NCBI RefSeq assembly: GCF_001293565.1
Contig: NZ_JXMU01000003.1
Coordinates: forward strand, 62,001 to 126,000
Length of the DNA stretch: 64,000 nucleotides
Origin: Ahrensia marina
GTDB lineage: Bacteria > Pseudomonadota > Alphaproteobacteria > Rhizobiales > Rhizobiaceae
Direction of reading: 5' to 3'
Part shown: positions 1 through 64,000 of the stretch, in pieces
How the letters are laid out: each line of letters starts with the position of its first letter
How positions within the stretch are numbered: position 1 is the first letter of the stretch
Made by a program: the position numbers and the translations under genes
Notes under the pieces: model-generated
Database searches by the model: none
What the model was told of the DNA's origin: nothing
What the model saw: only the letters and a program-made list of their open reading frames with translations

Positions 1-1119
1 GGCTCAGGCTTCTTTATTTCCGAAGATGGTTTTCTGGTTACCAATAACCATGTCGTCGATGGCGGAACAGAGTTCACAATTCTGATGGATGACGGCACAG
101 AGCTTGATGCCGAGTTGATTGGTAAAGATCAGCGCACAGACCTTGCTTTGTTGAAGGTCGAAGAGGAACGCAAATTCACATATGTAGAATTTGCTGATGA
201 AAATGATATCCGCGTTGGCGATTGGGTGGTTGCTGTCGGTAACCCGTTCGGCCTTGGCGGCACGGTAACAGCAGGTATATTGTCAGGTCGCGGCCGCGAT
301 ATCGGTGCCGGACCCTATGACGATTTCCTGCAGATTGATGCTGCTGTAAACCGCGGTAACTCCGGTGGCCCGACATTCAACCTTTCTGGAAAGGTTGTCG
401 GCATCAATACGGCAATTTTCTCTCCTTCAGGCGGCAATGTTGGTATTGCGTTTGCTGTGCCTGCAACGCTTGCAAAAGACGTGATTGCCGATCTGAAGGA
501 TGATGGCTCCGTAGAACGCGGTTGGCTTGGCGTTGCAATTCAACCGGTAACCGCTGATATCGCGGAATCACTGGGTCTGGATAATCAAAACGGTGCGCTG
601 GTCTCCCAGCCTCAAAAAGGAGCACCTGCTGAAGATGCCGGAATTCGCGCGGGTGACATCATTACCGAAGTTAACGGCGTTGCGATTAAAGGCCCGCGTG
701 AACTGTCAAAAACCATTGCCGGAATTGATCCGGGGTCATCGGTTGAGATCACAATCATGCGTGGTGATAAAAAACGCACGGTCGATCTCACTCTGGGAGA
801 ACTGCCACGCGATAAGGTTGCGGGTCTGGAAGCCGAAAAGGAAGTTGATCCAACGGCGATGGAAGACCTCGGTCTGACTGTGATGAAAAATGATCAGGGC
901 GAAGGCATTCTGGTTACATCGGTGGAGCCGGGTTCAAACGCGGCTGAAGCGGGCATTCGTGCCGGAGATATCATCTCGGAGATTAACAACGAAACGATTA
1001 ACTCTGCGAGTGATATTGATGCGCAAATCGCCGCTGCCAAGAAAGAAGGCAGAAAGGCAGCCTTGCTTCGTTTGGAGAATGAGAACCGTAGCCGCTTTGT
1101 GGCTGTGCCAATCGGTTAA
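1..1119 (+). CDS. degP: DegP/HtrA-family periplasmic serine protease, 5' end outside window
   Basis: Envelope quality-control protease/chaperone that degrades misfolded periplasmic proteins. The frame is open from base 1, so the N-terminus and signal peptide lie outside the window. The catalytic triad is visible: His in TNNHVVDG (bases 49-51), Asp in QRTDLALL (139-141) and Ser in RGNSGGP (361-363). Two PDZ domains follow (about bases 510-780 and 840-1110), each with a repeated AGIRAGDII motif. The Do/DegP architecture is therefore complete apart from the start. A strong terminator follows, so it is transcribed separately from the two-component genes downstream. Which DegP/DegQ paralogue it is cannot be decided here. 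Confidence 0.95.
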   Translation, partial: GSGFFISEDGFLVTNNHVVDGGTEFTILMDDGTELDAELIGKDQRTDLALLKVEEERKFTYVEFADENDIRVGDWVVAVGNPFGLGGTVTAGILSGRGRDIGAGPYDDFLQIDAAVNRGNSGGPTFNLSGKVVGINTAIFSPSGGNVGIAFAVPATLAKDVIADLKDDGSVERGWLGVAIQPVTADIAESLGLDNQNGALVSQPQKGAPAEDAGIRAGDIITEVNGVAIKGPRELSKTIAGIDPGSSVEITIMRGDKKRTVDLTLGELPRDKVAGLEAEKEVDPTAMEDLGLTVMKNDQGEGILVTSVEPGSNAAEAGIRAGDIISEINNETINSASDIDAQIAAAKKEGRKAALLRLENENRSRFVAVPIG

Positions 1120-1184
1120 TCGGTTCTCCAACCTCATAAGTTCCGGCTGATATTCAGTATATCGTTGTTCTCGCCGTGAACTGT

Positions 1185-1230
1185 ACGGCAGCGGATACCC
1201 CCTTCATATTCGCTGCCGTATTTTTGCTTT
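1185..1230 (+). terminator. Rho-independent terminator after degP
   Basis: A 9-bp stem, ACGGCAGCG (1185-1193) pairing with CGCTGCCGT (1211-1219), is followed by the T-rich tract ATTTTTGCTTT. It lies between the degP stop and the response-regulator start. Confidence 0.75.
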
Positions 1231-1261
1231 CAACTTTCACGCGGCATTGTTAAACATGGCT

Positions 1262-1933
1262 ATGAAATTTCTTATTATTGAAGACGATGTCGAAGCGGCG
1301 AAATATTTACGCCATGCACTGGATGAGGCAGGGCATGTCGCTGATCTGGCGCATAATGGCATTGATGGTTTTGCCTTGGCAGATCATGGTGGCTATGACG
1401 CGCTGGTCGTTGACCGAATGATGCCCAAGCGTGACGGATTGTCTGTCGTTGCAGAACTGCGCGAGAATGGCGACAATACGCCCGTTCTTATATTATCTGC
1501 ATTGGGCGAGGTTGATGATCGTGTCACTGGTCTTCGTGCCGGTGGTGACGATTATCTGACCAAGCCATATGCTTTTTCAGAATTGCTTGCGCGATTGGAA
1601 GCATTGGTCAGACGCGGCAGCGCCAGCGAAAATCAATCGCAATATCAGGTAGGCGATCTCGTGCTTGATCGTTTGTCACGTGAGGTGAAGCGGGCCGACC
1701 AGACAATTCTCTTGCAACCGCGTGAATTCCGTTTGCTGGAATATCTTATGCGCAATGCGGGGCAGGTCGTCACACGCACAATGCTTTTGGAACATGTGTG
1801 GGATTATCATTTTGATCCGCAGACAAATGTGATCGATGTTCATATTTCAAGATTGCGTAGCAAGATTGAAAGAGGCTTCGACAAGCCGCTTCTGCATACG
1901 ATCCGCGGCGCCGGCTATGTGATGCGCGCATAA
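1262..1933 (+). CDS. OmpR-family response regulator
   Basis: Two-component DNA-binding response regulator of 223 residues. The receiver domain (about 1-115) has the acidic pocket EDD (8-9), a phospho-acceptor Asp51 in VVDRMMP and Lys101 in TKP. A winged-helix Trans_reg_C domain (about 130-220) ends in TIRGAGYVMRA. The ATG at 1262 is preferred because MKFLIIEDD matches the usual family start; an ATG at 1256 and a TTG at 1247 are in frame and no strong ribosome-binding site separates them. The stop overlaps the start of the next gene (TAATG), so regulator and kinase are translationally coupled. The regulated genes are unknown. Confidence 0.9.
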   Translation: MKFLIIEDDVEAAKYLRHALDEAGHVADLAHNGIDGFALADHGGYDALVVDRMMPKRDGLSVVAELRENGDNTPVLILSALGEVDDRVTGLRAGGDDYLTKPYAFSELLARLEALVRRGSASENQSQYQVGDLVLDRLSREVKRADQTILLQPREFRLLEYLMRNAGQVVTRTMLLEHVWDYHFDPQTNVIDVHISRLRSKIERGFDKPLLHTIRGAGYVMRA

Positions 1934-3354
1934 TGCTATCAAGATTCTCTTCCATGATGAAAACGACTGCGGCGCGGTTATCCGCGCTGTATCTGCTGCT
2001 GTTTTCGATATGCGCGATCTTTCTTGTTTTCTATATGACGCATCTGGCCGGTGGTTTTCTCATCAACCAGACAAGAACGTCTTTGAACCAGGAACTGCAA
2101 AGCCTCAACCGTGTCTACAATCGCGGCGGCATTCGACTGTTGGTTCGCGAAATTGATCGTCGCTCGCGCAGACCGGACGCTTTTGTCTATCTGGTTTCGG
2201 ATCAGCAGGACCGTATTCTCGCAGGTAATATTGCTAAAATCGGTCGCGGTGTTTTGAAGAAGGAAGGCTACACGCCAAAACCATTCCGTTACACGCGCAT
2301 TGGTGAGGAAAACGAAGAACTGGATGACGATGATGCGCCGCGGGCGATAGGCCAGCGTATCAAATTTCAAAATGGGCTGACCGTTCTTGTCGGACGTGAT
2401 TTGGGTGAGCCTGACCGGTTCAAAAAGATTATCAGAAGCTCGCTGGGTTTGGCTCTCGGCATTATGGCTCTGGGCGGCTTGTTGATATGGTTCTTTGTCG
2501 GGCGGCGTGCGCTACGCAGAATCGATAGCGTTTCAAAAGCGAGTGCGGACATTGTCGGCGGTGATCTGAGCAAGCGCTTGCCGGTCTCAACGGCCAATGA
2601 CGAGTTTGATCGTTTGTCCGTCAGCCTCAATGCGATGCTTGGCCGTATTGAGAAGCTGAACAGCGGTTTGCGAGAAGTCTCGGACAATATTGCGCACGAT
2701 TTAAAAACGCCGCTCACACGGCTGCGAAATCGCGCAGAAGCCGCTTTGCGCAGTGGCAAATCAGATGACGATTATCGTGATGCCCTCAATGATATGATAG
2801 CTGAATCCGACAAACTCATTCAGTTATTCAATGCGATGCTGCTCATCTCAAGAGTGGAGGCCGGATATTCCAAGCATAGCGAAACAGAGCTTCAGTTAAA
2901 CGAAATTGCCGAAGGTGTTGCGGAGCTATATGAGCCTTTGGTCGAGGAATCCGGTGGTCAGTTGATCTCCAAAATCGACGATAATTTGGTTGTAACTGGA
3001 AACAGACAACTCATTGGTCAGGCGTTGACGAACCTCATCGATAATGCCGTCAAATACGGTCAGAGCGATGACACAATTATCTCTATTTTAGGCAAGCGTT
3101 CCGACGATCAGAAAAGCATAACTCTCGCCGTTGAAGATAATGGTCCGGGTATTTCGGCTGAAAATTGTGAACGTGCTTTGCAGCGGTTTGTCCGTCTGGA
3201 TGAGAGCCGTTCCGAGCCGGGCTCCGGTCTTGGTCTCAGCCTTGTTGCCGCGATTATGGATATGCACAAAGGAACGCTCACTTTAGAGGATGCCGGTCCC
3301 GGATTGCGGGCAGTTCTGACATTTCCAATTCAGAAGACAACTGCTAAGACCTAG
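1933..3354 (+). CDS. Membrane sensor histidine kinase paired with the upstream regulator
   Basis: A 473-residue inner-membrane kinase. TM1 is at about 17-37, a periplasmic sensor domain at about 40-168 and TM2 at about 170-190. HAMP (190-242) is followed by HisKA with His255 in DNIAHDLKTPLTRLRNRAE. The HATPase domain shows an N box (NLIDNAVKYG, about 363-372), G1 (DNGPGI) and G2 (GSGLGLSLV). The order and one-base overlap with the OmpR regulator make them a cognate pair of the TctE/QseC-like type. The sensor domain contains an acidic run (ELDDDDA) that could bind cations, but the signal cannot be assigned from sequence. Confidence 0.92.
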   Translation: MLSRFSSMMKTTAARLSALYLLLFSICAIFLVFYMTHLAGGFLINQTRTSLNQELQSLNRVYNRGGIRLLVREIDRRSRRPDAFVYLVSDQQDRILAGNIAKIGRGVLKKEGYTPKPFRYTRIGEENEELDDDDAPRAIGQRIKFQNGLTVLVGRDLGEPDRFKKIIRSSLGLALGIMALGGLLIWFFVGRRALRRIDSVSKASADIVGGDLSKRLPVSTANDEFDRLSVSLNAMLGRIEKLNSGLREVSDNIAHDLKTPLTRLRNRAEAALRSGKSDDDYRDALNDMIAESDKLIQLFNAMLLISRVEAGYSKHSETELQLNEIAEGVAELYEPLVEESGGQLISKIDDNLVVTGNRQLIGQALTNLIDNAVKYGQSDDTIISILGKRSDDQKSITLAVEDNGPGISAENCERALQRFVRLDESRSEPGSGLGLSLVAAIMDMHKGTLTLEDAGPGLRAVLTFPIQKTTAKT

Positions 3355-3376
3355 TCATAATCTGACGAGGTTTGAT

Positions 3377-6352
3377 TTGAACGCTTCCGAAAAATGGTTT
3401 GGTAAACCGCCCGCACATTTGTTTTTCGCTAACACGCAAATGCTTGATGAAGCGAAAGCCACGCTTTTGTCAGCAGCACGCAGTGCCGGTGCTGAGAAAC
3501 TCGCCGCATGTATCGACAATAAAGACGATGCACTTACGGATTTTCTAGCGAAAATAATGTGCCTGTCTCCCTTTTTGCGAAGCGGCATTTTGACCTTCGT
3601 TGAAGGGCTTGAAGCTGTCTGCGAGCATGGCTTGAACAACAGAATTCAAAGCCTTGTCGATGACGCATTGCAATTGGGCAACTCACCTGATTTGAGTGAG
3701 GCTGAATTGATGTCCAGCTTAAGGGTACTTAAGCACGAAGCCCATATTTTGATTGCGCTTGGCGATCTGGCGCAAAGCAATAGCGTCGCAACCACAACGC
3801 ATTTTCTTTCCCAATTAGCCGAAAATTGTCTTAGTTCCGCGGTGAACTGGCTGCTTAGATCAACGGCCGAAAGCGGCAAGATCGAGATTGCCGACCTGCA
3901 AAATCCGTCCAAAGATTGCGGACTAGTGATTTTAGGGATGGGTAAGCTCGGCGGTCGGGAGCTCAATTACTCATCAGACATTGATATCGTTATTTATTTC
4001 GATCTTAACGCCAAGAATATGAAGTTCGCTGAAGGTCAAGACGCGACTGAAGTGATGAGCCGTTTCGTGCGCCGTCTTGTGCGTATTATGCAGGAGCGTA
4101 CCGGCGATGGATATGTTTTCCGCACCGATCTGAGATTGCGCCCTGACCCGGGCGCCACACCTTTGGCTGTCAATGTTGATGCAGCACTTCATTACTATGA
4201 GAGCAGGGGGCAGAACTGGGAACGTGCAGCTTTTATTAAAGCCCGTCCAGTGGCCGGTGATCATCAGGCGGCACTATCGTTTCTCAATGAGCTAAAGCCG
4301 TTCATTTGGCGTAAATATCTTGATTACGCAGCCATTTCCGATGTGCAGTCTATCAAGCGCCAAATCCATGCCCATAAAGGCCATGGTAAAATTACCGTGC
4401 ATGGCCATAATTTAAAATTGGGCAGGGGCGGAATACGCGAAGTCGAGTTTTTTGTTCAAACACAGCAGCTGATTGCAGGCGGCCGCGCGGAAAGTTTACG
4501 GCACCGTGAAACGGTGGAGATGCTCAACCGGTTGGCCGAGGAGCATTGGATTGATGTGTCAGTGCGTGATGAAATGTCCGCCGCCTACAGCTTTTTGCGG
4601 CGGGCAGAACATGCAGTTCAAATGGTCGCGGATGAACAAACGCACGATTTGCCCAAAGATGATGAAGAGCTCGCAGTGATCGCAGGTCTACTGGGGCTGG
4701 AAGATGTTGCAGCGTTCAGTACGGAGTTGATGAAGCATCTCAAAATTGTCGAGAAGCATTTCGGCGACCTGTTTGAAGACGAGCAAACTCTAAGCGGTCC
4801 AGCGGGCAATCTTGTTTTCACAGGGGGTGATCCCGATCCTGATACTTTGAACAATCTAAGCGCAATGGGTTTTGAGCGGGCAATTGATATTTGGAATATT
4901 GTGCGCACTTGGCACTTCGGCCGGTACCGTGCGCTGTCTTCTGCCAAAGCGCGTGAGCAACTGACAGCACTTTTGCCAAGCCTGCTGGATAGTTTTGCAC
5001 AATTTGGTCAGGCCGATGAAACCCTGATTAAATTCGATAAGCTTTTGGCCGGTTTGCCCGCAGGCATGCAGCTATTCTCAATGCTGAATTCCAATCGGCA
5101 ACTGCTTGGGCTGATGTCCAAAATATTATCGTCGGCGCCGCGGCTTGCCAATATCGTCACCGCACGCCCGCTCATTTTTGACGGCATGTTGGAGCCTGCA
5201 TTTTTTGAACGTATGCCGGACCATTCCGAGCTTCAGGAACGCCTGAATTTCTTTGTCGGGGAGGGTAGAGTTTATGAGGATGTGCTCGACCGTTTGCGTA
5301 TATTTGCCGCCGAGCAACGTTTCTTAATTGGCGTTAGAATGCTGACCGGATCTATCGACCCGCAAACAACCGCCAAGGCGCTATCCGCTCTCGCGGACAT
5401 GTTGCTGGAGAAAGCTCTGATCGCTGTTACGGAGGAAGTTGAAGCAAAGCATGGCGTCATAGAAGGCGCATCCATGTGTCTGGTTGCCCTTGGCAAGCTG
5501 GGAAGCAGGGAAATGACAGCGGGCAGCGATGTCGACCTGATATTGATTTATGATGCGCCCGATGCTTTGGCCGAGAGCGATGGTCAGAAACCTCTGACAC
5601 CTTCGCAATATTTTGCCCGTGTGACACAGCGCCTTATCGCCGCTCTGTCTGCGCCGACTGCGGAGGGTGTTCTCTATGATGTTGATTTTCGCTTGCGCCC
5701 GTCCGGCAATAAGGGACCGCTAGCAACATCTCTAAAGGCGTTTTCCAGATATCAACGCGAAGATGCCTGGACGTGGGAACATATGGCTTTGACGCGGGCG
5801 CGGCCGGTCTGCGGTGATCCAACACTGATGGAAAAATTTGCGGACGAGCGCAATGAGATTATCTGTATAAATCGTGAGCGCGAACAGATCGTCGCCGACA
5901 TTGCTTCCATGCGCCTTCGTTTGGAAAAAGAAAAGCCCGCCAAATCGATCTGGAACCTGAAAATGGTCCCCGGCGGTATCGTCGATATTGAGTTTTTGAC
6001 GCAATATTGGATGCTGACTGACTTACCAAATTGTAAGGCTGGTTTAACGAACCGTAATTTGAATGCCCATGGTGCTGGAGATATTCTCAGACTGCTTAAT
6101 GAAGAAATCATTGCTGAAAATGACAGGAAAGAGCTGATTGAGGCTTTGGACATTTACAGCAAAATCAGTCAACTGATTGCACTGTGTTCGGCGGAAAAAT
6201 TTGACCCGCAGAGTGCACCAAAGGGTTTGGTGGAAGAATTGTGTGCGGCTACAAACATGCCAGATATCATCCAACTGGAAGCCCATCTTCAAGAGCATAG
6301 TCACGCTGTTCGATCAATTTTCGAACAGTATATATCTCTGGAGCAGCCCTGA
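3377..6352 (+). CDS. glnE: Bifunctional glutamine synthetase adenylyltransferase / adenylyl-removing enzyme
   Basis: GlnE adenylylates GlnA when nitrogen is sufficient and removes AMP under limitation, under control of PII. At 991 residues it has the normal full length. Both nucleotidyltransferase halves are intact: the N-terminal deadenylylase motif GMGKLGGRELNYSSDIDIV (about 190-208) and the C-terminal adenylylase motif LGKLGSREMTAGSDVDLI (about 703-720). The start is a TTG at 3377, six bases after GACGAGG (3364-3370), and no in-frame ATG gives a better N-terminus. It begins 22 bases after the kinase stop with no terminator, so it is probably co-transcribed with the two-component genes. Confidence 0.95.
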   Translation: MNASEKWFGKPPAHLFFANTQMLDEAKATLLSAARSAGAEKLAACIDNKDDALTDFLAKIMCLSPFLRSGILTFVEGLEAVCEHGLNNRIQSLVDDALQLGNSPDLSEAELMSSLRVLKHEAHILIALGDLAQSNSVATTTHFLSQLAENCLSSAVNWLLRSTAESGKIEIADLQNPSKDCGLVILGMGKLGGRELNYSSDIDIVIYFDLNAKNMKFAEGQDATEVMSRFVRRLVRIMQERTGDGYVFRTDLRLRPDPGATPLAVNVDAALHYYESRGQNWERAAFIKARPVAGDHQAALSFLNELKPFIWRKYLDYAAISDVQSIKRQIHAHKGHGKITVHGHNLKLGRGGIREVEFFVQTQQLIAGGRAESLRHRETVEMLNRLAEEHWIDVSVRDEMSAAYSFLRRAEHAVQMVADEQTHDLPKDDEELAVIAGLLGLEDVAAFSTELMKHLKIVEKHFGDLFEDEQTLSGPAGNLVFTGGDPDPDTLNNLSAMGFERAIDIWNIVRTWHFGRYRALSSAKAREQLTALLPSLLDSFAQFGQADETLIKFDKLLAGLPAGMQLFSMLNSNRQLLGLMSKILSSAPRLANIVTARPLIFDGMLEPAFFERMPDHSELQERLNFFVGEGRVYEDVLDRLRIFAAEQRFLIGVRMLTGSIDPQTTAKALSALADMLLEKALIAVTEEVEAKHGVIEGASMCLVALGKLGSREMTAGSDVDLILIYDAPDALAESDGQKPLTPSQYFARVTQRLIAALSAPTAEGVLYDVDFRLRPSGNKGPLATSLKAFSRYQREDAWTWEHMALTRARPVCGDPTLMEKFADERNEIICINREREQIVADIASMRLRLEKEKPAKSIWNLKMVPGGIVDIEFLTQYWMLTDLPNCKAGLTNRNLNAHGAGDILRLLNEEIIAENDRKELIEALDIYSKISQLIALCSAEKFDPQSAPKGLVEELCAATNMPDIIQLEAHLQEHSHAVRSIFEQYISLEQP

Positions 6353-6409
6353 AATAAACACAGGCACTTAAAGCTCCAGCTGGATCAACAATGATGCATG
6401 GAGAATAAA

Positions 6410-6880
6410 ATGTCTGTATTGAAAAAAACAACAATCGCAGTTTTGAGCGTAGCGGTAATTGCGGGTTCCGTATCGGCTTCATTTGCTGAAAAACGCGGTG
6501 GCGGACGCGCAGAGATGCGCTTTGAAAAAATGGATGCCAATAGCGATGGTAAGCTTGATTTCGCCGAGTTCAGCGCGCCGCTGATCGAGCGTTTTGAAGG
6601 CCTTGATGCCGATAGCAACGGCGTCGTTACCAAAGCTGAAATCGAAGCTCTTGAAACAGAGAAAAAGGGCGAAAAACGCCGGGCAATGAGAATAGCAAAG
6701 CGCTTCGATCTTGATGGTAATGAAGAAGTAACACGGGCAGAACTTGAAAACCGCCAGCAGAAATTTTTCGCCTTGATGGATAAAAACGATGATGGTTTTG
6801 CAACGCTCGACGAAATGCCGAAGCACGCTAAGAAAAGAGGCGACCGTAAAGGCAAGAAAGAGCGCGGTGACCGCGGCTAA
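6410..6880 (+). CDS. Secreted EF-hand calcium-binding protein
   Basis: A 156-residue protein with an N-terminal signal peptide (about 1-26, cleavage near SASFAEK) and four EF-hand loops: DANSDGKLDFAE (42-53), DADSNGVVTKAE (66-77), DLDGNEEVTRAE (100-111) and DKNDDGFATLDE (124-135). Loop 3 has Glu instead of the invariant Gly at loop position 6, so it may bind Ca2+ poorly. The C-terminus is strongly basic (KKRGDRKGKKERGDRG). The start is the ATG at 6410, preceded by GGAGAA; an in-frame ATG at 6398 has no ribosome-binding site. It is presumably a periplasmic Ca2+ buffer or sensor; the precise role is unknown. Confidence 0.85.
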   Translation: MSVLKKTTIAVLSVAVIAGSVSASFAEKRGGGRAEMRFEKMDANSDGKLDFAEFSAPLIERFEGLDADSNGVVTKAEIEALETEKKGEKRRAMRIAKRFDLDGNEEVTRAELENRQQKFFALMDKNDDGFATLDEMPKHAKKRGDRKGKKERGDRG

Positions 6881-6896
6881 TCGAACGTCATAATCA

Positions 6897-6924
6897 AGAG
6901 GCCGCTTATTCAGCGGCCTCTTTT
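6897..6924. terminator. Bidirectional terminator between convergent genes
   Basis: The stem GAGGCCGC/GCGGCCTC with loop TTATTCA is flanked by A- and T-runs. It serves the EF-hand gene on the plus strand and the PAS kinase on the minus strand; the kinase stop codon lies inside the loop and its last codons inside the stem. Confidence 0.8.
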
Positions 6925-9170
6925 ATCGTGGCATCATGTTCAATGGGAATACGCACAGAAACGATCGTTCCTTTGCCTTCCACTGAACGAATTTTCATCG
7001 AGCCGCCATGAAGTTGCGCCAGTGACTTGGAAATCGCGAGGCCAAGGCCAGAACCGGTGTGATTTTTGGAAAATTGGTTCTGCACCTGTTCAAATGGCTT
7101 GGCTATGCGCTTTAGTGCTGCTTTGGGGATGCCGCAGCCCGTATCTTCAATCGTAATTTGCAGGGCATTGGAAAGTGCTTTGCAGCGCACTTTGATGCGG
7201 CCACCTTCTTCGGTGAATTTTACCGCATTGGATACCAGATTAATCAGAATCTGCTTCATTGCCCGGCGGTCCGCAAGGATCGACATGTCGCAACTGATGT
7301 TCTGCTCAACGTGAATGTTTTTCTGCTCGGCCTGAAGTGAAAGCATTTGAACGCTTTCCTCGATCAGCGGGCGAAGCTCAATATCTTCTTTTTCAAGAAC
7401 AACACGGCCCGCTTCAATTTTAGACATTTCCAGAATGTCATTGATAACGCCAAGCAGGAAGCTGCCGCTTTTATTGATATCTTTGGCATATTCATCATAA
7501 CGATCAGAGCCAAGAGGCCCGAACATCTTGCTTTGCATAATGTCAGAAAAGCCGATGATTGCGTTAAGCGGTGTACGTAGTTCATGGCTCACATTGGCTA
7601 GGAATTCGGTTTTCGCCAGATAGGCAGCTTCCGCAACTTCTTTTGCCTTGAGATATTTTTTGTTGAGCTCGGAAAGCTCCATCGCTTTAAGCTGTGATTT
7701 TGTACGTTCGATAGTCACTTGTTCAACGGATGAAATAAGGCACTTCTTACTTTCCTGAAGGCGTTCTTCTTGGAGTTTCAACTGCGTGATATCAGTGCCG
7801 ACAGAGATCATGCCACCGGCCTGTGTCTGCCGCTCATTGACCTGCAACCAGCGGCCATCAGCGATTTGCCGCTCGTAAGTTTTCGATGTGCCCAGTTCGT
7901 CATCGCTGACAAGACGACGCTCGATCAATGGCTCCCTGATCAACTTTGTAATTTGACTGCGCGGGGTGCCCGGTATCAGGGCTTCGTCGGAAAGGCCGTT
8001 ATATTCAGCGAATTTCTTGTTGCACAGAACCAGCTTGTCATCGTCATCCCAAAGTGAGAACGATTCAGATGTGCTTTCAATAGCCGCTTTCAAGTTTTGG
8101 CTGGCGATTTCTGACTGTTCTGCAAGACGGTGGTTTTCTGTTACATCAACGGCAATGCCGATCAGGTGGTTGCCGCCGGATGGATGTTCGACGAGTTTTG
8201 TGCGAATACGCAGCCTTACAAAGTGACCTTCCGCGTGCCGCATACGGATAATTTCATCGACAGCGGTAATTTCATGTGCGGCAGCGCGCTGGGCAAGTTC
8301 GAACAGGTCCATGTCTTCGCTGTGAACCATCGGAGATATCTCGCCGAATGACAGCACATCATCGATAGGTTCATAGCCCAGCATTTCAAACATTGACCGC
8401 GACCAGAAAATACGGCCGTGAGCCAGATCCCAATCCCACAAGCCGCAATGACCGCGTGCGAGTGCCATCTCTACGCGTTTCAAGGTTTCGCGATAAACTT
8501 TTCCGGCTGACCGGCTGCGTGCGATTTGTGCAAAATAGGCATAAAGCAAAATGATGAGAATGCTGGAGGTCAGCGCAAACACAGTCACCGTAAGCGCGCA
8601 TCGTCGTTGCCAGGCGGCATAAAGGTCCGCCTCGGATTGCATAACGGCGATAACTGAAGAACCACCGCCAATTTTTGTGGCGCTAACAATGTGCGGTGTT
8701 CCATTCAGCAAAAGTTCCTGAACGCCAGCATCTTGTCCGAACAGAAACAAGGCTTGCGACTGACTGAGAATTGCAGGCAGATTTTTCCCGAACAGCGATT
8801 GATCACCGCCGCGCATGCCAATGATTTCGCCATCTTCGCCCGTAACAACAACGAACCGGCCTTCATGAGTTGCTTCAGGAGGCAGGACACGCACGAGTAT
8901 TTGTTCAAAATCCGGGCCGCTTACCGGCGCAAAGCCATTGTCACGGGCGTTGTCGACAGCACTTTTTGCAGAAGACGCGAGTAGCGAAGCAAACATCCGG
9001 CCTTGCTCGCCAGCGATTTGCCGGTCAGCCAGCAATGTTGTGCCGCGTACAAAAAACAAGCCGCATAGGAAAATCATAATTAAAATGGGTATGGAGCGCT
9101 TCAGATAAGGTTCCAAAACTGAAATCGGGCTTGCCACCGGCTCCGCAAGAAATTTTGCGTGGCCTTCCAT
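6906..9170 (-). CDS. pleC: PleC/DivJ/PdhS-like membrane PAS sensor histidine kinase
   Basis: A kinase of about 754 residues. TM1 is at about 23-45, an extracytoplasmic domain at about 46-195 and TM2 at about 197-218, followed by PAS domains (about 245-500). HisKA has His near 528 in NVSHELRTPLNAIIGFSDIM, and the adjoining MFGPLGSDRYDEYAKDI is typical of the PleC/DivJ/PdhS kinases that signal to DivK and control CtrA and the cell cycle. HATPase boxes are NLVSNAVKFTEEGG, DTGCGIP and GSGLGLAIS. From memory, pleC of Sinorhizobium sits in the same degP-glnE-pepN neighbourhood, which supports the name. The frame is open to 9317; the ATG at 9170 is preferred because TM1 then sits near the N-terminus, but its ribosome-binding site is weak. 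Confidence 0.82.
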   Translation of the reverse strand: MEGHAKFLAEPVASPISVLEPYLKRSIPILIMIFLCGLFFVRGTTLLADRQIAGEQGRMFASLLASSAKSAVDNARDNGFAPVSGPDFEQILVRVLPPEATHEGRFVVVTGEDGEIIGMRGGDQSLFGKNLPAILSQSQALFLFGQDAGVQELLLNGTPHIVSATKIGGGSSVIAVMQSEADLYAAWQRRCALTVTVFALTSSILIILLYAYFAQIARSRSAGKVYRETLKRVEMALARGHCGLWDWDLAHGRIFWSRSMFEMLGYEPIDDVLSFGEISPMVHSEDMDLFELAQRAAAHEITAVDEIIRMRHAEGHFVRLRIRTKLVEHPSGGNHLIGIAVDVTENHRLAEQSEIASQNLKAAIESTSESFSLWDDDDKLVLCNKKFAEYNGLSDEALIPGTPRSQITKLIREPLIERRLVSDDELGTSKTYERQIADGRWLQVNERQTQAGGMISVGTDITQLKLQEERLQESKKCLISSVEQVTIERTKSQLKAMELSELNKKYLKAKEVAEAAYLAKTEFLANVSHELRTPLNAIIGFSDIMQSKMFGPLGSDRYDEYAKDINKSGSFLLGVINDILEMSKIEAGRVVLEKEDIELRPLIEESVQMLSLQAEQKNIHVEQNISCDMSILADRRAMKQILINLVSNAVKFTEEGGRIKVRCKALSNALQITIEDTGCGIPKAALKRIAKPFEQVQNQFSKNHTGSGLGLAISKSLAQLHGGSMKIRSVEGKGTIVSVRIPIEHDATIKEAAE

Positions 9171-9309
9171 TCCGTCAGCATCAAACCTCGTTAGATCAGC
9201 GAATGACAAAGTGGTCCCCTTAGCGCCAAGCAGCGCTTTGTAAAACAGCCCCCATAGCTGCCCTCTGCAGTGATTTTGGATACGCAGCTGCCGAAACACA
9301 ACGAAGCAG

Positions 9310-9347
9310 CTAGACACAATGAATCAAAAGTGATTCCCTGTGTCTAG
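9310..9347. repeat. 38-bp interrupted palindrome upstream of the PleC-like kinase
   Basis: Outer arms CTAGACACA (9310-9318) and TGTGTCTAG (9339-9347) are perfect complements. Inner arms GAATCA (9321-9326) and TGATTC (9331-9336) are also perfect, separated by AAAG. It lies 140-177 bases upstream of the chosen kinase start and about 78 bases downstream of pepN. There is no T-run on either side, so a regulatory site or transcript structure is more likely than a simple terminator. Confidence 0.6.
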
Positions 9348-9424
9348 TCCCTTGAGTCAAATAATTAAGAAAAACTTTAACAGTTTTATCTTTGTTCCGT
9401 TTTGAGACGGTTTTTACGGACTTG

Positions 9425-12070
9425 TTAAGCCAGTGTTCGCTCAAGAATATCGCGCACATCGCGCGACAGTTTCTTTTTTGCTGCCAATGTTTTGAGCGCC
9501 TCATGTGCATGGCCCGCACGATCTTTCTCTAAATTGCGCCATGAACGCATAGCGGTAATCAAACGCGCTGCAACTTGCGGGTTAATTTCATCCAACCGGC
9601 CGGTCGCATCACATAAGAAACGATATCCCGCACCATCAGCCCTGTTAAAACCGGTTGGATTGCCAATCGCAAACGAGCCGAAAAGAGAACGGACACGGTT
9701 TGGATTCTCCCAAGAAAAGTTTTCCGCTTTGCTCAAGGCTTCCACTCTCTCAAGAGCATTGCTGCCGGGCATCATGGCCTGAATAGCGAACCATTTATCC
9801 GTCACGATTGCATTGTCCGCGTACTGTTTCTTAAATGCTTCCAGCGCTGAGGCAGTTTCTTCTGCATAAGGCGCTTGAAGGGCTAGAATGCTTAAAGCGT
9901 CCATGCGGTCCGTCATGTTGTCTGCATTGGCAAAGTGGTTCGCCACCAGTTCCAGATCACCGTTCGCACGAACGATGAGACCAAGGGCCGTATTTCGTAA
10001 TGCCCGTATGCCCGCGCTGGAGGCATCCGGTACGAATGGCTTTGCAGGTTGAAGCTTCGAATAAGTTGCCTCAAGGGACACCAAACACTCTTGCGAGATT
10101 GCTGCGAGAATGTGTGTGCGAGCCGTATGAATAGCATCAGGGTCGATGTCACTCCCGATTTCGCGGGCGATATCTGCTTCGCTAGGCAGGTTAAGGCACA
10201 GAGCTCGATATGCCGGCTCTAATGTGTCATCATTCAATATTTCATGCAGAATTGTTGTCAGTTCAGGTGAGGTGGAAATTTCCTCACCCTGCTGAACATC
10301 CTTTGTCGCCTGTCGTAGCTGGCGCATAGCAAGGCTGGATAAAGCCTCCCAGCGTGCAAAAGCATCGCTGTCACGGCGTGCCAGAAATGCCAGTTCTTTG
10401 TCGCTGCGCTCGGGTATTGTCGTTACAGGCGCTGAAAAGCCGCGCAATACAGAAATGACGGGCTTTTGTTCAACACCCTCGAATTGGATTGTGTGTTTAG
10501 GCTCGCGCACATGGATAACATCGCCGGTCACATCAGCGCCGGTGACGCCGCTAAACGACAGATCACTGCCCTCAGGCCCAACAAGCCCAAACCGCACCGG
10601 AATATGCATCGGCGCAACTTCGCCGGTGACAACTGTCGATCTTAAACTCTGTGTAATGTTGACGGTAAAGCGCTTGTTTGCTTCGTCATAATTTGTTCCG
10701 ATTGCAAGATTTGGCGTTCCTGCCTGATCATACCAGAGCGCAAATTGTTTGAGATCAGCGCCGGTTGCATCTTCAAAACATTTTATGAAATCTTCAATCG
10801 TTGCAGCATCGCCATCATGGCGTTCAAAATATAGATCAAGCGCACGCTTGTACCCGTCTTCGCCGACAATTGTCTTGAACATTCCGACGACTTCAGAGCC
10901 TTTTTCGTAGACGGTCGACGTATAAAAATTGTTGATCTCAGAATAACGCTGAGGCCGCACAGGATGGGCGAGAGGGCCGGCATCTTCAGGAAACTGGTGC
11001 GCGCGTAATCCGCGGACTTCGGCAATCCTTTTAACAGGAGCCGACCGTTCGTCAGCGGAGAAAGAGTGGTCACGATAAACCGTAAGCCCTTCTTTCAGGC
11101 ATAGCTGAAACCAGTCGCGACAGGTGATCCGGTTTCCTGTCCAGTTATGAAAATATTCGTGGGCAATAATGGCTTCAATATTCGCATAATCCTGATCGGT
11201 GGCAGTTTCCGGATCTGCCAAGACATATTTGTCATTGAAAATGTTGAGGCCCTTATTTTCCATCGCGCCCATGTTAAAGTCTGAAACCGCAACGATCATG
11301 AATATGTCCAGATCATATTCGCAGCCATAAACCTCTTCATCCCACTTCATTGAGCGGATAAGCGAGTCCATGGCATATGCCGCCCGTGGCTCTTTGCCGT
11401 GTTCAACATAGATTTCGAGAGAAACTTCACGGCCTGAACGGGTGGTAAAGCTGTCTTTGAGAACACCCAGATCACCGGCGAAGAGGGCAAACAGATAAGC
11501 AGGCTTTGGATGTGGATCATGCCACACTGCAAAGTGGCGACCATTATCAAGTTCACCTTTGTCAGTGCAATTACCGTTGGACAGCAGCAATGGGACCGTA
11601 TCGCGGTCGCCTTCAATGCGCACCGTGAAAACAGAAAGGATATCCGGTCGGTCAAGGTAGTAAGTGATGCGGCGGAAACCTTCGGCCTCGCACTGTGTGC
11701 AGAAATTACCTGAAGTTCGGTAAAGGCCCATCAGCTTCTTGTTTGCAGTCGGATTGATTTTGGTGACAATTTCAAGCGTAAAGGCATCGCTATCCGGAAG
11801 CTGTGTAATGCTTAAGCCATCGTCATTGAGTGTGTAATCATCACGGGCGAGCGCGCTATTGTTGATCGCTATGGATACCAGCTTCAGCTCATCGCCGTCC
11901 AACTCAAGCGGTGCGTCGGTGGCAACGCCTTTAGCGCGGCGTATCGTCAATTTGGATGTGACGACAGTCTCTTGCGTATCCAGTAAAAAATCCAAATCTA
12001 CCTTATCAATCACATAGTCACTGGGACGATAATCTTTGAGTAGAATAGCTGTTCCTGATTGCGTACGCAT
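9425..12070 (-). CDS. pepN: Aminopeptidase N (M1 family zinc metallopeptidase)
   Basis: Cytoplasmic broad-specificity aminopeptidase that removes N-terminal residues from peptides. At 881 residues it is close to E. coli PepN (870). The substrate-anchoring motif GAMENKG lies at about 265-271 and the zinc site HEYFHNW at about 302-308, with the downstream zinc-ligand Glu in LKEGLTVYRD. The DUF3458 Ig-like and C-terminal helical domains of the PepN subfamily follow. The ATG at 12070 gives the standard N-terminus. It stands alone, divergent from the host-attachment-family gene across 222 bases and upstream of the PleC-like kinase on the same strand. Confidence 0.95.
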   Translation of the reverse strand: MRTQSGTAILLKDYRPSDYVIDKVDLDFLLDTQETVVTSKLTIRRAKGVATDAPLELDGDELKLVSIAINNSALARDDYTLNDDGLSITQLPDSDAFTLEIVTKINPTANKKLMGLYRTSGNFCTQCEAEGFRRITYYLDRPDILSVFTVRIEGDRDTVPLLLSNGNCTDKGELDNGRHFAVWHDPHPKPAYLFALFAGDLGVLKDSFTTRSGREVSLEIYVEHGKEPRAAYAMDSLIRSMKWDEEVYGCEYDLDIFMIVAVSDFNMGAMENKGLNIFNDKYVLADPETATDQDYANIEAIIAHEYFHNWTGNRITCRDWFQLCLKEGLTVYRDHSFSADERSAPVKRIAEVRGLRAHQFPEDAGPLAHPVRPQRYSEINNFYTSTVYEKGSEVVGMFKTIVGEDGYKRALDLYFERHDGDAATIEDFIKCFEDATGADLKQFALWYDQAGTPNLAIGTNYDEANKRFTVNITQSLRSTVVTGEVAPMHIPVRFGLVGPEGSDLSFSGVTGADVTGDVIHVREPKHTIQFEGVEQKPVISVLRGFSAPVTTIPERSDKELAFLARRDSDAFARWEALSSLAMRQLRQATKDVQQGEEISTSPELTTILHEILNDDTLEPAYRALCLNLPSEADIAREIGSDIDPDAIHTARTHILAAISQECLVSLEATYSKLQPAKPFVPDASSAGIRALRNTALGLIVRANGDLELVANHFANADNMTDRMDALSILALQAPYAEETASALEAFKKQYADNAIVTDKWFAIQAMMPGSNALERVEALSKAENFSWENPNRVRSLFGSFAIGNPTGFNRADGAGYRFLCDATGRLDEINPQVAARLITAMRSWRNLEKDRAGHAHEALKTLAAKKKLSRDVRDILERTLA

Positions 12071-12223
12071 AAATGACCTTAAGGTGAGGAGGGGTGGAAG
12101 GGTGAATGTTCGTTATACTGAAATCTATGGGGTGTTGTTAAGCGTTTAAAGACATTTTCGGCTATCGTGGAATGTTTGATGAACTTTAAAGCGTTTTTTG
12201 TGACGTGCTTGCTTCAAATTTGA

Positions 12224-12250
12224 GGAACAATTGAGCTTTTAAAGCGTTTT
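12224..12250 (+). promoter_or_regulatory. Candidate EcfG (general stress sigma factor) promoter
   Basis: GGAAC (12224-12228) is separated by 16 bases from CGTTTT (12245-12250), which matches the alphaproteobacterial EcfG/SigT consensus GGAAC-N16/17-CGTT. It lies 43 bases upstream of the ATG at 12293. A 13-base element, TTTAAAGCGTTTT, overlaps the -10 part and occurs again at 12185-12197. Confidence 0.6.
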
Positions 12251-12292
12251 GTCTCAGGGTCGATACAATAACGAAAAACGCAAGGAGACAAC

Positions 12293-12706
12293 ATGTCTAA
12301 AGGCACAGTTCCAGTTGACGCGCTGATCGTGGTCGGGTCCGGTGAAGGCGCCCATTATTTTCGCAACATTGGCACCAATCTTGATATTAAGCTCAAAGAC
12401 GAAGGCGCTTTAAAGCCCGGTGATCTTGCAGATCAAGGCCCGTCAGGAAAGCAACCACCTGATATGTCGGCCAAAGAATCAATGGAAATGACATTTTCCA
12501 AAATATTGGCATCTGACCTTTATGATAAAGCGCACAAAGGTTCTTACAAAGATGTTGTGCTGGCTCTTGATCCCGAAACATTGGGCGAAGTGCGCCCGCT
12601 TCTCCATAAAGAGGTGTTGAGCAAAGTCTCGATGGAATTGCCCAAAACTCTCGTAAACCACCCTGTTACAGACATTGAACGGTCTCTATCTGCCGCAGTG
12701 AACTAG
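12293..12706 (+). CDS. Host attachment family protein (baeRF/PF10116-like)
   Basis: A 137-residue protein resembling the family annotated as 'protein required for attachment to host cells'. The typical features are an N-terminal strand with VDALIVVGSGEGAHYF and the C-terminal block LALDPETLGEVRPLLHKEVLSKV followed by DIERSL. The fold is related to the eRF1 domain 2 / baeRF superfamily, and its biochemical role is poorly defined. The start has a strong AAGGAG site (12282-12287). It is monocistronic, bounded by a terminator, and preceded by a candidate EcfG promoter, which suggests induction in the general stress response rather than a dedicated adhesion function. Confidence 0.75.
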   Translation: MSKGTVPVDALIVVGSGEGAHYFRNIGTNLDIKLKDEGALKPGDLADQGPSGKQPPDMSAKESMEMTFSKILASDLYDKAHKGSYKDVVLALDPETLGEVRPLLHKEVLSKVSMELPKTLVNHPVTDIERSLSAAVN

Positions 12707-12730
12707 CATCAGGTTTAAATCGTAAAAGTA

Positions 12731-12768
12731 TCAGGCACCTTGTTTCTGGCAGGGTGCCTGATTTGTTT
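12731..12768 (+). terminator. Rho-independent terminator after host-attachment-family gene
   Basis: The perfect 9-bp stem TCAGGCACC (12731-12739) / GGTGCCTGA (12753-12761), with a 13-base loop, is followed by TTTGTTT. Confidence 0.8.
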
Positions 12769-12811
12769 CCGGCATTTAAAATGCAAATAAACCGGTTTCT
12801 ACGCCATCTGT

Positions 12812-14074
12812 TTAAACGCCGTGTTCAGACGGGTCGGCTTCTTCCTCAGAACGCGGATCGAGCTGATACATCTCAGGCGTTTGCGTGCGTCCGAATGACG
12901 TATAGGCAAATTCACCACGCTCCTCTTCGCTCGGTGCATCAGCTACTTTCAAGCGCAATATTGTGAAGATGGCAAAGGCAGCAAAGCCAAAATGAATGGC
13001 TGAAAACAATCCTGAACTGCCCATAAAGCCGATCAATAGGCCCGCGATGATAGGACCAATCATAGATCCAACAGCATAGACAATCAGCAGGCTGGATGAG
13101 GTTTCGACAAATGCACCCGGTTCGGCGTGGTCATTGGCATGAGACACGACGAGGGAATAAAGCGGCATCAGCACACCGCCAAAAAGGAACATGGCGACAA
13201 ACAATGTTAAATTGGTCGTCGGTTCATAAAAGGTAAGAATACCGGACACCAATATGCCAACGAATGTACATGCGAGCATGACATAACGGCGGTCCATTTT
13301 ATCGGAGGCGCGGCCGAGCGGAAATTGAAGGACAACGCCGCCAAGCATAGCGACCACAAGCATCACAGCGATCTGCGAGCTGGAATAACCTAGAAGCGAG
13401 CCGTAAACCGGCGCCTGATAGCTCCATGCGCCGAATGTAAAGCCCGTGACAAGCGCGCCGATGGTCGCAACCGGAGACATTGAATAAAGGCGTCTTAGAT
13501 CGACTTTTACCTCTGCTGGCGGCTGGGGCGAAATAGCAGGCGAGACACCGGTCGGAATAACAGCGGCTGCATAGCTCATGGCGGCAAAAATAAACAGTGT
13601 GGTAAGAGCAGGGTCCGACGTTACCAGCAAAAACTGCCCGATCATGAGGCCGACCGTGTTGGTTACCATATAGGAAGAAAACACAAAGCCGCGCGACTCG
13701 TTGGAAGCACGCTCGTTAAGCCAGCTTTCGACCACCATATAAGCACCTGACAAGGCAAAGCCAGCAACACCCCGCAACAGGAACCAAACCGGAATGTTGA
13801 CGAAAACAGCATGTGCCATCAGCGAAATCGCAAGCATGGCAGCCATAACCGCATAGACGCGCACATGACCGATACGGCGAACAAGCCACGGAATATAAAT
13901 ACAGCCTGCAACAAAGCAGGCGGCATAAAACGCGCCCATAAAACCAATCGTCAAAGGCGACCAACCTTCAAGTCCTGCGCGCAGCGGCAATAAAATACCG
14001 GTCAAACCAGACCCGATAAGAAGAAAGAATGTCGATATCAACAGTCCTGCAATAGGGCGAAGCTGTAAAATCAT
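12812..14074 (-). CDS. MFS transporter (YcaD/UPF0226-like), copy 1
   Basis: A 420-residue inner-membrane transporter with about 12 hydrophobic segments. Recognisable MFS parts are the loop 2-3 region RRIGHVRVYA, an ESWLNERA motif near TM5, and a second loop (GRASDKMDRRYVM) in the middle. The C-terminal tail has QTPEMYQLDPRSEEEAD. It is a clear paralogue of the gene at 17091-18353, sharing length, the VESWLNER and DKMDRR motifs and the tail pattern RxQTxExxxxDPRxxEE. The substrate is unknown. Its start is 119 bases from the minus-strand glycosylase-like gene upstream, so it may share that promoter. Confidence 0.85.
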   Translation of the reverse strand: MILQLRPIAGLLISTFFLLIGSGLTGILLPLRAGLEGWSPLTIGFMGAFYAACFVAGCIYIPWLVRRIGHVRVYAVMAAMLAISLMAHAVFVNIPVWFLLRGVAGFALSGAYMVVESWLNERASNESRGFVFSSYMVTNTVGLMIGQFLLVTSDPALTTLFIFAAMSYAAAVIPTGVSPAISPQPPAEVKVDLRRLYSMSPVATIGALVTGFTFGAWSYQAPVYGSLLGYSSSQIAVMLVVAMLGGVVLQFPLGRASDKMDRRYVMLACTFVGILVSGILTFYEPTTNLTLFVAMFLFGGVLMPLYSLVVSHANDHAEPGAFVETSSSLLIVYAVGSMIGPIIAGLLIGFMGSSGLFSAIHFGFAAFAIFTILRLKVADAPSEEERGEFAYTSFGRTQTPEMYQLDPRSEEEADPSEHGV

Positions 14075-14193
14075 TTTGTAATTGTACCGATAAAATGGGC
14101 TTTAAATTTGCGGCCTCTATGCGCCGTTCGTGCTGGCTCGGATTAAGTAAATACGACGTATAAATCAGCTTTGTGACGCATTTAGAATATTTG

Positions 14194-15075
14194 CTATTTT
14201 GCCGCAAGCTTCGCTTTGAGCGAAAGCAAGTCCAGCCAGGCATTGCGCTTCAACCGCGGCTGATTGATCAGCATTGCCGGATCAAATGTCGCTATGGCTT
14301 CAATGTTGAAATTGGGAAGCATTGTCCACTTGCCACGTGCCTGCATAATCGTCTGACGTGTTTTTAAAATGTGCCTTGCAGCACCATTGCCCAGTAAAAG
14401 GATCAGTTCGGGCTGGGCAAGTTGTATTTGTCTGGCAAGGAAGGGCGCGCACATGTCCAAATGCAGCGGTGTGGGCGCGGAATTGCCCGGTGGGCTCCAG
14501 GGCACACAATAAGAAATGTAAACATCATCATGGCGCGATAGGCCGATCGCACTCAGCATTTTTTCAAGCAACAATCCGTTCGGGCCAGAAAATGCACTGC
14601 CTGCATTGTCGTCGATTCCTGTTGGCGCACCGCCGATGATCATAAGTTTTGCGCCGCGCTTGCCGCCTTCAAAAATCGTGGAGCGGGCACTTCTTTTAAG
14701 GTTGCAACCTTCAAAAGTTTCAACAGCCTGTTTGAGCGCATCCAGATCGCTTGCCGCATCAGCCATGGCGATCGCTTTGGCGATGACTTCCTCGGTGGGC
14801 AGGGTAACTGCTGCATCGGCCTGTGCAATGGGGCGCGGCGCATCTTTAATGCGCTTGCGCGGATCCATTTCCATCAGGGCAGGTTCGTGCGGGTCCGTAC
14901 TTTTGCTGTTTGCGGGAGCAGCATCGCTTTCGGTGCGTTTTGGCTCAGGAGCAGCCTCAAAACGATCCAGTGCAACATCTGATATAGGGAAATCCAACCC
15001 GCTCTCGGCATAAAAGCGGAGAAGGGAGTGAATTTCTTCTACAGTCATATCGTTGGCATTATCGGTATCGCTCAT
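14194..15075 (-). CDS. Divergent family-4-type uracil-DNA glycosylase-like protein
   Basis: A 293-residue protein whose C-terminal half (about 120-290) aligns by eye with the Fe-S family 4/5 uracil-DNA glycosylases: FSGPNGLLLEKMLSAIGL, VYISYCVPWSPPGN and LILLLGNGAARHIL. Candidate Fe-S cysteines are C124, C190 and C209. The signature residues are altered. The usual GEAPG motif reads GGAPT (148-152), and the usual HPxxLL motif reads DPAMLI with Asp265 in place of His. The N-terminal 120 residues are low-complexity and acidic, as in other alphaproteobacterial members. It may be inactive on uracil, have altered specificity, or have lost function. The operator-bearing intergenic region separates it from etfD. 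Confidence 0.75.
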   Translation of the reverse strand: MSDTDNANDMTVEEIHSLLRFYAESGLDFPISDVALDRFEAAPEPKRTESDAAPANSKSTDPHEPALMEMDPRKRIKDAPRPIAQADAAVTLPTEEVIAKAIAMADAASDLDALKQAVETFEGCNLKRSARSTIFEGGKRGAKLMIIGGAPTGIDDNAGSAFSGPNGLLLEKMLSAIGLSRHDDVYISYCVPWSPPGNSAPTPLHLDMCAPFLARQIQLAQPELILLLGNGAARHILKTRQTIMQARGKWTMLPNFNIEAIATFDPAMLINQPRLKRNAWLDLLSLKAKLAAK

Positions 15076-15186
15076 TGCTCAGTTCTATATCGTGCACCGC
15101 TACGCATTAAAAGGTAATTCGATGATTAAAGACTGGCAGGTGCGGTGAGAAAATATAGGTGCTTAATAGCGCCAACAGACATATCA

Positions 15187-15202
15187 TTGACGTTAACGTC
15201 AA
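15187..15202. promoter_or_regulatory. Perfect 16-bp palindrome, candidate LiuR-type operator
   Basis: TTGACGTTAACGTCAA reads identically on both strands. It lies 131 bases upstream of the ETF-QO start. It resembles the site known for LiuR, a MerR-family regulator of branched-chain amino acid and fatty acid catabolism whose regulon includes electron-transfer flavoprotein genes in other proteobacteria. Each arm also supplies a TTGACG -35-like hexamer. No liuR gene is in the window. Confidence 0.55.
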
Positions 15203-15333
15203 AATTAAATACGACGAACGGAATAAAAGTGTTGGTGATCGCGATGCTGGCTGTATTTGGTCAAAAGGTCTGGCACTGTTAAGACGATACAACCTCAGCG
15301 AATGCTGGGCTAATACATATTCGGGAGATATTG

Positions 15334-17043
15334 ATGAGCGATAACCCAATGAACGAACCACGCGAGAGTATGGAGTTTGACGTTGTTATTGTTGGTGCGG
15401 GACCGGCCGGTCTTGCCGCAGCGATAAAACTTAAACAGCTCAATGAAGAACTTTCCGTCGTCGTTCTGGAAAAAGGCGCTGAGGTTGGCGCTCATATCCT
15501 GTCAGGCGCGGTTGTTGATCCGATTGGTCTGGACAAATTGATCCCTGATTGGCGTGATGACGCTGAGCATCCGTTGAAAACACCGGTGACAGACGACCAG
15601 TTTTTGTTTCTTGGACCTGCGGGCTCCATCCGCTTGCCAAACTTTGCAATGCCGCCTTTGATGAACAATCACGGTAATTATATTGCCTCTCTTGGTAATG
15701 TAGCGCGTTGGCTGGCTGCCCGTGCCGAAGCACTTGGTGTTGAAATTTACCCTGGCTTTGCGGCTGCCGAAGTCATCTATGATGAAAGCGGCGCAATGAA
15801 AGGTGTTGCAACCGGCGATATGGGCATTGAAAAGGACGGCACGCCCGGTCCGATGTTTGCGCGCGGCATGGAACTGCATGGCAAATATGTATTGATAGCC
15901 GAAGGTGTCCGCGGTTCGCTTGCCAAACAGCTGATCAAAAAATTCGATCTCGATAAGGATTGCGAACCGGGCAAATTCGGCATCGGCATTAAAGAGCTTT
16001 GGCAGGTTGATCCGGCCAAGCATAAGCCAGGCCTTGTTCAGCACTCATTCGGCTGGCCGCTGGATATGAAAACAGGCGGCGGTTCATTTCTCTATCATTT
16101 GGAAGACAATCAGGTTGCCGTCGGCTTTGTGCTGCATCTGAATTACAAAAACCCTTACCTGTCACCGTTTGAAGAGTTCCAACGCTTCAAGACCCATCCG
16201 CGTATTCGCGAAACATTTGAAGGCGGTAAGCGTATTTCTTATGGTGCGCGCGCCATTACGGAAGGCGGCTGGCAATCTGTACCTAAAGTGTCATTCCCGG
16301 GCGGCGCACTGATTGGTTGCTCGGCAGGTTTCGTCAATGTGCCGCGCATTAAAGGCTCTCACAATGCGATACTTTCCGGCATACTTGCTGCAGAAAAAGT
16401 TGTTGAGGCGCTTAGTGCCGGCAAAGCAAATGACGATGCGCTCATCACGTATGAAAATGAATGGCGCAGCAGCGAAATCGGCAGCGACTTGAAAAAAGTC
16501 CGTAACGTCAAACCGCTATGGTCACGCTTTGGAACGGCACTGGGTGTCGGCATTGGCGGCATTGATATGTGGATCAACCAGCTTACCGGTGGCCGCTCGC
16601 TGCTGGGCACTTTGAAGCACGGCAAAACAGATGCGGAATCTTTGGAAAAGGCTGAAAAGCACAAACCGATTGATTATCCGAAGCCGGATGGCATTTTGAC
16701 ATTTGACCGGCTTTCTTCTGTGTTCCTGTCAAATACAAACCATGAAGAGAACCAGCCGGTTCACTTGAAGGTGTTGAATCAAGAACTTCAGAAATCGTCG
16801 GAATATGCTGAATTTGCTGGACCTTCTTACCGTTATTGCCCTGCGGGTGTGTATGAGTGGGTGGATAGCGCCGGTAATACAATCACTGCACCGCATGATT
16901 ATAAAGAGTCGGACGATGTACGCTTTCAAATCAATGCGCAGAACTGCGTGCATTGTAAAACATGCGATATCAAAGACCCGAACCAGAACATCAACTGGAC
17001 AGTGCCGCAAGGCGGTGAGGGGCCGGTTTATCCGAACCTGTAA
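15334..17043 (+). CDS. Electron transfer flavoprotein-ubiquinone oxidoreductase
   Basis: ETF-QO (etfD/etfQO) passes electrons from ETF, reduced by acyl-CoA and related dehydrogenases, to membrane ubiquinone. The 569-residue protein has an N-terminal FAD site (VVIVGAGPAGLAAA), a central ubiquinone/membrane-facing domain, and a C-terminal 4Fe-4S domain with RYCPAG and CVHCKTCDIKDPNQNINW, ending with the family-typical GGEGPVYPNL. The start is the ATG at 15334 after GGGAG; the TTG at 15331 is less likely. It is monocistronic and followed by a strong terminator. A candidate LiuR palindrome lies upstream. Confidence 0.96.
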   Translation: MSDNPMNEPRESMEFDVVIVGAGPAGLAAAIKLKQLNEELSVVVLEKGAEVGAHILSGAVVDPIGLDKLIPDWRDDAEHPLKTPVTDDQFLFLGPAGSIRLPNFAMPPLMNNHGNYIASLGNVARWLAARAEALGVEIYPGFAAAEVIYDESGAMKGVATGDMGIEKDGTPGPMFARGMELHGKYVLIAEGVRGSLAKQLIKKFDLDKDCEPGKFGIGIKELWQVDPAKHKPGLVQHSFGWPLDMKTGGGSFLYHLEDNQVAVGFVLHLNYKNPYLSPFEEFQRFKTHPRIRETFEGGKRISYGARAITEGGWQSVPKVSFPGGALIGCSAGFVNVPRIKGSHNAILSGILAAEKVVEALSAGKANDDALITYENEWRSSEIGSDLKKVRNVKPLWSRFGTALGVGIGGIDMWINQLTGGRSLLGTLKHGKTDAESLEKAEKHKPIDYPKPDGILTFDRLSSVFLSNTNHEENQPVHLKVLNQELQKSSEYAEFAGPSYRYCPAGVYEWVDSAGNTITAPHDYKESDDVRFQINAQNCVHCKTCDIKDPNQNINWTVPQGGEGPVYPNL

Positions 17044-17066
17044 CCCGTCGATCAGGTCTTGAAATT

Positions 17067-17094
17067 AAAGCGCGGCACACACCGCGCTTTTTAT
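17067..17094. terminator. Terminator after ETF-QO, shared with convergent MFS gene
   Basis: The stem AAAGCGCGG (17067-17075) / CCGCGCTTT (17082-17090), with loop CACACA, is followed by TTATT. Its right edge touches the stop region of the minus-strand MFS gene, so it may work in both directions. Confidence 0.75.
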
Positions 17095-18353
17095 TGCGCA
17101 GATTGCGCTTCCCGCTCCTCTTCATCAACGCGCGGATCCATGGCAATAGTCTCTGTCGTCTGCATGCGGGTGGGCGACATATTCACAAAATCGCTGCGCT
17201 GTTCGACCGGTACCGGCGCGCGCTGTGTGATGCGGTAGATGGCGTAAACAATCAACAGAACATGAGCGATTGCGGTCGTAATGAAGAGACCCGACGGGCC
17301 TGTAAATGACATAACACCGCCGGCCATCAGCGGTCCGGCGATAGAGCCGCAGCCAAATAGCAACAACAGGCCCGAAGATGTTCTTAAAAAGTAATTATCG
17401 GGCGCATGGTCATTCGCATGTGCGACGATGACCGGATACATGGCAAAAATACAGGCGCCGAAAAGGCTCGATGCAATAAGCACGGCTATCGCGCTTTGTG
17501 GCTGCCAGAACACAAAATAGGCATCACACAGTGCCGCAATGGCAACCACGGCAACGAGTACGATGCGGCGGTCCATTTTATCCGAATAATAGCCAATCGG
17601 TACCTGGGCCGCAGCGCCTGCAAGAATCGAGACACTCATAAATAAAGCAATGGCAGGCACGGAAAGGCCGATTTGTTCGCCGTAAACAGCACCGAGCGTC
17701 CCAAAAGCACTGTTTGATACGCCGATGAGAATAACGGCGGCAACAGCTACGGGAGAGTTTTTCCAGAGTGTCGCCAGATCAAGCTTGGTTTCTGTCAAAG
17801 GTTGCGGTTGCTCGGAAGTGTAAAGGGAGGTCGGGAGCAGGGCAAAAGAATAGAAAATCGCCGCGACAACAAAGAACAAAGGCGCATTGCTATCGCCGAG
17901 TGTAATGACCATTTGACCGGCGGTAACAGCGGCAAGGTTGACCATGGTATAAATGCCAAATACGCGGCCGCGCACATTCGCCTCAGAGCGCTCATTCAAC
18001 CAGCTTTCAACAATCATGGCCGCGCCTGCAAAGCAAAAACCTGCCACGCCGCGCAGCGGAATCCATGCCGCGGGATGGAGCGCGATAAGCGAGCCGAGAA
18101 TTGACACAACTGCGAGCGCCGTCATGGCGCTGAAAGCACGGATATGGCCAACGCGCTGCACCGTATTGGGGACCAGCAGACAGCCAAGTACAAAGCCGAT
18201 GGCCCAGCCTGTGCCTAAAAGACCAAGCGAGAAAGATGAAAACCCTTCTATAGAACCGCGCAGCGGTAATATCAGGCCATTGACACCGCCCGCGAACATT
18301 AAAAATGCAGAGCCAATAAAAAGCGGTGTCGTTGAGCGTGGTAGTGCAGGCAT
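17091..18353 (-). CDS. MFS transporter (YcaD/UPF0226-like), copy 2
   Basis: A 420-residue protein with about 12 membrane segments, equal in length to the MFS protein at 12812-14074. Shared landmarks are LPLRGSIEGFS near the N-terminus, RVGHIRAFSA in loop 2-3, MIVESWLNER, YYSDKMDRR in the central loop, YPVIVAHANDHA and the C-terminal RMQTTETIAMDPRVDEEE. The pair are diverged paralogues in the same orientation with the glycosylase-like gene and ETF-QO between them. The substrate is unknown; efflux or metabolite export are both possible. Confidence 0.85.
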   Translation of the reverse strand: MPALPRSTTPLFIGSAFLMFAGGVNGLILPLRGSIEGFSSFSLGLLGTGWAIGFVLGCLLVPNTVQRVGHIRAFSAMTALAVVSILGSLIALHPAAWIPLRGVAGFCFAGAAMIVESWLNERSEANVRGRVFGIYTMVNLAAVTAGQMVITLGDSNAPLFFVVAAIFYSFALLPTSLYTSEQPQPLTETKLDLATLWKNSPVAVAAVILIGVSNSAFGTLGAVYGEQIGLSVPAIALFMSVSILAGAAAQVPIGYYSDKMDRRIVLVAVVAIAALCDAYFVFWQPQSAIAVLIASSLFGACIFAMYPVIVAHANDHAPDNYFLRTSSGLLLLFGCGSIAGPLMAGGVMSFTGPSGLFITTAIAHVLLIVYAIYRITQRAPVPVEQRSDFVNMSPTRMQTTETIAMDPRVDEEEREAQSAQ

Positions 18354-18436
18354 GTCGGTCCCCGAGATTTACATAAACATGCGTGATTTGCGGCGCTGGC
18401 TCAAGCCTGAAGGCTTCTGTCTTTAGATATAAATAT

Positions 18437-18464
18437 GGCCCGGCAAAGTTTGCCGGGCCTTACT
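18437..18464 (-). terminator. Hairpin downstream of DUF992 gene
   Basis: The strong 9-bp stem GGCCCGGCA (18437-18445) / TGCCGGGCC (18451-18459) lies between the DUF992 stop and the MFS start. The T-tract is weak on the minus strand (ATATTTATAT), so termination is likely but not certain. Confidence 0.55.
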
Positions 18465-18486
18465 TAAAAGCATATTTGTTGTGTTT

Positions 18487-18975
18487 TTATTTCAGTGTGA
18501 TTTGTGTAAATCCAACCGCGACATTGACACCTTCAGATGCTGACAGGCTGAGTGGTTGCAGCGCGAATGAATCCGAAGAACCGCCAACTAGAACGTTTGC
18601 GCCAAGACCAGCGGCGAAGGCTGCTGATGCAGATGCACCGGAATAGGTGCCTGCAAGTGCATTAGGTGCATATTTATCGGCTTCAGCGGCGACAACTGTC
18701 CAGCCAATGATTGACTTGCCGGTAACGCCAATATCTACGCCATATTTATCGATTTGACCGACATAGGTTTCGGTCGGCTCACTGGCGTTGGCAGGTGTAA
18801 ATGAGCACGTCATGTCTTTTGATGAGCCGAATACAAATCCTGTACCGCCATCAACTTCACATGTTAGTTGGCCCAGCTGGACGCCTGATTCTTGGGCATT
18901 CGCCTGCGTTGCAAGTGGCAGCGCAGCAAGCGTGGCAGCAGATGTAAGAGCGATAATATTGTTACGTAAAGTCAT
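18487..18975 (-). CDS. DUF992 family secreted protein
   Basis: A 162-residue protein with a clear signal peptide (about 1-28, ending in ATQANAQ). The mature part has the DUF992 pattern: VQLGQLTCEVDGGTGFVFGSSK, DMTCSFTP, YVGQIDKYGVDIGVTG, LAGTYSGASASA, GANVLVGG and SFALQPLSLSASEGVNVA. The two cysteines in LTCEV and MTCSF probably form a disulfide. The ATG at 18975 is chosen because GAGAGG lies just upstream; the frame extends to 19005. The family is common in Rhizobiales and has no assigned function. It is monocistronic with a long upstream region. Confidence 0.85.
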   Translation of the reverse strand: MTLRNNIIALTSAATLAALPLATQANAQESGVQLGQLTCEVDGGTGFVFGSSKDMTCSFTPANASEPTETYVGQIDKYGVDIGVTGKSIIGWTVVAAEADKYAPNALAGTYSGASASAAFAAGLGANVLVGGSSDSFALQPLSLSASEGVNVAVGFTQITLK

Positions 18976-19173
18976 GATTGTGACCTCTCGTTTGGCTGTG
19001 TTCAAATCGAACTAAGCGTTAGAATGAAGCGATAGTTTTCCGCTCAAACAAAGTTTGTTTTTGCGTATATCGCCCTGCGTGGGTCTACAATGCGTGTCGG
19101 GCTTTTGAGTTCCACATTCAGCGCGGATTGTGAAACTCAACTAATGTTACAATTTATAGCAAGCCGTGTGTTT

Positions 19174-20706
19174 TTATTGAAATGCGGTTTCCGAAAAACT
19201 GCGGAGCTTGCGCGAATGCAGGCGTTCTGAAGGCATTTGCCCTAACTTTTCCATTGCGCGGATGCCGATAATCAAGTGCTGGTTGACTTGCCGCTTGTAA
19301 AAATCTGTTGCCATGCCGGGCAGTTTTAATTCGCCATGCAGTGGTTTATCGGAAACACAAAGCAATGTGCCGTAAGGCACGCGGAAACGAAAACCGTTTG
19401 CTGCAATCGTTGCCGATTCCATATCCAAAGCAATCGCACGCGACTGGCTAAGCCGTTTAACCGGTCCGCGCTGATCGCGTAGCTCCCAGTTTCGGTTATC
19501 AATCGTAGCAACTGTGCCTGTGCGCATGATGGCTTTCAGTTCATAACCTTCAAGGCCGGTGACTTCCGCAACGGCCTGTTCCAGTGCGACCTGAACTTCC
19601 GCAAGGGCGGGGACAGGCACTGACAGTGGTAAATCATCGTCCAGCACAGAATCTTCGCGCACATAGGCATGCGCCAGAACATAGTCGCCAAGCGCCTGTG
19701 TATTACGCAGGCCGGCACAGTGGCCAAGCATCAACCATGCGTCTGGACGCAGAACCGCGATATGATCGGTAATGGTTTTGGCGTTGGAAGGCCCGACACC
19801 GATATTGACCATCGTGATACCGGCACCATTCTTTTTGACAAGGTGGTATGCAGGCATTTGCGGCAGACGTTGCGGCTCGATGCCTGATGCGTGGCTGGTT
19901 TCGCCATGCTTGGTAACCAGATTGCCCGGCTCTACAAACGCAATATATTCACTGTCCGGATCAGCCATTTCCTCACGTGCATAGGCGCAAAACTCGTCCA
20001 CATAGAACTGGTAGTTTGTGAATAGAATAAAGTTCTGAAAATGGCTTGGACTGGTTGCCGTGTAATGGGCAAGACGGGCAAGCGAATAATCAATGCGTTG
20101 ACCGGTAAAAGGCGCAAGCGGTGAGGGTTCGCCATCGCGCGGTTCAAAATCACCATTCGCAATATCGTCATTCGTCACATTAAGATCAGGCACGTCAAAT
20201 ACATCGCGGAGCGGGCGCACCATGGCGTCAGGGTCAGACTGGTCAACATATGTGCCTTCTTTAAAGGCAAAATGCAGCGGAATAGGGGTGCCGCTTTCGG
20301 ACACTTCGACCTTGATGTCGTGATTGCGTATCAAAAGGCTGATCTGTTGTGTCAGATAGTTTTTGAAAAGATCGGGGCGCGTTACTGTCGTCTCATAATG
20401 TCCGGGCTGGGCCAAATGGCCATAAGCGAGCCGCGAATCGATCTTTGCATAACTGTCAGAACGAATGGAAAGTGCCGGATAATAGGCCCGTACGCGTTTG
20501 TCACTGTCGCCGCCGCTGATCAGCTTGTCAAAATGCTCGCGCAGGAATGCAGTATTGCGTTCATAGAGTGCATTGAGTGCAGCCACAGCATCTTCCGCAT
20601 TATCGAAATATTGCGGTAAGGCTGCGGGCGGCAGCAAGTAATTGGATTTTGTAGAGGGGGTGTTGAGCGCCGATGCGCCCGCGTGTATTTTATTTTCTGT
20701 TTTCAT
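19174..20706 (-). CDS. amn: AMP nucleosidase
   Basis: Hydrolyses AMP to adenine and ribose 5-phosphate, controlling adenylate pools. The 510-residue length is normal for bacterial Amn. The N-terminal Amn-specific domain (about 1-190) is followed by a nucleoside-phosphorylase-like catalytic domain with NIGVGPSNAKTITDHIAVLRPDAW cut into recognisable parts, GHCAGLR, and ALDMESATIAANGFRFRVPYGTLLCVSDKP. The DMESA motif and the terminal IGIRAMEKLG are characteristic. It stands alone; the small membrane-protein pair upstream on the same strand is 59 bases away and is probably a separate unit. Confidence 0.95.
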   Translation of the reverse strand: MKTENKIHAGASALNTPSTKSNYLLPPAALPQYFDNAEDAVAALNALYERNTAFLREHFDKLISGGDSDKRVRAYYPALSIRSDSYAKIDSRLAYGHLAQPGHYETTVTRPDLFKNYLTQQISLLIRNHDIKVEVSESGTPIPLHFAFKEGTYVDQSDPDAMVRPLRDVFDVPDLNVTNDDIANGDFEPRDGEPSPLAPFTGQRIDYSLARLAHYTATSPSHFQNFILFTNYQFYVDEFCAYAREEMADPDSEYIAFVEPGNLVTKHGETSHASGIEPQRLPQMPAYHLVKKNGAGITMVNIGVGPSNAKTITDHIAVLRPDAWLMLGHCAGLRNTQALGDYVLAHAYVREDSVLDDDLPLSVPVPALAEVQVALEQAVAEVTGLEGYELKAIMRTGTVATIDNRNWELRDQRGPVKRLSQSRAIALDMESATIAANGFRFRVPYGTLLCVSDKPLHGELKLPGMATDFYKRQVNQHLIIGIRAMEKLGQMPSERLHSRKLRSFSETAFQ

Positions 20707-20764
20707 GGCCGTTTATAGACCAAGAATGATGACAGTCAATTGACGAAAATTGATCTGAGCGCGT

Positions 20765-20932
20765 TTATCCGCGCATCAAAGATACGTACAACACGAAACC
20801 CGCACCGTTTGAACCTTGGCTGTTTCCATTGGCAATTGCCGAGGCAACACCGGCGAGCGGGCCGACAAAAAGCATAACAAGAAGCGCAACACGTAAGCTG
20901 GGGCGTAAGTAACTGTTGTAAGCGGTTTTCAT
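20765..20932 (-). CDS. Small single-span membrane protein (55 aa), second of a pair
   Basis: This short gene is supported by an AAGGA site five bases or so before the ATG at 20932. The protein begins MKTAYNSYLRPSLR, has one hydrophobic segment (VALLVMLFVGPLAGVASAIA) and ends with LYVSLMRG. The segment could be an uncleaved anchor or a signal peptide. Its ribosome-binding site overlaps the stop codon of the preceding small gene, so the two form a coupled operon. No family is recognised. Confidence 0.5.
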   Translation of the reverse strand: MKTAYNSYLRPSLRVALLVMLFVGPLAGVASAIANGNSQGSNGAGFVLYVSLMRG

Positions 20933-20942
20933 CTTCAAATCC

Positions 20943-21104
20943 TTATTGAGCCTGGCAGCTATGGGGAGCCGCATAAATGCACGGTGTGCTGTAATCGATT
21001 TTGAGAGAGTAAGCGGGGCGCGTACTGTGATTAAGTATCGCAACCATGGTCATTGCCATAACGGTTGCCAGCAAACAGATAATCGTAAAGCGCCGTGTTA
21101 ACAT
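20943..21104 (-). CDS. Small secreted or membrane protein (53 aa), first of a pair
   Basis: It starts at the ATG at 21104 with GAGGGA at a good distance. The sequence MLTRRFTIICLLATVMAMTM is a signal-anchor-like segment. The remaining 30 residues contain two cysteines (STPCIYAAPHSCQAQ) that could form a disulfide outside the membrane. It lies 10 bases upstream of the 55-residue gene on the same strand. No homologue is recognised; the frame is open further upstream, but the ribosome-binding site decides this start. Confidence 0.5.
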   Translation of the reverse strand: MLTRRFTIICLLATVMAMTMVAILNHSTRPAYSLKIDYSTPCIYAAPHSCQAQ

Positions 21105-21288
21105 CTCATGTCCCTCGAATGTGAGGACACTTTGCCTATCCGCCTGTGAACCAATGCTGAGACACGCGTTCATCTCCCGTTCAGGTTTGCGAACTGTTAG
21201 CGTCACTTAATTGTGTAGTTGCAAGATGGTCGGCGGGCTTGGCATTCATATTGCGCTCTGATTATTTGTACTTGATCAGGAGATGAAT

Positions 21289-21990
21289 ATGACAAGCGCA
21301 ATCGAACTATATTACTGGCCGACACCCAATGGATGGAAAATTACCGTTGCTTTGGAAGAGCTGGACCTGCCTTATAATGTGAATTTTGTGAACATCGGCA
21401 AAGGCGATCAATTTGAACCTGATTTCCTGAAGATTGCACCGAATAACCGTATGCCGGCTATTGTGGATCCGCACGGGCCGGACGGTGAACCAATTTCAAT
21501 TTTCGAGTCAGGCGCCATCCTTCAATATCTCGGGCGTAAAACCGGAAAACTCTATCCGTCCGATGAGCGCAGCCGGGTGGCAGTGGAAGAATGGCTGATG
21601 TGGCAAATGGGCGGTTTGGGTCCAATGGCAGGTCAGGCCCACCACTTCCGCATCTATGCACCGGAAAAACTACCCTATGCGGTTGACCGCTACACCAATG
21701 AATGTAACCGCCTTTATGGCGTGATGGACCGCAGGCTTGCGGATAATGAATGGCTTGCAGGCAATAACTACTCAATTGCCGATATCGCCTGCATAGGCTG
21801 GATTAGCCGGCACGAGCGCCAAGGACAGGATCTGGCGGATTTTCCCAATCTCAAGCGCTGGTATGAAACAATGATGGACCGCCCTGCTGTAAAGCGCGGC
21901 ATGGCAGTTGCGCAGGATCTGGATCAAAAATCCAATATTGCCGGCAACGATGCTGCGCAAAGTGTTCTGTTTGGTCAGAAGTCAAAATAG
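21289..21990 (+). CDS. Glutathione S-transferase family protein (YfcG/YghU-like)
   Basis: A 233-residue two-domain GST. The thioredoxin-like N-terminal domain begins IELYYWPTPNGWKITVALEEL and contains NNRMPAIVDP and the glutathione-binding FESGAILQYLG. The helical C-terminal domain contains YSIADIACIGW. The Thr-Pro-Asn motif near the N-terminus is typical of the Nu-class YfcG/YghU enzymes, which act as disulfide-bond reductases. The start is the ATG at 21289 with AGGAG six bases upstream; an ATG at 21283 is too close to it. It is followed by a terminator. Confidence 0.9.
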   Translation: MTSAIELYYWPTPNGWKITVALEELDLPYNVNFVNIGKGDQFEPDFLKIAPNNRMPAIVDPHGPDGEPISIFESGAILQYLGRKTGKLYPSDERSRVAVEEWLMWQMGGLGPMAGQAHHFRIYAPEKLPYAVDRYTNECNRLYGVMDRRLADNEWLAGNNYSIADIACIGWISRHERQGQDLADFPNLKRWYETMMDRPAVKRGMAVAQDLDQKSNIAGNDAAQSVLFGQKSK

Positions 21991-22022
21991 CGATTAGCGT
22001 CGACACAATAGGCGACATAAAA

Positions 22023-22044
22023 AAGGCGGCCGGTGGGCCGCCTT
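22023..22044. terminator. Hairpin between convergent GST and DUF2147 genes
   Basis: The perfect 9-bp stem AAGGCGGCC/GGCCGCCTT has a GGTG loop and is flanked by A-run and TAAAA sequence. It probably terminates both genes. Confidence 0.7.
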
Positions 22045-22069
22045 AAAACTGTCTGCGTAAGTTAAAGAG

Positions 22070-22405
22070 TTATAGCTTTTTCCATGTCTGCGTTTTGCAG
22101 AACACTTTAAGCGCACAGCCGCGCATTTTCATGGATGAACCGGAGACAGTCGCTTTACCGGAATAAGTCTTGTCATCAGCAGGGTCCGTAACCGTACCTG
22201 TGTAAGGGCCGGTGCCCGACACTTTGCCAATCTGCTTGCCCTTATATTTGCCCGTTGTCAGCTTAATACAGAACGAGCCGCCGCATTTTGAAATTCTGGC
22301 TGTCTCACCGCTGGCTGTACGCCAGTTGCCTTCAATATCGGCTGCAATGGCCGGTGTTGCCATCAGGGCAGTCGCGGCGAGCGCCGCAAAAAAAGTCTTC
22401 TTCAT
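22070..22405 (-). CDS. DUF2147 family periplasmic protein
   Basis: A 111-residue protein with signal peptide MKKTFFAALAATALMATPA (cleavage near AIAAD). The mature region shows the DUF2147 pattern: IEGNWRTASGETARISKCG, SFCIKLTTGKYKGKQIG, a TDPADDKTYSGKATV block and RGCALKVFCKTQTWKKL. Four cysteines could form two disulfides. Many members carry two catalytic-looking repeats; this is a short single-domain form. The ATG at 22405 follows GGGAGGA. The function of the family is unknown. Confidence 0.85.
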   Translation of the reverse strand: MKKTFFAALAATALMATPAIAADIEGNWRTASGETARISKCGGSFCIKLTTGKYKGKQIGKVSGTGPYTGTVTDPADDKTYSGKATVSGSSMKMRGCALKVFCKTQTWKKL

Positions 22406-22851
22406 GGTGTCCTCCCGAAATATCTGATCATTCCCGATCAGCCTCACATGTATAATATTGACGAAAACGTAAAAGTAAAATGATATTTTGCGTTGGTTTT
22501 CACGCTGTGGAAGCTCTGGCCCGCGCAGCAGGCAAAGTCCACTTTACATAAAATGCATTTCAAATTTAGCGCGTATTTTTATCAGCTAAGCTATTCAAGG
22601 TGAATGAAACGTTGAAATCGTCATGGTTTACACTTTTGAAATTTACTATTTATCTGTTTTAAATCAATTATTTGGATGTTTAATGATAATATAAATTTAT
22701 AAAGCATTTTAATAGTGTTTGCTCAAAATTAAGGACGCTTTTTAGCCAGAGATTCAAAACTTCAGGCCATTCTACTCCCATAACAAATACGGGCATCAAA
22801 CAAGCCCGGAAAAACAAAACAGATGTGATTGATATACAGGGGAACTTGAAA
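22406..22851. other. Intergenic region between divergent DUF2147 and Sel1 genes
   Basis: About 446 A/T-rich bases containing the promoters of both divergent genes. I see no convincing gene, RNA or strong repeat. Short frames here lack ribosome-binding sites and coding bias. Confidence 0.5.
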
Positions 22852-23118
22852 ATGGCACGTTTTGAAATGGAAAATGCAGACATGGCAGCAATTGGCGGCG
22901 GCGCGAGTGCGGATGTTTTGTTTGAAATGGGATTGGTCGCTGCGACCGGCCGCGATTGTGAAATCAACTTGGTTGAAGCGCACAAATGGCTGAACATTGC
23001 CGCAATCAAAGGCTCACCGCGTGCAGCGCAGCTTCGCAGCGAGATTTCAGAATATATGTCAAAGCCTGAAATTGCGTCGGCACTGCGTTCAGCACGCGAA
23101 TGGATGACAACGCACTAA
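22852..23118 (+). CDS. Short Sel1-repeat protein conserved in alphaproteobacteria
   Basis: An 88-residue protein with one Sel1-like (TPR-related) unit: EMGLVAATGRDCEINLVEAHKWLNIAAIKGS is the recognisable core, read as two short pieces (EMGLVAATGR and EAHKWLNIAAIKGSPRAA). The N-terminus MARFEMENADMAAIGG and C-terminus SARE-WMT type ending resemble a small cytoplasmic protein I recall from other Rhizobiales. The start at 22852 follows AGGGGA eight bases upstream. Its role is unknown, presumably protein-protein interaction. Confidence 0.75.
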   Translation: MARFEMENADMAAIGGGASADVLFEMGLVAATGRDCEINLVEAHKWLNIAAIKGSPRAAQLRSEISEYMSKPEIASALRSAREWMTTH

Positions 23119-23182
23119 TACAAAGGCTGCTGCGCCCGCATGGGCGCGATCATAAGGCTTGCCCTGAGTTGTACAAGAGCCT

Positions 23183-23830
23183 CTAACTGGCGCCCATATA
23201 GCGGCCCGGCTTATGGTTGACGCCGAGGATCATGTTGAAAACCAGTGCGCCGATGACAGACCAGAACAATTGCTCGCCTGTGACGACAAAAGCCGCTGCG
23301 CCTAGAATCAAAAAATCGATCGCGAGCTGAACATAGCCCGCGCGCAAGCCTTTGTTGTTTTGCAGCCAGTAGACCAGAATATTGACGCCGCCGAGACCTG
23401 CGCCGTGACGAAATAGGGCCAGAAGGCCAAGCCCGATCATGGTGCCCCCTGCAACCGCCGCAAGGGCAGGGTGAACGTGACCGATCTCGATATAGTTTGG
23501 AAAGAACGGCACAAGCAAAGACATGCCCAACACAGCACAAAATGTTTTGATGATGTAGCGCAGTCCCATGCCGCCTATGCCGAAGAAAAAGAACGGCAGA
23601 TTGATAACGAAAAACAAAAGACCGAATTTCAGGCCGGTGGCATAGCTGACAATCAATGAAATACCCGCCACGCCGCCAAGCACGATACCCGCAAGCTTGA
23701 ATAAAAATACCCCGAAAGAGACCAGAATAACGCCGATGGAGATCGCGAAAATATCTTCGACAAGCGTGTGTCGGCTTTCACGGGCCAAAGTGATGGCGTC
23801 ATGTCCTGTGACCGTTTTTTCGCTGCTCAT
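23183..23830 (-). CDS. YitT family membrane protein
   Basis: A 215-residue integral membrane protein with about five hydrophobic segments and the YitT_membrane motifs KLAGIVLGGVAGISLI, GLKFGLLFFVINLPFF, GGTMIGLGLLALFRHGAGLGG and the terminal NHKPGRYMGAS. The family has no proven function. It overlaps the end of the aminotransferase gene by four bases (ATGA), so the two are co-translated on the minus strand. Confidence 0.85.
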   Translation of the reverse strand: MSSEKTVTGHDAITLARESRHTLVEDIFAISIGVILVSFGVFLFKLAGIVLGGVAGISLIVSYATGLKFGLLFFVINLPFFFFGIGGMGLRYIIKTFCAVLGMSLLVPFFPNYIEIGHVHPALAAVAGGTMIGLGLLALFRHGAGLGGVNILVYWLQNNKGLRAGYVQLAIDFLILGAAAFVVTGEQLFWSVIGALVFNMILGVNHKPGRYMGAS

Positions 23831-24930
23831 TTCAGGCTTTCCAGAACTGCGGGAAGCACAGCTGATAATTGCTCAATCTCGTCGCTTTTGCCGGTGCTGA
23901 CCCGTATGCAGCGATCAAGGCCCGGTGCCATTGGTTTGCGGACAAATATTCTGCGCTCCATTAAACCATTGAGGACTTGCATTGCAAATGCACCGTCCTG
24001 GCCGCAATCGATAGTCACAAAATTCGTTGCCGACTTTATGGGCGTCAAACCGTTTTTGAGTGCAATCGCGCTCAGTTCATCGCGTGCCGCAGCGTTTGTT
24101 GCGACGGTCTGCGCCAGCCATTCCTGATCTTTCAGTGCGGCCTCGCTTGCCGCTTGCGCCATAGCATTGATGCCGAAATGATTGCGAATTTTGTCAAACG
24201 GCGAGATGAGTTCGCTATGACCGATGGCATAGCCGCACCGAAGCCCGGCAATGCCATAGGCTTTTGAAAAAGTACGTAGACGAAGCAAATTGGGCCGGGA
24301 GCAATCAAGCGCGGGCAGGGTGCCTTCCGGTGCTGTTTCACCATAGGCTTCATCAAGAATAATCAGCGTGTCTTCCGGAACCTGATCGATGAAAGCTTCA
24401 ATATCTTTGGCGGGCCACCATGTTCCCATCGGGTTGTCCGGATTGGAAACATAGACGATCGACGGTCGCAGTTTTTGTGCCGCTTCGGCCAGAGCGCCAA
24501 GATCCTCATGGTCATCGCGATAAGGCACGGTTTTCAATGTGCGGTCATAGGCTGCCACATGGTAGTTGAAGGTGGGATAAGCACCGGCTGATGTTAAAAT
24601 TATATCCCGTTGCGATGAAAATATGCGAACGATCAGGCCCAATAGACCGTCAATGCCAGAGCCGATAACGACATTGTTCATTTCAATGCCCAGGTGTTGG
24701 CAAAGCGCCGCCCGCAGTGAATAGTTTTCAGGATCGGCATATTGGCCGACAGTCTGGCTGGCGATGCGTGCCATCGCGTCAATGGCGTTAGGCGAGCAGC
24801 CCAGATTGTTTTCATTTGCGCCAAGGCGCGCCAGAAAATGCTTTCCTGTTTCTCTTTCCGTGCGTTCAGGCGCAACAAAAGGAATCGTTGCCGGTAATGT
24901 CTGGATATGGTGATCGATTTTGATTGGCAT
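23827..24930 (-). CDS. HisC-like class I/II PLP-dependent aminotransferase
   Basis: A 367-residue fold-type I aminotransferase resembling histidinol-phosphate aminotransferase. Visible features are the substrate/cofactor segment LGANENNLGCSPNA, GSGIDGLLGLIVRIF, SNPDNPMGTWW, ILDEAYGE, the PLP lysine in RTFSKAYGIAGLRCGY and the C-terminal RIFVRKPMAPGLDRCIRVSTG. It is not inside a his operon but coupled to a YitT gene. It may therefore be a HisC2-type enzyme acting on histidinol phosphate, aromatic amino acids or a secondary metabolite. Confidence 0.85.
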   Translation of the reverse strand: MPIKIDHHIQTLPATIPFVAPERTERETGKHFLARLGANENNLGCSPNAIDAMARIASQTVGQYADPENYSLRAALCQHLGIEMNNVVIGSGIDGLLGLIVRIFSSQRDIILTSAGAYPTFNYHVAAYDRTLKTVPYRDDHEDLGALAEAAQKLRPSIVYVSNPDNPMGTWWPAKDIEAFIDQVPEDTLIILDEAYGETAPEGTLPALDCSRPNLLRLRTFSKAYGIAGLRCGYAIGHSELISPFDKIRNHFGINAMAQAASEAALKDQEWLAQTVATNAAARDELSAIALKNGLTPIKSATNFVTIDCGQDGAFAMQVLNGLMERRIFVRKPMAPGLDRCIRVSTGKSDEIEQLSAVLPAVLESLK

Positions 24931-25163
24931 AGCGCTCTCGTAATGAATTTATGGGCCAGCGTTATATGAATTACCGCTCAATGGGCACTCGTTCTTTAGA
25001 TTTTAACAAAAGAAATGCAATCGTCGATCAAAACAAGCGCCAGCGCTTTTCCCTGATTCCCCAAGTAGAGTTTGCGTGTTCCTGTGCCGTTCTGCAAAAA
25101 GCTGCATAATTCTGCATGGGAAGGTATTGCCAAATCGCCCCAATCCCCTGTAAAGCCGCACGT

Positions 25164-25254
25164 GGAGACGTGGCCGAGTGGTCGAAGGCGCTCCCCTGCT
25201 AAGGGAGTAGGCCCCATAAGGGTCTCGAGGGTTCGAATCCCTTCGTCTCCGCCA
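25164..25254 (+). tRNA. tRNA-Ser (anticodon GCU)
   Basis: The acceptor arms GGAGACG (25164-25170) and CGTCTCC (25244-25250) pair perfectly, followed by discriminator G and an encoded CCA (25252-25254). The anticodon stem-loop CTCCCCTGCTAAGGGAG gives GCT, reading AGC/AGU serine codons. A long variable arm (GCCCCATAAGGGTC region) and the T-loop GGGTTCGAATCCC confirm a class II serine tRNA. Confidence 0.97.
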
Positions 25255-25468
25255 TATTTTCTCGCGCTTTACCGCCTGCCAATCCAAAGCGTTAAGAGGC
25301 TAGACTTGGAGCTTCTCCTCTGTTCTACGCCATTATCTGTCACACTTGGTTTATTCTCTCGGCTTCGGATTGAATAAACGGGCCAATAAGTTATTACGCA
25401 AAAATTTGGTGACTAATTTGTCAAATGCAGGTGTAGCGCATTTGGAGTAGGGAAATCTTCGACCGACA

Positions 25469-25969
25469 ATGGGTTTTTCAGGGGAGGACGCTTTCTTTCT
25501 TCCCGACTGTTATCTCAAAGCCAACGCAATCGGGTTGGGTCAACGGATGCCCGGGCAGCAAACTGCTGAATGCCAGCGTTCAACAGATGCGGTAAGCAAA
25601 ATTATCCGGACTGCAGCCGACGTTGCGGGCTTCAAAGATATCCAAGTCGGCGCGCATGATTTTAGGAAAGCAATTCACCCGTTTCTTGCGCGAAATGGAG
25701 ATATGGATGTTAAACAGGAAACTGCAATTCAACTCAACTTCGGCCATACGCCAAGCGAGGTAAGTAAGAAAAACTATACCAACATGTCTGACCTACACCG
25801 TCAGGAATATTTGGACGAATTGTGCCGTGCAGCTCTCGGCCGAGATAACACAGCTTTGGTTCGCGCATACGAGAGAGACATAATATTTACTGATGACCCC
25901 GATTACTTTCGAGCAAAAGGACTACATAAAAAGCAACCAGCAGGTGGAAAAGGTCGGAAGGAGCAATAA
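25469..25969 (+). pseudogene. C-terminal remnant of a tyrosine recombinase/integrase
   Basis: A 166-codon frame resembling the catalytic C-terminus of phage/island integrases. It shows the HDFRKAI motif (the H-x-x-R box), LNFGHTPSEVSKKNY with the second catalytic His and the presumed nucleophile Tyr in KNYTNM, and a long charged tail. The DNA-binding N-terminal domain and first catalytic Arg are missing, and an in-frame TAG lies just upstream. It begins 215 bases after tRNA-Ser, the usual position for an integrated element, so it is most likely the scar of an old genomic island. I could not find a duplicate of the tRNA 3' end by eye. Confidence 0.7.
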
Positions 25970-26313
25970 CCAATTTTGTGATTGTGCGTTTCGTAAGGTT
26001 TTGCCATTGAAGGCGCCATTCGATCAATGAAAGTTATAAAGCTCTTCCCGTTCATCAAGTCCTTTTGTCCATGATGTTTGGAAGGTCGCAACGGCGACAT
26101 TCGCCGTTGCTTAGCAGGCAATTACGAAGCAAGTACTGAAAGAGATACCAACTCCCACTCCGGCTTATAGATATTTTGAACCCAAGCTGACGAAGCCGCG
26201 TGTCCAGATGTAGGTGATGTCCGCGATTCAAGCGTGATCAGGGATTTTATGTGACTTCTCAACAGCTCTATCCAATCTGTGTAAAAAAGCTGGCAATCAA
26301 CCGGCAAACCTAA
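25970..26313. other. Gene-poor stretch after the integrase remnant
   Basis: No gene is supported here. The only clear structure is a perfect hairpin, GCAACGGCGA (26088-26097) / TCGCCGTTGC (26101-26110) with a CAT loop. It lacks a T-run and could be a degenerate terminator or a structural element of the former island. Confidence 0.5.
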
Positions 26314-26343
26314 TTGACATTTTTCAAACTGATATATTAGTAT
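26314..26343 (+). promoter_or_regulatory. Candidate promoter with overlapping dyad for the uronate operon
   Basis: TTGACA (26314-26319) is followed 18 bases later by TAGTAT (26338-26343). The dyad ACTnATATATnAGT (26328-26341) covers the -10 side, as expected for a repressor site. The transcript would have a leader of about 240 bases before dctP. A related sequence, AACTTGTATATTAG, lies upstream of the GntR gene at 32113-32126. Confidence 0.45.
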
Positions 26344-26587
26344 GTTAAATGAAGATCGAGTGTCGCTGTCGGCTGTGCCGTGAAGATGCGGTGGGTGAGA
26401 AATGGATTTGACTTGGAGGAGTATCCATTCTGACTCGCTTTGCTACAGCACAGCCGCTCTCAGATTTTCGAGGAAGGATCGGGCGGTCAATATCTGACTG
26501 TTTGATTGAACTGGTCAAATTGACCGCAATTTACGGTTTGCGAGGCGGACCTTTGGCAATCTTGGGCCAAGAATGGGAGAGAGAAAT

Positions 26588-27568
26588 ATGAAGTCTTTGA
26601 AGTTAATTTTGGGGACGCTTTCTGCGTCAGCCGCTTTTATGGGCGTGGCCGCAGCATGCGAAGTGACGCTGAAATCATCTGATACGCATCCAGAAGGCTA
26701 TCCAACTGTGGAAGCTGTTAAATATATGGGTGAGCTACTTAACGAAAGTACTGATGGCCGGATTTGTGTCGAAGTGTTTCACTCAGCCCAATTGGGTGAA
26801 GAAAAAGATACTATCGAGCAGACCCAGCTTGGTGTCATAGATATGAACCGCGTTAGCCTTGGACCGTTCAACAATCTGATTGAAGAAACCAAGGTGTTCT
26901 CGCTGCCTTATATTTTCCGTTCAACAGAGCATATGCACAAAGTTGTCGATGGCGAGATTGGCGATGAAGTACTTGAAGCTTTCCAGGATCACAATCTTGT
27001 CGGGCTGGCTTATTATGACTCTGGTTCGCGCTCTTTCTACAATAAGCAACGCCCCATTGCATCCATCGAAGATGTTGATGGTTTGAAATTTCGTGTCATG
27101 CAGTCTGACATATTTGTCGACATGGTTGACGCGCTTGGCGGCAATGCAACGCCAATGCCTTACGGCGAAGTTTATTCATCAATTCAAACAGGCGTAATTG
27201 ATGGCGCTGAAAACAACTGGCCGTCATTTGAAAGTTCGGGCCATTATGAGGTCGCCGGATATTATACGCTAGACCAGCATTTGATCGTGCCGGAAGTACT
27301 AGTGATGTCAAAAGCCAGCTTTGAAAAATTGTCCGATGAAGATCAGGCAGCTATACGCGAAGCTGCCAAGCAATCAGTCGGCAAAATGCGCGAGCTATGG
27401 GCGGCGCGTGAAAAAGCTTCTGAGGAAAAAGTGCGTGCGGCAGGCGTCGAAGTTATTACAGAAATCGATAAGCAGCCATTCATCGACAGCATGAAACCTG
27501 TCTACGAAAAGCACGTGACATCTGATGCGCTAAAAGCGCTTGTGACACGTATTCAGGAAGTAGAATAA
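26588..27568 (+). CDS. TRAP transporter solute-binding protein (DctP family)
   Basis: Periplasmic binding component of a tripartite ATP-independent transporter. It has 326 residues with a signal peptide (about 1-22, ending GVAAAC). DctP features include [29 protein letters not shown], the ligand-binding arginine region [20 protein letters not shown] and the [22 protein letters not shown] stretch. The ATG at 26588 follows GGGAGAGA. The DctQ and DctM genes follow directly, and the kduI/kduD genes in the operon suggest a uronate or unsaturated uronic-acid ligand. The exact sugar acid cannot be read from sequence. Confidence 0.92.
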
Positions 27569-27625
27569 TTCTTTGAAAGTTAGTTGGTCCGACGCTTTGC
27601 GCCGGACTCTTTCGCGGCAGGCATC

Positions 27626-28150
27626 ATGCAAAAACTCATGCTAAATCTCAGCAGCTTTCTGGATAGGCTGACTACTATCTGCATATGGGCGGCGGGCACG
27701 GGCTTGGTCTTTATGACGGCTTTTATCGCTTGGCAGGTGTTCGGTCGTTATGTCCTGAACGACACGCCAACCTGGACCGAAAGCACGTCGGTTATGATCA
27801 TGGGATGGTTCATTTTCCTTGGTGCGGCCGTCGGTATTCGGGAAGGTTATCACTTAAGCTTTGACGTTATCCTGTATTTCCTGCCGCGGAAATTCCAATT
27901 GATACTGTTCTCAATTTCTGACGTCGTGGTTGCCGCATTCTCATTAGGCATGGTGATCTATGGCTGGCAATTAATGGCAAATGCATGGAACTCGACAATA
28001 CCCAATATCGGCATATCCGGTGGTGTTGTGTTTCTCTCATTAACAATGGGTGGCGGACTCATTTTTTTGTTTTCACTTGAAAGACTGGCGCGCCGTGCGA
28101 GCGGCCTTCCAACCCGCCGTTTCGGCGATGCAGCCGACGAGGAAATCTAA
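27626..28150 (+). CDS. TRAP transporter small permease (DctQ family)
   Basis: A protein of about 174 residues with four hydrophobic segments, the small membrane subunit of the TRAP system. Family features are FIAWQVFGRYVLNDTPTWTE, ESTSVMIMGWFIFLGAAVGIREGYH and a terminal charged segment. The ATG at 27626 is chosen; the frame is open to 27584, but the earlier start would add a non-typical arginine-rich extension. It abuts the DctM gene without a gap. Confidence 0.9.
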   Translation: MQKLMLNLSSFLDRLTTICIWAAGTGLVFMTAFIAWQVFGRYVLNDTPTWTESTSVMIMGWFIFLGAAVGIREGYHLSFDVILYFLPRKFQLILFSISDVVVAAFSLGMVIYGWQLMANAWNSTIPNIGISGGVVFLSLTMGGGLIFLFSLERLARRASGLPTRRFGDAADEEI

Positions 28151-29431
28151 ATGGAACTCTATGTCCTCTTTGGCACCTTTACATTTTTGCTGTTTATCGG
28201 AACGCCGGTAGCTTTTTGTTTGGGGGTGTCCTCATTTGCAACAATTCTATATCTGGGGCTGCCGCCTGCGGTTGTTTTTCAACGCCTGAATTCCGGTGTG
28301 TCGGTCTTCGCACTTATGGCAATTCCGTTTTTCATTTATGCCGGCGAGTTAATGGTGCGCGGCGACATAGCGCGCAGACTTGTCGCGCTGGCCGGCGCTT
28401 TGGTGGGGCATTTTCGCGGCGGTCTCGGGCAGGTCAATATTCTGACCTCCGTGCTTTTTGGCGGTATTTCCGGTTCAGCTGCTGCCGATGCTTCTGCTGT
28501 TGGTGGTATCATGGTGCCGCAGATGAAGGAGCGGGGATATGACGCTGATTATGCGGTCAATGTGACTGTGGTATCTTCCATCATTGCGCTGATGCTACCG
28601 CCTTCGCACAATCTGATTATCTATTCGATTGCAGGTGGCGGGCGTATTTCGATTGCCGACCTTTTTACCGCAGGGATTATTCCGGGAATGATTTTGGCAT
28701 TCTCGCTAATGGTCGCAGCTTGGATTGTGGCAAGAAAGCGTGGATATTCAACAGAAACATTTCCGGGCATTCGCGCAATCGGCATCATCTTTGTGTCTGC
28801 ATTTCCCGGACTGATACTGGCAGCCATTATTTTCTTTGGTGTTCGCTCTGGCATATTCACCGCGTCTGAATCATCCGGCATTGCCGTGGTCTATGCGATC
28901 GGTGTTACGGCCTTGGTTTACAGAACGCTGGACTGGGAAAACTTTGTAGAAGCCACCAAAGGTGCTGTGCGCACCACAGCAATGGTTTTGCTTGTTATCG
29001 GCTGCGCTTCCGCATTTGGCTGGTTGCTCGCCTTCCTGAGAGTGCCTGCGCAGCTGGTGTCGTTCATGCAGACTTTCTCGGATAACCCTATCTTGATCCT
29101 GCTGATGATTAATCTGTTGCTGCTGTTTCTTGGCACGTTCATGGATATGTCACCGCTTATCGTGATAACAACGCCGATCTTTCTACCTGTCGCTATGGCT
29201 TTCGGTGTGGACCCCGTCCATTTCGGTATCATTCTGGTTCTCAATTTGGGCATCGGGCTTTGTACACCGCCGGTCGGTGCCGTGCTCTTTGTCGGTTGTG
29301 CGGTCGGCAATATTCCGATTTGGGATGTCGTCAAAACAATCTGGCCGTTCTATTTCGCTGCGATTTTCACGCTTATCCTCGTGACTTACATCCCGTCTTT
29401 ATCGCTCTGGCTTCCTTCTTTGTTCCGGTGA
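28151..29431 (+). CDS. TRAP transporter large permease (DctM family)
   Basis: The 426-residue major membrane subunit, with about 12 hydrophobic segments, uses an ion gradient (usually Na+) for uptake. Typical motifs are GTPVAFCLGVSS, IPFFIYAGELMVRGDIARR, GGISGSAAADASAVGGIMVP, LPPSHNLIIYSIAGG and GLCTPPVGAVLFVGCAVG. It starts immediately after the dctQ stop. With DctP and DctQ it completes the transporter of this operon. Confidence 0.94.
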   Translation: MELYVLFGTFTFLLFIGTPVAFCLGVSSFATILYLGLPPAVVFQRLNSGVSVFALMAIPFFIYAGELMVRGDIARRLVALAGALVGHFRGGLGQVNILTSVLFGGISGSAAADASAVGGIMVPQMKERGYDADYAVNVTVVSSIIALMLPPSHNLIIYSIAGGGRISIADLFTAGIIPGMILAFSLMVAAWIVARKRGYSTETFPGIRAIGIIFVSAFPGLILAAIIFFGVRSGIFTASESSGIAVVYAIGVTALVYRTLDWENFVEATKGAVRTTAMVLLVIGCASAFGWLLAFLRVPAQLVSFMQTFSDNPILILLMINLLLLFLGTFMDMSPLIVITTPIFLPVAMAFGVDPVHFGIILVLNLGIGLCTPPVGAVLFVGCAVGNIPIWDVVKTIWPFYFAAIFTLILVTYIPSLSLWLPSLFR

Positions 29432-29439
29432 GTTTCCGT

Positions 29440-29757
29440 ATGAATTATGTCTCGAATTTTCCAATCGTCGATGCCGGTAATGGCGTAAACAGGCAGGTGC
29501 TCTCACAAAACGAGCAGTTGATGGTGGTTGCCTTCAATTTTGAAAAAGGTGGAGAAGGCACGCTTCACAGCCATCCTCATATCCAGTCAACCTATGTGGA
29601 ATCCGGCAGTTTCACTTTCACCATTGATGGCGAAAGTTTTGATGTCAAAGCGGGGGATAGTTTCGTAATTCCCGCCAACTCCGTTCACGGCTGCAAATGT
29701 CACTGCGAAGGCAGGTTGATAGATACTTTCACGCCGCGCCGTGATGATTTTTTATAA
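29440..29757 (+). CDS. Cupin-domain protein of the uronate operon
   Basis: A 105-residue single cupin. Metal-binding motif 1 is seen in GTLHSHPHIQSTYVESGSF and motif 2 in GDSFVIPANSVHG. It sits eight bases after dctM and 15 bases before kduI, in a position typical for the small cupin (KdgF-like) found in pectin and alginate utilisation operons. KdgF converts unsaturated uronates to 4-deoxy-5-keto uronate. Length and motifs fit KdgF, but no unique KdgF residue could be confirmed, so the name is not assigned. Confidence 0.8.
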   Translation: MNYVSNFPIVDAGNGVNRQVLSQNEQLMVVAFNFEKGGEGTLHSHPHIQSTYVESGSFTFTIDGESFDVKAGDSFVIPANSVHGCKCHCEGRLIDTFTPRRDDFL

Positions 29758-29772
29758 TTTAAGAGGACTATT

Positions 29773-30597
29773 ATGCAGCAATCTGAAACGCGTTACGCGA
29801 TTGATCCAACGACCGCAAAAGGCCTCGATACGGGCGGATTAAGGAACCATTTCCATATTGAAGGACTCTTTGCGCCAGGTGAAATAAAGCTGGTTTATAG
29901 TCATTATGATCGCATGATAATCGGCAGTGCTGTACCTGACGGCAAAACCTTGACGCTCGACCATGATGACGCAACCGGGACCGACGGTTTTCTCGACCGC
30001 CGCGAACTGGGCATCCTTAACATCGGAAAAGATGCGGATGTTACGGTACAAGGCGAGACATACCGTATCGGCAACGGGGAGGTACTGTACGTCGGTAAGG
30101 GTGCGGGGCCAGTAGAGATGAGCGGAGAAGGGCGATTTTACCTCCTTTCCTCTCCGGCGCACCAACAATTTCCGACAAAATTGATTACTTTGAAGGATGC
30201 ACGCCGTGTCGAACTCGGCTCGCGGGAAAATGCCAATGAACGTGTCATCATCCAGTTTTTGCATCCGGAAGTGTATGAAACGTGCCAGCTTCTAATGGGC
30301 TATACGCAGTTCTCACCCGGTTCTATGTGGAACACAATGCCAGCTCACGTTCATGACAGGCGCATGGAGGCCTATCTTTATTTCGATCTTGATGCTGATC
30401 AGCGCGTTTTTCATTTCATGGGTGAGCCGGATGAAACTCGGCACATCGTCATTGCCAATGAAGAAGCGGTAATTTCGCCACCTTGGTCAATTCACAGCGG
30501 CGCTGGTACCGGATCGTACAGTTTCTGTTGGGCCATGGCTGGTGATAATGTGGATTTTACCGATATGGATATGGTTGCGATGGAGGCATTGCGATGA
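29773..30597 (+). CDS. kduI: 5-dehydro-4-deoxy-D-glucuronate isomerase
   Basis: KduI converts 4-deoxy-5-keto uronate (DKI) to 3-deoxy-D-glycero-2,5-hexodiulosonate (DKII) in pectin-derived uronate breakdown. The 274-residue length matches the family (about 278 in E. coli). It begins RYAIDPTTAKGLDTGGLRNHF, a family hallmark. Zinc ligands appear in MPAHVHDRRMEAYLYFDL and PPWSIHSGAGTGSY. A good GAGGA site precedes the ATG. Its stop overlaps the kduD start by four bases. Confidence 0.95.
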   Translation: MQQSETRYAIDPTTAKGLDTGGLRNHFHIEGLFAPGEIKLVYSHYDRMIIGSAVPDGKTLTLDHDDATGTDGFLDRRELGILNIGKDADVTVQGETYRIGNGEVLYVGKGAGPVEMSGEGRFYLLSSPAHQQFPTKLITLKDARRVELGSRENANERVIIQFLHPEVYETCQLLMGYTQFSPGSMWNTMPAHVHDRRMEAYLYFDLDADQRVFHFMGEPDETRHIVIANEEAVISPPWSIHSGAGTGSYSFCWAMAGDNVDFTDMDMVAMEALR

Positions 30598-31337
30598 CGC
30601 TTTTCTCGCTTGAGGGAAAGCGCGCATTGGTCACCGGCGCCAATACCGGTATAGGACAGGCAATCGCTGTCGAGCTTGCGCGCGCTGGCGCATATGTCCT
30701 GTGTGCCGGCAGGCGCTCATGCGCTCAAACCGTAGATGAAATCCAAAAAGTTGGTGCACATGGCGAGAGTGTTTTTCTGGATTTTGCCGATCCGATGGCT
30801 GGTGCAAAGAATATTGCCGCCTATGGCGAGCTCGATATTTTAGTCAACAATGCCGGCATCATCCGCCGAGAAGATTCATTGGAATTCTCTGAAGAGGATT
30901 GGGATGCCGTATTGGATGTGAATCTGAAAGCGCTGTTTTTTACGACGCAGGCATTTGCCAAACAATTGGTTGCACGCAAGAGCCGTGGCAAAGTAGTCAA
31001 TATTGCCTCATTGCTGTCGTTCCAAGGTGGAATTCGTGTGCCGTCATACACGGCGTCAAAACATGGCGTTGCCGGTGTGACAAAAATCTTGGCAAATGAA
31101 TGGGCGGCAAAAGGTATAAACGTCAACGCTGTAGCACCCGGTTATATCGCGACGAATAATACTGAAGCATTGCGCGATGATCCGGTGCGTTCGGCCGAAA
31201 TTTTATCGCGAATACCGGCGGGCGAATGGGGCAAACCAGAGCATATAGCTGGCACGGCAGTCTATCTGTCTTCAGCGGCAGCTGATTATGTGCATGGCGC
31301 AATTTTGAATGTAGATGGTGGATGGATGGCGCGTTAA
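30594..31337 (+). CDS. kduD: 2-dehydro-3-deoxy-D-gluconate 5-dehydrogenase (KduD-type SDR)
   Basis: NAD(P)H-dependent reductase that converts DKII to 2-keto-3-deoxygluconate. It has 247 residues with a classical SDR layout: ALVTGANTGIGQAIA (cofactor), NNAG (LVNNAGI), Ser in NIASLLSFQGG and the catalytic YTASK, then the C-terminal YVHGAILNVDGGWMAR typical of KduD. It overlaps kduI by four bases (ATGA). KDG kinase and aldolase genes needed for the final steps are not in the window. Confidence 0.92.
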   Translation: MTLFSLEGKRALVTGANTGIGQAIAVELARAGAYVLCAGRRSCAQTVDEIQKVGAHGESVFLDFADPMAGAKNIAAYGELDILVNNAGIIRREDSLEFSEEDWDAVLDVNLKALFFTTQAFAKQLVARKSRGKVVNIASLLSFQGGIRVPSYTASKHGVAGVTKILANEWAAKGINVNAVAPGYIATNNTEALRDDPVRSAEILSRIPAGEWGKPEHIAGTAVYLSSAAADYVHGAILNVDGGWMAR

Positions 31338-31353
31338 TTGCGCCATTCCATCC
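31320..31353. terminator. Bidirectional hairpin between kduD and the GntR gene
   Basis: An imperfect inverted repeat, with GGATGGCGC-like and GCGCCATTCC arms, spans the kduD stop codon and is followed by TTATTCTT. It separates convergent kduD and the GntR-family gene. Confidence 0.55.
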
Positions 31354-32055
31354 TTATTCTTCAAAGTATTCGCTGTGCTTTTTCGATACTTCGCTGATAA
31401 CGCCGTCTAACCGCGATAGATGGGCGTCAACCTGATTGACCAATCCTTCTTCGTCGCCTGTGTTGAGAAGATCGACAATCTTCACATGCTCTGAATATAC
31501 CGCTTCTGTCTCGGCATGAAGTGAAAGAGAAAGCGCACAAAGACGATCTACTTTCGCTTTGTTTTCCGCGATCACTGAATAAACATTCGGATGGCCGGCA
31601 ACGGTACAAATCAGACGGTGAAATTTGGAATCAAGTTCGCGGAAATGGGCAGTGTCGCCTCTATCTGCAGCAGATCTCTGTTCATCCAGATTGCGTTGAA
31701 AGCTGACAAGATGCTGATTATTCCACAATTTGCAGGCTTTGCGCGCAATCCCGATCTCAATAGATTTGCGGATGAAGCGCGCATCATCGACTTCAGAGAT
31801 GGAAATTTTGCGTACGATGGTGGCGCTTTGCGGCTTAACCAGTAGCAATCCCATATTACTAAGTTTGATAAAGGCTTCACGAACAGGTTGCCTGGAAACG
31901 TCAAACTGTTTGGCAACATCAACAACAGAAACCTTTTCACCGGGCTTCAGCTTGAGAGACGTGATTTGATCGTACATGACGTCGAATACGTCGGACGCAG
32001 ATGTCCGTCTCATTGCGCCGCTATGGCCATTATGTGCGTGATTTGAAAAGCTCAT
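31354..32055 (-). CDS. GntR-family (FadR/FCD subfamily) transcriptional regulator
   Basis: A 233-residue DNA-binding regulator. The winged helix-turn-helix (about 18-85) contains LKLKPGEKVSVVDVAKQFDVSRQPVREAFIKLSNMGLL. The C-terminal FCD effector domain (about 95-225) contains RFIRKSIEIGIARKAC, FRELDSKFHRLIC and EHVKIVDLL. In this domain Asp/His residues (D in LDSKFH, H in SEHV) usually bind a metal and a carboxylate ligand. It is convergent with kduD and probably represses the TRAP-kdu operon until a uronate intermediate is present. Confidence 0.88.
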   Translation of the reverse strand: MSFSNHAHNGHSGAMRRTSASDVFDVMYDQITSLKLKPGEKVSVVDVAKQFDVSRQPVREAFIKLSNMGLLLVKPQSATIVRKISISEVDDARFIRKSIEIGIARKACKLWNNQHLVSFQRNLDEQRSAADRGDTAHFRELDSKFHRLICTVAGHPNVYSVIAENKAKVDRLCALSLSLHAETEAVYSEHVKIVDLLNTGDEEGLVNQVDAHLSRLDGVISEVSKKHSEYFEE

Positions 32056-32112
32056 TTAGTTCGCAATGCCAAAAGCAACGTCCCCGGATCATGTTGAAAG
32101 TTTTTTGCAGAG

Positions 32113-32126
32113 AACTTGTATATTAG
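32113..32126. promoter_or_regulatory. Possible second GntR site upstream of the regulator gene
   Basis: AACTTGTATATTAG resembles the dyad core AACTGATATATTAG seen in front of dctP at 26327-26340, differing only around the first third. It lies about 60 bases upstream of the regulator start, where an autoregulatory site would be expected. The match is short. Confidence 0.3.
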
Positions 32127-32580
32127 CGACAAATTTGAGCTATGTCATATGCTCTATTTCCGGTTCGCACGTGTTTATTTTTCTGGCGTCTGTTTATCGT
32201 GAAAAGCTCGGTACGGAGGAACGGCACCGCAAAGTGATTCAGAGAATAGGTTGATCATCGCTAAGAAACCGATGGAAGAGCCTCATCGTATATTGATTGA
32301 TGATAACGCCAAAGCACATCATTGGTGTCAAGCCATGAAACTGGCAAGGTCAAGGAAGAGTTTGTTGTGTGCCTCTGTTCCAATTCACAAACCAATATTC
32401 GACGCGATTGATTATGGCATTGTTCCCTCAACGGCTCATTGATGACCGCCATACAGCAGCGATTCAGCTTCAAAAATATACGGTTTGCATTGGAAATCGC
32501 AAATAATAGTGCCTGCTTACCAACGCTTAGGGTTGGTTGGAAGCGTATGGTGTTAATTAATGGCAGACTTCGCTCCGCAT
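32127..32580. other. Gene-poor stretch between the GntR gene and the SDR operon
   Basis: About 450 bases with several short open frames on both strands. None has a good ribosome-binding site or a recognisable family. They may be degraded remains of a former gene. Confidence 0.45.
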
Positions 32581-33351
32581 TTATTTTTTCACGCTTTTCC
32601 CGCTGATTTTCTTACGCATCGCCCGTTGATACAGTTTCGGCGATGCGCGCATCAACAAAGATGAGATTTTTGCTATGCGGCCTACAGGAGTGAAGTCGCG
32701 CCTTTTTTCCAACCCTTGAAGAATTATATTCGCAGCGGATTCCGGCGTCATGTAATCAACGCCGTCTGAAGCCGAACCGGGACGCTGGATGCCATCTTCT
32801 GTTTGATCGGGATTGGCAATATTGGTCGCGACAAAGCTGGGCGCAGCAATCAGACAGTAAACGCCGAAAGCTGCTTCTTCAGAGCGCAGTGACGTAAAGA
32901 ACCCCTGCAATGCATGTTTTGAAGCAGCATAGGCAGTGCGGCCATGCAGCGGCGCAAAACCGGCGACCGAAGAAATCGCAAGATGCGTACCACGGCTTTT
33001 GCGGATTGGGTGCAGGAACGCCCGTGTCATTTCAACGGCTGCAAAATAATTGATCTCGAAAACGCGACGGTGGCTTGCTGCATCCGTGTCGGCGAAGGGA
33101 CCAATTTGGGATACGCCGGCATTGTAAATCACCAAATCGATTGATGGTCGGGATGCAATGATCTGTTTGGCTGCAATATGTAATGCCTTCGCATCTGTCA
33201 GATCAACGGTAACCGGTGTGCGGCTCGGCGATGCTTCCAGTCCGGTGGTATTGATGTCCATCAAAACGCAATGCCAGCCGCGCGCCTCAAGCAGTTGAGC
33301 CATTGCCCGTCCCAAGCCACCGTTTCCGCCGGAGATAATTGCCGTTCTCAT
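32581..33351 (-). CDS. Short-chain dehydrogenase/reductase, last gene of the FMO operon
   Basis: A 256-residue classical SDR. It has the cofactor motif AIISGGNGGLGRAMA (Gly-rich turn), NAG in VIYNAGVSQ, and the catalytic Ser and Tyr-x-x-x-Lys in SSVAGFAPLHGRTAYAASK. The basic C-terminus (RAMRKKISGKSVKK) is unusual. The ATG at 33351 overlaps the stop of the epimerase-like gene (ATGA); the longer frame to 33372 lies inside that gene. It probably oxidises or reduces an alcohol/ketone made or used by the flavin monooxygenase of this operon. Confidence 0.85.
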   Translation of the reverse strand: MRTAIISGGNGGLGRAMAQLLEARGWHCVLMDINTTGLEASPSRTPVTVDLTDAKALHIAAKQIIASRPSIDLVIYNAGVSQIGPFADTDAASHRRVFEINYFAAVEMTRAFLHPIRKSRGTHLAISSVAGFAPLHGRTAYAASKHALQGFFTSLRSEEAAFGVYCLIAAPSFVATNIANPDQTEDGIQRPGSASDGVDYMTPESAANIILQGLEKRRDFTPVGRIAKISSLLMRASPKLYQRAMRKKISGKSVKK

Positions 33352-34277
33352 AATCCAGCCTCGCGCTTCCAAAGGTCGAAGACCTGGACCGACGTCAATT
33401 CCGGCGTATAGCCGAACACGGTTTTGAGCTTATTATTGTTGAGCACAGGCCGGTATTGCAGAAACCGCACCTGTTCAGGGCCATATTGCGAGATGCCCAG
33501 CGGGTATGCCACGGCAAGGGCGGCCTTTAATGCCCATGCAGGCATGCGAAGAACCGGTTTGTTCAATGTTTGGGCCAGATTATCAACCGAAAGCCATCCG
33601 TCACCTGCCACATTGTATATGCCCGCCGGTCCATCGGTCGCGGCACGTTTTACAATGCGGACAAGATCTTGCGTCCAGATGAAGACAAACGGGCTGTCGC
33701 TGCCTTTAATCGCGAGCAGGCGCTTGCGGCGGAACAATGCTGTGATCTGGTTGTCAGTTCCGGCCCCGAGCACGGTGCCGACACGCAGGATCACTTGTTC
33801 AAGCTGCGGGTGTTCAACCCTTGCTTGCGCCAATATTTCCTCGACCTGCCGCTTGTGATCAGCATAAGCAAACTCCGGATTACCGCGGCAGGGATCTTCC
33901 TCGCGCAGCGGTACGGGGTTATCAGCGTGATAGCCGTAAGCGGCACCCGAACTGGTCACCACCAGGCGTTTGACCCCGTGCGCTATACAAGCGGCAAGCA
34001 CGTTGCGTGTGCCGGTGACATCCACTGCAAATGCCTGTTCGCGCGTCATGCCCGGTCGCGGTGTCACAATGGAAGCGAGGTGGACAACAATATCGGGGCG
34101 CTCTTCTCCTATAATTTTATCAGGGTCGTTTCCGGTCACATCCATCCGCCGGAACGTTACACCATCTGGCAAGCCCGTTGAAGTCAGGTCCGTGACGACC
34201 GTCATGCTGTTTGGCAATGCCTTAGCCAGAGCGCGACCGACCATGCCTGCACCGCCGGTAATGAGAATACGGGTCAT
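33348..34277 (-). CDS. NAD-dependent epimerase/dehydratase family (extended SDR) protein
   Basis: A 309-residue extended SDR beginning MTRILITGGAGMVGRALAKAL. It has VVHLAS, the SSGAAYGY segment and catalytic YADHK in place of the canonical YxxxK (FAYADHKRQVEE), so Tyr and Lys are both present. The C-terminal part includes GIYNVAGDGWLSVDNLA. Relatives act on nucleotide sugars, 3beta-hydroxysteroids or flavonoids. With a BASS symporter and flavin monooxygenase beside it, a terpenoid, steroid or lipid-like substrate is possible but unproven. Confidence 0.82.
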   Translation of the reverse strand: MTRILITGGAGMVGRALAKALPNSMTVVTDLTSTGLPDGVTFRRMDVTGNDPDKIIGEERPDIVVHLASIVTPRPGMTREQAFAVDVTGTRNVLAACIAHGVKRLVVTSSGAAYGYHADNPVPLREEDPCRGNPEFAYADHKRQVEEILAQARVEHPQLEQVILRVGTVLGAGTDNQITALFRRKRLLAIKGSDSPFVFIWTQDLVRIVKRAATDGPAGIYNVAGDGWLSVDNLAQTLNKPVLRMPAWALKAALAVAYPLGISQYGPEQVRFLQYRPVLNNNKLKTVFGYTPELTSVQVFDLWKREAGL

Positions 34278-35170
34278 GGTGTCACCACTTTGCGGGACAT
34301 GATACTGGCGAGAGCAAGTCCGGAAATTGCATGCCAGATACCCCAGAATGCGGCGACGATTGCCATGCCGCCAAGTCCACCGAAAAAGCTGAAGATCAAT
34401 ACCAGACCAAGACCTGAATTCTGAATGCCGGTTTCTATTGTTACGGCTCTGCGGTCAAATGGTGAAAGTCGCGCAAGCGTTGCCAGCAAATAGCCACCGC
34501 CAAGGCCAAGCGCATTGTGAACAATCACCAAACCGGCGATGCTGCCTGCAAAGGCGAGGAACAAGCCCCAATTGGCAGCCAGCGCGATGGCTATAAAGCC
34601 GACGAAGATTATCATTGAAAGCCATTGTAATGGCATACGCAATTTGGCGGTGAGGGCTGGTTTTCGGCTATTTAAGATTACGCCTAAAACGAGCGGTAAA
34701 ACCAGCATCAGTCCAACCGTGATGGCAATGTTTACGGGGTCAATATTGGTGGCACGCAATATCTCGGCCGATGGGGGATAGAGACTGCCCCAAAAAGCGA
34801 TGTTAAGTGGAGTCAGCACAATGGCAGCAACGGTTGCAAAGGCAGTCATCGATACTGATAGGGCCGCGTTGCCGCCGGCACGATGGGTTATGAAGTTGGA
34901 AATATTGCCGCCGGGGCAGGCAGCAACCAAAATAAGTCCAAGCGCAACCGATGCTTGGGGCTGTGCTGCCAGCACAAGCAGAAAGGTCAGCGCCGGCAAC
35001 AGTACAAACTGCGACAGCAAGCCGATGACCAAGGGCTTGGGCGCTTTCGCCAAAACCTTGAAATCTTGCGGCTTGAGGTCGATGGCAATCGAGAACATCA
35101 CCACGGCAAGAATTGCGTTAAGCAAGGTCAGTGAGCTAGCAGAGAAATCGAGGGCAGCTTCGTCTATCAT
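34274..35170 (-). CDS. Bile acid:sodium symporter (BASS) family transporter
   Basis: A 298-residue membrane protein with nine or ten hydrophobic segments. Family landmarks are MFSIAIDLKPQDFK in the first half, the ACPGGNISNFITHRAGGNAALSVSM motif (Na+-binding region) and EIQNSGLGLVLI-type sequence (ETGIQNSGLGLVLIFSFFGG) near the C-terminus. It probably imports an organic anion with Na+. It overlaps both neighbours by four bases, so it is part of the translationally coupled operon headed by the flavin monooxygenase. Confidence 0.88.
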   Translation of the reverse strand: MIDEAALDFSASSLTLLNAILAVVMFSIAIDLKPQDFKVLAKAPKPLVIGLLSQFVLLPALTFLLVLAAQPQASVALGLILVAACPGGNISNFITHRAGGNAALSVSMTAFATVAAIVLTPLNIAFWGSLYPPSAEILRATNIDPVNIAITVGLMLVLPLVLGVILNSRKPALTAKLRMPLQWLSMIIFVGFIAIALAANWGLFLAFAGSIAGLVIVHNALGLGGGYLLATLARLSPFDRRAVTIETGIQNSGLGLVLIFSFFGGLGGMAIVAAFWGIWHAISGLALASIMSRKVVTP

Positions 35171-36483
35171 GATTTGCTACCCGCCAGTTTGCGAATCCAC
35201 CCTGTCACCGCTTTGCGATAAGTGGCTTTATCAACATAATAGGCCATACGCGGCAAGTCGATATAGTTCATGCCGCCCGTAGCGCGATCAAATCCTTTTG
35301 CTTTGGTTTTTTTCAGCTCATGCGCCGCGTTGTTTTGCGAACGCAGCCCTTTGATATAGCGCACAACCATCTCGGCTTGTTCGTGGCGCCCCTGCCAACC
35401 GAGCCCTGATGCTTCGACCATCCCCAACACGAATAGATCATCGCGTTCAGGATGCATGCAATTGAGATAGAGGTGTGGTGCGTCGCCTTGCCAGTTCAGA
35501 TATTTATTATCGATGAACGAGTAGTCGAGCTTGTAGCCTGTTGCAGCAAGGATCATGTCATAATCGGCTTTGCTGCCATCTTTAAAGTGAACGGTCTTTC
35601 CGTCCAGATAATCAACATCCGGCCGCACTGACATGTCGCCATGGCCCGCATGGTAAAGCACCAGCGAATTCACAATGGGGTGGCTCTCGTAAAGCTTGTA
35701 ATCGGGTTTGGGAAATCCGTATTTTTGAGGATTGCCGACAAACCACTTCAGGATAGTTCCATCCACAATCCGTTTAAGCGCCATTGGCAGCTTTATCGCG
35801 CCGCCGAGCGTATCGGCTGGCTTGCCAAAAACATATTTTGGCACGAAATAATAGCCGCGCCGCATCGAAAGATCACACGATATGCCGTGATGAATCGCAT
35901 CCACCGCTATATCACAGCCGGAATTGCCCGCACCGACTACCAGCACCCGTTTGCCGTCAAATTGGCTGGCCTTGCGGTACTGTGATGCGTGTATCAGTTC
36001 ACCTGTGAATTCTCCTTTGAAAGAAGGCATGTTCGGCGTGCTGAGAGTGCCGTTGGCGATAAGAATACCGGAGAACTCTTCTGTATGTTCACCCTTGTCA
36101 TCGCGCCAAACCACCTGCCAGCCATCACCGGCATTGCCAAGCGGCGTGCATGAAAGAACCTTTGCGCCAAAGTGGTAGTGCTTAAACAGATCAAAATGTT
36201 CAGCAAAGTCCGTGAAGTAACGCTTCATTTCGCGATGCGAGGGGTATTCTGCCACCTCGTCACGCATCGGAAAGTCAGTAAATTCGGTCATCTTCTTGGA
36301 TGAAATCAGATGTGCTGATTCATACATGGTCGATAGCGGGCCGTCGATGTCCCACAATCCGCCGACGCCTGAATTAAGCTCGAATCCTTGAAAATCCACC
36401 TCGTGCTCAACCAGAAGCTTTGCTGCCGCCAACCCCATTGGCCCCGCCCCGATCAGGGCAAACCGTTTGCGCGCATCTCCCAT
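35167..36483 (-). CDS. Flavin-containing monooxygenase (class B type)
   Basis: A 438-residue NADPH- and FAD-dependent monooxygenase. The FAD-binding GAGPMGLAAAKLL (about 11-23) and the NADPH-binding GAGNSGCDIA are both present. Between them the FMO/BVMO fingerprint FxGxxxHxxxY occurs intact as FTGELIHASQY. A later ATG motif (AATGYKLDY) is also typical. Such enzymes oxygenate N- or S-containing compounds or carry out Baeyer-Villiger oxidations. It is the first gene of a four-gene overlapping operon and is divergent from a TetR regulator across a long palindrome. Confidence 0.9.
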   Translation of the reverse strand: MGDARKRFALIGAGPMGLAAAKLLVEHEVDFQGFELNSGVGGLWDIDGPLSTMYESAHLISSKKMTEFTDFPMRDEVAEYPSHREMKRYFTDFAEHFDLFKHYHFGAKVLSCTPLGNAGDGWQVVWRDDKGEHTEEFSGILIANGTLSTPNMPSFKGEFTGELIHASQYRKASQFDGKRVLVVGAGNSGCDIAVDAIHHGISCDLSMRRGYYFVPKYVFGKPADTLGGAIKLPMALKRIVDGTILKWFVGNPQKYGFPKPDYKLYESHPIVNSLVLYHAGHGDMSVRPDVDYLDGKTVHFKDGSKADYDMILAATGYKLDYSFIDNKYLNWQGDAPHLYLNCMHPERDDLFVLGMVEASGLGWQGRHEQAEMVVRYIKGLRSQNNAAHELKKTKAKGFDRATGGMNYIDLPRMAYYVDKATYRKAVTGWIRKLAGSKS

Positions 36484-36502
36484 CGCGTCCTCCTTTGTTG
36501 AT

Positions 36503-36532
36503 CCTTATCTTGAACATTTGTTCAATATAAGG
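36503..36532. promoter_or_regulatory. 30-bp near-perfect palindromic operator between FMO operon and TetR gene
   Basis: The core TTGAACA-TT-TGTTCAA (36510-36525) is flanked by CCTTAT (36503-36508) and its complement ATAAGG (36527-36532). Only one symmetric pair outside the two-base centre mismatches. It lies 20 bases upstream of each start codon, so a bound TetR-family repressor could shut both divergent promoters. Confidence 0.75.
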
Positions 36533-36544
36533 CAAGGTGTTTTC

Positions 36545-37198
36545 ATGAAAATTAGACAAGCCACTGACACCAAACGAAAAAGAGCCGCTTCCAAGCGGTC
36601 ACTTGAAACAAAAAGCAGAGTCTTCGATGCGGCTGAAAAGGTTTTTGCCGATTGGGGATATGACGGGGCGACGATCCGCGATATTGCCGCTGAAGCCGGC
36701 GAACCTGTCGGGACGATCCATCATCATGGGGGCGGTAAAGAGGCACTTTTTCATCAGACTGTTGCACGGCGCGCCGAAATTCTTTCGAATGCCCGCCTGG
36801 ACGCGCTTGAACAGGCACGTTCCGGCGACGGACTGCGCATTGAGCAGGTGATGGATGCTCTTATTCGCCCGTTTGTTGATCTGACGATTGAAAACCCGCG
36901 CTGGCGCAGCTACGCAAGGCTGGTGGCATATGTGTCAGCCGATGACCGTTGGCGGGCTATCTCGGCAGAGTGTTTCGATCCGACGGCTCAGATATTTATC
37001 GGGGTAATTCAGAAATGTCTGCCTCATGCAAAAAGGCAGCATATAGCCGAAGGGTTCGTGTTCTCTGTCTCGGCGATGCTTGCATTGTTGACATCAGAGC
37101 AGCGCATAAGCGCGCTTGGCGGGAAGGGGGCGACGCAAAACACCCAAGTTGACCACCTCATTCGCTTTTGCGTTGCCGGCTTTAACGCCGAACTGTGA
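36545..37198 (+). CDS. TetR/AcrR-family transcriptional regulator
   Basis: A 217-residue regulator. The N-terminal helix-turn-helix (about 18-65) contains RVFDAAEKVFADWGYDGATIRDIAAEAGEPVGTI and KEALFHQTV, followed by a C-terminal ligand-binding domain (CefD/DUF-type TetR_C). The recognition-helix end reads HHHGGGKEALF, slightly different from the usual YHYFxxKEALF. The ATG at 36545 follows AAGGCAAGG; the frame continues upstream into the divergent gene but the ribosome-binding site favours this start. It most likely controls the divergent FMO operon through the 30-bp palindrome. Confidence 0.88.
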   Translation: MKIRQATDTKRKRAASKRSLETKSRVFDAAEKVFADWGYDGATIRDIAAEAGEPVGTIHHHGGGKEALFHQTVARRAEILSNARLDALEQARSGDGLRIEQVMDALIRPFVDLTIENPRWRSYARLVAYVSADDRWRAISAECFDPTAQIFIGVIQKCLPHAKRQHIAEGFVFSVSAMLALLTSEQRISALGGKGATQNTQVDHLIRFCVAGFNAEL

Positions 37199-37379
37199 AG
37201 GAGCGGAACTGGCGAAAGGAATTGTTGAAACTTATGAATGACCTGCCAGTTGCATCCGGTCTTAAAAGATTTCGACATAAATCAAACGAAGTGCTGTTCG
37301 CCATCAGACAGCGCCAATTCGCATGTTGCAAAGCCATTAAAACTCTGAACAGGTCTTTGCTTAAAGCCCAAGGTCTGAT

Positions 37380-37401
37380 CCCTTAATAGTTACATTAAGG
37401 G
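37380..37401. repeat. Inverted repeat upstream of the GGDEF-EAL gene
   Basis: CCCTTAAT (37380-37387) and ATTAAGGG (37394-37401) are perfect complements around AGTTAC. It lies 73 bases before the GGDEF-EAL start and 182 bases after tetR. It could be an operator or a weak terminator; no T-run follows. Confidence 0.4.
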
Positions 37402-37473
37402 TGTAGAAAGCTTTGATCCATAGAGTTGGAAGATCGTTTTACGCGTTTATCGTGTTTTGCGAGCGGGGGAGCC

Positions 37474-39699
37474 ATGGATAAAGCAATCAAAAAAGTTTTG
37501 AAAGAGTCTGCGAAACGCGATGAGTGGCAACCGCCCGACCGCTATGCTGCGCCCATTAGCCAACTCTTGACTGCGCATGAAAACGCACATCAGGATTTGG
37601 ACCGGTTAAATGCTGGCGCTGAACCGGTCATTTCTGAAGCAAAATTACTCAATACGATTATCAATCAGATTTCAGATCTTGTGTATGCGAAGGACACGGA
37701 CGGCTATTTCCTTGTCGGAAGTGATGCTTTGGCGCGTTATTACGGGCTGGAAAGCGCTCAGGAACTGATTGGTAAAACCATATTTGATGTGCGTGGCGCC
37801 GCTGAAGCGAAGCGAATTACAGCGCGTGAACAAGCAATTATGGCTGGCGGCGATTCTCTGATCAATATGGAAGAAGAGCTGATAGACACCAATGGTGTGA
37901 GCAAATGGATACAAATTTCAAAAGTCGCGATGAAAGACGAAAACGGCAAAATCATCGGGCTTATCGGTATGGCGGGGGACATCACCGAACGCAAGAACAA
38001 TGAACGTATTCTAGATGCTGAACGGCAATTGTTCCGTGCTTTGATTGACCAAGTCCCGGACTATTTGTTTGTGAAGGATACCGAAAGCGCTTTTGTGGTC
38101 GCCAACCGTGCGCTTGCTGCCGATTTGGGCTTGGAGCCGGCTGAGCTAATCGGAAAAACAGACTTTGCCTTTCATCGGGAAAAAATAGCGAGTAAATTTT
38201 ATGGTGACGAACAGGAGATTGTACACACCGGCAAGGCATTATTTGATCTAGAGGAAATGGTCATCGATTATTCAGGCGCAGAAAAATGGTTTTCGGCGTC
38301 AAAGGCTCCCTTACTGGATGATGATAATCAAATTATCGGCATTGTTGGTGTTTGCCGCGATATTACACAACATAAGAAAAATGCTGAACGTATCCATTTC
38401 ATGGCTATGCATGATGCGCTGACGCATTTACCGAACCGTACTTTGCTTGTTGAGCGTCTGGAACAAGGCATTGCGCAGGCCGAGCAGTCGCAAGGACGAT
38501 TGACTGTTTTGTTTATCGATCTTGATAATTTTAAAAACGTCAATGACAGTCTGGGTCACAACGCTGGCGATATACTCATCAAAGCAGTTGCAGACCGTTT
38601 GACCTCATCTGTGCGATCATCAGACACAGTGGCGCGCCTTGGCGGGGATGAATTTGTCATTCTTCTCGCTGATGAAGATAAACTGGCCAGCGATGTGGGC
38701 ATGATTATTGAAAGAGTACGCGCTGCAATAGCCAAGCCATTTATCATTGAAGGCCAACAGTTCAGTGTAACCTGTAGCATTGGCGGGGCGGCTTTTCCAA
38801 AAGACGGTACTGACTCGACAACTTTGTTGATGAACGCCGACATTGCTATGTATCAGGCCAAAGGCAGTGGACGTGACAGTATCGTTTTTTACACGCAAGG
38901 AATGGACGATGCTTCGCGTGAACAGCGAATGTTGCTGGAAGGGCTAAAAAGCGCCATTGCCAATGATGAGATATCGCTCGTTTATCAGCCGCAGGTGGAA
39001 CTTGAGACAGGAGAAATATTCGCGGTTGAGGCGCTGGCACGCTGGCATAATTTCGAATTGGGGCATGTGTCGCCTGCAAAATTCATACCCTTGGCAGAAG
39101 ATAGCGGACTGATCGTACCTATAGGTGATTGGGTGCTTCAGGAGGCTTGCCGCCAGAACAAGGCTTGGCAAGATGCGGGTATGAAGCCCATCACGGTTTG
39201 CGTTAATGTATCAACCCGCCAGATCAGAGAACCAGATTGGGTTCAGCGCGTGGCTGAAATTCTGCGCGAAACCGGAATGGATGCTCAGTATCTGGAGTTG
39301 GAAATCACGGAAAGCATGCTGATGTCTGACGTTGAGCAGGCGATCAATATGATGCGCGCATTACGTGAAATCGGTGTCAATTTTGCTATCGATGATTTTG
39401 GCACAGGATATTCAAGTCTCAGTGCCCTAAAGAGTTATCCAGTCACAAGGTTAAAACTGGACCGGTCGTTCATTACCGACCTAGAAAACAATAACGATGA
39501 AAAACATATAGCTGAAGCGATTATTTCACTTGGACAAAAGCTGGATATGCGGGTGATTGCGGAAGGTGTTGAAACAGATGAGCAACTCGATTTTCTGAGA
39601 GAAGCGCACTGTGATGAATTTCAGGGCTTTCATTTTAGTAAACCCGTTGGTCCTGCTGTGGTCGCTGAGATGATCTCTAATCATGTATTGTTGAAATAG
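37474..39699 (+). CDS. PAS-PAS-GGDEF-EAL cyclic-di-GMP signalling protein
   Basis: A 741-residue cytoplasmic protein without membrane segments. Two PAS/PAC units (about 50-180 and 185-305, each ending in a GDITERK or RDITQHK linker) precede GGDEF (about 315-480, motif GGDEF at 390-394) and EAL (about 495-735, EAL at 519-521). EAL catalytic motifs NVSTRQ, ITES, DDFGTGYSS, KLDRSFI and AEGVET are all present, so both diguanylate cyclase and phosphodiesterase activities are possible. The ATG at 37474 follows GGGGGAG; the upstream extension is unlikely. It is monocistronic; the targets of the second messenger are unknown. Confidence 0.92.
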   Translation: MDKAIKKVLKESAKRDEWQPPDRYAAPISQLLTAHENAHQDLDRLNAGAEPVISEAKLLNTIINQISDLVYAKDTDGYFLVGSDALARYYGLESAQELIGKTIFDVRGAAEAKRITAREQAIMAGGDSLINMEEELIDTNGVSKWIQISKVAMKDENGKIIGLIGMAGDITERKNNERILDAERQLFRALIDQVPDYLFVKDTESAFVVANRALAADLGLEPAELIGKTDFAFHREKIASKFYGDEQEIVHTGKALFDLEEMVIDYSGAEKWFSASKAPLLDDDNQIIGIVGVCRDITQHKKNAERIHFMAMHDALTHLPNRTLLVERLEQGIAQAEQSQGRLTVLFIDLDNFKNVNDSLGHNAGDILIKAVADRLTSSVRSSDTVARLGGDEFVILLADEDKLASDVGMIIERVRAAIAKPFIIEGQQFSVTCSIGGAAFPKDGTDSTTLLMNADIAMYQAKGSGRDSIVFYTQGMDDASREQRMLLEGLKSAIANDEISLVYQPQVELETGEIFAVEALARWHNFELGHVSPAKFIPLAEDSGLIVPIGDWVLQEACRQNKAWQDAGMKPITVCVNVSTRQIREPDWVQRVAEILRETGMDAQYLELEITESMLMSDVEQAINMMRALREIGVNFAIDDFGTGYSSLSALKSYPVTRLKLDRSFITDLENNNDEKHIAEAIISLGQKLDMRVIAEGVETDEQLDFLREAHCDEFQGFHFSKPVGPAVVAEMISNHVLLK

Positions 39700-39864
39700 G
39701 GGATAAATACACTCTAGATATATCGGTCAGGCAAATAACGGTGCATAACGAGACCGGTTTTTGTAATGGCGATTTATCGCACAACCAATTTATTTCATAA
39801 TATAGCAAGCTGTATTTCGCATTGGTTAAATACAAGAAGCCATCTCCACATAATATTATATGGT

Positions 39865-40255
39865 CTAACTGGACGTTGGCGGCGGCGTGTAATAGGGGCT
39901 GCGAAGCTCGTTCAAAACTTTCATCAATTGCGCCTGCCGCTTTACGTTTGCTTTTTCGAAAATATTCGAGAGCTGCGTGCGCGCTGTATTCACAGAAATT
40001 CCACAGCGTTGAGCCGCAGCAGCGCGTCCATCACCTACAAGCATTTCTATTGCAAGTTTCGTTTCGGCCGGTGTGAAATCGAATCTCTGCTGTAATACCT
40101 TTTCGTATTGCGCGCGCCGAAGGTCTGGATCATCAAAAACAAGAATTGCGGCAGGAGTTGAGTTGATATATGCTAATCCTGCAGTGCGAAAAGGTCTTAT
40201 ATCAACGGTAAGATTTGTACCTTTCGCGCCCGATTCAAGAAAAATATAATCACCG
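39865..40255 (-). pseudogene. LuxR-type regulator gene truncated by an IS3 remnant
   Basis: The surviving C-terminal part contains a helix-turn-helix: FTPAETKLAIEMLVGDG, AAAAQRCGISVNTARTQLSNIF and EKANVKRQAQLMKVL, typical of LuxR/GerE domains. Upstream the frame enters the IS3-family remnant at about 40256 and the normal N-terminal sensory domain is absent. The first retained residues (HGDYIFLESGAKGTN) match the linker that usually precedes such HTH domains. It is therefore a disrupted gene; expression of the fragment is doubtful. Confidence 0.7.
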
Positions 40256-40608
40256 TGACCTGAGACCCGTTTTCCCTCCAATTTATCGGAGAATCCGTCG
40301 GTTTGTTTTTGACCTTATGCGGTCTGCTTTTGCAATGTCATTTTCGTCGCGTATTCTTGGGGCGTGAGATTGCCCAGTGATGAATGTGGTCTGTTCCGGT
40401 TGTAATCCTCCTTCCATTCGGTGATGTGATGTCGGGCATGACTGAGCGATGAAAACAATGTCTCATTGAGGCACTCGTCGCGGAAGCTGCCGTTAAAGCT
40501 TTCGACAAAACCGTTCTGCATTGGCTTGCCGGGCTGGATGTAATGCCATTCAACATTTGTTTCCTGAGACCATTTGAGAATGGCCATACTGGTGAACTCC
40601 GTGCCGTT
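40256..40608 (-). mobile_element. IS3-family insertion sequence remnant with transposase C-terminus
   Basis: A frame of 90 codons (40315-40587) encodes the end of an IS3-type Orf[26 protein letters not shown] with the catalytic Glu, [23 protein letters not shown]. In-frame upstream codons read GNGTEFTSM up to about 40608, where a stop is met and homology ends. The right terminal repeat probably begins at TGACCTGAGACCCG (40256). OrfA, the catalytic Asp residues' N-terminal region and the left end are missing, so the element is dead. Confidence 0.75.
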
Positions 40609-40800
40609 GCCTCAGTTTCCAAAGTTGTAACTTGGTTGGAAACCAACACATTACGACCTGTACGGCGTCAGATGCAAACGACTATGAAATCTGAAGGCAA
40701 TGACAGTGAGGCAGCGCGCTTAGATCAGGCAGCGTCACAAATTGATATGGTCGCAGAATATCTGTGGGATGAAGAGATCATCTTGCCATCGCCGTACTAA
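40609..40800 (+). pseudogene. Unidentified C-terminal gene fragment at the IS junction
   Basis: A plus-strand frame that runs to a stop at 40798-40800 encodes charged helical sequence (LRPVRRQMQTTMKSEGND, DQAASQIDMVAEYLWDEE). The composition looks coding, and it starts abruptly at the IS remnant boundary, so it may be the tail of a gene cut by the same event. No family is recognised and it could be chance. Confidence 0.3.
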
Positions 40801-41157
40801 AATAATTGGGCTGAAAATCATAAATGTTACGCGAACAGAGATCTTTCGTGGATCTGATTTTTCCGGAAACCCATTTCAAGTTGCATTCAAAAGTTTCGCG
40901 AATTGGTAGCTTAGACTTAGAGTTAAAATTAGCCACGGCTCAATTTCATTTTGTTTGTGCAAGAAGTTCACGGGCCGCTATAGTCGTTTTATACAGACGC
41001 AACGCATGGTCCCTGTAAGCCAAATGCGAGCTTTAAGCCCGGCGCTACGGAGGTGTGCTTGGCCCAATTTCGTCATTTGTTTAATTATAGCGAAGGAACA
41101 TTCTCTCGAACTGGCGGATCTATTTCGGTTGGGCGTTTGAATAATTTTTGATCCTCG
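40801..41157. other. Gene-poor stretch after the IS scar
   Basis: No supported gene, RNA or strong repeat is visible in this A/T-rich stretch. The short frames here lack ribosome-binding sites. Confidence 0.45.
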
Positions 41158-41958
41158 TCAGACTTCGAGCCCCAACTCCTTATCGCTTGCTGTGCCTTCA
41201 TACTTATCGCGTGGTGGCCAAGGTCGTTCCTGCCAACTTGGGTTGAACACAAAACTTAAAATCGCGCGAGATTCCACTAAAGCTCCGTTTCCTGCACCTA
41301 ATGCGTAATCATAATAAAGTTTGATGATTTGCTCCTCGGACACTTGATCCGTCGACGGGTGAGTTAAGCAGGCATCCCGCCATATACGCACCCGGTCATA
41401 ATCGTTGCTATCCGGCAACTCAAACCCTTCATAGTAATCTAGGAACCAAAACCGCTGAAACATCGGCGCAAATACCGCTTCCGCCAAACCGAAGCCATCA
41501 AAGAGCCATGGTCCTTTCTGGTTCTGCTCAGCCAAAAATCCATTGATGTTACGATACAAGGACAAGAGCTCTTTATTAAACTCGCTTCTGCGGTTACGGT
41601 CTTGGTTCATAACTAAGAGATAGCCGGCCATCGTGAACGCACCTTCTTTCGCGATCAACATTGACTCGATTGCATGTTCAGCCGGATCGGTGCGCCGAAG
41701 CGCCGGGCCATCCAACGCCTCATCAAGATAGCGCAGAATCACAAGACTTTCCTTTAAAATCACGCCACCGGGTGTTTCCAAGACCGGCAGCGCAGTTGTG
41801 CCCCGAGTCTTAGCTAGGAGCGCAGGGTCTCGTGGTCTGGTGATGTCGACTAATCGAAACTCGACAGCGTCCATTTGCCCGCGCAAAGTAAGAAGTATCT
41901 CCAGTCGCTGCGAAAAAGGGCAGACGGGAATGTGATGAACGATATGCTTGACGCTCAT
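41158..41958 (-). CDS. Glutathione S-transferase family protein (CPFSQR active site)
   Basis: A 266-residue GST-fold protein. The N-terminal motif VCPFSQRLEILLTLRG carries the glutaredoxin-like CPFxQR catalytic Cys of Omega/Xi-like GSTs, followed by ALPVLETP and a cis-Pro region, then LKESLVILRYLDEAL for glutathione binding. The C-terminal helical domain follows. The start at 41958 lies four bases after the stop of the upstream cupin gene, and a GGA-containing site lies within that gene's end. The pairing with a cupin suggests a small detoxification or dehalogenation-type unit controlled by the divergent LysR. Confidence 0.8.
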   Translation of the reverse strand: MSVKHIVHHIPVCPFSQRLEILLTLRGQMDAVEFRLVDITRPRDPALLAKTRGTTALPVLETPGGVILKESLVILRYLDEALDGPALRRTDPAEHAIESMLIAKEGAFTMAGYLLVMNQDRNRRSEFNKELLSLYRNINGFLAEQNQKGPWLFDGFGLAEAVFAPMFQRFWFLDYYEGFELPDSNDYDRVRIWRDACLTHPSTDQVSEEQIIKLYYDYALGAGNGALVESRAILSFVFNPSWQERPWPPRDKYEGTASDKELGLEV

Positions 41959-41962
41959 CGGC

Positions 41963-42406
41963 TCAATCCAGTGGAGGACCAGTAAATGAAAGGTTGTGTC
42001 GTTGGGCGGATTCCTTGATTGATGGCATGTCGTCGGGTATTTGGAACTGGCCAGCAGCCATTTCTTCAAAAAAACCTTCAAAGCCGCCAGGTGTCAAAAT
42101 CACAAGGTGTCGTGAGGGCATATTGCCCACGACCTTAAATGTATGCTCTTTGCCGCGCGGAATAAAGATGCTTTCGCCTGGGTTGACGAAAATTTCTTCG
42201 CCTTCGATCCAGAGCTTGCAGGTTCCTTTGATCACGACGAAAGTCTCGTCTTCATTGTGGTGTATGTGGCGCGGTGGTCCGCTACCTGCCTGTGATAAGC
42301 TGTCAACGATCGACATGGCACCGCCGGTTCGTTCCGGGCTAAGGATAGTCTTGTATTTGACTCCGAGCCATTCAACGGCGCCGTCCGCTTTGGTTAGTTC
42401 TTTCAT
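41963..42406 (-). CDS. Cupin-domain protein
   Basis: A 147-residue protein with a single cupin barrel. Metal-binding motif 1 is in PPRHIHHNEDETFVVIKG (His, His, Glu) and motif 2 in PGESIFIPRGKEHTFKV (His). The C-terminal part (FEGFFEEMAAGQF) resembles quercetin-dioxygenase-like small cupins. The ATG at 42406 has GGAGAA six bases upstream. It is co-transcribed with the GST and divergent from a LysR gene, across a perfect 18-bp palindrome. The substrate is unknown. Confidence 0.82.
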   Translation of the reverse strand: MKELTKADGAVEWLGVKYKTILSPERTGGAMSIVDSLSQAGSGPPRHIHHNEDETFVVIKGTCKLWIEGEEIFVNPGESIFIPRGKEHTFKVVGNMPSRHLVILTPGGFEGFFEEMAAGQFQIPDDMPSIKESAQRHNLSFTGPPLD

Positions 42407-42430
42407 ATTTTTCTCCAACCCGTGGATGAA

Positions 42431-42448
42431 AACGAAAGCGCTTTCGTT
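42431..42448. promoter_or_regulatory. Perfect 18-bp palindrome between cupin and LysR genes
   Basis: AACGAAAGCGCTTTCGTT is identical on both strands. The GAAAGCGCTTTC core with central CG is the pattern expected for LacI/GalR-family operators, not the T-N11-A box of LysR proteins. It lies 25 bases upstream of the cupin start. No LacI-family gene is in the window. Confidence 0.65.
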
Positions 42449-42509
42449 GACAATACGCTAGTCGTTCGCCACGGTATTGGACAAATCGTTTCTTTCAATA
42501 TTAGGTATC

Positions 42510-43442
42510 GTGAAATTGAATTTCGCTACATTTGATTTGAATTTACTTCGCGTTCTCGATGCACTTTTAAGTGAAGGTTCCACGGTTAAAGCGGGTGAAC
42601 GGTTGGCTATGTCGCAATCAGCAGTATCGGGCGCTTTGTCCCGCCTGCGTCATAGTTTGAACGATCCGCTCTTCATAAGACAGGGCAACCGGTTGGTTGC
42701 TACCGACTATGCTATCGCGCTCAAGAACCCAATTCAGGAAGAACTTGAAAGGCTGGAAACCATACTGGCTCCGCCTTCTGCATTTGAACCGAGAACCGCA
42801 ACGGGAGTCTTCAGGATCGCTGGAAGCGATTTTTTTGCAGAACTCTTGATGCCGTCGCTCGGTGACCTTTTGTATCGCGAAGCGCCCGGGTTACGGGCTC
42901 AACTTGTCGACCTTGTACCGCATGATTACATTGCAAGCCTCGAACGTCGCAATGCGGACATAGCTCTTATTCCGGACATGGAGCTGCCGGAGTGGGTTAA
43001 TCGAGCACCGTTGTTTACTTCGCCATTCCATGTCATTGCTCGCGCAGCAAACCCTGGCATTGAGGGGCTTGAAGCCGAGGACATGATGCCGGTGGATGTT
43101 TTCTGTAATCTGCATCATGTTCTTTTTTCTCCAGAGGGCAATCTGGCGGCCATGGGAGATGCCGCGCTTGCTCGGGTCGGGAAAAAGCGACAGGTTGCGA
43201 TGACGGTACCGGTCTTTTCTGGGGTTTGCCGCGCCGTGAGCGAAAGTGACTTGATCGCGTTGGTGCCTGCGCAACTAGCCGCCAAGGTAGCGGCAGACTT
43301 TGAGCTCGCCGTATTCAAGCCGCCGATGCCGATCGATCCTATCTTAATCATCGGTATTTGGCACAAACGAAATGACAAAAAGCCTCTGGCCTCTTGGGTG
43401 CGGGGACAGGTTATCGATCTAATGAAGCAACTAGATGTATGA
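42510..43442 (+). CDS. LysR-family regulator (NodD-like type)
   Basis: A 310-residue regulator. The N-terminal winged HTH contains NLLRVLDALLSEGSTVKAGERLAMSQSAVSGALSRLRH and NDPLFIRQGNRLVAT, the pattern of the NodD/LinR subgroup. The substrate-binding domain follows (about 95-305). The GTG at 42510 gives the standard N-terminus (MKLNFATFDLNLL) with AGG upstream; a TTG at 42477 is also in frame. It is divergent from the cupin-GST pair, its probable target. Confidence 0.85.
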   Translation: MKLNFATFDLNLLRVLDALLSEGSTVKAGERLAMSQSAVSGALSRLRHSLNDPLFIRQGNRLVATDYAIALKNPIQEELERLETILAPPSAFEPRTATGVFRIAGSDFFAELLMPSLGDLLYREAPGLRAQLVDLVPHDYIASLERRNADIALIPDMELPEWVNRAPLFTSPFHVIARAANPGIEGLEAEDMMPVDVFCNLHHVLFSPEGNLAAMGDAALARVGKKRQVAMTVPVFSGVCRAVSESDLIALVPAQLAAKVAADFELAVFKPPMPIDPILIIGIWHKRNDKKPLASWVRGQVIDLMKQLDV

Positions 43443-43710
43443 GGGCGCATTCAATCACGTGATCGGTTCCCGATTGCGGCCAGTCAGCATATGGTAGCTC
43501 TTGTGCGTCGCTGTTATTGGTGCAAAATGCAGCAAATGACCGCTTGTTGCCCATCATAACCGATTAAGGTAGGTGTTTTGGTTTCTTTGGCGAGTATCGT
43601 TGACACGAACTCATTCACTGCGTGTGAGACTTTCATTGCAGCAATCATGATTAGAGCTAAGTTTGTTGCGCGGCGTAAGATGCGTTGAACTACATTCCAT
43701 ATTCCGCACG

Positions 43711-44652
43711 CTAAATCTGCTGGAAAGAGCGCTCGATTTCACCGAAGACCATTGATGCGGCCGGTGTAAACTCTGCCCCTGCGCGGCAGATTAGAGAGTA
43801 GGGTTCAACAGAGATGGGTAAATTCGTTTCAAGCGTAACCAAGCCGCTTGTTCCGCCTTCGTCTGCTGCGAAACTTCTGGCAACGGATGTCGCAATCGGG
43901 GCAATGGCGTTGGACTGCCTGACAAGTGCCAACGTAAACAAATAAGACGAGGTCGTGAGAACGTTTTGAGGCAAAGGTATTTTTGCATGACTCAACTTTC
44001 TTTCGACTGTCGTCCGCAATATTGCGCCCGGTTTCGGCATTATCCAGTCATATTGGAGCAGCGCATCAATAGGCAGAACACCTGCGTTTCTGGCAAGCGC
44101 ATGACCCGGCCTTACCACAAATGAAACCTGTTCTTCCATTTTTATCAACTGTGTGAATTGCCGGTGGTCAGCGTAATGGGGAAGGCGGCAAAGAGCGAAA
44201 TCGAGTTCACCATCAAGCACCATCGGGATGAGGACATCACTAGCGGCAACATCCACTCGTAAAGATATCGTCGGATAACTTAACCGTATTTGGCGCAGCG
44301 CCGGTATCGCAAAATCGATTGCCGGGCCGGTGACTGAGCCAAGCGAAACAGAGCCGTAAATGCCTTTGGAAAGTTCATCGATTTCCTGACCCGCACCTGC
44401 AATCTCTCGAAGAATTCGCGAAGAGCGCAGGGCGAATTTTTCTCCCGCACTTGTCAGCTCAATACCGCGGCCGGTGCGGCGATACATTGCTATGCCGCTT
44501 AATTGTTCCAGTTCGCTTGCCAGCCGCGACGCGGCAGGCTGGCTGATGCCAATGGCATCAGCGGCAGCAGAAATACCACCATATTGGCGCAGGACTGCGG
44601 CAAAGCGCAGGTGAGAAAGCTTCAAACCTCTGTTTAATAAATCAATAGACAT
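43711..44652 (-). CDS. gbpR: GbpR-like LysR-family regulator of the sugar-uptake operon
   Basis: A 313-residue LysR-type regulator with HTH LRFAAVLRQYGGISAAADAIGISQPAASRLASELEQ and an intact substrate-binding domain. It is divergent from chvE, exactly as gbpR is from chvE in Agrobacterium and from sbpA in Azospirillum, where GbpR activates the gene in response to L-arabinose, D-galactose or D-fucose. A T-N11-A dyad (44674-44686) lies between the two. The name is assigned mainly from this arrangement. Confidence 0.85.
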   Translation of the reverse strand: MSIDLLNRGLKLSHLRFAAVLRQYGGISAAADAIGISQPAASRLASELEQLSGIAMYRRTGRGIELTSAGEKFALRSSRILREIAGAGQEIDELSKGIYGSVSLGSVTGPAIDFAIPALRQIRLSYPTISLRVDVAASDVLIPMVLDGELDFALCRLPHYADHRQFTQLIKMEEQVSFVVRPGHALARNAGVLPIDALLQYDWIMPKPGAILRTTVERKLSHAKIPLPQNVLTTSSYLFTLALVRQSNAIAPIATSVARSFAADEGGTSGLVTLETNLPISVEPYSLICRAGAEFTPAASMVFGEIERSFQQI

Positions 44653-44673
44653 ATATACCTAATATAGCAATTT

Positions 44674-44686
44674 TGATATGTTATCA
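44674..44686. promoter_or_regulatory. LysR box (T-N11-A dyad) between gbpR and chvE
   Basis: TGATATGTTATCA fits the T-N11-A LysR consensus, with perfect TGATA/TATCA arms. It lies 22 bases from the gbpR start and 126 bases from the chvE start, a usual location for an activator site that also autoregulates. Confidence 0.65.
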
Positions 44687-44811
44687 TAAGAATAAATAAT
44701 TTGACGGGTATGTCTAGTTTGTACATGACGGACCTATCTAAAAGCGCGTCTGTGCTTTCGGATTGGGAGAAGTTAATTACAGATCGCTTTGTGCGATCGT
44801 GGGAGGAAATT

Positions 44812-45882
44812 ATGAAGCTCTTTAGAACAGGCCTTGCTGCTTTTGCCGCATTGGCCACTATTTCTGTAAGCCCTGCAGTCTCAGTCGCGCAGGATAAAGG
44901 TACGATCGGTATCGCTATGCCGACCAAATCGTCCGCACGCTGGATCTCTGATGGCAACTCTATGGTCGAGCAATTTAAGGATGCGGGCTACGCGACCGAT
45001 CTGCAATATGCAGAAGATGACATTCCAAACCAGTTGGCTCAGATCGAGAACATGATCACAAAAGGCGCTGATGTTCTGGTCATCGCGGCTATTGACGGCA
45101 CAACACTGTCGAACGCTCTTGAAAATGCAGCAGCGGCAGGCATCAAAGTCGTGGCCTATGACCGTTTGATTCGTGACAGCGGAAATGTTGATTATTATGC
45201 AACATTCGATAATTTCAAAGTCGGCGTGCAGCAGGCGACGTCACTTGTTAATGGACTTAAAGAACGTTTTGGTGATGGCCCTTACAATATAGAATTGTTC
45301 GGCGGATCGCCTGACGATAACAACGCTTATTTCTTCTATGATGGTGCGATGAGTGTGCTTCAGCCGCTGATTGATGACGGCACTATCGTGATCCAGTCCG
45401 GTCAGATGGGCATGGATACTGTTGGTACACTGCGCTGGGATGGCGCCGTTGCACAGGCGCGTATGGATAACCTTTTGTCTGCTCACTACACAGATAAAAC
45501 ATTGCACGGCGCGCTAAGCCCTTATGACGGATTGTCTATTGGTATCTTGTCTTCACTCAAAGGTGTTGGTTACGGCTCCGGCGACCTCAAAATGCCAATC
45601 GTCTCCGGGCAGGATGCTGAAGTGCAATCGGTAAAGTCTATTCTTGCTGGCGAGCAATATTCGACAGTTTTCAAGGATACCCGTGAGCTTGCCCGTGTCA
45701 CTGTCGGTATGGTCAATGCACTGGTGGAAGGCGGCGAGCCTGAAATCAACGATACAACGACCTATGACAATGGCGTTAAAGTGGTGCCGTCTTATCTTCT
45801 TGAGCCGGTGTCCGTTGATAAGTCAAATTGGGAAGAAGTCCTGATTGGCAGCGGTTACTATACGAAAGATCAGATCCAGTAA
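44812..45882 (+). CDS. chvE: ChvE-like multiple-sugar periplasmic binding protein
   Basis: Binding protein for L-arabinose, D-galactose, D-glucose and D-xylose in the MmsA/GguAB importer; in Agrobacterium it also signals sugars to VirA. It has 356 residues with signal peptide (about 1-25, ending in VSVAQ). Landmarks: [74 protein letters not shown] and [25 protein letters not shown], all typical of ChvE/sugar-binding periplasmic proteins. The start follows GGGAGGAAATT. A hairpin behind it may keep its transcript more abundant than the transporter's. Confidence 0.93.
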
Positions 45883-45898
45883 TCACGGCCTCCCGAGT

Positions 45899-45934
45899 CC
45901 GGCTGCCTGAAAATGGCGGCCGGAAATTTTATTT
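45899..45934 (+). terminator. Intra-operon hairpin between chvE and gguA
   Basis: A 9-bp stem (one G-T pair), CCGGCTGCC (45899-45907) with GGCGGCCGG (45915-45923), is followed by AAATTTTATTT. Such partial terminators or stabilising stem-loops often follow binding-protein genes of ABC operons. Confidence 0.6.
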
Positions 45935-45958
45935 GATTTCACTGAAGGTTAGTTAAGC

Positions 45959-47476
45959 ATGTCCACGCTGCTAGAAATGCGCGACATCACCAAAACGTTT
46001 CCAGGTGTCAAAGCACTCGACAACGTTAATCTTGAGGTCGCTGAAGGCGAAATCCATGCTGTCGTTGGCGAAAACGGCGCTGGAAAATCCACCCTCATGA
46101 AGATTTTGTCGGGCGTTTACCCAAAAGGACAATATGAAGGTGAAATCATCTTTGATGGTCAGCGATTGAGCTTGCGTGACATTCGTGACTCAGAAGATCG
46201 AGGCATCATCATTATTCATCAGGAACTCGCGCTCGTTCCTCAATTATCGATTGCCGAGAATATATTTCTAGGCAATGAGCGCGCGCAAAATTCAGTGATT
46301 AACTGGCATGAGACCAACCGCGCTACAGAAGAGCTGCTGGCAAAAGTAGGACTTGTCGAAGCACCGACAACGAAGGTCGGGAGCATCGGGGTTGGTAAAC
46401 AGCAATTGGTTGAAATTGCTAAAGCGCTGTCAAAGGACGTTAAGCTACTCATCTTAGATGAACCGACCGCTGCATTGCAGGAAAATGACAGCCGTAAATT
46501 GCTGGATTTGATGCTTGAACTGAAGGCGCAAGGGGTCACGAGCATCATCATTTCTCACAAGCTCGGTGAGGTACGTTATGTCGCCGACAGCGTTACGGTG
46601 ATCCGCGACGGTTCAACAGTTTCAAAGCTGAGTGCCAAGAGCGGCTTTAAAGAAGACGATATTGTCCGCGATATGGTCGGCCGTGATATGACCCACCGCT
46701 TTCCTGAACATGAAAGGAAGCCGGGCGAAGTATTGCTCGATGTGACCAACTGGAATGCATGGCACCCCGAACATGCAGAACGTCAGGTTATCAAGAATAT
46801 TTCATTTCAAGCGCGGGCAGGTGAGGTCGTGGGCATTGCCGGACTTATGGGGTCGGGGCGCACTGAACTTGCTATGTCAATATTCGGCCAGTCTTACGGC
46901 AAACGAATTTCCGGTGAGGTGAAATTACACGGTAAACCGGTTGATGTATCGACCGTGGACCGCGCCATTGACGCCGGTATTTCATATGTGACCGAGGACC
47001 GCAAAGTATATGGTCTGGTTCTTGATGAAACGATCCGCTTCAACACAACACTGGCCAATCTGGACGGCGTATCTTCTGCCGGCGTTCTTAAACGCAATAT
47101 GGAGACGAGTGTCGCTGAACGGTATCGCAGTGCACTTGCCGTTCGCACGCCGTCGGTGTTCCAGAAAACTGTCAATCTGTCCGGCGGTAACCAGCAGAAA
47201 GTGGTTCTGGCCAAATGGCTGTTTACCGAGCCGGATGTGCTGATCCTGGATGAGCCGACGCGCGGCATTGATGTCGGTGCAAAGTTCGAAATCTACAACA
47301 TCATCAATGAACTTGCTGATTTGGGTAAAGCGGTTGTGATAATCTCGTCAGAGATGCCCGAACTCTTAGGTATGTGTGACAGAATTTACGTGATGAACGA
47401 AGGCGAATTTGTCGGTGAACTCGACGCGTCTGAAGCAAACCAAGAGCGCATCATGGCGCTGATCGTTCAAGAATAG
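45959..47476 (+). CDS. gguA: Multiple-sugar ABC transporter ATP-binding protein (MmsA/GguA)
   Basis: A 505-residue fused double ATPase of the CUT2 type. The first half has Walker [10 protein letters not shown], the Q-loop [11 protein letters not shown] and Walker [12 protein letters not shown]. The second half has the modified P-loop GLMGSGRTE, signature LSGGNQQKV and [15 protein letters not shown]. This asymmetry is normal for RbsA/XylG/GguA proteins. It powers uptake of sugars bound by ChvE and sits directly before the permease gene. Confidence 0.95.
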
Positions 47477-47485
47477 AGATACAAA

Positions 47486-48736
47486 ATGGCTGATAGCGAA
47501 ACAAAAAACTTATCTTCGACAAAAACTGCCGTGGAAACGAAAAGTATCGGGCATTATCTGTCTGCGAATTTGCGCCAATACGGGCTTCTTCTGGCTCTGA
47601 TTGTTGTGATGGTTTTCTTTCAGATTGTGACTGATGGCACCCTTTTGCGCGCGGTGAATGTAACAAACCTTCTTCTGCAAAACTCATATATCATCATTAT
47701 GGCTCTGGGCATGCTGATTGTCATTGTCGCGGGGCACATCGATCTTTCGGTGGGCTCGGTGATGGGTTTCATCGGAGCATTGGCGGCGGTGATGATCGTC
47801 AATTATGATATGAATATTTATCTCACTGGCGCCATTTGTCTGGCAACAGGCGCGCTGATTGGCGCTGCACAAGGATACTGGGTCGCTTACTGGAACATTC
47901 CATCATTTATCGTAACTTTGGCGGGAATGCTGGTTTTTCGCGGACTATCATTGCTCTTGCTTGAAGGACAGTCGGTTGGACCGTTTCCCCGTGAATTTCA
48001 AATCATAGCCACTGGCTTTTTGGGTGATTTCTTTCCGAAGGCCATCGGCGAGTGGCTTGCCGGTGTGTTTGCGGTGAGGCAAATCAATACTGTTGCATTT
48101 GTATCGGGTATCGCTGCTGCCATTTTGCTTGTTTGGATGGGGATGCGTAAGCGCATGGCAAATATTGCTTATGGCGTCGAAGAAGAACCAGCGGCAATCT
48201 TTTACGCGCGCACCTTCATCGTCGCTGCCGCGCTTATTTTTGTCATGTATAAACTTAGCCAGTTCCGCGGTTTGCCGAATGTACTTTTGACGATGGGCTT
48301 TCTTGCAGTCATCTATGGTTTCGTGACCGAAAATACAGTTATCGGGCGCCGTATCTATGCTCTGGGCGGTAACCAAAAGGCTGCTCAATTATCCGGTATC
48401 AAAACCAAACGCCTCACATTTCTGGCATTTACAAATATGGGCTTTCTGGCCGCAGCAGCGGGCATGGTTTTCGCCGCCCGTTTGAACACTGCAACGCCTA
48501 AAGCAGGTTTTGCGCTAGAACTGGACGTGATCGCAGCGGTCTTTATCGGCGGTGCTTCCATGTCCGGCGGCGTTGGCACGATTGTGGGTGCGGTCATCGG
48601 TGCGTTCTTAATGGGCGTGCTCAATAACGGAATGTCCATCATGGGCATCGGTATCGATTATCAGCAAATGATCAAAGGACTGGTTCTGCTCGCAGCGGTT
48701 GTTTTCGATGTTTACAATAAGAACAAGGAGGCTTGA
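47486..48736 (+). CDS. gguB: Multiple-sugar ABC transporter permease (MmsB/GguB)
   Basis: A 416-residue CUT2-type permease with about ten hydrophobic segments. Family features are GMLIVIVAGHIDLSVGSVMGFIG, PSFIVTLAGMLVFRGLSLLL, AIGVNTRRTK-like IYALGGNQKAAQLSGIKTKRL and the C-terminal GGVGTIVGAVIGAFLMGVLNNGMSIMGI. It starts nine bases after gguA and ends two bases before the gguC start codon, so the three are co-translated. Confidence 0.94.
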   Translation: MADSETKNLSSTKTAVETKSIGHYLSANLRQYGLLLALIVVMVFFQIVTDGTLLRAVNVTNLLLQNSYIIIMALGMLIVIVAGHIDLSVGSVMGFIGALAAVMIVNYDMNIYLTGAICLATGALIGAAQGYWVAYWNIPSFIVTLAGMLVFRGLSLLLLEGQSVGPFPREFQIIATGFLGDFFPKAIGEWLAGVFAVRQINTVAFVSGIAAAILLVWMGMRKRMANIAYGVEEEPAAIFYARTFIVAAALIFVMYKLSQFRGLPNVLLTMGFLAVIYGFVTENTVIGRRIYALGGNQKAAQLSGIKTKRLTFLAFTNMGFLAAAAGMVFAARLNTATPKAGFALELDVIAAVFIGGASMSGGVGTIVGAVIGAFLMGVLNNGMSIMGIGIDYQQMIKGLVLLAAVVFDVYNKNKEA

Positions 48737-48738
48737 TC

Positions 48739-49734
48739 ATGTTGATTTCTCAGATTAAAAACGATCAAGGCGGCATCAGTGTCGTGGTTCGAAATGGTGC
48801 CGAGGCCTCAATCATTCAGGGTGTTGAAAGCAGCTATGCATTGGTGCGCAAAGCTATTGCGGCAAAAACGTCGATTGCTAACTGTGTTCGTGAACACACG
48901 CTTGGGCCCGCTGTCGATCTTGAAGTTTTAGCCGAGCAAAATCGCATACTTCTTCCTATCCATCACGATGATCCGGCACATATGCATTTAACCGGCACCG
49001 GATTAACGCATTTAGGGTCCGCTTCTACGCGCGATGCCATGCACAATAAAAATGCGGCCGACACCAGCGAAATGACGGACTCTATGCGCATGTTCCAGAT
49101 GGGACTTGAAAGCGGTAAACCGGCTGCCGGTAAAGTCGGTGTTCAACCGGAATGGTTTTATAAAGGCAACGGCACTGCGGCCGTCGCGCCGGGCCACGCA
49201 CTTAAAAGTCCGGCATTTGCCGATGATGGCGGCGAGGAACCGGAAATTGCCGGCGTTTATGTGGTAGGTGATACGGGCACTGTGCACCGTGTTGGATTTG
49301 CGCTTTCGAACGAGTTTTCGGACCATGTAATGGAGCGCGTAAACTATCTTTATCTCGCCCATTCCAAACTACGGGAAGCCTCATTCGGGCCGGAGATATT
49401 CGTCGGTGAATTACCTGCCGATATTCGCGGTACAAGTTCAATTGTGCGCAATGGTAAGACCATATGGTCAAAGCCGTTTTTGTCCGGCGAAGACAACATG
49501 TCCCATACAATTGCCAATCTTGAACATCACCATTTTAAATATGAGCTGTTCAGACAGCCGGGCGATATTCATGTCCATATGTTTGGTACAGCAACTCTTT
49601 CATTCGCAGATAAAATCGCCTGCGAAGATGGAGATGAATTCGTGATCTCCGCACCGGAGTTCGGCATGCCACTGCGTAATCCACTGCAATTGCCGCGCAA
49701 GTCCGAGACGCTCACGACCGTTGAGGTGCTATAA
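48739..49734 (+). CDS. gguC: GguC/AraD1-type fumarylacetoacetate-hydrolase-fold protein
   Basis: A 331-residue protein of the FAH superfamily that is habitually linked to gguAB. The C-terminal half contains EPEIAGVYVVGDTGTVHRVGFALSNEFSDHVMER in recognisable pieces and ends PLRNPLQLPRKSETLTTVEVL. XylX of Caulobacter, a 2-keto-3-deoxy-D-xylonate dehydratase, has the same fold, so the likely reaction here is dehydration of 2-keto-3-deoxy-L-arabonate to 2-ketoglutarate semialdehyde, the only step of the pathway not otherwise encoded in the operon except a lactonase. The ATG at 48739 is preferred over TTG 48733 because AAGGAGG lies seven bases upstream. Confidence 0.85.
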   Translation: MLISQIKNDQGGISVVVRNGAEASIIQGVESSYALVRKAIAAKTSIANCVREHTLGPAVDLEVLAEQNRILLPIHHDDPAHMHLTGTGLTHLGSASTRDAMHNKNAADTSEMTDSMRMFQMGLESGKPAAGKVGVQPEWFYKGNGTAAVAPGHALKSPAFADDGGEEPEIAGVYVVGDTGTVHRVGFALSNEFSDHVMERVNYLYLAHSKLREASFGPEIFVGELPADIRGTSSIVRNGKTIWSKPFLSGEDNMSHTIANLEHHHFKYELFRQPGDIHVHMFGTATLSFADKIACEDGDEFVISAPEFGMPLRNPLQLPRKSETLTTVEVL

Positions 49735-49737
49735 ATT

Positions 49738-51480
49738 ATGACATTTACACCGGCAAAGTGGCCCCGAAAATTACGCTCACAGGAATGGTATGGCGGTACA
49801 TCGCGCGATGCCATTTATCATCGTGGCTGGTTGAAAAACCAAGGGCACCCGCACGACCTGTTCGATGGTCGTCCCGTAATTGGTATCCTCAATACATGGT
49901 CTGATCTTACGCCATGCAACGGACATTTGCGCGAACTTGCGGAAAAAGTGAAAGCGGGGGTTTGGGAAGCCGGTGGCTTTCCACTTGAAGTGCCCGTTTT
50001 TTCTGCTTCAGAAAACACCTTTCGCCCGACAGCGATGATGTACCGAAACTTGGCTGCGATGTCGGTCGAAGAAGCAATGCGCGGGCAACCCATTGACGGT
50101 GCGGTTTTGCTGGTTGGATGCGACAAAACCACACCTTCATTGCTCATGGGCGCTGCCTCGACGGATATGCCATCGATTGCTGTTACGGGCGGGCCAATGC
50201 TCAATGGCTGGTTTCAGGGCGAAAGGCTAGGATCAGGCACGCACCTTTGGAAATTTGCAGAGGCTATCAAAGCCGGAAAGATGACACCGGAAGAATTTGC
50301 AGAAGCCGAACAGTCCATGTCCCGCTCTACAGGTACTTGCAATACGATGGGTACGGCATCGACAATGGCATCAATGGTCGAGGCGCTTGGTATGGCGCTG
50401 TCGGGCAATGCAGCCATTCCTGCGGTCGACTCACGACGGCGCGTCATGGCGCAAATGTCTGGGCGCAGGATTGTGCAAATGGTCAAGGATGATCTCAAGC
50501 CATCTGACATCATGACAAAGCAGGCATTTGAAAATGCGATCCGAACCAATGGTGCTATCGGCGGCTCTACCAATGCGGCTATTCACATGATGGCCATGGC
50601 CGGCCGTGTTGGCATTGATTTGACACTGGATGATTGGGACAGGTGCGGGCGCGACGTTCCGACAATCGTCAATCTTATGCCTTCCGGTAAATATCTGATG
50701 GAAGAGTTCTTCTATGCGGGCGGTTTGCCGGTTGTGCTCAAAGCTCTGGGCGATGGCGGACTTTTGCATAAGGATGCGCTGACCGTATCGGGTACAACGA
50801 TCTGGGACGAGGTCAAGGACGCAAAGAACTGGAATGAAGACGTCATTCGCCCTGTGAGCAACGCTCTTACAGAGCAGGGCGGTATTGCCGTATTACGCGG
50901 AAATCTGGCTCCCAATGGAGCTGTGCTCAAACCTTCCGCAGCAACACCATCTTTGCTCAAGCATCGCGGTCGCGCCGTCGTTTTTGAAGACATTGATGAC
51001 TACAAAGCCAAGATCAATGATGAAACGCTGGATATTGATGAGACCTGCATCATGGTGCTGAAGAATTGCGGCCCTAAAGGCTATCCCGGTATGGCTGAAG
51101 TCGGCAATATGGGGTTGCCGCCAAAGGTCTTGCGTAAAGGCATAACAGATATGGTACGCATTTCGGATGCGCGCATGTCAGGTACGGCCTATGGAACAGT
51201 TATTTTGCATACGGCACCTGAAGCTGCAGCCGGCGGACCTCTTGCCGTTGTTCAAAATGGCGACATCATTGAACTTGATGTGTCCGCACGAAGCCTTCAT
51301 CTCGACATTGCCGACGATGAATTGCAGGGAAGGCTCGCCTCGTGGAAACGAAGTCATGAAGTGCCTGTGAGTGGTTATGCCAAGCTGTTTCATGACCATG
51401 TAGAAGGCGCCGATACGGGTGCGGATTTTGACTTTCTAAAGGGATGTCGCGGTTCGGCTGTCGGCAAGGAATCACATTAA
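49738..51480 (+). CDS. Sugar-acid dehydratase of the IlvD/Edd family (probable L-arabonate dehydratase)
   Basis: A 580-residue Fe-S dehydratase. The three cluster cysteines of the family are visible: Cys60 in TPCNGH, Cys128 in GCDKTTPS and Cys201 in TGTCNTMGTAST. Length and motif spacing fit the pentonate-dehydratase clade (L-arabonate and D-xylonate dehydratases, also called araC/xylD types) rather than biosynthetic IlvD. It lies between gguC and a Gfo/Idh dehydrogenase with overlaps of a few bases, so it should convert L-arabonate to 2-keto-3-deoxy-L-arabonate. Galactonate may also be a substrate. Confidence 0.88.
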   Translation: MTFTPAKWPRKLRSQEWYGGTSRDAIYHRGWLKNQGHPHDLFDGRPVIGILNTWSDLTPCNGHLRELAEKVKAGVWEAGGFPLEVPVFSASENTFRPTAMMYRNLAAMSVEEAMRGQPIDGAVLLVGCDKTTPSLLMGAASTDMPSIAVTGGPMLNGWFQGERLGSGTHLWKFAEAIKAGKMTPEEFAEAEQSMSRSTGTCNTMGTASTMASMVEALGMALSGNAAIPAVDSRRRVMAQMSGRRIVQMVKDDLKPSDIMTKQAFENAIRTNGAIGGSTNAAIHMMAMAGRVGIDLTLDDWDRCGRDVPTIVNLMPSGKYLMEEFFYAGGLPVVLKALGDGGLLHKDALTVSGTTIWDEVKDAKNWNEDVIRPVSNALTEQGGIAVLRGNLAPNGAVLKPSAATPSLLKHRGRAVVFEDIDDYKAKINDETLDIDETCIMVLKNCGPKGYPGMAEVGNMGLPPKVLRKGITDMVRISDARMSGTAYGTVILHTAPEAAAGGPLAVVQNGDIIELDVSARSLHLDIADDELQGRLASWKRSHEVPVSGYAKLFHDHVEGADTGADFDFLKGCRGSAVGKESH

Positions 51481-52403
51481 TGGTGCATAAAATTGCTTTG
51501 GTTGGCATCGGTAAGATTGCCGTTGACCAGCATATTCCGGCCATTACCAATAATCCTGATTTCGAACTCAGTGCCACTGTTAGCCGACATGCGTCTATCG
51601 ATGGCGTTGAGAGCTACACTTCGCTTGATGACATGCTCGAAAAACGGCCAGATATCGGGATTGTATCTTTGGCTATACCGCCACAGCCACGCTTTGATTA
51701 TGCCGTAAAAGCTTTGCGTGCAGGCCGTCATGTGATGTTGGAAAAACCGCCGGGGCAAAGCTTGGCGGAATGTTATGCGCTGGAAAAGATGGCGCAAGAA
51801 AAAGGCGTTTCGCTGTTTGCAACATGGCATTCGCGATTTGCAGATTCTATCCCTGCAGCGAAAGACTGGCTGAAATCACGCACAATAAAGCGCTTTCGGA
51901 TTACATGGAAAGAAGACGTTCGGCGCTGGCACCCCGGTCAGGAATGGATATGGGAGCCGGGTGGTTTGGGCGTGTTTGATCCGGGTATCAATGCGCTCTC
52001 GATCATGACTGAAATCTTGCCATATGATGTTCATATCAATGCCGCCAAGTTAGAGTTTCCGTCCAATCGCGATACGCCCATTGCTGCGCATCTCGCTTTT
52101 ACGAATCCTGATAATGCAGTGATGGATGCGGTATTTGACTGGCGCCAAGAGGGCCCGCAAACATGGGACATCGATATTGAAACCGATCAGGGCGAAATGA
52201 AAATGTCGTCCGGTGGCGCAAAACTTAGCATCGACGGTAAAAGTATTGTTGAAGGTAGTGACCACGAATATGCGAACCTTTACGCACAAATGCACACCTT
52301 GGTGCAAAACCGCGCGAGCGATGTTGACCTAAGTCCTATGATTCACGTTTGCGACGCATACGCACTGGGCAAGCGGATCACCATTGCTGAGTTTGAATTT
52401 TAA
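51480..52403 (+). CDS. Gfo/Idh-family L-arabinose/D-galactose 1-dehydrogenase
   Basis: A 307-residue NAD(P)-dependent oxidoreductase. The N-terminal Rossmann motif is ALVGIGKIAVDQHIPAI; the family motif EKPPGQSL (equivalent to EKP) carries the catalytic Lys; WHSRFADSIPAAKDW and FDPGINALSIM continue the catalytic domain. It is close in length to Azospirillum L-arabinose 1-dehydrogenase (AraA, about 309 residues), which also oxidises galactose. The start ATG overlaps the dehydratase stop by one base (TAATG). It performs the first step, making the sugar lactone. Confidence 0.88.
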   Translation: MVHKIALVGIGKIAVDQHIPAITNNPDFELSATVSRHASIDGVESYTSLDDMLEKRPDIGIVSLAIPPQPRFDYAVKALRAGRHVMLEKPPGQSLAECYALEKMAQEKGVSLFATWHSRFADSIPAAKDWLKSRTIKRFRITWKEDVRRWHPGQEWIWEPGGLGVFDPGINALSIMTEILPYDVHINAAKLEFPSNRDTPIAAHLAFTNPDNAVMDAVFDWRQEGPQTWDIDIETDQGEMKMSSGGAKLSIDGKSIVEGSDHEYANLYAQMHTLVQNRASDVDLSPMIHVCDAYALGKRITIAEFEF

Positions 52404-52423
52404 ATTACCGAAAGAGTTAAGCT

Positions 52424-53938
52424 ATGAGTTATGTCCCGCACGGAAAACACTTGATTGCAGGCAATTGGGTCGCTGCAAATGAGACTTTTCCATCAGAACC
52501 AACGAACGGCGAGCCTTTTTCCTTTAGTCGCGGTACACCTGAGCACGTCAACAAAGCTGTTGAAGCTGCTGAAGAGGCCTTTGCAACATATGGCTGGCTT
52601 GCCGATGAAGAACGCGCAAAATTTTTAGAGACGATTGCCGACGAAATAGAAGCGCGCGGCGCGGCGATTACTGAAATCGGTACCGCAGAAACCGGCCTGC
52701 CTGAAGCGCGGCTTGAAGGCGAGCGCGGGCGCACTTGTGGACAATTAAGGTTCTTTGCCGAACACATCAGAAAGGGCACCTATCTTGATCAGCGCAAGGA
52801 TGAGGCTTTGCCCGATCGTACACCTCTGCCGCGCCCTGAACTGCAAATGGTGCAGCGCCCGATTGGGCCTGTTGCTGTATTTGGCGCATCTAACTTCCCA
52901 TTGGCATTTTCGACAGCAGGCGGTGATACGGCTTCTGCACTTGCTGCGGGTTGTCCGGTGGTCGTGAAAGGGCATCCCGCGCATCCGGGGACCGGTGAAC
53001 TGGTCGCAGATGCAATTGCGGCTGCAATTGATAAATGTGATCTTCATCCGGGCGTATTTTCACTTGTGCAAGATGGCGGCCAAGCTGTTGGCAAGGCATT
53101 GGTTGAACATCCATTGATTTGCGCAGTCGGCTTTACCGGTTCCTTGCGCGGCGGCCGTGCATTGTTTGATCTATGCGCACAAAGACCGGTACCGATTCCA
53201 TTTTTTGGAGAGCTTGGTTCAATCAACCCGATGTTTATTCTGCCGCAGGCTGCTTCGGCACGCGGGGATGAAATCGGCAAAGGCTGGGCCGGATCGCTTA
53301 CAATGGGCGCAGGGCAGTTTTGCACAAATCCGGGCGTTGCGGTGGTTTTGGATGAGCATGCGGACGCATTTATTGCGGCTGCTAAAGGTGCACTGGAAAG
53401 TGCTGAAAACCAGACAATGCTCACATCCGCAATCGCAGACAGCTACCAGCAGGGCGCTGAGAGCGTGGCGAAAATATCAGGCGTGAAAGCGCTCGTTCAA
53501 AATGAATGTGCCGACCGTGAAGCAGGCGCCCAATTGTACGAGGTTGATGCGGCGTTATGGCTTGAGAATAAAGAGCTCAGCGAAGAAGTATTCGGGCCTT
53601 TGGGTATTGTGGTTCGTGCTAAAGATACCGCGCAAGTTGTTGATATTGCAAAGTCATTGGAGGGCCAGCTTACATCGACTCTTCATATGGATTCAGCCGA
53701 TATGTCGTTAGCACAGGAGTTGATGCCTGTCCTTGAGCGCAAAGCAGGGCGCTTGCTGGTCAATGGATTTCCGACAGGTGTAGAGGTTGCTGATGCGATG
53801 GTGCATGGCGGCCCTTATCCTGCGTCTACCAATTTTGGTGCGACCTCTGTTGGCTCGATGTCTATTCGCCGCTTTTTAAGGCCTGTCTGCTATCAGAATT
53901 TGCCGGCTGAATTACTGCCAAACGTTCTTCGCGATTAA
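52424..53938 (+). CDS. 2-ketoglutarate semialdehyde (2,5-dioxovalerate) dehydrogenase
   Basis: A 504-residue aldehyde dehydrogenase. Catalytic Glu lies in FFGELGSINPMF (about 263) and Cys300 in GQFCTNPG; the Ala-Ser-Asn segment FGASNFPLAFS is the cofactor/oxyanion region. The GQFCTNPG form and ending RPVCYQNLPAELLP are typical of 2-ketoglutarate semialdehyde dehydrogenases. It would finish the pathway by giving 2-oxoglutarate for the TCA cycle. It is the last gene of the operon; about 210 bases without a gene separate it from the riboswitch. Confidence 0.92.
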   Translation: MSYVPHGKHLIAGNWVAANETFPSEPTNGEPFSFSRGTPEHVNKAVEAAEEAFATYGWLADEERAKFLETIADEIEARGAAITEIGTAETGLPEARLEGERGRTCGQLRFFAEHIRKGTYLDQRKDEALPDRTPLPRPELQMVQRPIGPVAVFGASNFPLAFSTAGGDTASALAAGCPVVVKGHPAHPGTGELVADAIAAAIDKCDLHPGVFSLVQDGGQAVGKALVEHPLICAVGFTGSLRGGRALFDLCAQRPVPIPFFGELGSINPMFILPQAASARGDEIGKGWAGSLTMGAGQFCTNPGVAVVLDEHADAFIAAAKGALESAENQTMLTSAIADSYQQGAESVAKISGVKALVQNECADREAGAQLYEVDAALWLENKELSEEVFGPLGIVVRAKDTAQVVDIAKSLEGQLTSTLHMDSADMSLAQELMPVLERKAGRLLVNGFPTGVEVADAMVHGGPYPASTNFGATSVGSMSIRRFLRPVCYQNLPAELLPNVLRD

Positions 53939-54147
53939 TTGCTTTGTAAATTCCGCGTGCCTAGGGGTGCCTAAAAACTAGAATTTGATGATCGTTGATT
54001 GATGCGTGCGGCCGCTGAAGCGGCATCAAGCCAAATAGCTTAGTCTAGTTTTCTTAGAGAAGATGGAAGACACAAGCATATCAAAAACAGTGTTTGACGA
54101 ACGCAAGCCACTTGATTGCTCATTACTTTCCTATATGCATGAGCGCA

Positions 54148-54345
54148 TTGGTTCCGCGAGTCTTTAATGGCAGCGGATTAAAAGGGAACATGGTGAGGAA
54201 TAGCCGAAGGGCGCCGAATCCATGACTGCCCCCGCAACTGTGAGCGGATTGTCGATTGCAAATAGCCACTGGGTACGACGTCCCGGGAAGGCGCAATAGG
54301 CTATAATCCGTGAGTCAGGAGACCTGCCAAGAAATCTGCTGTTCG
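54148..54345 (+). ncRNA. Cobalamin (B12) riboswitch
   Basis: The conserved elements occur in order: GGTTCC (54150-54155) pairing with GGGAAC (54183-54188), GGTGAGGAA, CCCCCGCAACTGTGAGCGG, AGCCACTGGG (54264-54273), CCCGGGAAGGCG (about 54282-54293) and the B12 box GTGAGTCAGGAGACCTGCC (about 54310-54328). The downstream stretch to 54457 has GC-rich complementary segments (GGACGGGGTG / CCCGCCCATCGTCC) that could serve as the expression platform. It precedes the DUF1636 gene, so the whole DUF1636-ABC operon should be repressed by cobalamin. Confidence 0.95.
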
Positions 54346-54457
54346 GACGGGGTGTTCCGGGGTTGTAGGTGTAAACGTCGCAACGCTTGTGGGCCCGCCC
54401 ATCGTCCGGAATTTCGCCTCTTCACTTGACCACCCCTTAACGCAAAAGGGATGTTAA

Positions 54458-54889
54458 ATGGCGAGTGGACACAAAACGATACTGTCAGTCTGTACACGGT
54501 GCAGGCCGTCCGGCGTACCAATAGAGCTTGCAGACAGACCCGGTTATAAACTTGCTGAAGAATTAAGGGCGCTTTTTCCCAAAAGCCGTGCCGCACAAAA
54601 AGGTGTTGCCCTGCGCGGTGTGTGCTGCATGAGCCAGTGCAAACGGCACTGTGTCATTGCCTTGTCCGGAGAAGGAAAATTTACACTTCTTTTCGGCGAT
54701 CTCGATCATGAGGCCGATGCCGGTTCAATCCTCGAAATGGCTGCCCTTTATGCGGAACAGGCTGACGGGTTGATTGAACGACCGGACCGCCCAGCGCCAC
54801 TACGCGCCGGTATTTTAGGCCGCGTGCCGCCCGATGATCACGACCAGTTCATCGACGAAGATTTCACAATATCCAGTCACACGAATTAG
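54458..54889 (+). CDS. DUF1636 cysteine-rich metal-binding protein, B12-riboswitch controlled
   Basis: A 143-residue protein of the DUF1636 family with a thioredoxin-like [2Fe-2S] ferredoxin pattern: Cys12 and Cys15 in SVCTRCR and Cys56, Cys57, Cys61 and Cys65 in GVCCMSQCKRHC. It has no signal peptide, so it acts in the cytoplasm. DUF1636 genes are frequently associated with cobalt and cobalamin metabolism, but no reaction is known. The start follows AAGGG. It lies between the riboswitch and a solute-binding protein gene, 16 bases apart, and is the first gene of the regulated operon. Confidence 0.85.
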   Translation: MASGHKTILSVCTRCRPSGVPIELADRPGYKLAEELRALFPKSRAAQKGVALRGVCCMSQCKRHCVIALSGEGKFTLLFGDLDHEADAGSILEMAALYAEQADGLIERPDRPAPLRAGILGRVPPDDHDQFIDEDFTISSHTN

Positions 54890-54905
54890 CTTAGGAGAGA
54901 GCGCG

Positions 54906-56426
54906 ATGACATTTGGGAATATTTGGCCGAAACGGAAACGCGCCATTGCGGCGTTTGCAGTCGGTATCTCGCTAATGACGGCCGCCTTGCTGACACCTCA
55001 ATCCGCATGGGCTGAGGATAAATTGATTATTGGGCAAACGTTTCTGACAAATGGGCTGGACCCGTCTGAAGGTTCAGTGGGTTGGACACTTGTTACCCAT
55101 GGTATCGGAGAACAGCTTTTCAGCGTGTCTAAGCAAGGTAAAATCGAACCCAATTTGGCGGAGACTGCCATTGAAAATAGCGATGGTACCTGGACCATTA
55201 CATTGGCGGACAATCGATTCTTTTCAGATGGAACGCCTGTGACGGCCAAAATGGTTGCTGCTGGTTTTAATAGAACCGGACAGACAAATCCTTCTGCCCG
55301 CTCGACATCCGGCTTGTTGAGTTTTCATGCGGTTGATGAACGCACTTTGAAAGTCCACAGCGAAAAACCGACAAAGATTTTGCCTTCTATTCTCGCTGAA
55401 TGGGCTTTCCCCGTTTATATGGAAAAAGACGGCGAGTTTATTTTCACAGGTCCGTTCGCGGTGGAGAGTTTAACGGCTGATAAAAGCATCGATCTCGTCC
55501 CGAACCCGCACTACGAAAATGCGGAAAACCGTCCTGAACTCACTATTCGCAGAATACCGGACGGGCAGTCATTGGCGCTGGCTTTTGCTTCCGGCGAACT
55601 TGATCTTGCTTTTAACCTGCCGGTAGAAAGCCTATCGATGTTTGCAGGTGATAAAGCAAAGCAAGTGAAATCCTTTCCCGTAGCTTATCAATATATGATG
55701 TGGATGAACACATCTTCCGATGTTTTGCAGGATGTGCGCGTTCGCAAGGCGATTGACATGGCCATCAACAGGGAAGATTTGGTTGCCGCTGCACGGGCAG
55801 GTTCCGTTGCAACCGGTGCCTTTTCCCAAACCTATCCTTTTGCGGCTGAAAAAGAACTGCCACTTGACGTGAATAAGGCCAATGCATTGCTCGATGAAGC
55901 AGGCTGGATAAAGGGGGAGGACGGTGTTAGGCGCAAAAACGGTCAGCCGATGCAATTGGTACTGTGGGCCTATCCGCAACGGCCGGACCTCATTACATTT
56001 CAGCCGGTTATCCGCGCGGCATTGGCAGGGCTTGGTATATCGGTAAAAACACAAGTGACAGAATCTCCAACCGATATTGCCAAGAGCGGGGCATATGATC
56101 TTTTCTTGTGGGCTCAACACACCGCGCCGGCTGGCGATCCGGCTCAGTTTCTATCGCTCTTTCTTGAAACAGATGCTGCGAACAATTACGCCCGTTGGTC
56201 CAATGCGGAATATGACGCTGTCATTGAACAATTGCGCGCTGAAGGAGATACAGATGTGCGTGCGGAACTGGCAAGAAAGGCGCAAGATATTATCGCTACC
56301 GAGGCACCGGTTTCATTCCTAGTGACGCCTGAATGGCATGTAGGCGTATCAGTCCATTTGAAAAACTATGAGCCTTGGGGTTCTGATTATTATATCATTC
56401 GCCCTGACTTGCAGGTTTCCAAGTAA
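54906..56426 (+). CDS. ABC transporter solute-binding protein (SBP_bac_5; peptide/nickel type), B12-regulated
   Basis: A 506-residue family 5 periplasmic binding protein with a signal peptide (KRKRAIAAFAVGIS, hydrophobic core, cleavage near SAWAE). Features include LTNGLDPSEGSVGWTLVTHGIGEQLF, NSDGTWTITLADNRFFSDGTPVTA and MWMNTSSDVLQDVRVRKAIDMAINRE. This family binds peptides, nickel or metal-chelates. The cobalamin riboswitch upstream makes cobalt (free or chelated) or a corrinoid-related ligand the best guess. The ATG at 54906 follows AGGAG eight bases away. Two permeases follow, but no ATPase. Confidence 0.88.
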   Translation: MTFGNIWPKRKRAIAAFAVGISLMTAALLTPQSAWAEDKLIIGQTFLTNGLDPSEGSVGWTLVTHGIGEQLFSVSKQGKIEPNLAETAIENSDGTWTITLADNRFFSDGTPVTAKMVAAGFNRTGQTNPSARSTSGLLSFHAVDERTLKVHSEKPTKILPSILAEWAFPVYMEKDGEFIFTGPFAVESLTADKSIDLVPNPHYENAENRPELTIRRIPDGQSLALAFASGELDLAFNLPVESLSMFAGDKAKQVKSFPVAYQYMMWMNTSSDVLQDVRVRKAIDMAINREDLVAAARAGSVATGAFSQTYPFAAEKELPLDVNKANALLDEAGWIKGEDGVRRKNGQPMQLVLWAYPQRPDLITFQPVIRAALAGLGISVKTQVTESPTDIAKSGAYDLFLWAQHTAPAGDPAQFLSLFLETDAANNYARWSNAEYDAVIEQLRAEGDTDVRAELARKAQDIIATEAPVSFLVTPEWHVGVSVHLKNYEPWGSDYYIIRPDLQVSK

Positions 56427-56428
56427 CG

Positions 56429-57364
56429 ATGGCAATGCTTACGGTGACACGCATAGTAACTTTGACTTTTTTGTCATGGCTGGCGGTTGTCACCGTAAGT
56501 TTCTTTGTTTTGCGACTGGTTCCGGGGGATCCGGTCGACATTTACATCAATCAGATGAACATAAACGCCTCAGGAGATGTTAAGGCCCTGTATCGTGCTG
56601 CTTGGGGCCTCGACCGGTCAGTGATCCAGCAATATGGGATCTGGCTGTTTGGCTTTTTAACATTGAACTGGGGCGATTCATTTGTATTGGGAAAGCCGGT
56701 TTTATCCATCCTTTCCGCCGGTCTGCGATGGTCGGCCGCAATCGGGATCACTGGTTTTGCACTGGCTTTGATTACCGGCTTTTGCCTGGGCTATGCGGCT
56801 GCTCTTCGTCCGCGCAGGATTGCCGATAAACTGTCGCGCGCCCTTGCAGTCGGCGGCCAATCCTTGCCGGCATTTGCTGTCGGCTTGATTTTACTATGGG
56901 TACTGGCAGTCAAGCTTCAGATTATACGTCCGTTTTCCGGCGGCAATGTCGAAAATCTGCTACTGCCCATTTTGCTGGTCGCGTTCTTTTCCACCGGTAG
57001 TATCTCGCGCATCACCCGTGCCGCATTTAACGAAGTTGCAGCCGCGCCCTATATGCGTACAGCCGTTGCCAAGGGACATTCGCAAGCATCTGCCCTGTGG
57101 TTTCACGGGCGGCGACATGCAGTTATTGTACTGATGGCCGGTATTGCGCCGGATTTAGCCTGGATTGTCGGCGGAACCGCTGTTTCAGAAGTTGTGTTTG
57201 CAGTGCCCGGACTATCCGAACGCCTGATCGCGGCGGTGACAACGCGCGATTATCCCGTCTTGCAATCTTATTTGGCGATTATCGCATTCTGGATCGTGGT
57301 TGGCCTGCAATTGGCCGGCGCTCTAAGGCGACACTTGGACCCGCGTCTGAGGGAAGCCTTATGA
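56429..57364 (+). CDS. ABC transporter permease (DppB/NikB type)
   Basis: A 311-residue membrane protein with six or so hydrophobic segments. It begins ARIVT-like VTRIVTLTFLSWLAVVTVSFFVLRLVPGDPVD, the DppB signature, and contains the cytoplasmic EAA-like loop SRITRAAFNEVAAAPYMRTAVAKG and TAVSEVVFAVPGLSERLIAAVTTRDYPVLQ. It starts two bases after the binding-protein gene and overlaps the second permease by four bases. Together with that protein it forms the membrane channel. Confidence 0.9.
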   Translation: MAMLTVTRIVTLTFLSWLAVVTVSFFVLRLVPGDPVDIYINQMNINASGDVKALYRAAWGLDRSVIQQYGIWLFGFLTLNWGDSFVLGKPVLSILSAGLRWSAAIGITGFALALITGFCLGYAAALRPRRIADKLSRALAVGGQSLPAFAVGLILLWVLAVKLQIIRPFSGGNVENLLLPILLVAFFSTGSISRITRAAFNEVAAAPYMRTAVAKGHSQASALWFHGRRHAVIVLMAGIAPDLAWIVGGTAVSEVVFAVPGLSERLIAAVTTRDYPVLQSYLAIIAFWIVVGLQLAGALRRHLDPRLREAL

Positions 57365-58137
57365 AGCATAATCTTTCCCGCAATGTTACACTGTGGATGT
57401 GCCTGATGTGGGCTTTGCTCACAATCTCCGGACTTGTTTGGCAACCTCACAATCCTCATTCAGTTGATCTTACCGGCAGCTTTCAATTGCCGTCTGCACT
57501 GCACTGGCTTGGCACGGACCATCTGGGTAGAGATGTCGCTTCGCGCTTAATGATTGGCGCTCAAACCTCACTTTTTGCTATTTTTATTGTTTTATGCGGC
57601 AGTTTGGTTGTGGGCCTCATTGCCGGAACAATCATTGCAGTTGCGCCAAGCAGTATTGCGAGCTTTGTGCGCTGGCTGGCGCAGACGACACTCGCTATCC
57701 CCACGCTCATTATGGCCCTTTTTCTGGCGGCGCTGATAGGGCCGGGGCTGTATTCTATCGCTCTTGCATTAATTATCAGCGCGTGGGCGCCATATGCATT
57801 AAGCATTGCCGCTTTGGTTGACCGCCTGCGTGCGGAGCAGTTCTGGCGCGCAAGCCTTGCACTCGGTGCAAGCCCGCTCAATGTTGTCATTCGGCATTTA
57901 CTTCCCAACACATGGCCTGTCATCGGCGCTTTGGCCGGCGCAGATGCAGGGCGCGCTGTCATCCTTGTAACATCGCTGGGGTTTCTGGGTTTATCCGCCG
58001 ATACAGGCCAGCCGGAATGGGGCGCAATGATTTATGAGTATAGAATGTTCCTGTTTTCAGCGCCGCACCTTGTGCTTGCTCCGGTCTTTACGACCGCACT
58101 GTCGGCACTTTTGCTGAATATCGCTTTGGATCGATGA
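57361..58137 (+). CDS. ABC transporter permease (DppC/NikC type)
   Basis: A 258-residue membrane protein with the DppC landmarks HWLGTDHLGRDVASRLMIGAQTSLF, LALGASPLNVVIRHLLPNTWP (EAA-like loop) and the C-terminal GLSADTGQPEWGAMIYEYRMFL. The ATG at 57361 overlaps the DppB stop (ATGA). Unusually no ATP-binding gene follows: only 40 bases separate its stop from a convergent minus-strand gene. NikDE-like ATPases must come from elsewhere in the genome or have been lost. Confidence 0.9.
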   Translation: MKHNLSRNVTLWMCLMWALLTISGLVWQPHNPHSVDLTGSFQLPSALHWLGTDHLGRDVASRLMIGAQTSLFAIFIVLCGSLVVGLIAGTIIAVAPSSIASFVRWLAQTTLAIPTLIMALFLAALIGPGLYSIALALIISAWAPYALSIAALVDRLRAEQFWRASLALGASPLNVVIRHLLPNTWPVIGALAGADAGRAVILVTSLGFLGLSADTGQPEWGAMIYEYRMFLFSAPHLVLAPVFTTALSALLLNIALDR

Positions 58138-58176
58138 GCATAAACAGATCGATTTCTTAAATACATATCAGTTCTA

Positions 58177-58812
58177 TCAAGCGACGGTGGAAGTAAGTCG
58201 CCTGATTTGTTCATTGGTCAGGGCGCGCACACTTTCGCCTCTTGTTTGAATAGCAAGCCGCGCTGCCGCTTCCAGTTCTTCCATTGCATAAACGGTGGAC
58301 GCGATATCGTTGCCTGCAACAACCGGTCCGTGATTGGCGAGCATAACTGCCGAATGAGCACCGCCAAGATCACGGATTGCTTCGCCCATGGCCGCATCGC
58401 CGGGCGCAAAGAAGGGAAGTAGCTTCACTTTACCCAGTTTCATAATCGGATAGGGGGTAAGCGGCGGAAGAAAATCATCCCTGTCATTGTCCTCGAACAA
58501 AGACAAAGCGACACTGTGATGTGAATGCAGGTGGACGACTGCGCCCGCTTTTGCACCCCGGGTGTCATAAAATGCCTGATGCAGTGACATTTCCTTGGTT
58601 GGTTTGTCGCCGCCAATCAGTTGGCCGTTTTTATCAAAGTGCGAAAGGCGGGCAGGATCCAGAAAGCCAAAACTGGAATTGGTCGGCGTAACCAATAGGC
58701 CGCCATCGTCCAGACGGGCTGAAATGTTGCCCGTTGAGCCATGCGCCAGCCCACGATCATAGAGGCTTTTTGCCATCAGGCAGATTTGTTCACGAAGCTT
58801 GGTGTCACCCAT
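58177..58812 (-). CDS. otnC: 3-oxo-tetronate 4-phosphate decarboxylase (class II aldolase family)
   Basis: A 211-residue class II aldolase/adducin-fold enzyme. Zinc-binding His pair occurs in VVHLHSHHSVALSLF, and further His in LANHGPVV. The N-terminal GSTGNISARLDDGGLLVTPT is typical of fuculose-aldolase-like proteins. Size and the adjacent otnK identify it as OtnC, which converts 3-oxo-tetronate 4-phosphate to dihydroxyacetone phosphate and CO2. It overlaps otnK by eight bases; the ATG at 58812 follows GGGGG within the otnK end. Last gene of the cluster. Confidence 0.88.
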   Translation of the reverse strand: MGDTKLREQICLMAKSLYDRGLAHGSTGNISARLDDGGLLVTPTNSSFGFLDPARLSHFDKNGQLIGGDKPTKEMSLHQAFYDTRGAKAGAVVHLHSHHSVALSLFEDNDRDDFLPPLTPYPIMKLGKVKLLPFFAPGDAAMGEAIRDLGGAHSAVMLANHGPVVAGNDIASTVYAMEELEAAARLAIQTRGESVRALTNEQIRRLTSTVA

Positions 58813-60046
58813 TTTCAAGAACCCCCAAAGCGCGATTGAAAAAATCTTTTTGACCAAAATTGCCGGACTTCAACGCAATCACCAGATCACGGCCAGTGAC
58901 CCGCATTGCCGGAACACCTGCGGCGATTTCCGGCCCAATTTCCATAGCATCGATTTTTAAAGCCAGAACAACGGCACCGGATGTTTCACCGCCCGCTGTA
59001 ACGATGCGGGATACGCCCGCATCAGCAAGCTGGCTGGCAAGATCACCGAAGAAAGTCTCGATGGCACAGGCTGCTCTTTCGCGTCCATATTTATTCTGTG
59101 CCGCAACAACGACTTCTGGGTCGGCTGATGAGAAAATCAAGGGTGTTGTTTCTTGTGCGAGCGCCCAATCTGCGATCTCGGCAACACTTACTGTGCCTTC
59201 AGCGACTTCTGCTGCGGTTATTTCGCGTGCCTTTCCGTTCTCGCGATAAATGGCAACCTGTTCGCGCGTTGCGATAGAGCAGGAACCCGATAAAATTACC
59301 GCTTTGCCGCTTTCGCCGCGCCATGGATTATTTGTCGCTTTGATCAAACCTTGTCGGCGGAAATTGTCCGGCAGGCCAATGGCAAGGCCAGAGCCGCCTG
59401 TCAGTAATTTTCGTCCGCGAACTGCCGTGCCAATATCATGAAGATGCTGGTCACTGATCGCGTCCGTTATGATCATACTTTTTGGCGCAGCGGCTAGCTT
59501 TTGCTCAATATGTTCAGCGCCGGTTGCAATATCGGCATAGGGAATATGTCCAACTGTCCATTGTGTTTGATAGGCCAGCCAGCGGCGTAAATCGGCATCT
59601 GTCATCGGTGTCAGCGGATGGTTACGCATGCCGCTGTCACTCAAGAGCTGGTCAGCAACAAAGAGATGCCCTTGAAAGATTGTGCGCCCGGCTGTCGGAA
59701 AAGCAGGGCACATCACGACCTTGTCTTCTCCCAGAAGATCGGCAAGTGCTTCGGTCACCGGTCCGATATTGCCTTCTTTGGTGGAGTCAAAGGTTGAGCA
59801 ATATTTAAAGAAGATTTGCTGACAGCCTTGTTTAAGCAGCCATTGCGCTGCGGCAACAGATTGTGCAACTGCATCCTGAACCGGAATAGTACGCGTTTTT
59901 AATGAAACAACGCCGGCTTCAACGGTGGCGTCCGCATTGTGTGCTGGAATGCCGCTATATTGCGTGACGCTCATACCTTGCTTTGACAAAGTATTGGCGA
60001 TGTCGCTTGAGCCGGTAAAGTCGTCTCCGATGACACCAAGAAGCAT
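58805..60046 (-). CDS. otnK: 3-oxo-tetronate kinase (DUF1537 family)
   Basis: A 413-residue kinase with the two-lobed SBD_N / nucleotide-binding C domains of the four-carbon acid sugar kinase family. Landmarks: VIGDDFTGSSDIANTLSKQGM, FFKYCSTFDSTKEGNIGPV, CPAFPTAGRTIFQGHLFV, and LTGGSGLAIGLP and IVTAGGETSGAVVLAL in the C-terminal half. It matches OtnK, which phosphorylates 3-oxo-tetronate at O4. It overlaps the MBL gene by one base and otnC by eight, so it is in a polycistron. Confidence 0.92.
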   Translation of the reverse strand: MLLGVIGDDFTGSSDIANTLSKQGMSVTQYSGIPAHNADATVEAGVVSLKTRTIPVQDAVAQSVAAAQWLLKQGCQQIFFKYCSTFDSTKEGNIGPVTEALADLLGEDKVVMCPAFPTAGRTIFQGHLFVADQLLSDSGMRNHPLTPMTDADLRRWLAYQTQWTVGHIPYADIATGAEHIEQKLAAAPKSMIITDAISDQHLHDIGTAVRGRKLLTGGSGLAIGLPDNFRRQGLIKATNNPWRGESGKAVILSGSCSIATREQVAIYRENGKAREITAAEVAEGTVSVAEIADWALAQETTPLIFSSADPEVVVAAQNKYGRERAACAIETFFGDLASQLADAGVSRIVTAGGETSGAVVLALKIDAMEIGPEIAAGVPAMRVTGRDLVIALKSGNFGQKDFFNRALGVLENG

Positions 60047-60855
60047 TATACGCCCTCTATCTTTTTGCTCGGCCCCTTATCCAGACGCCACACGAAACCT
60101 GACGTTCCTTCGCTGCCAAAGCTTTTGGTAACAAGCGGATCATGGCCGGGAATAACCAGAGACTTGTGGCTTGCGAGTTTTTGTATTTTGGAAAAGCCGG
60201 TGAACATGTCCTCCATGTCAACCACGATCGGGAACGGTTTTCCTTTAATGAAATTCTCATAATAATGAGCCGCATCAGATGCTAGGCACAAATAGCCGCT
60301 TTCAGTTTTGACACGCACCGCCTGAAGACCTCTTGAATGGCCGCCGATCCGATGCACAGTTACGCCATCTGCGACCGCACCGTCTTCATTGTGAAAGACC
60401 ACGCGGCCGGAATAGACGCGCTGAACCATTTGGCACACATGGTCTGCGGTAAACGGCATTTTGAGCGTGCCGCTGCACATGCATGGGCCGGTCGCATATG
60501 CCATTTCTTTTTCTTGAAGATGGAAAACAGCATTGGGAAACTGCGCCAGACCACCGGCATGGTCATAATGCAAATGTGTGATGATGACCGTATCAATCTG
60601 TGTCGCATCAAGTCCAATGGCTTCCAGCGCTTTCGCAGGATTGCGAAGTATCGGGCGGTCGCGTTTGCTGGCCTCATCGCTGTCATAGCCGGTATCAACC
60701 ACAATATTACGCTTACCGTCACTCAAGACCCAGATAAAGTAATCCATATCGTGTTGGCTGGCGTGATCATCGTCGAACAAAAAACTGTCGGCGCGTGTGC
60801 GTGCATTGCGTTCGGCATATTTCAGAGCATGAACTTTCCAGATTGTCTCGCTCAT
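60046..60855 (-). CDS. Metallo-beta-lactamase-fold hydrolase (AHL-lactonase-like)
   Basis: A 269-residue MBL-fold protein. The zinc-binding THLHYDHAGG (HxHxDH) motif is complete, followed by His in GGHSRGLQAV, Asp in LASDAAHYYEN and His in IPGHDPLV. Its closest recognisable relatives are AttM/AiiB-type N-acyl-homoserine lactonases. In this sugar-acid cluster a sugar-lactone hydrolase (for example threono- or erythronolactone) is an equally good possibility. It overlaps otnK by one base and the AKR gene by four. Confidence 0.82.
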   Translation of the reverse strand: MSETIWKVHALKYAERNARTRADSFLFDDDHASQHDMDYFIWVLSDGKRNIVVDTGYDSDEASKRDRPILRNPAKALEAIGLDATQIDTVIITHLHYDHAGGLAQFPNAVFHLQEKEMAYATGPCMCSGTLKMPFTADHVCQMVQRVYSGRVVFHNEDGAVADGVTVHRIGGHSRGLQAVRVKTESGYLCLASDAAHYYENFIKGKPFPIVVDMEDMFTGFSKIQKLASHKSLVIPGHDPLVTKSFGSEGTSGFVWRLDKGPSKKIEGV

Positions 60856-61847
60856 GCTTTATCGATTCCGTCTGTCAGATGTCTGCCGTCCAACGGGTAA
60901 CGCGGATCAAAATGACCCGCAGCCGCCAACTGGCCCGGATTGCACAGGCTCGAATAATATTCTTCATCCGCCATCGTGTAGTCGGCGCTCAGAGAATCGA
61001 TATAGCTTTGCATCTGGCTTGCGGTGCGCGGTCCGGCAAGGATCGCGTTTATCGCATTGTTGGCCAGAACCCACTGAACAGCCATGTCGGAGAGTTTCTT
61101 TGACTGTTTGTCCGCAAATGCGAGCGCCAGATCGGCTTTTGCAAGCGTATCAGGGTGCATTTCGGTTTCGGCAATACGTTGATCACCCCGTGCGCCGCGT
61201 GAGCCTTCCGGCGCTGAACCGCCTTTATATTTTCCGGTCAGCACACCGCGGGCAAGTGGGGAGTAGCTGACGACTTTAATGCCGAAATGACGGCAGGCAG
61301 GCAAAAAATCAGCTTCGGCAGTCCGGTTGAGCATATGATAATAAGGCTGGGCATATGTGGGACGTTTAATGCCCATCTCGTCGCTCAGGCGCACAAGTTC
61401 GGCGATTTTCCAAGGCCGGAAGTTGGAAAATCCCCACTCACGGATTTTACCGGCCGCAAGCAAGCCGCCAATCGCTTCCAATGTTTCGGTTAGCGGTGTC
61501 TCGTTTTTCTCAAGGTGCAGATAGTATAAATCCACATAGTCGGTTTTTAATCTGCTGAGTGATCCGTCAATGGCTTCATTGATCCATTCTTTGGTTAGGC
61601 CGCCTGAATGTTTTACGCTGTTAAAACCATTGCCGACTTTTGTCGCAATCTTGAAGCTGTCGCGCTGTGATTGAATTAAATCTCCGACGACCTGCTCGCT
61701 TTGCGTGTCATTATAGGTGTCTGCGGTGTCAATGAAGCGGCCGCCAGCGTCTGCGAACATATCAAAAATTCGCCGGGACTCAGCGCTGTCCGTGGCTCCG
61801 CCAAACATCATTGTACCCAGACATAAATTGTCAATTGTCGGTGTCAT
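60852..61847 (-). CDS. Aldo/keto reductase
   Basis: A 331-residue AKR with the (beta/alpha)8 fold motifs. The catalytic tetrad is Asp and Tyr in DTADTYND, Lys in KIATKVGNG and His in YYLHLEKN. The NADPH-binding tail region (LANNAINAILAGPRTASQMQ) follows. The ATG at 61847 is chosen over a TTG at 61856. In this cluster it could interconvert the C2 or C4 carbonyl of a tetronate or tetrose, in place of the dehydrogenase that other threonate clusters carry. Overlaps the MBL gene by four bases. Confidence 0.85.
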   Translation of the reverse strand: MTPTIDNLCLGTMMFGGATDSAESRRIFDMFADAGGRFIDTADTYNDTQSEQVVGDLIQSQRDSFKIATKVGNGFNSVKHSGGLTKEWINEAIDGSLSRLKTDYVDLYYLHLEKNETPLTETLEAIGGLLAAGKIREWGFSNFRPWKIAELVRLSDEMGIKRPTYAQPYYHMLNRTAEADFLPACRHFGIKVVSYSPLARGVLTGKYKGGSAPEGSRGARGDQRIAETEMHPDTLAKADLALAFADKQSKKLSDMAVQWVLANNAINAILAGPRTASQMQSYIDSLSADYTMADEEYYSSLCNPGQLAAAGHFDPRYPLDGRHLTDGIDKA

Positions 61848-61852
61848 ATGAA

Positions 61853-62152
61853 TCAATCCAATTCTATTTTTCGATCAAGTCTCTCGATATTTTTGTGCGC
61901 AATCATTGATGCTACAGCCTGATCAAAAGCTTTAAAATGATCACTATCCAGATGCGATTGAAAGGCCGCTGAATCGTCATAGACTTCATAAAGCTTGACC
62001 GTGCTTTCATCGCCTGAGTTCTGCCAAATCTCGAATATTCGACATGCAGGCTCTAGTTCGAGTGAGTTCTTTGCCTGTTTCACCATGAGCGGCATAAACG
62101 CAGCGATATCCGCGTCATGGACTTTGAATGTGACAATAACCGCAAAGCTCAT
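61853..62152 (-). CDS. Antibiotic biosynthesis monooxygenase (ABM)-fold protein
   Basis: A 99-residue dimeric ferredoxin-like (ABM/YgiN-type) domain. The pattern includes FAVIVTFKVHDADIAAFMPLM, SLELEPACRIFEIWQNSGDES and YEVYDDSAAFQSHLDSDHF, the last being the AFxxHxxSxHF motif of this family. Such proteins are often quinol monooxygenases or ligand-shielding factors. Embedded with four-base overlap between tctA and the AKR gene, it is a cluster component with unknown task. Confidence 0.82.
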   Translation of the reverse strand: MSFAVIVTFKVHDADIAAFMPLMVKQAKNSLELEPACRIFEIWQNSGDESTVKLYEVYDDSAAFQSHLDSDHFKAFDQAVASMIAHKNIERLDRKIELD

Positions 62153-63678
62153 TTAACGACCTTCCTTTTGAATTTGTCTGTCAGTCCGGCAAACATTTTT
62201 TTGATTGCCGGTATTTGGCTCAGCACCAAAAGAACATTGAGTGTGAGCAGGATTGCCGCACCCGGACGCGAGAAGAACACTGTCATATCGCCGTCAGAAA
62301 TAAGCAAGGAGCGGCGGAACGTTTCATCAAACAAGCCGCCAAGTATGACGCCGATCACCAGCGGTGCGATAGGGTAGTGCATCTTGTTCATAGCATAAGC
62401 GACAAGCCCGACACCGATCATTAAAAACAGATCATTGATGCCACCGCCGACTGAGAAAGAGCCAATGGTGGTCAATACCATAACAACCGGCAAGAACACG
62501 GTTTGCGGTATACGCAGGATTTTGATGAAGATTTTTGCTGTTAGCAGGCCCATCAAAAGCATGGTAAGCGATGCCAGAACAAGGATCGCAACAATGTGCA
62601 AAATCAACGCCGGATCTATCGTCGGGCCGGGGATAACATTGTTGATCTTAAGTGCTCCGAGAAGTGCGGCAGCAGGCGGCGAGCCCGGAATACCCAGCAC
62701 AAGCAATGGGATGAGCGCGCCGCCGATTGCAGCATTGTTGGCGGCTTCGGCAGAGATAAGCCCGTCTTTTGATCCCTTGCCGAATTGGTCGCCTTCTTTC
62801 GACATGGATTTACCAACGCCATAGGACACCCAACCGGCGACATCTTCGCCAACGCCCGGAAGAGCGCCAACACCTGTTCCAATAGCCCCTGAGCGCAATA
62901 TTGTCGGCATATGGCGGCCAACTTCCCGCGCTTCGGGCCGGATACGCCCTACATGGGGCACTTTCATCAGCTTAATTGCCTCGCGCATCCCATCCATAAT
63001 TTGCGGTATTGCAAAAGCGCCCATCAAAACAGGGACAACCTGAAAGCCAGATAAAAGGTAAGACCAATCAAATGTATAACGCGCTTCTGATAAAAGCGGG
63101 TCGAGGCCAACCATAGCCATAGCCAGCCCGATCAGGCCCGATATCCACCCCTTGATAACAAGGTCTTGCGACATCAGAGTTCCGGATAAAAGAATACCGA
63201 AAAGTGCAAGCAGCGCTTTTTCAGGGGAAGCAATGTTTTTGGACACAATGAGCAATAGCCAGACAAAAATAAGAAGGCAGAACGTACCAAATAATGTGCC
63301 GATAAAAGATGCTGTGGTCGTCAGTCCGAGTGCCTCTCCGCCAAGACCTTTTTTTGTCAGGGGATACCCGTCCATTGATGTTGCCGCGGAAGCCGCCGTC
63401 CCCGGAATATTGAGCAATATTGACGGATATGAACCGCCATAAATCGCCCCGACATAAGATCCGATAAGCGCTATAAGCGCTTGGTCGAGCGGAAATTTAT
63501 TGCCAAAAAATCCGGTTAAAATGGTGACTGCTAACGTTGCGGTCAGGCCCGGCAGCGCCCCGAACACAATGCCAAGGAACACGGCAGGTATCAGATAAAC
63601 ATAGGTTATCGGATCAACGACAAGAATATATAAGGCGCTGGAGAAGCCTAAAAGTTGCGCGACGACAAAATCGATCAT
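62149..63678 (-). CDS. tctA: Tripartite tricarboxylate transporter large permease (TctA family)
   Basis: A 509-residue membrane protein with about ten to twelve hydrophobic segments. TctA motifs include GALPGLTATLAVTILTGF, SYVGAIYGGSYPSILLNIPGTAASAATSMDGYPL and the repeat GALPGVGEDVAGWVSYGVGKS. The TTT family takes up carboxylates with periplasmic TctC and small TctB subunits, and the cluster suggests a sugar acid as substrate. The ATG at 63678 overlaps the tctB stop (ATGA). The TctC gene would be to the right of the window. Confidence 0.93.
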   Translation of the reverse strand: MIDFVVAQLLGFSSALYILVVDPITYVYLIPAVFLGIVFGALPGLTATLAVTILTGFFGNKFPLDQALIALIGSYVGAIYGGSYPSILLNIPGTAASAATSMDGYPLTKKGLGGEALGLTTTASFIGTLFGTFCLLIFVWLLLIVSKNIASPEKALLALFGILLSGTLMSQDLVIKGWISGLIGLAMAMVGLDPLLSEARYTFDWSYLLSGFQVVPVLMGAFAIPQIMDGMREAIKLMKVPHVGRIRPEAREVGRHMPTILRSGAIGTGVGALPGVGEDVAGWVSYGVGKSMSKEGDQFGKGSKDGLISAEAANNAAIGGALIPLLVLGIPGSPPAAALLGALKINNVIPGPTIDPALILHIVAILVLASLTMLLMGLLTAKIFIKILRIPQTVFLPVVMVLTTIGSFSVGGGINDLFLMIGVGLVAYAMNKMHYPIAPLVIGVILGGLFDETFRRSLLISDGDMTVFFSRPGAAILLTLNVLLVLSQIPAIKKMFAGLTDKFKRKVVK

Positions 63679-64000
63679 TTCTTGCCCTGCCAAAGAGGTC
63701 TGAGGTTTACGTAGTAGTTATATTCGATCTGGCTAAACAGCAGGCCGGTACGGTTGGGAACATTTTGCCGAAAGCCGAATGCCATCGCCAATACGAGGAT
63801 TAGTGGACACAAAACAGCAACGACCGGCGTTACTTTGATCACGCGGTCTATCTTTTTCGCGCGAAATTCAACCACAAACATGGTTGCTGTTAATGCCAAG
63901 AATGAGACCAGAGTGAACCAGTCATCGTCATGGGGTTTTCCCCATTGTGATTGGGGAAAATTGACAATCAGCGCATAGAGCGACGGGACGATAACGGCAG
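63675..64000 (-). CDS. tctB: TctB-family small permease, 5' end outside window
   Basis: The frame is open to the right window edge, giving about 108 residues of the C-terminal part. It has hydrophobic segments LVSFLALTATMFVVEF and VIKVTPVVAVLCPLILVLAMAFGF and ends in RPLWQGKK. Position and overlap directly before tctA identify it as the four-TM small subunit of the TTT transporter. The N-terminal part and start are not visible. Confidence 0.85.
   Translation of the reverse strand, partial: AVIVPSLYALIVNFPQSQWGKPHDDDWFTLVSFLALTATMFVVEFRAKKIDRVIKVTPVVAVLCPLILVLAMAFGFRQNVPNRTGLLFSQIEYNYYVNLRPLWQGKK

Follow-up and report, generated by a model that had tools for sequence, protein, structure and literature searches.

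Organisation of the operon

The stretch of Ahrensia marina DNA analysed here (64,000 nucleotides, referred to as the window) carries on its forward strand a four-gene operon headed by a cobalamin riboswitch aptamer (54132..54345), which cmscan matches to the full RF00174 model (positions 1-189) with 124.8 bits against a gathering score of 31.5 (E 6.6e-31). Downstream lie genes for a DUF1636 protein of 143 aa (54458..54889; Pfam 102.1 bits), a NikA-like family 5 solute-binding protein of 506 aa (54906..56426; SBP_bac_5, E 2.3e-65), a NikB/OppB-type permease (56429..57364; BPD_transp_1, E 8.3e-27) and a NikC/OppC-type permease (57361..58137; BPD_transp_1, E 1.5e-16). According to the open-frame list all four reading frames are open; the start of the binding protein was taken at 54906, behind AGGAGAG, the list itself giving a longer frame from 54834. 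The permease genes overlap by four bases (57361-57364), and 39 bases separate the end of the second permease gene (58137) from the stop of a convergent aldolase-II gene (58177). The Pfam matches thus provide the core of a type I importer of the nickel/peptide (Opp/Dpp/Nik) type, and the best NCBIfam models for the two permeases are Opp2B (218.4 bits of 350) and Opp2C (178.2 of 300), both below cut-off. After the permeases of the window operon, neither the open frames nor Pfam yielded an ABC ATPase gene. This inventory bears out the first-pass annotation, which had described a cobalamin riboswitch (the Rfam match begins 16 bases before the start given there), a six-Cys DUF1636 protein, a family 5 binding protein with two Dpp/Nik-type permeases, and a convergent gene about 40 bases further on with no ATPase gene in between.

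Upstream of the DUF1636 gene, a possible hairpin (CCCUU/AAGGG, 54434..54450, forward strand), paired in both the MFE and the centroid fold, would mask the ribosome-binding site of this gene, its stability being no better than that of shuffled sequences (z -0.41). No terminator-like site was found in the window leader.

The binding protein and the lead gene

The solved proteins nearest to the binding protein by sequence are NikA of B. halodurans and NikA of S. aureus; by structure S. aureus NikA comes first (Z 43.8), and the dipeptide-binding DppA (Z 38.1) scores higher than NikA of B. halodurans (Z 37.1). In Pfam the protein matches SBP_bac_5 only, with no BtuF-like assignment, and its Opp5A_nikA score of 261.8 bits lies below the NCBIfam cut-off of 600. 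Family 5 proteins bind peptides and sugars too, and this breadth, the rank of DppA and the missed NikA cut-off all weaken the cobalt reading developed below.

In the DUF1636 protein, which has cysteines at positions 12, 15, 56, 57, 61 and 65, an 18-row alignment shows Cys 12, 15, 61 and 65 to be invariant and Cys 57 nearly so. Its AlphaFold model (pLDDT 85) matches PDB 9jn8, a solved thioredoxin-like ferredoxin of Rhodobacter capsulatus (E 5e-9, 40% identity), so that the Pfam score and the modelled fold agree, although the window protein, unlike its Rhodobacter counterpart, heads an importer operon. The conserved cysteines and the modelled fold are compatible with a candidate [2Fe-2S]-type protein. 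In three other loci (L105, L111 and L114) a DUF1636 gene sits between a riboswitch and genes that we named cobW and cobN from their sequences; this setting and the fold match both support the idea, put forward in the first reading, of DUF1636 as an Fe-S-type partner.

Among the 54 related loci described below, 17 begin with a DUF1636 gene, whereas in 26 the place of DUF1636 at the head of the operon is taken by a CbiX-like/[2Fe-2S] fusion. Kinship between the two was looked for by profile-profile comparison and found no support (probability 0.2%); what they share is the fold class only. Scores of 17.2 and 23.2 bits were obtained for the CbiX-like part of the fusion, where the cut-off is 22, and this part seems to be without the usual GHGS motif; for these two reasons no chelatase activity is claimed for the fusion.

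Probable regulation of related loci by B12 and, in places, zinc

The 54 loci were obtained from one genome scan, membership being defined by either of two peptide patterns; the scan was not exhaustive, as L028 and L034 fell outside the set. All but one of the loci (53/54) are proteobacterial. A B12-box pattern was found upstream of 42 of the 54, a count made by pattern, and Rfam, run on 13 of those 42, confirmed a riboswitch in all 13, including that of a Lachnospiraceae relative (L083). Rfam found no riboswitch in any of the 11 loci counted as lacking one, nor in L086, whose contig begins inside the DUF1636 gene and which was therefore left unclassified; the tree of loci wrongly labels L086 as riboswitch-bearing and omits L084, which is short.

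Nine of the 11 riboswitch-less loci have a site resembling the Zur boxes of Paracoccus. At 10 bits, such sites occur in these 9/11 against 8/43 of the other loci, and at 14 bits in 8/11 against 4/43, the threshold not having been set beforehand. Some relatives carry both a B12 switch and a Zur-type site; for the window operon no upstream Zur-type operator was found, the best score of 4.6 bits being at chance level. In five loci (L036, L037, L043, L046 and L088) the site is flanked on one side by the operon and on the other by a divergent zinc-type gene, which may be all that it serves. Genes of the zinc-starvation response or of the CobW family are neighbours of 21 of the 54 loci as compared with 1 of 20 controls, a comparison to be read with the facts that the gene families were picked after being seen near these loci, that the loci are mutually related and that the controls were taken from the surroundings of Opp ATPase genes and not at random; two of the 21 have a CobW-family gene only and one a WD40-like gene only. 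It has been described for other bacteria that cobalt relieves zinc starvation (PMC11340326; PMC11481552; PMC13083405). The Zur-type sites and the absence of the B12 switch in some relatives would fit an importer of cobalt that also helps the cell under zinc shortage.

Among 31 genomes searched, a CobN-family chelatase was found in 30, a count that rests on PF02514, which also takes in magnesium chelatase, and that has no background control; CbiM was found in six of the 31. The window genome also encodes a riboswitch-preceded CbiM-type protein, which would make cobalt uptake by the operon redundant and speaks against the cobalt reading.

The absent ATPase

The lack of an ATPase gene in the operon is common to the window and its proteobacterial relatives. 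When motif rules were applied to the open frames of the 53 proteobacterial loci, 48 of which have at least 1 kb of sequence to inspect, no ATPase gene was found directly after the second permease. Besides those of L083, the same-strand matches within 5 kb past the second permease are, judged by sequence, an 871-aa frame next to a nuclease-like gene (L057, 1.2 kb away), part of a sugar-type importer (L074, 4.4 kb) and part of another complete Opp system (L075, 3.5 kb). Outside the proteobacteria L083, L154 and L157 have two ATPase genes each, with a riboswitch in L083 only. An ATPase-bearing member was also sought in the family of Pararhodobacter, the best candidates per genome being scored, and among 198 genomes the only one to give a member was that of Pararhodobacter itself (E 1e-90). 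The observation that would have marked the window operon as a dead locus, namely relatives always having two ATPase genes after the permeases, is the opposite of what was found in the proteobacterial relatives.

The ATPase-docking (EAA) coupling loops are kept in both permeases of the window, canonical in loop alignments, and permease dN/dS values of 0.04-0.25 indicate purifying selection. Opp-type ATPases are present in all 54 genomes that hold the loci. In the window genome, the search for an orphan OppD/OppF pair suggested by the first-pass annotation saw none among the Opp-type ATPase sets inspected: the sets on contigs C1, C2, C11, C17, C20, C23 and C63 have permeases alongside (contig C20 begins inside the first permease of its set), and the match on C12 sits in what appears to be a phosphonate-type cluster. 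The coupling loops share only 18-38% identity with those of the other permeases of this genome and of L083, which precludes choosing an ATPase partner from the loops. Elsewhere in the sample, L068, L075 and L153 have a complete Opp system in the vicinity of the operon, L049 has a pair of ATPase genes some 8 kb from it and L063 a fragment of one upstream; Opp systems being common, these are not counted as evidence.

Discussion

On balance, the operon probably encodes a type I ABC importer that is made at low B12, takes up cobalt, in all likelihood as a small chelate, and works with borrowed ATPases. We infer its substrate, its ATPase partner and the role of its ferredoxin as follows. The riboswitch, itself observed, would silence the operon at high B12, perhaps by blocking translation; the binding protein, to go by its closest relatives, would capture a cobalt complex in the periplasm; the NikBC-like permease pair would dock OppD/OppF-type ATPases from other peptide/nickel importers of the cell; and the ferredoxin-like DUF1636 protein would act on the imported metal in the cytoplasm, either reducing it or passing it towards CobW and the CobN chelatase. 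The importer is probably B12-repressed, and in other members of the family perhaps zinc-repressed. The earlier proposal of an uptake system for cobalt, a cobalt chelate or a corrinoid precursor agrees with the data with regard to a B12-controlled importer of a metal or chelate. A corrinoid precursor is disfavoured, since some members of the family are found next to zinc-starvation genes and have Zur-type sites. The absence of a riboswitch in the Aerococcus and Fusobacterium relatives counts against the B12-cobalt reading.

A rather doubtful extension joins these elements into a dedicated supply line of cobalt in place of zinc, in which a nickel-type importer that has shed its own ATPases, switched on by low B12, low zinc or both, would deliver a cobalt complex from which its ferredoxin (DUF1636 or the fusion) frees the cobalt reductively, by analogy with the ferric-siderophore reductases that free iron.

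It is unlikely, though it deserves weighing, that the importer carries zinc, nickel or divalent-metal chelates of many kinds and that B12 control is one wiring among several: the Zur-type sites of the riboswitch-less loci, the neighbouring zinc-starvation and CobW-family genes and the binding of nickel complexes by the nearest proteins of solved structure would all suit such a substrate, but B12 control in the window and most relatives, its recurrence in the Lachnospiraceae relative and the CobN-family genes (counted without background control) do not. Import of a corrinoid or another B12 precursor, to be reduced by the ferredoxin, appears improbable. Corrinoid uptake is also under B12 riboswitch control and a ferredoxin could reduce corrinoid cobalt, but the binding protein falls in the nickel/peptide class, part of the family is zinc-linked and most genomes searched have a CobN-family gene.

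Solitary CbiM- and BioY-type proteins are reported to work without ATP hydrolysis, and a permease of this kind would explain why in the proteobacterial loci the permeases are not directly followed by an ATPase gene. We give this explanation little credence, since the ATPase-docking loops are conserved and Opp-type ATPases occur in every genome holding a locus; shared-ATPase type I importers, served by multitask ATPases such as MsmX, are, moreover, known for sugars (PMC7658222). A borrowed ATPase, one of two explanations offered by the first-pass annotation, is compatible with all of this, with the difference that the window operon, being of the nickel/peptide type and not a sugar importer like the clients of MsmX, would be expected to need an OppD/OppF-type ATPase. 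The other, decay of the locus with loss of its ATPases, is very improbable and already contradicted: relatives outside the proteobacteria do have ATPases, but one and the same set of genes without ATPases is found in many families, the permeases are under purifying selection and the four frames of the window are open.

Among known systems, the NikABCDE and Opp5A-Opp2 (S. aureus NikA) nickel importers are the nearest group for the binding protein and both permeases, from which the window operon differs in the lack of NikDE ATPases, NCBIfam scores that fall short of the cut-offs, an Fe-S-type lead gene and B12 control, and some of its relatives in a Zur-type site. A B12 riboswitch has been predicted before NikABCDE in Clostridium tetani and Desulfitobacterium hafniense, systems listed as NikABCDE, i.e. 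with ATPases, unlike the window operon (PMC2667541); by that description L083 shares their layout. CbtJKL of Sinorhizobium meliloti is an ABC cobalt importer under a cobalamin riboswitch, but CbtJ is described as BtuF-like and hence belongs to another transporter class (PMC7689651). On the zinc side there is the cluster pden1338-1344 of Paracoccus denitrificans, a zinc-responsive Ni/dipeptide cluster with COG0523, which is described as a nickel/dipeptide-type importer, induced by zinc limitation and with a promoter bound by Zur, but has its own ATPase gene and a description that names no DUF1636 (PMC5387054).

The operon offers a testable role both for DUF1636, a domain of unknown function, and for the CbiX-like/ferredoxin fusion. 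Its recurrence suggests that nickel/peptide-type importers can be maintained over evolutionary time even where they bring no ATPase genes with them, a form of sharing best known for sugar importers. One transporter family here joins B12 control and zinc-starvation control, and the import of cobalt to spare zinc becomes testable outside Pseudomonas and Cupriavidus.

A B12-responsive importer operon without an ATPase

A full cobalamin riboswitch (54132-54345, 124.8 bits) is followed, all in the same direction and closely packed, by four genes. The first (54458-54889) encodes a DUF1636 protein, the second (54906-56426) a family 5 solute-binding protein, and the third and fourth (56429-57364, 57361-58137) permeases; beyond them a convergent aldolase-II gene has its stop at 58177. 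There is no ABC ATPase gene in this operon, and the first-pass annotation was right to describe importer genes behind a B12 riboswitch, lacking an ATPase and closed off by a convergent gene. The G+C content is similar in the operon (52%) and the window (50%), and the nearest NCBIfam models for the binding protein and permeases are those of nickel importers (Opp5A/NikA, Opp2B, Opp2C), every score being below the cut-off.

The same genome contains four cobalamin riboswitches including this one, the other three preceding a CbiM-family protein gene, a CobQ-type gene that CobU, CobW and CobN follow in line, and the gene of a nitroreductase-family protein which we take to be BluB. The operon is therefore one of a B12-responsive set in an apparently B12-making bacterium. 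In the open-access literature, judged by titles and abstract openings, no description was found of the operon, its missing ATPases or the two types of control discussed below; two papers there mention DUF1636, and Zhang et al. 2009 (PMC2667541) name B12-riboswitch NikABCDE systems for C. tetani and D. hafniense.

Distribution and the missing ATPase genes

The binding protein was found in one of 60 relatives besides the window's own genome (E up to 1e-60) and, within the order, in 8 of 296 genomes (E up to 1e-80), the distribution of the operon thus being patchy. With an alignment of eight binding proteins as the query, 54 related loci were found among 84,980 species genomes, and BLAST detected in them the binding protein (54), first permease (53) and second permease (51). 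At the head stands DUF1636 in 17 loci and, in 26, a fusion of CbiX-like and [2Fe-2S] ferredoxin parts (annotated as "(2Fe-2S) ferredoxin domain-containing protein" in two plasmid records); BLAST detected neither in the other 11. At least 1 kb of sequence lies behind the second permease in 49 of the 51 loci having it, and 3 kb in 46, and among the 54 loci ATPase genes directly follow it only in L083, from a Lachnospiraceae MAG. The comparison with relatives proposed earlier shows the proteobacterial ones to be ATPase-free at this position as well. Relatives in Aerococcus and Fusobacterium (35-36% identity) have two ATPase genes each, one of the Aerococcus pair being short. Rfam matches a cobalamin riboswitch in L083 (79.3 bits) and none in the Aerococcus and Fusobacterium loci. 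We infer, as the simplest history, that the proteobacterial branch lost the ATPase genes and gained a ferredoxin gene.

An effect of draft assembly does not account for the missing genes, since annotated plasmids of Shinella, Neorhizobium galegae and Paracoccus aminophilus carry the same operon without an ATPase. Decay, which had also been suggested, is contradicted by dN/dS between close loci of 0.07–0.22 for the first permease and 0.04–0.25 for the second (six pairs each); values were 0.06–0.22 for the binding protein (seven pairs), 0.11–0.25 for the fusion (four) and 0.20–0.47 for DUF1636 (three). Both permeases keep the ATPase-contact loop, with a pattern as in the ATPase-bearing Opp systems of the window genome, and Opp-type (OppD/OppF-like) ATPases occur in all 54 genomes carrying the loci, which is compatible with ATPase sharing. 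The orphan OppD/OppF-type ATPase sought for this role did not emerge: elsewhere in the window genome there are 12 oligo_HPY matches, nine above the cut-off, and the sets inspected all adjoin permeases. At 4449-13571 of one of its stretches (L101, C1:70000-84000) lies a complete Opp-type importer whose double ATPase is a single fused protein of 557 aa; the importer ends convergent to a series of genes that are of cobalamin type by their sequences.

Some loci have additional genes. A second binding-protein gene (42-43% identical) lies behind the second permease in L054 (13311-14705) and L072 (4898-6361), suggesting two binding proteins serving one permease pair. On a Shinella plasmid (L155, 905-11110) three cobalamin riboswitches within 6 kb precede nrdHIE, metE and the importer operon, forming a small B12-shortage island. 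In L034 no DUF1636 gene was found inside the importer operon, but about 6 kb behind it, at 16239-16978, there is another cobalamin riboswitch together with a divergent DUF1636 gene (26% identity to that of the window).

DUF1636 as a ferredoxin-like protein

Thioredoxin-like ferredoxins match the AlphaFold model of DUF1636 (pLDDT 85): 9jn8 from Rhodobacter capsulatus (40% identity, E 5e-9) and the [2Fe-2S] protein of Aquifex (17% identity, E 1.3e-3). The relation had already been suggested in a computational study (PMC4520260). Across the class, 49 of 289 genomes encode a DUF1636 protein, the window's genome included. Its neighbourhoods were compared, as had been recommended, in 30 loci, 29 of them besides the window with about 1.5 kb on each side: a cobalamin riboswitch is present in 10 of the 29, and three (L105, L111, L114) have the order riboswitch, DUF1636, CobW-type GTPase, CobN-like gene (the last two named from sequence). 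DUF1636 is therefore tied to cobalt and B12 even apart from the importer; one further locus among the 29 (L117) holds the importer operon itself, lacking a riboswitch and with the same sequence upstream as L040.

Possible zinc-type control

The riboswitch is absent from 11 of the 54 loci by pattern search, with an Rfam match in none of the 11. Using a weight matrix built on five reported Zur sites of Paracoccus denitrificans (Table 7 of PMC5387054, which describes gel shifts for the zur/znuA, aztA and pden1341 promoters), sites of at least 12 bits within 550 bases upstream were found in 9 of these 11 loci, several of which are closely related to one another, versus 7 of 43 riboswitch-bearing regions, among them the window, itself without such a site; chance expectation is 0.035 per region (990,403 background positions). 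Where a riboswitch is present, the sites are located at -333 to -415, ahead of the expected aptamer start, which would allow double control. In L036, L037, L043, L046 and L088 the site may instead serve a divergent zinc-type gene, since that gene uses the same region. On the binding-protein tree the riboswitch-less label requires six changes (L086 being mislabelled), of which well-supported branches force three or more, so that riboswitch control has been gained or lost more than once.

Neighbouring genes in L036 match threonyl-tRNA synthetase, a hexapeptide (carbonic-anhydrase-like) protein, HisI and CobW-family GTPases; L046 contains the gene of a ZnuA-type and L077 that of a ZinT-domain protein. 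These resemble the Zur-regulon set reported in PMC2770081. At least one of ten zinc-type families, picked from those noticed beside the loci, with CobW-family GTPases among them, occurs in the available flanks of 21 of the 54 loci versus 1 of 20 control stretches; of the window, 20 kb were tested and contain none. A WD40-like beta-propeller gene lies near the operon in five of the 54 loci (L036, 2723-3772; L037, L043, L044, L046) and in none of the 20 controls. A gene matching a ZinT-domain/AztD-like zinc protein lies upstream of the fusion on the same strand in L060, L064, L066, L071, L076, L077, L080 and L085, and one upstream of the operon on a Neorhizobium plasmid is annotated aztD.

Binding protein and probable substrate

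By profile, the solved protein closest to the binding protein is the Bacillus halodurans nickel-binding protein 3t66, at 269.9 bits; S. aureus NikA follows at 187.9 bits, and E. coli NikA and peptide binders score lower (about 142 bits). The top structure matches of its model (pLDDT 91.7) are S. aureus NikA (Z 43.8 and 43.3, rmsd 2.5; next entry 39.4), and B. halodurans NikA (Z 37.1, rmsd 5.1) ranks under a dipeptide binder (38.1). His65 and His405, nearly invariant in 35 members and non-His in the aligned NikA proteins, are proposed from the alignment as candidate metal or chelate contacts.

Against a cobalt importer stand the CbiM-type protein that the window genome itself encodes, the lack of an ATPase partner among the sets inspected there, which have permeases next to them, and a chance that the zinc-linked members transport zinc. 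Among the window's genome and 30 of the 54, taken without a background control, a CobN-family gene occurs in 30 of 31 (the Pfam family also covers magnesium chelatase) and CbiM in 6 of 31. PMC11340326, PMC11481552 and PMC13083405 report that zinc starvation is relieved by cobalt in Cupriavidus and Pseudomonas, and that cobalt-pyochelin import is Zur-regulated in Pseudomonas. With B12 control in most members, zinc links elsewhere, kinship to nickel-chelate importers and a ferredoxin linked to CobW and CobN, this transporter family is best explained as an importer of cobalt or a cobalt chelate.
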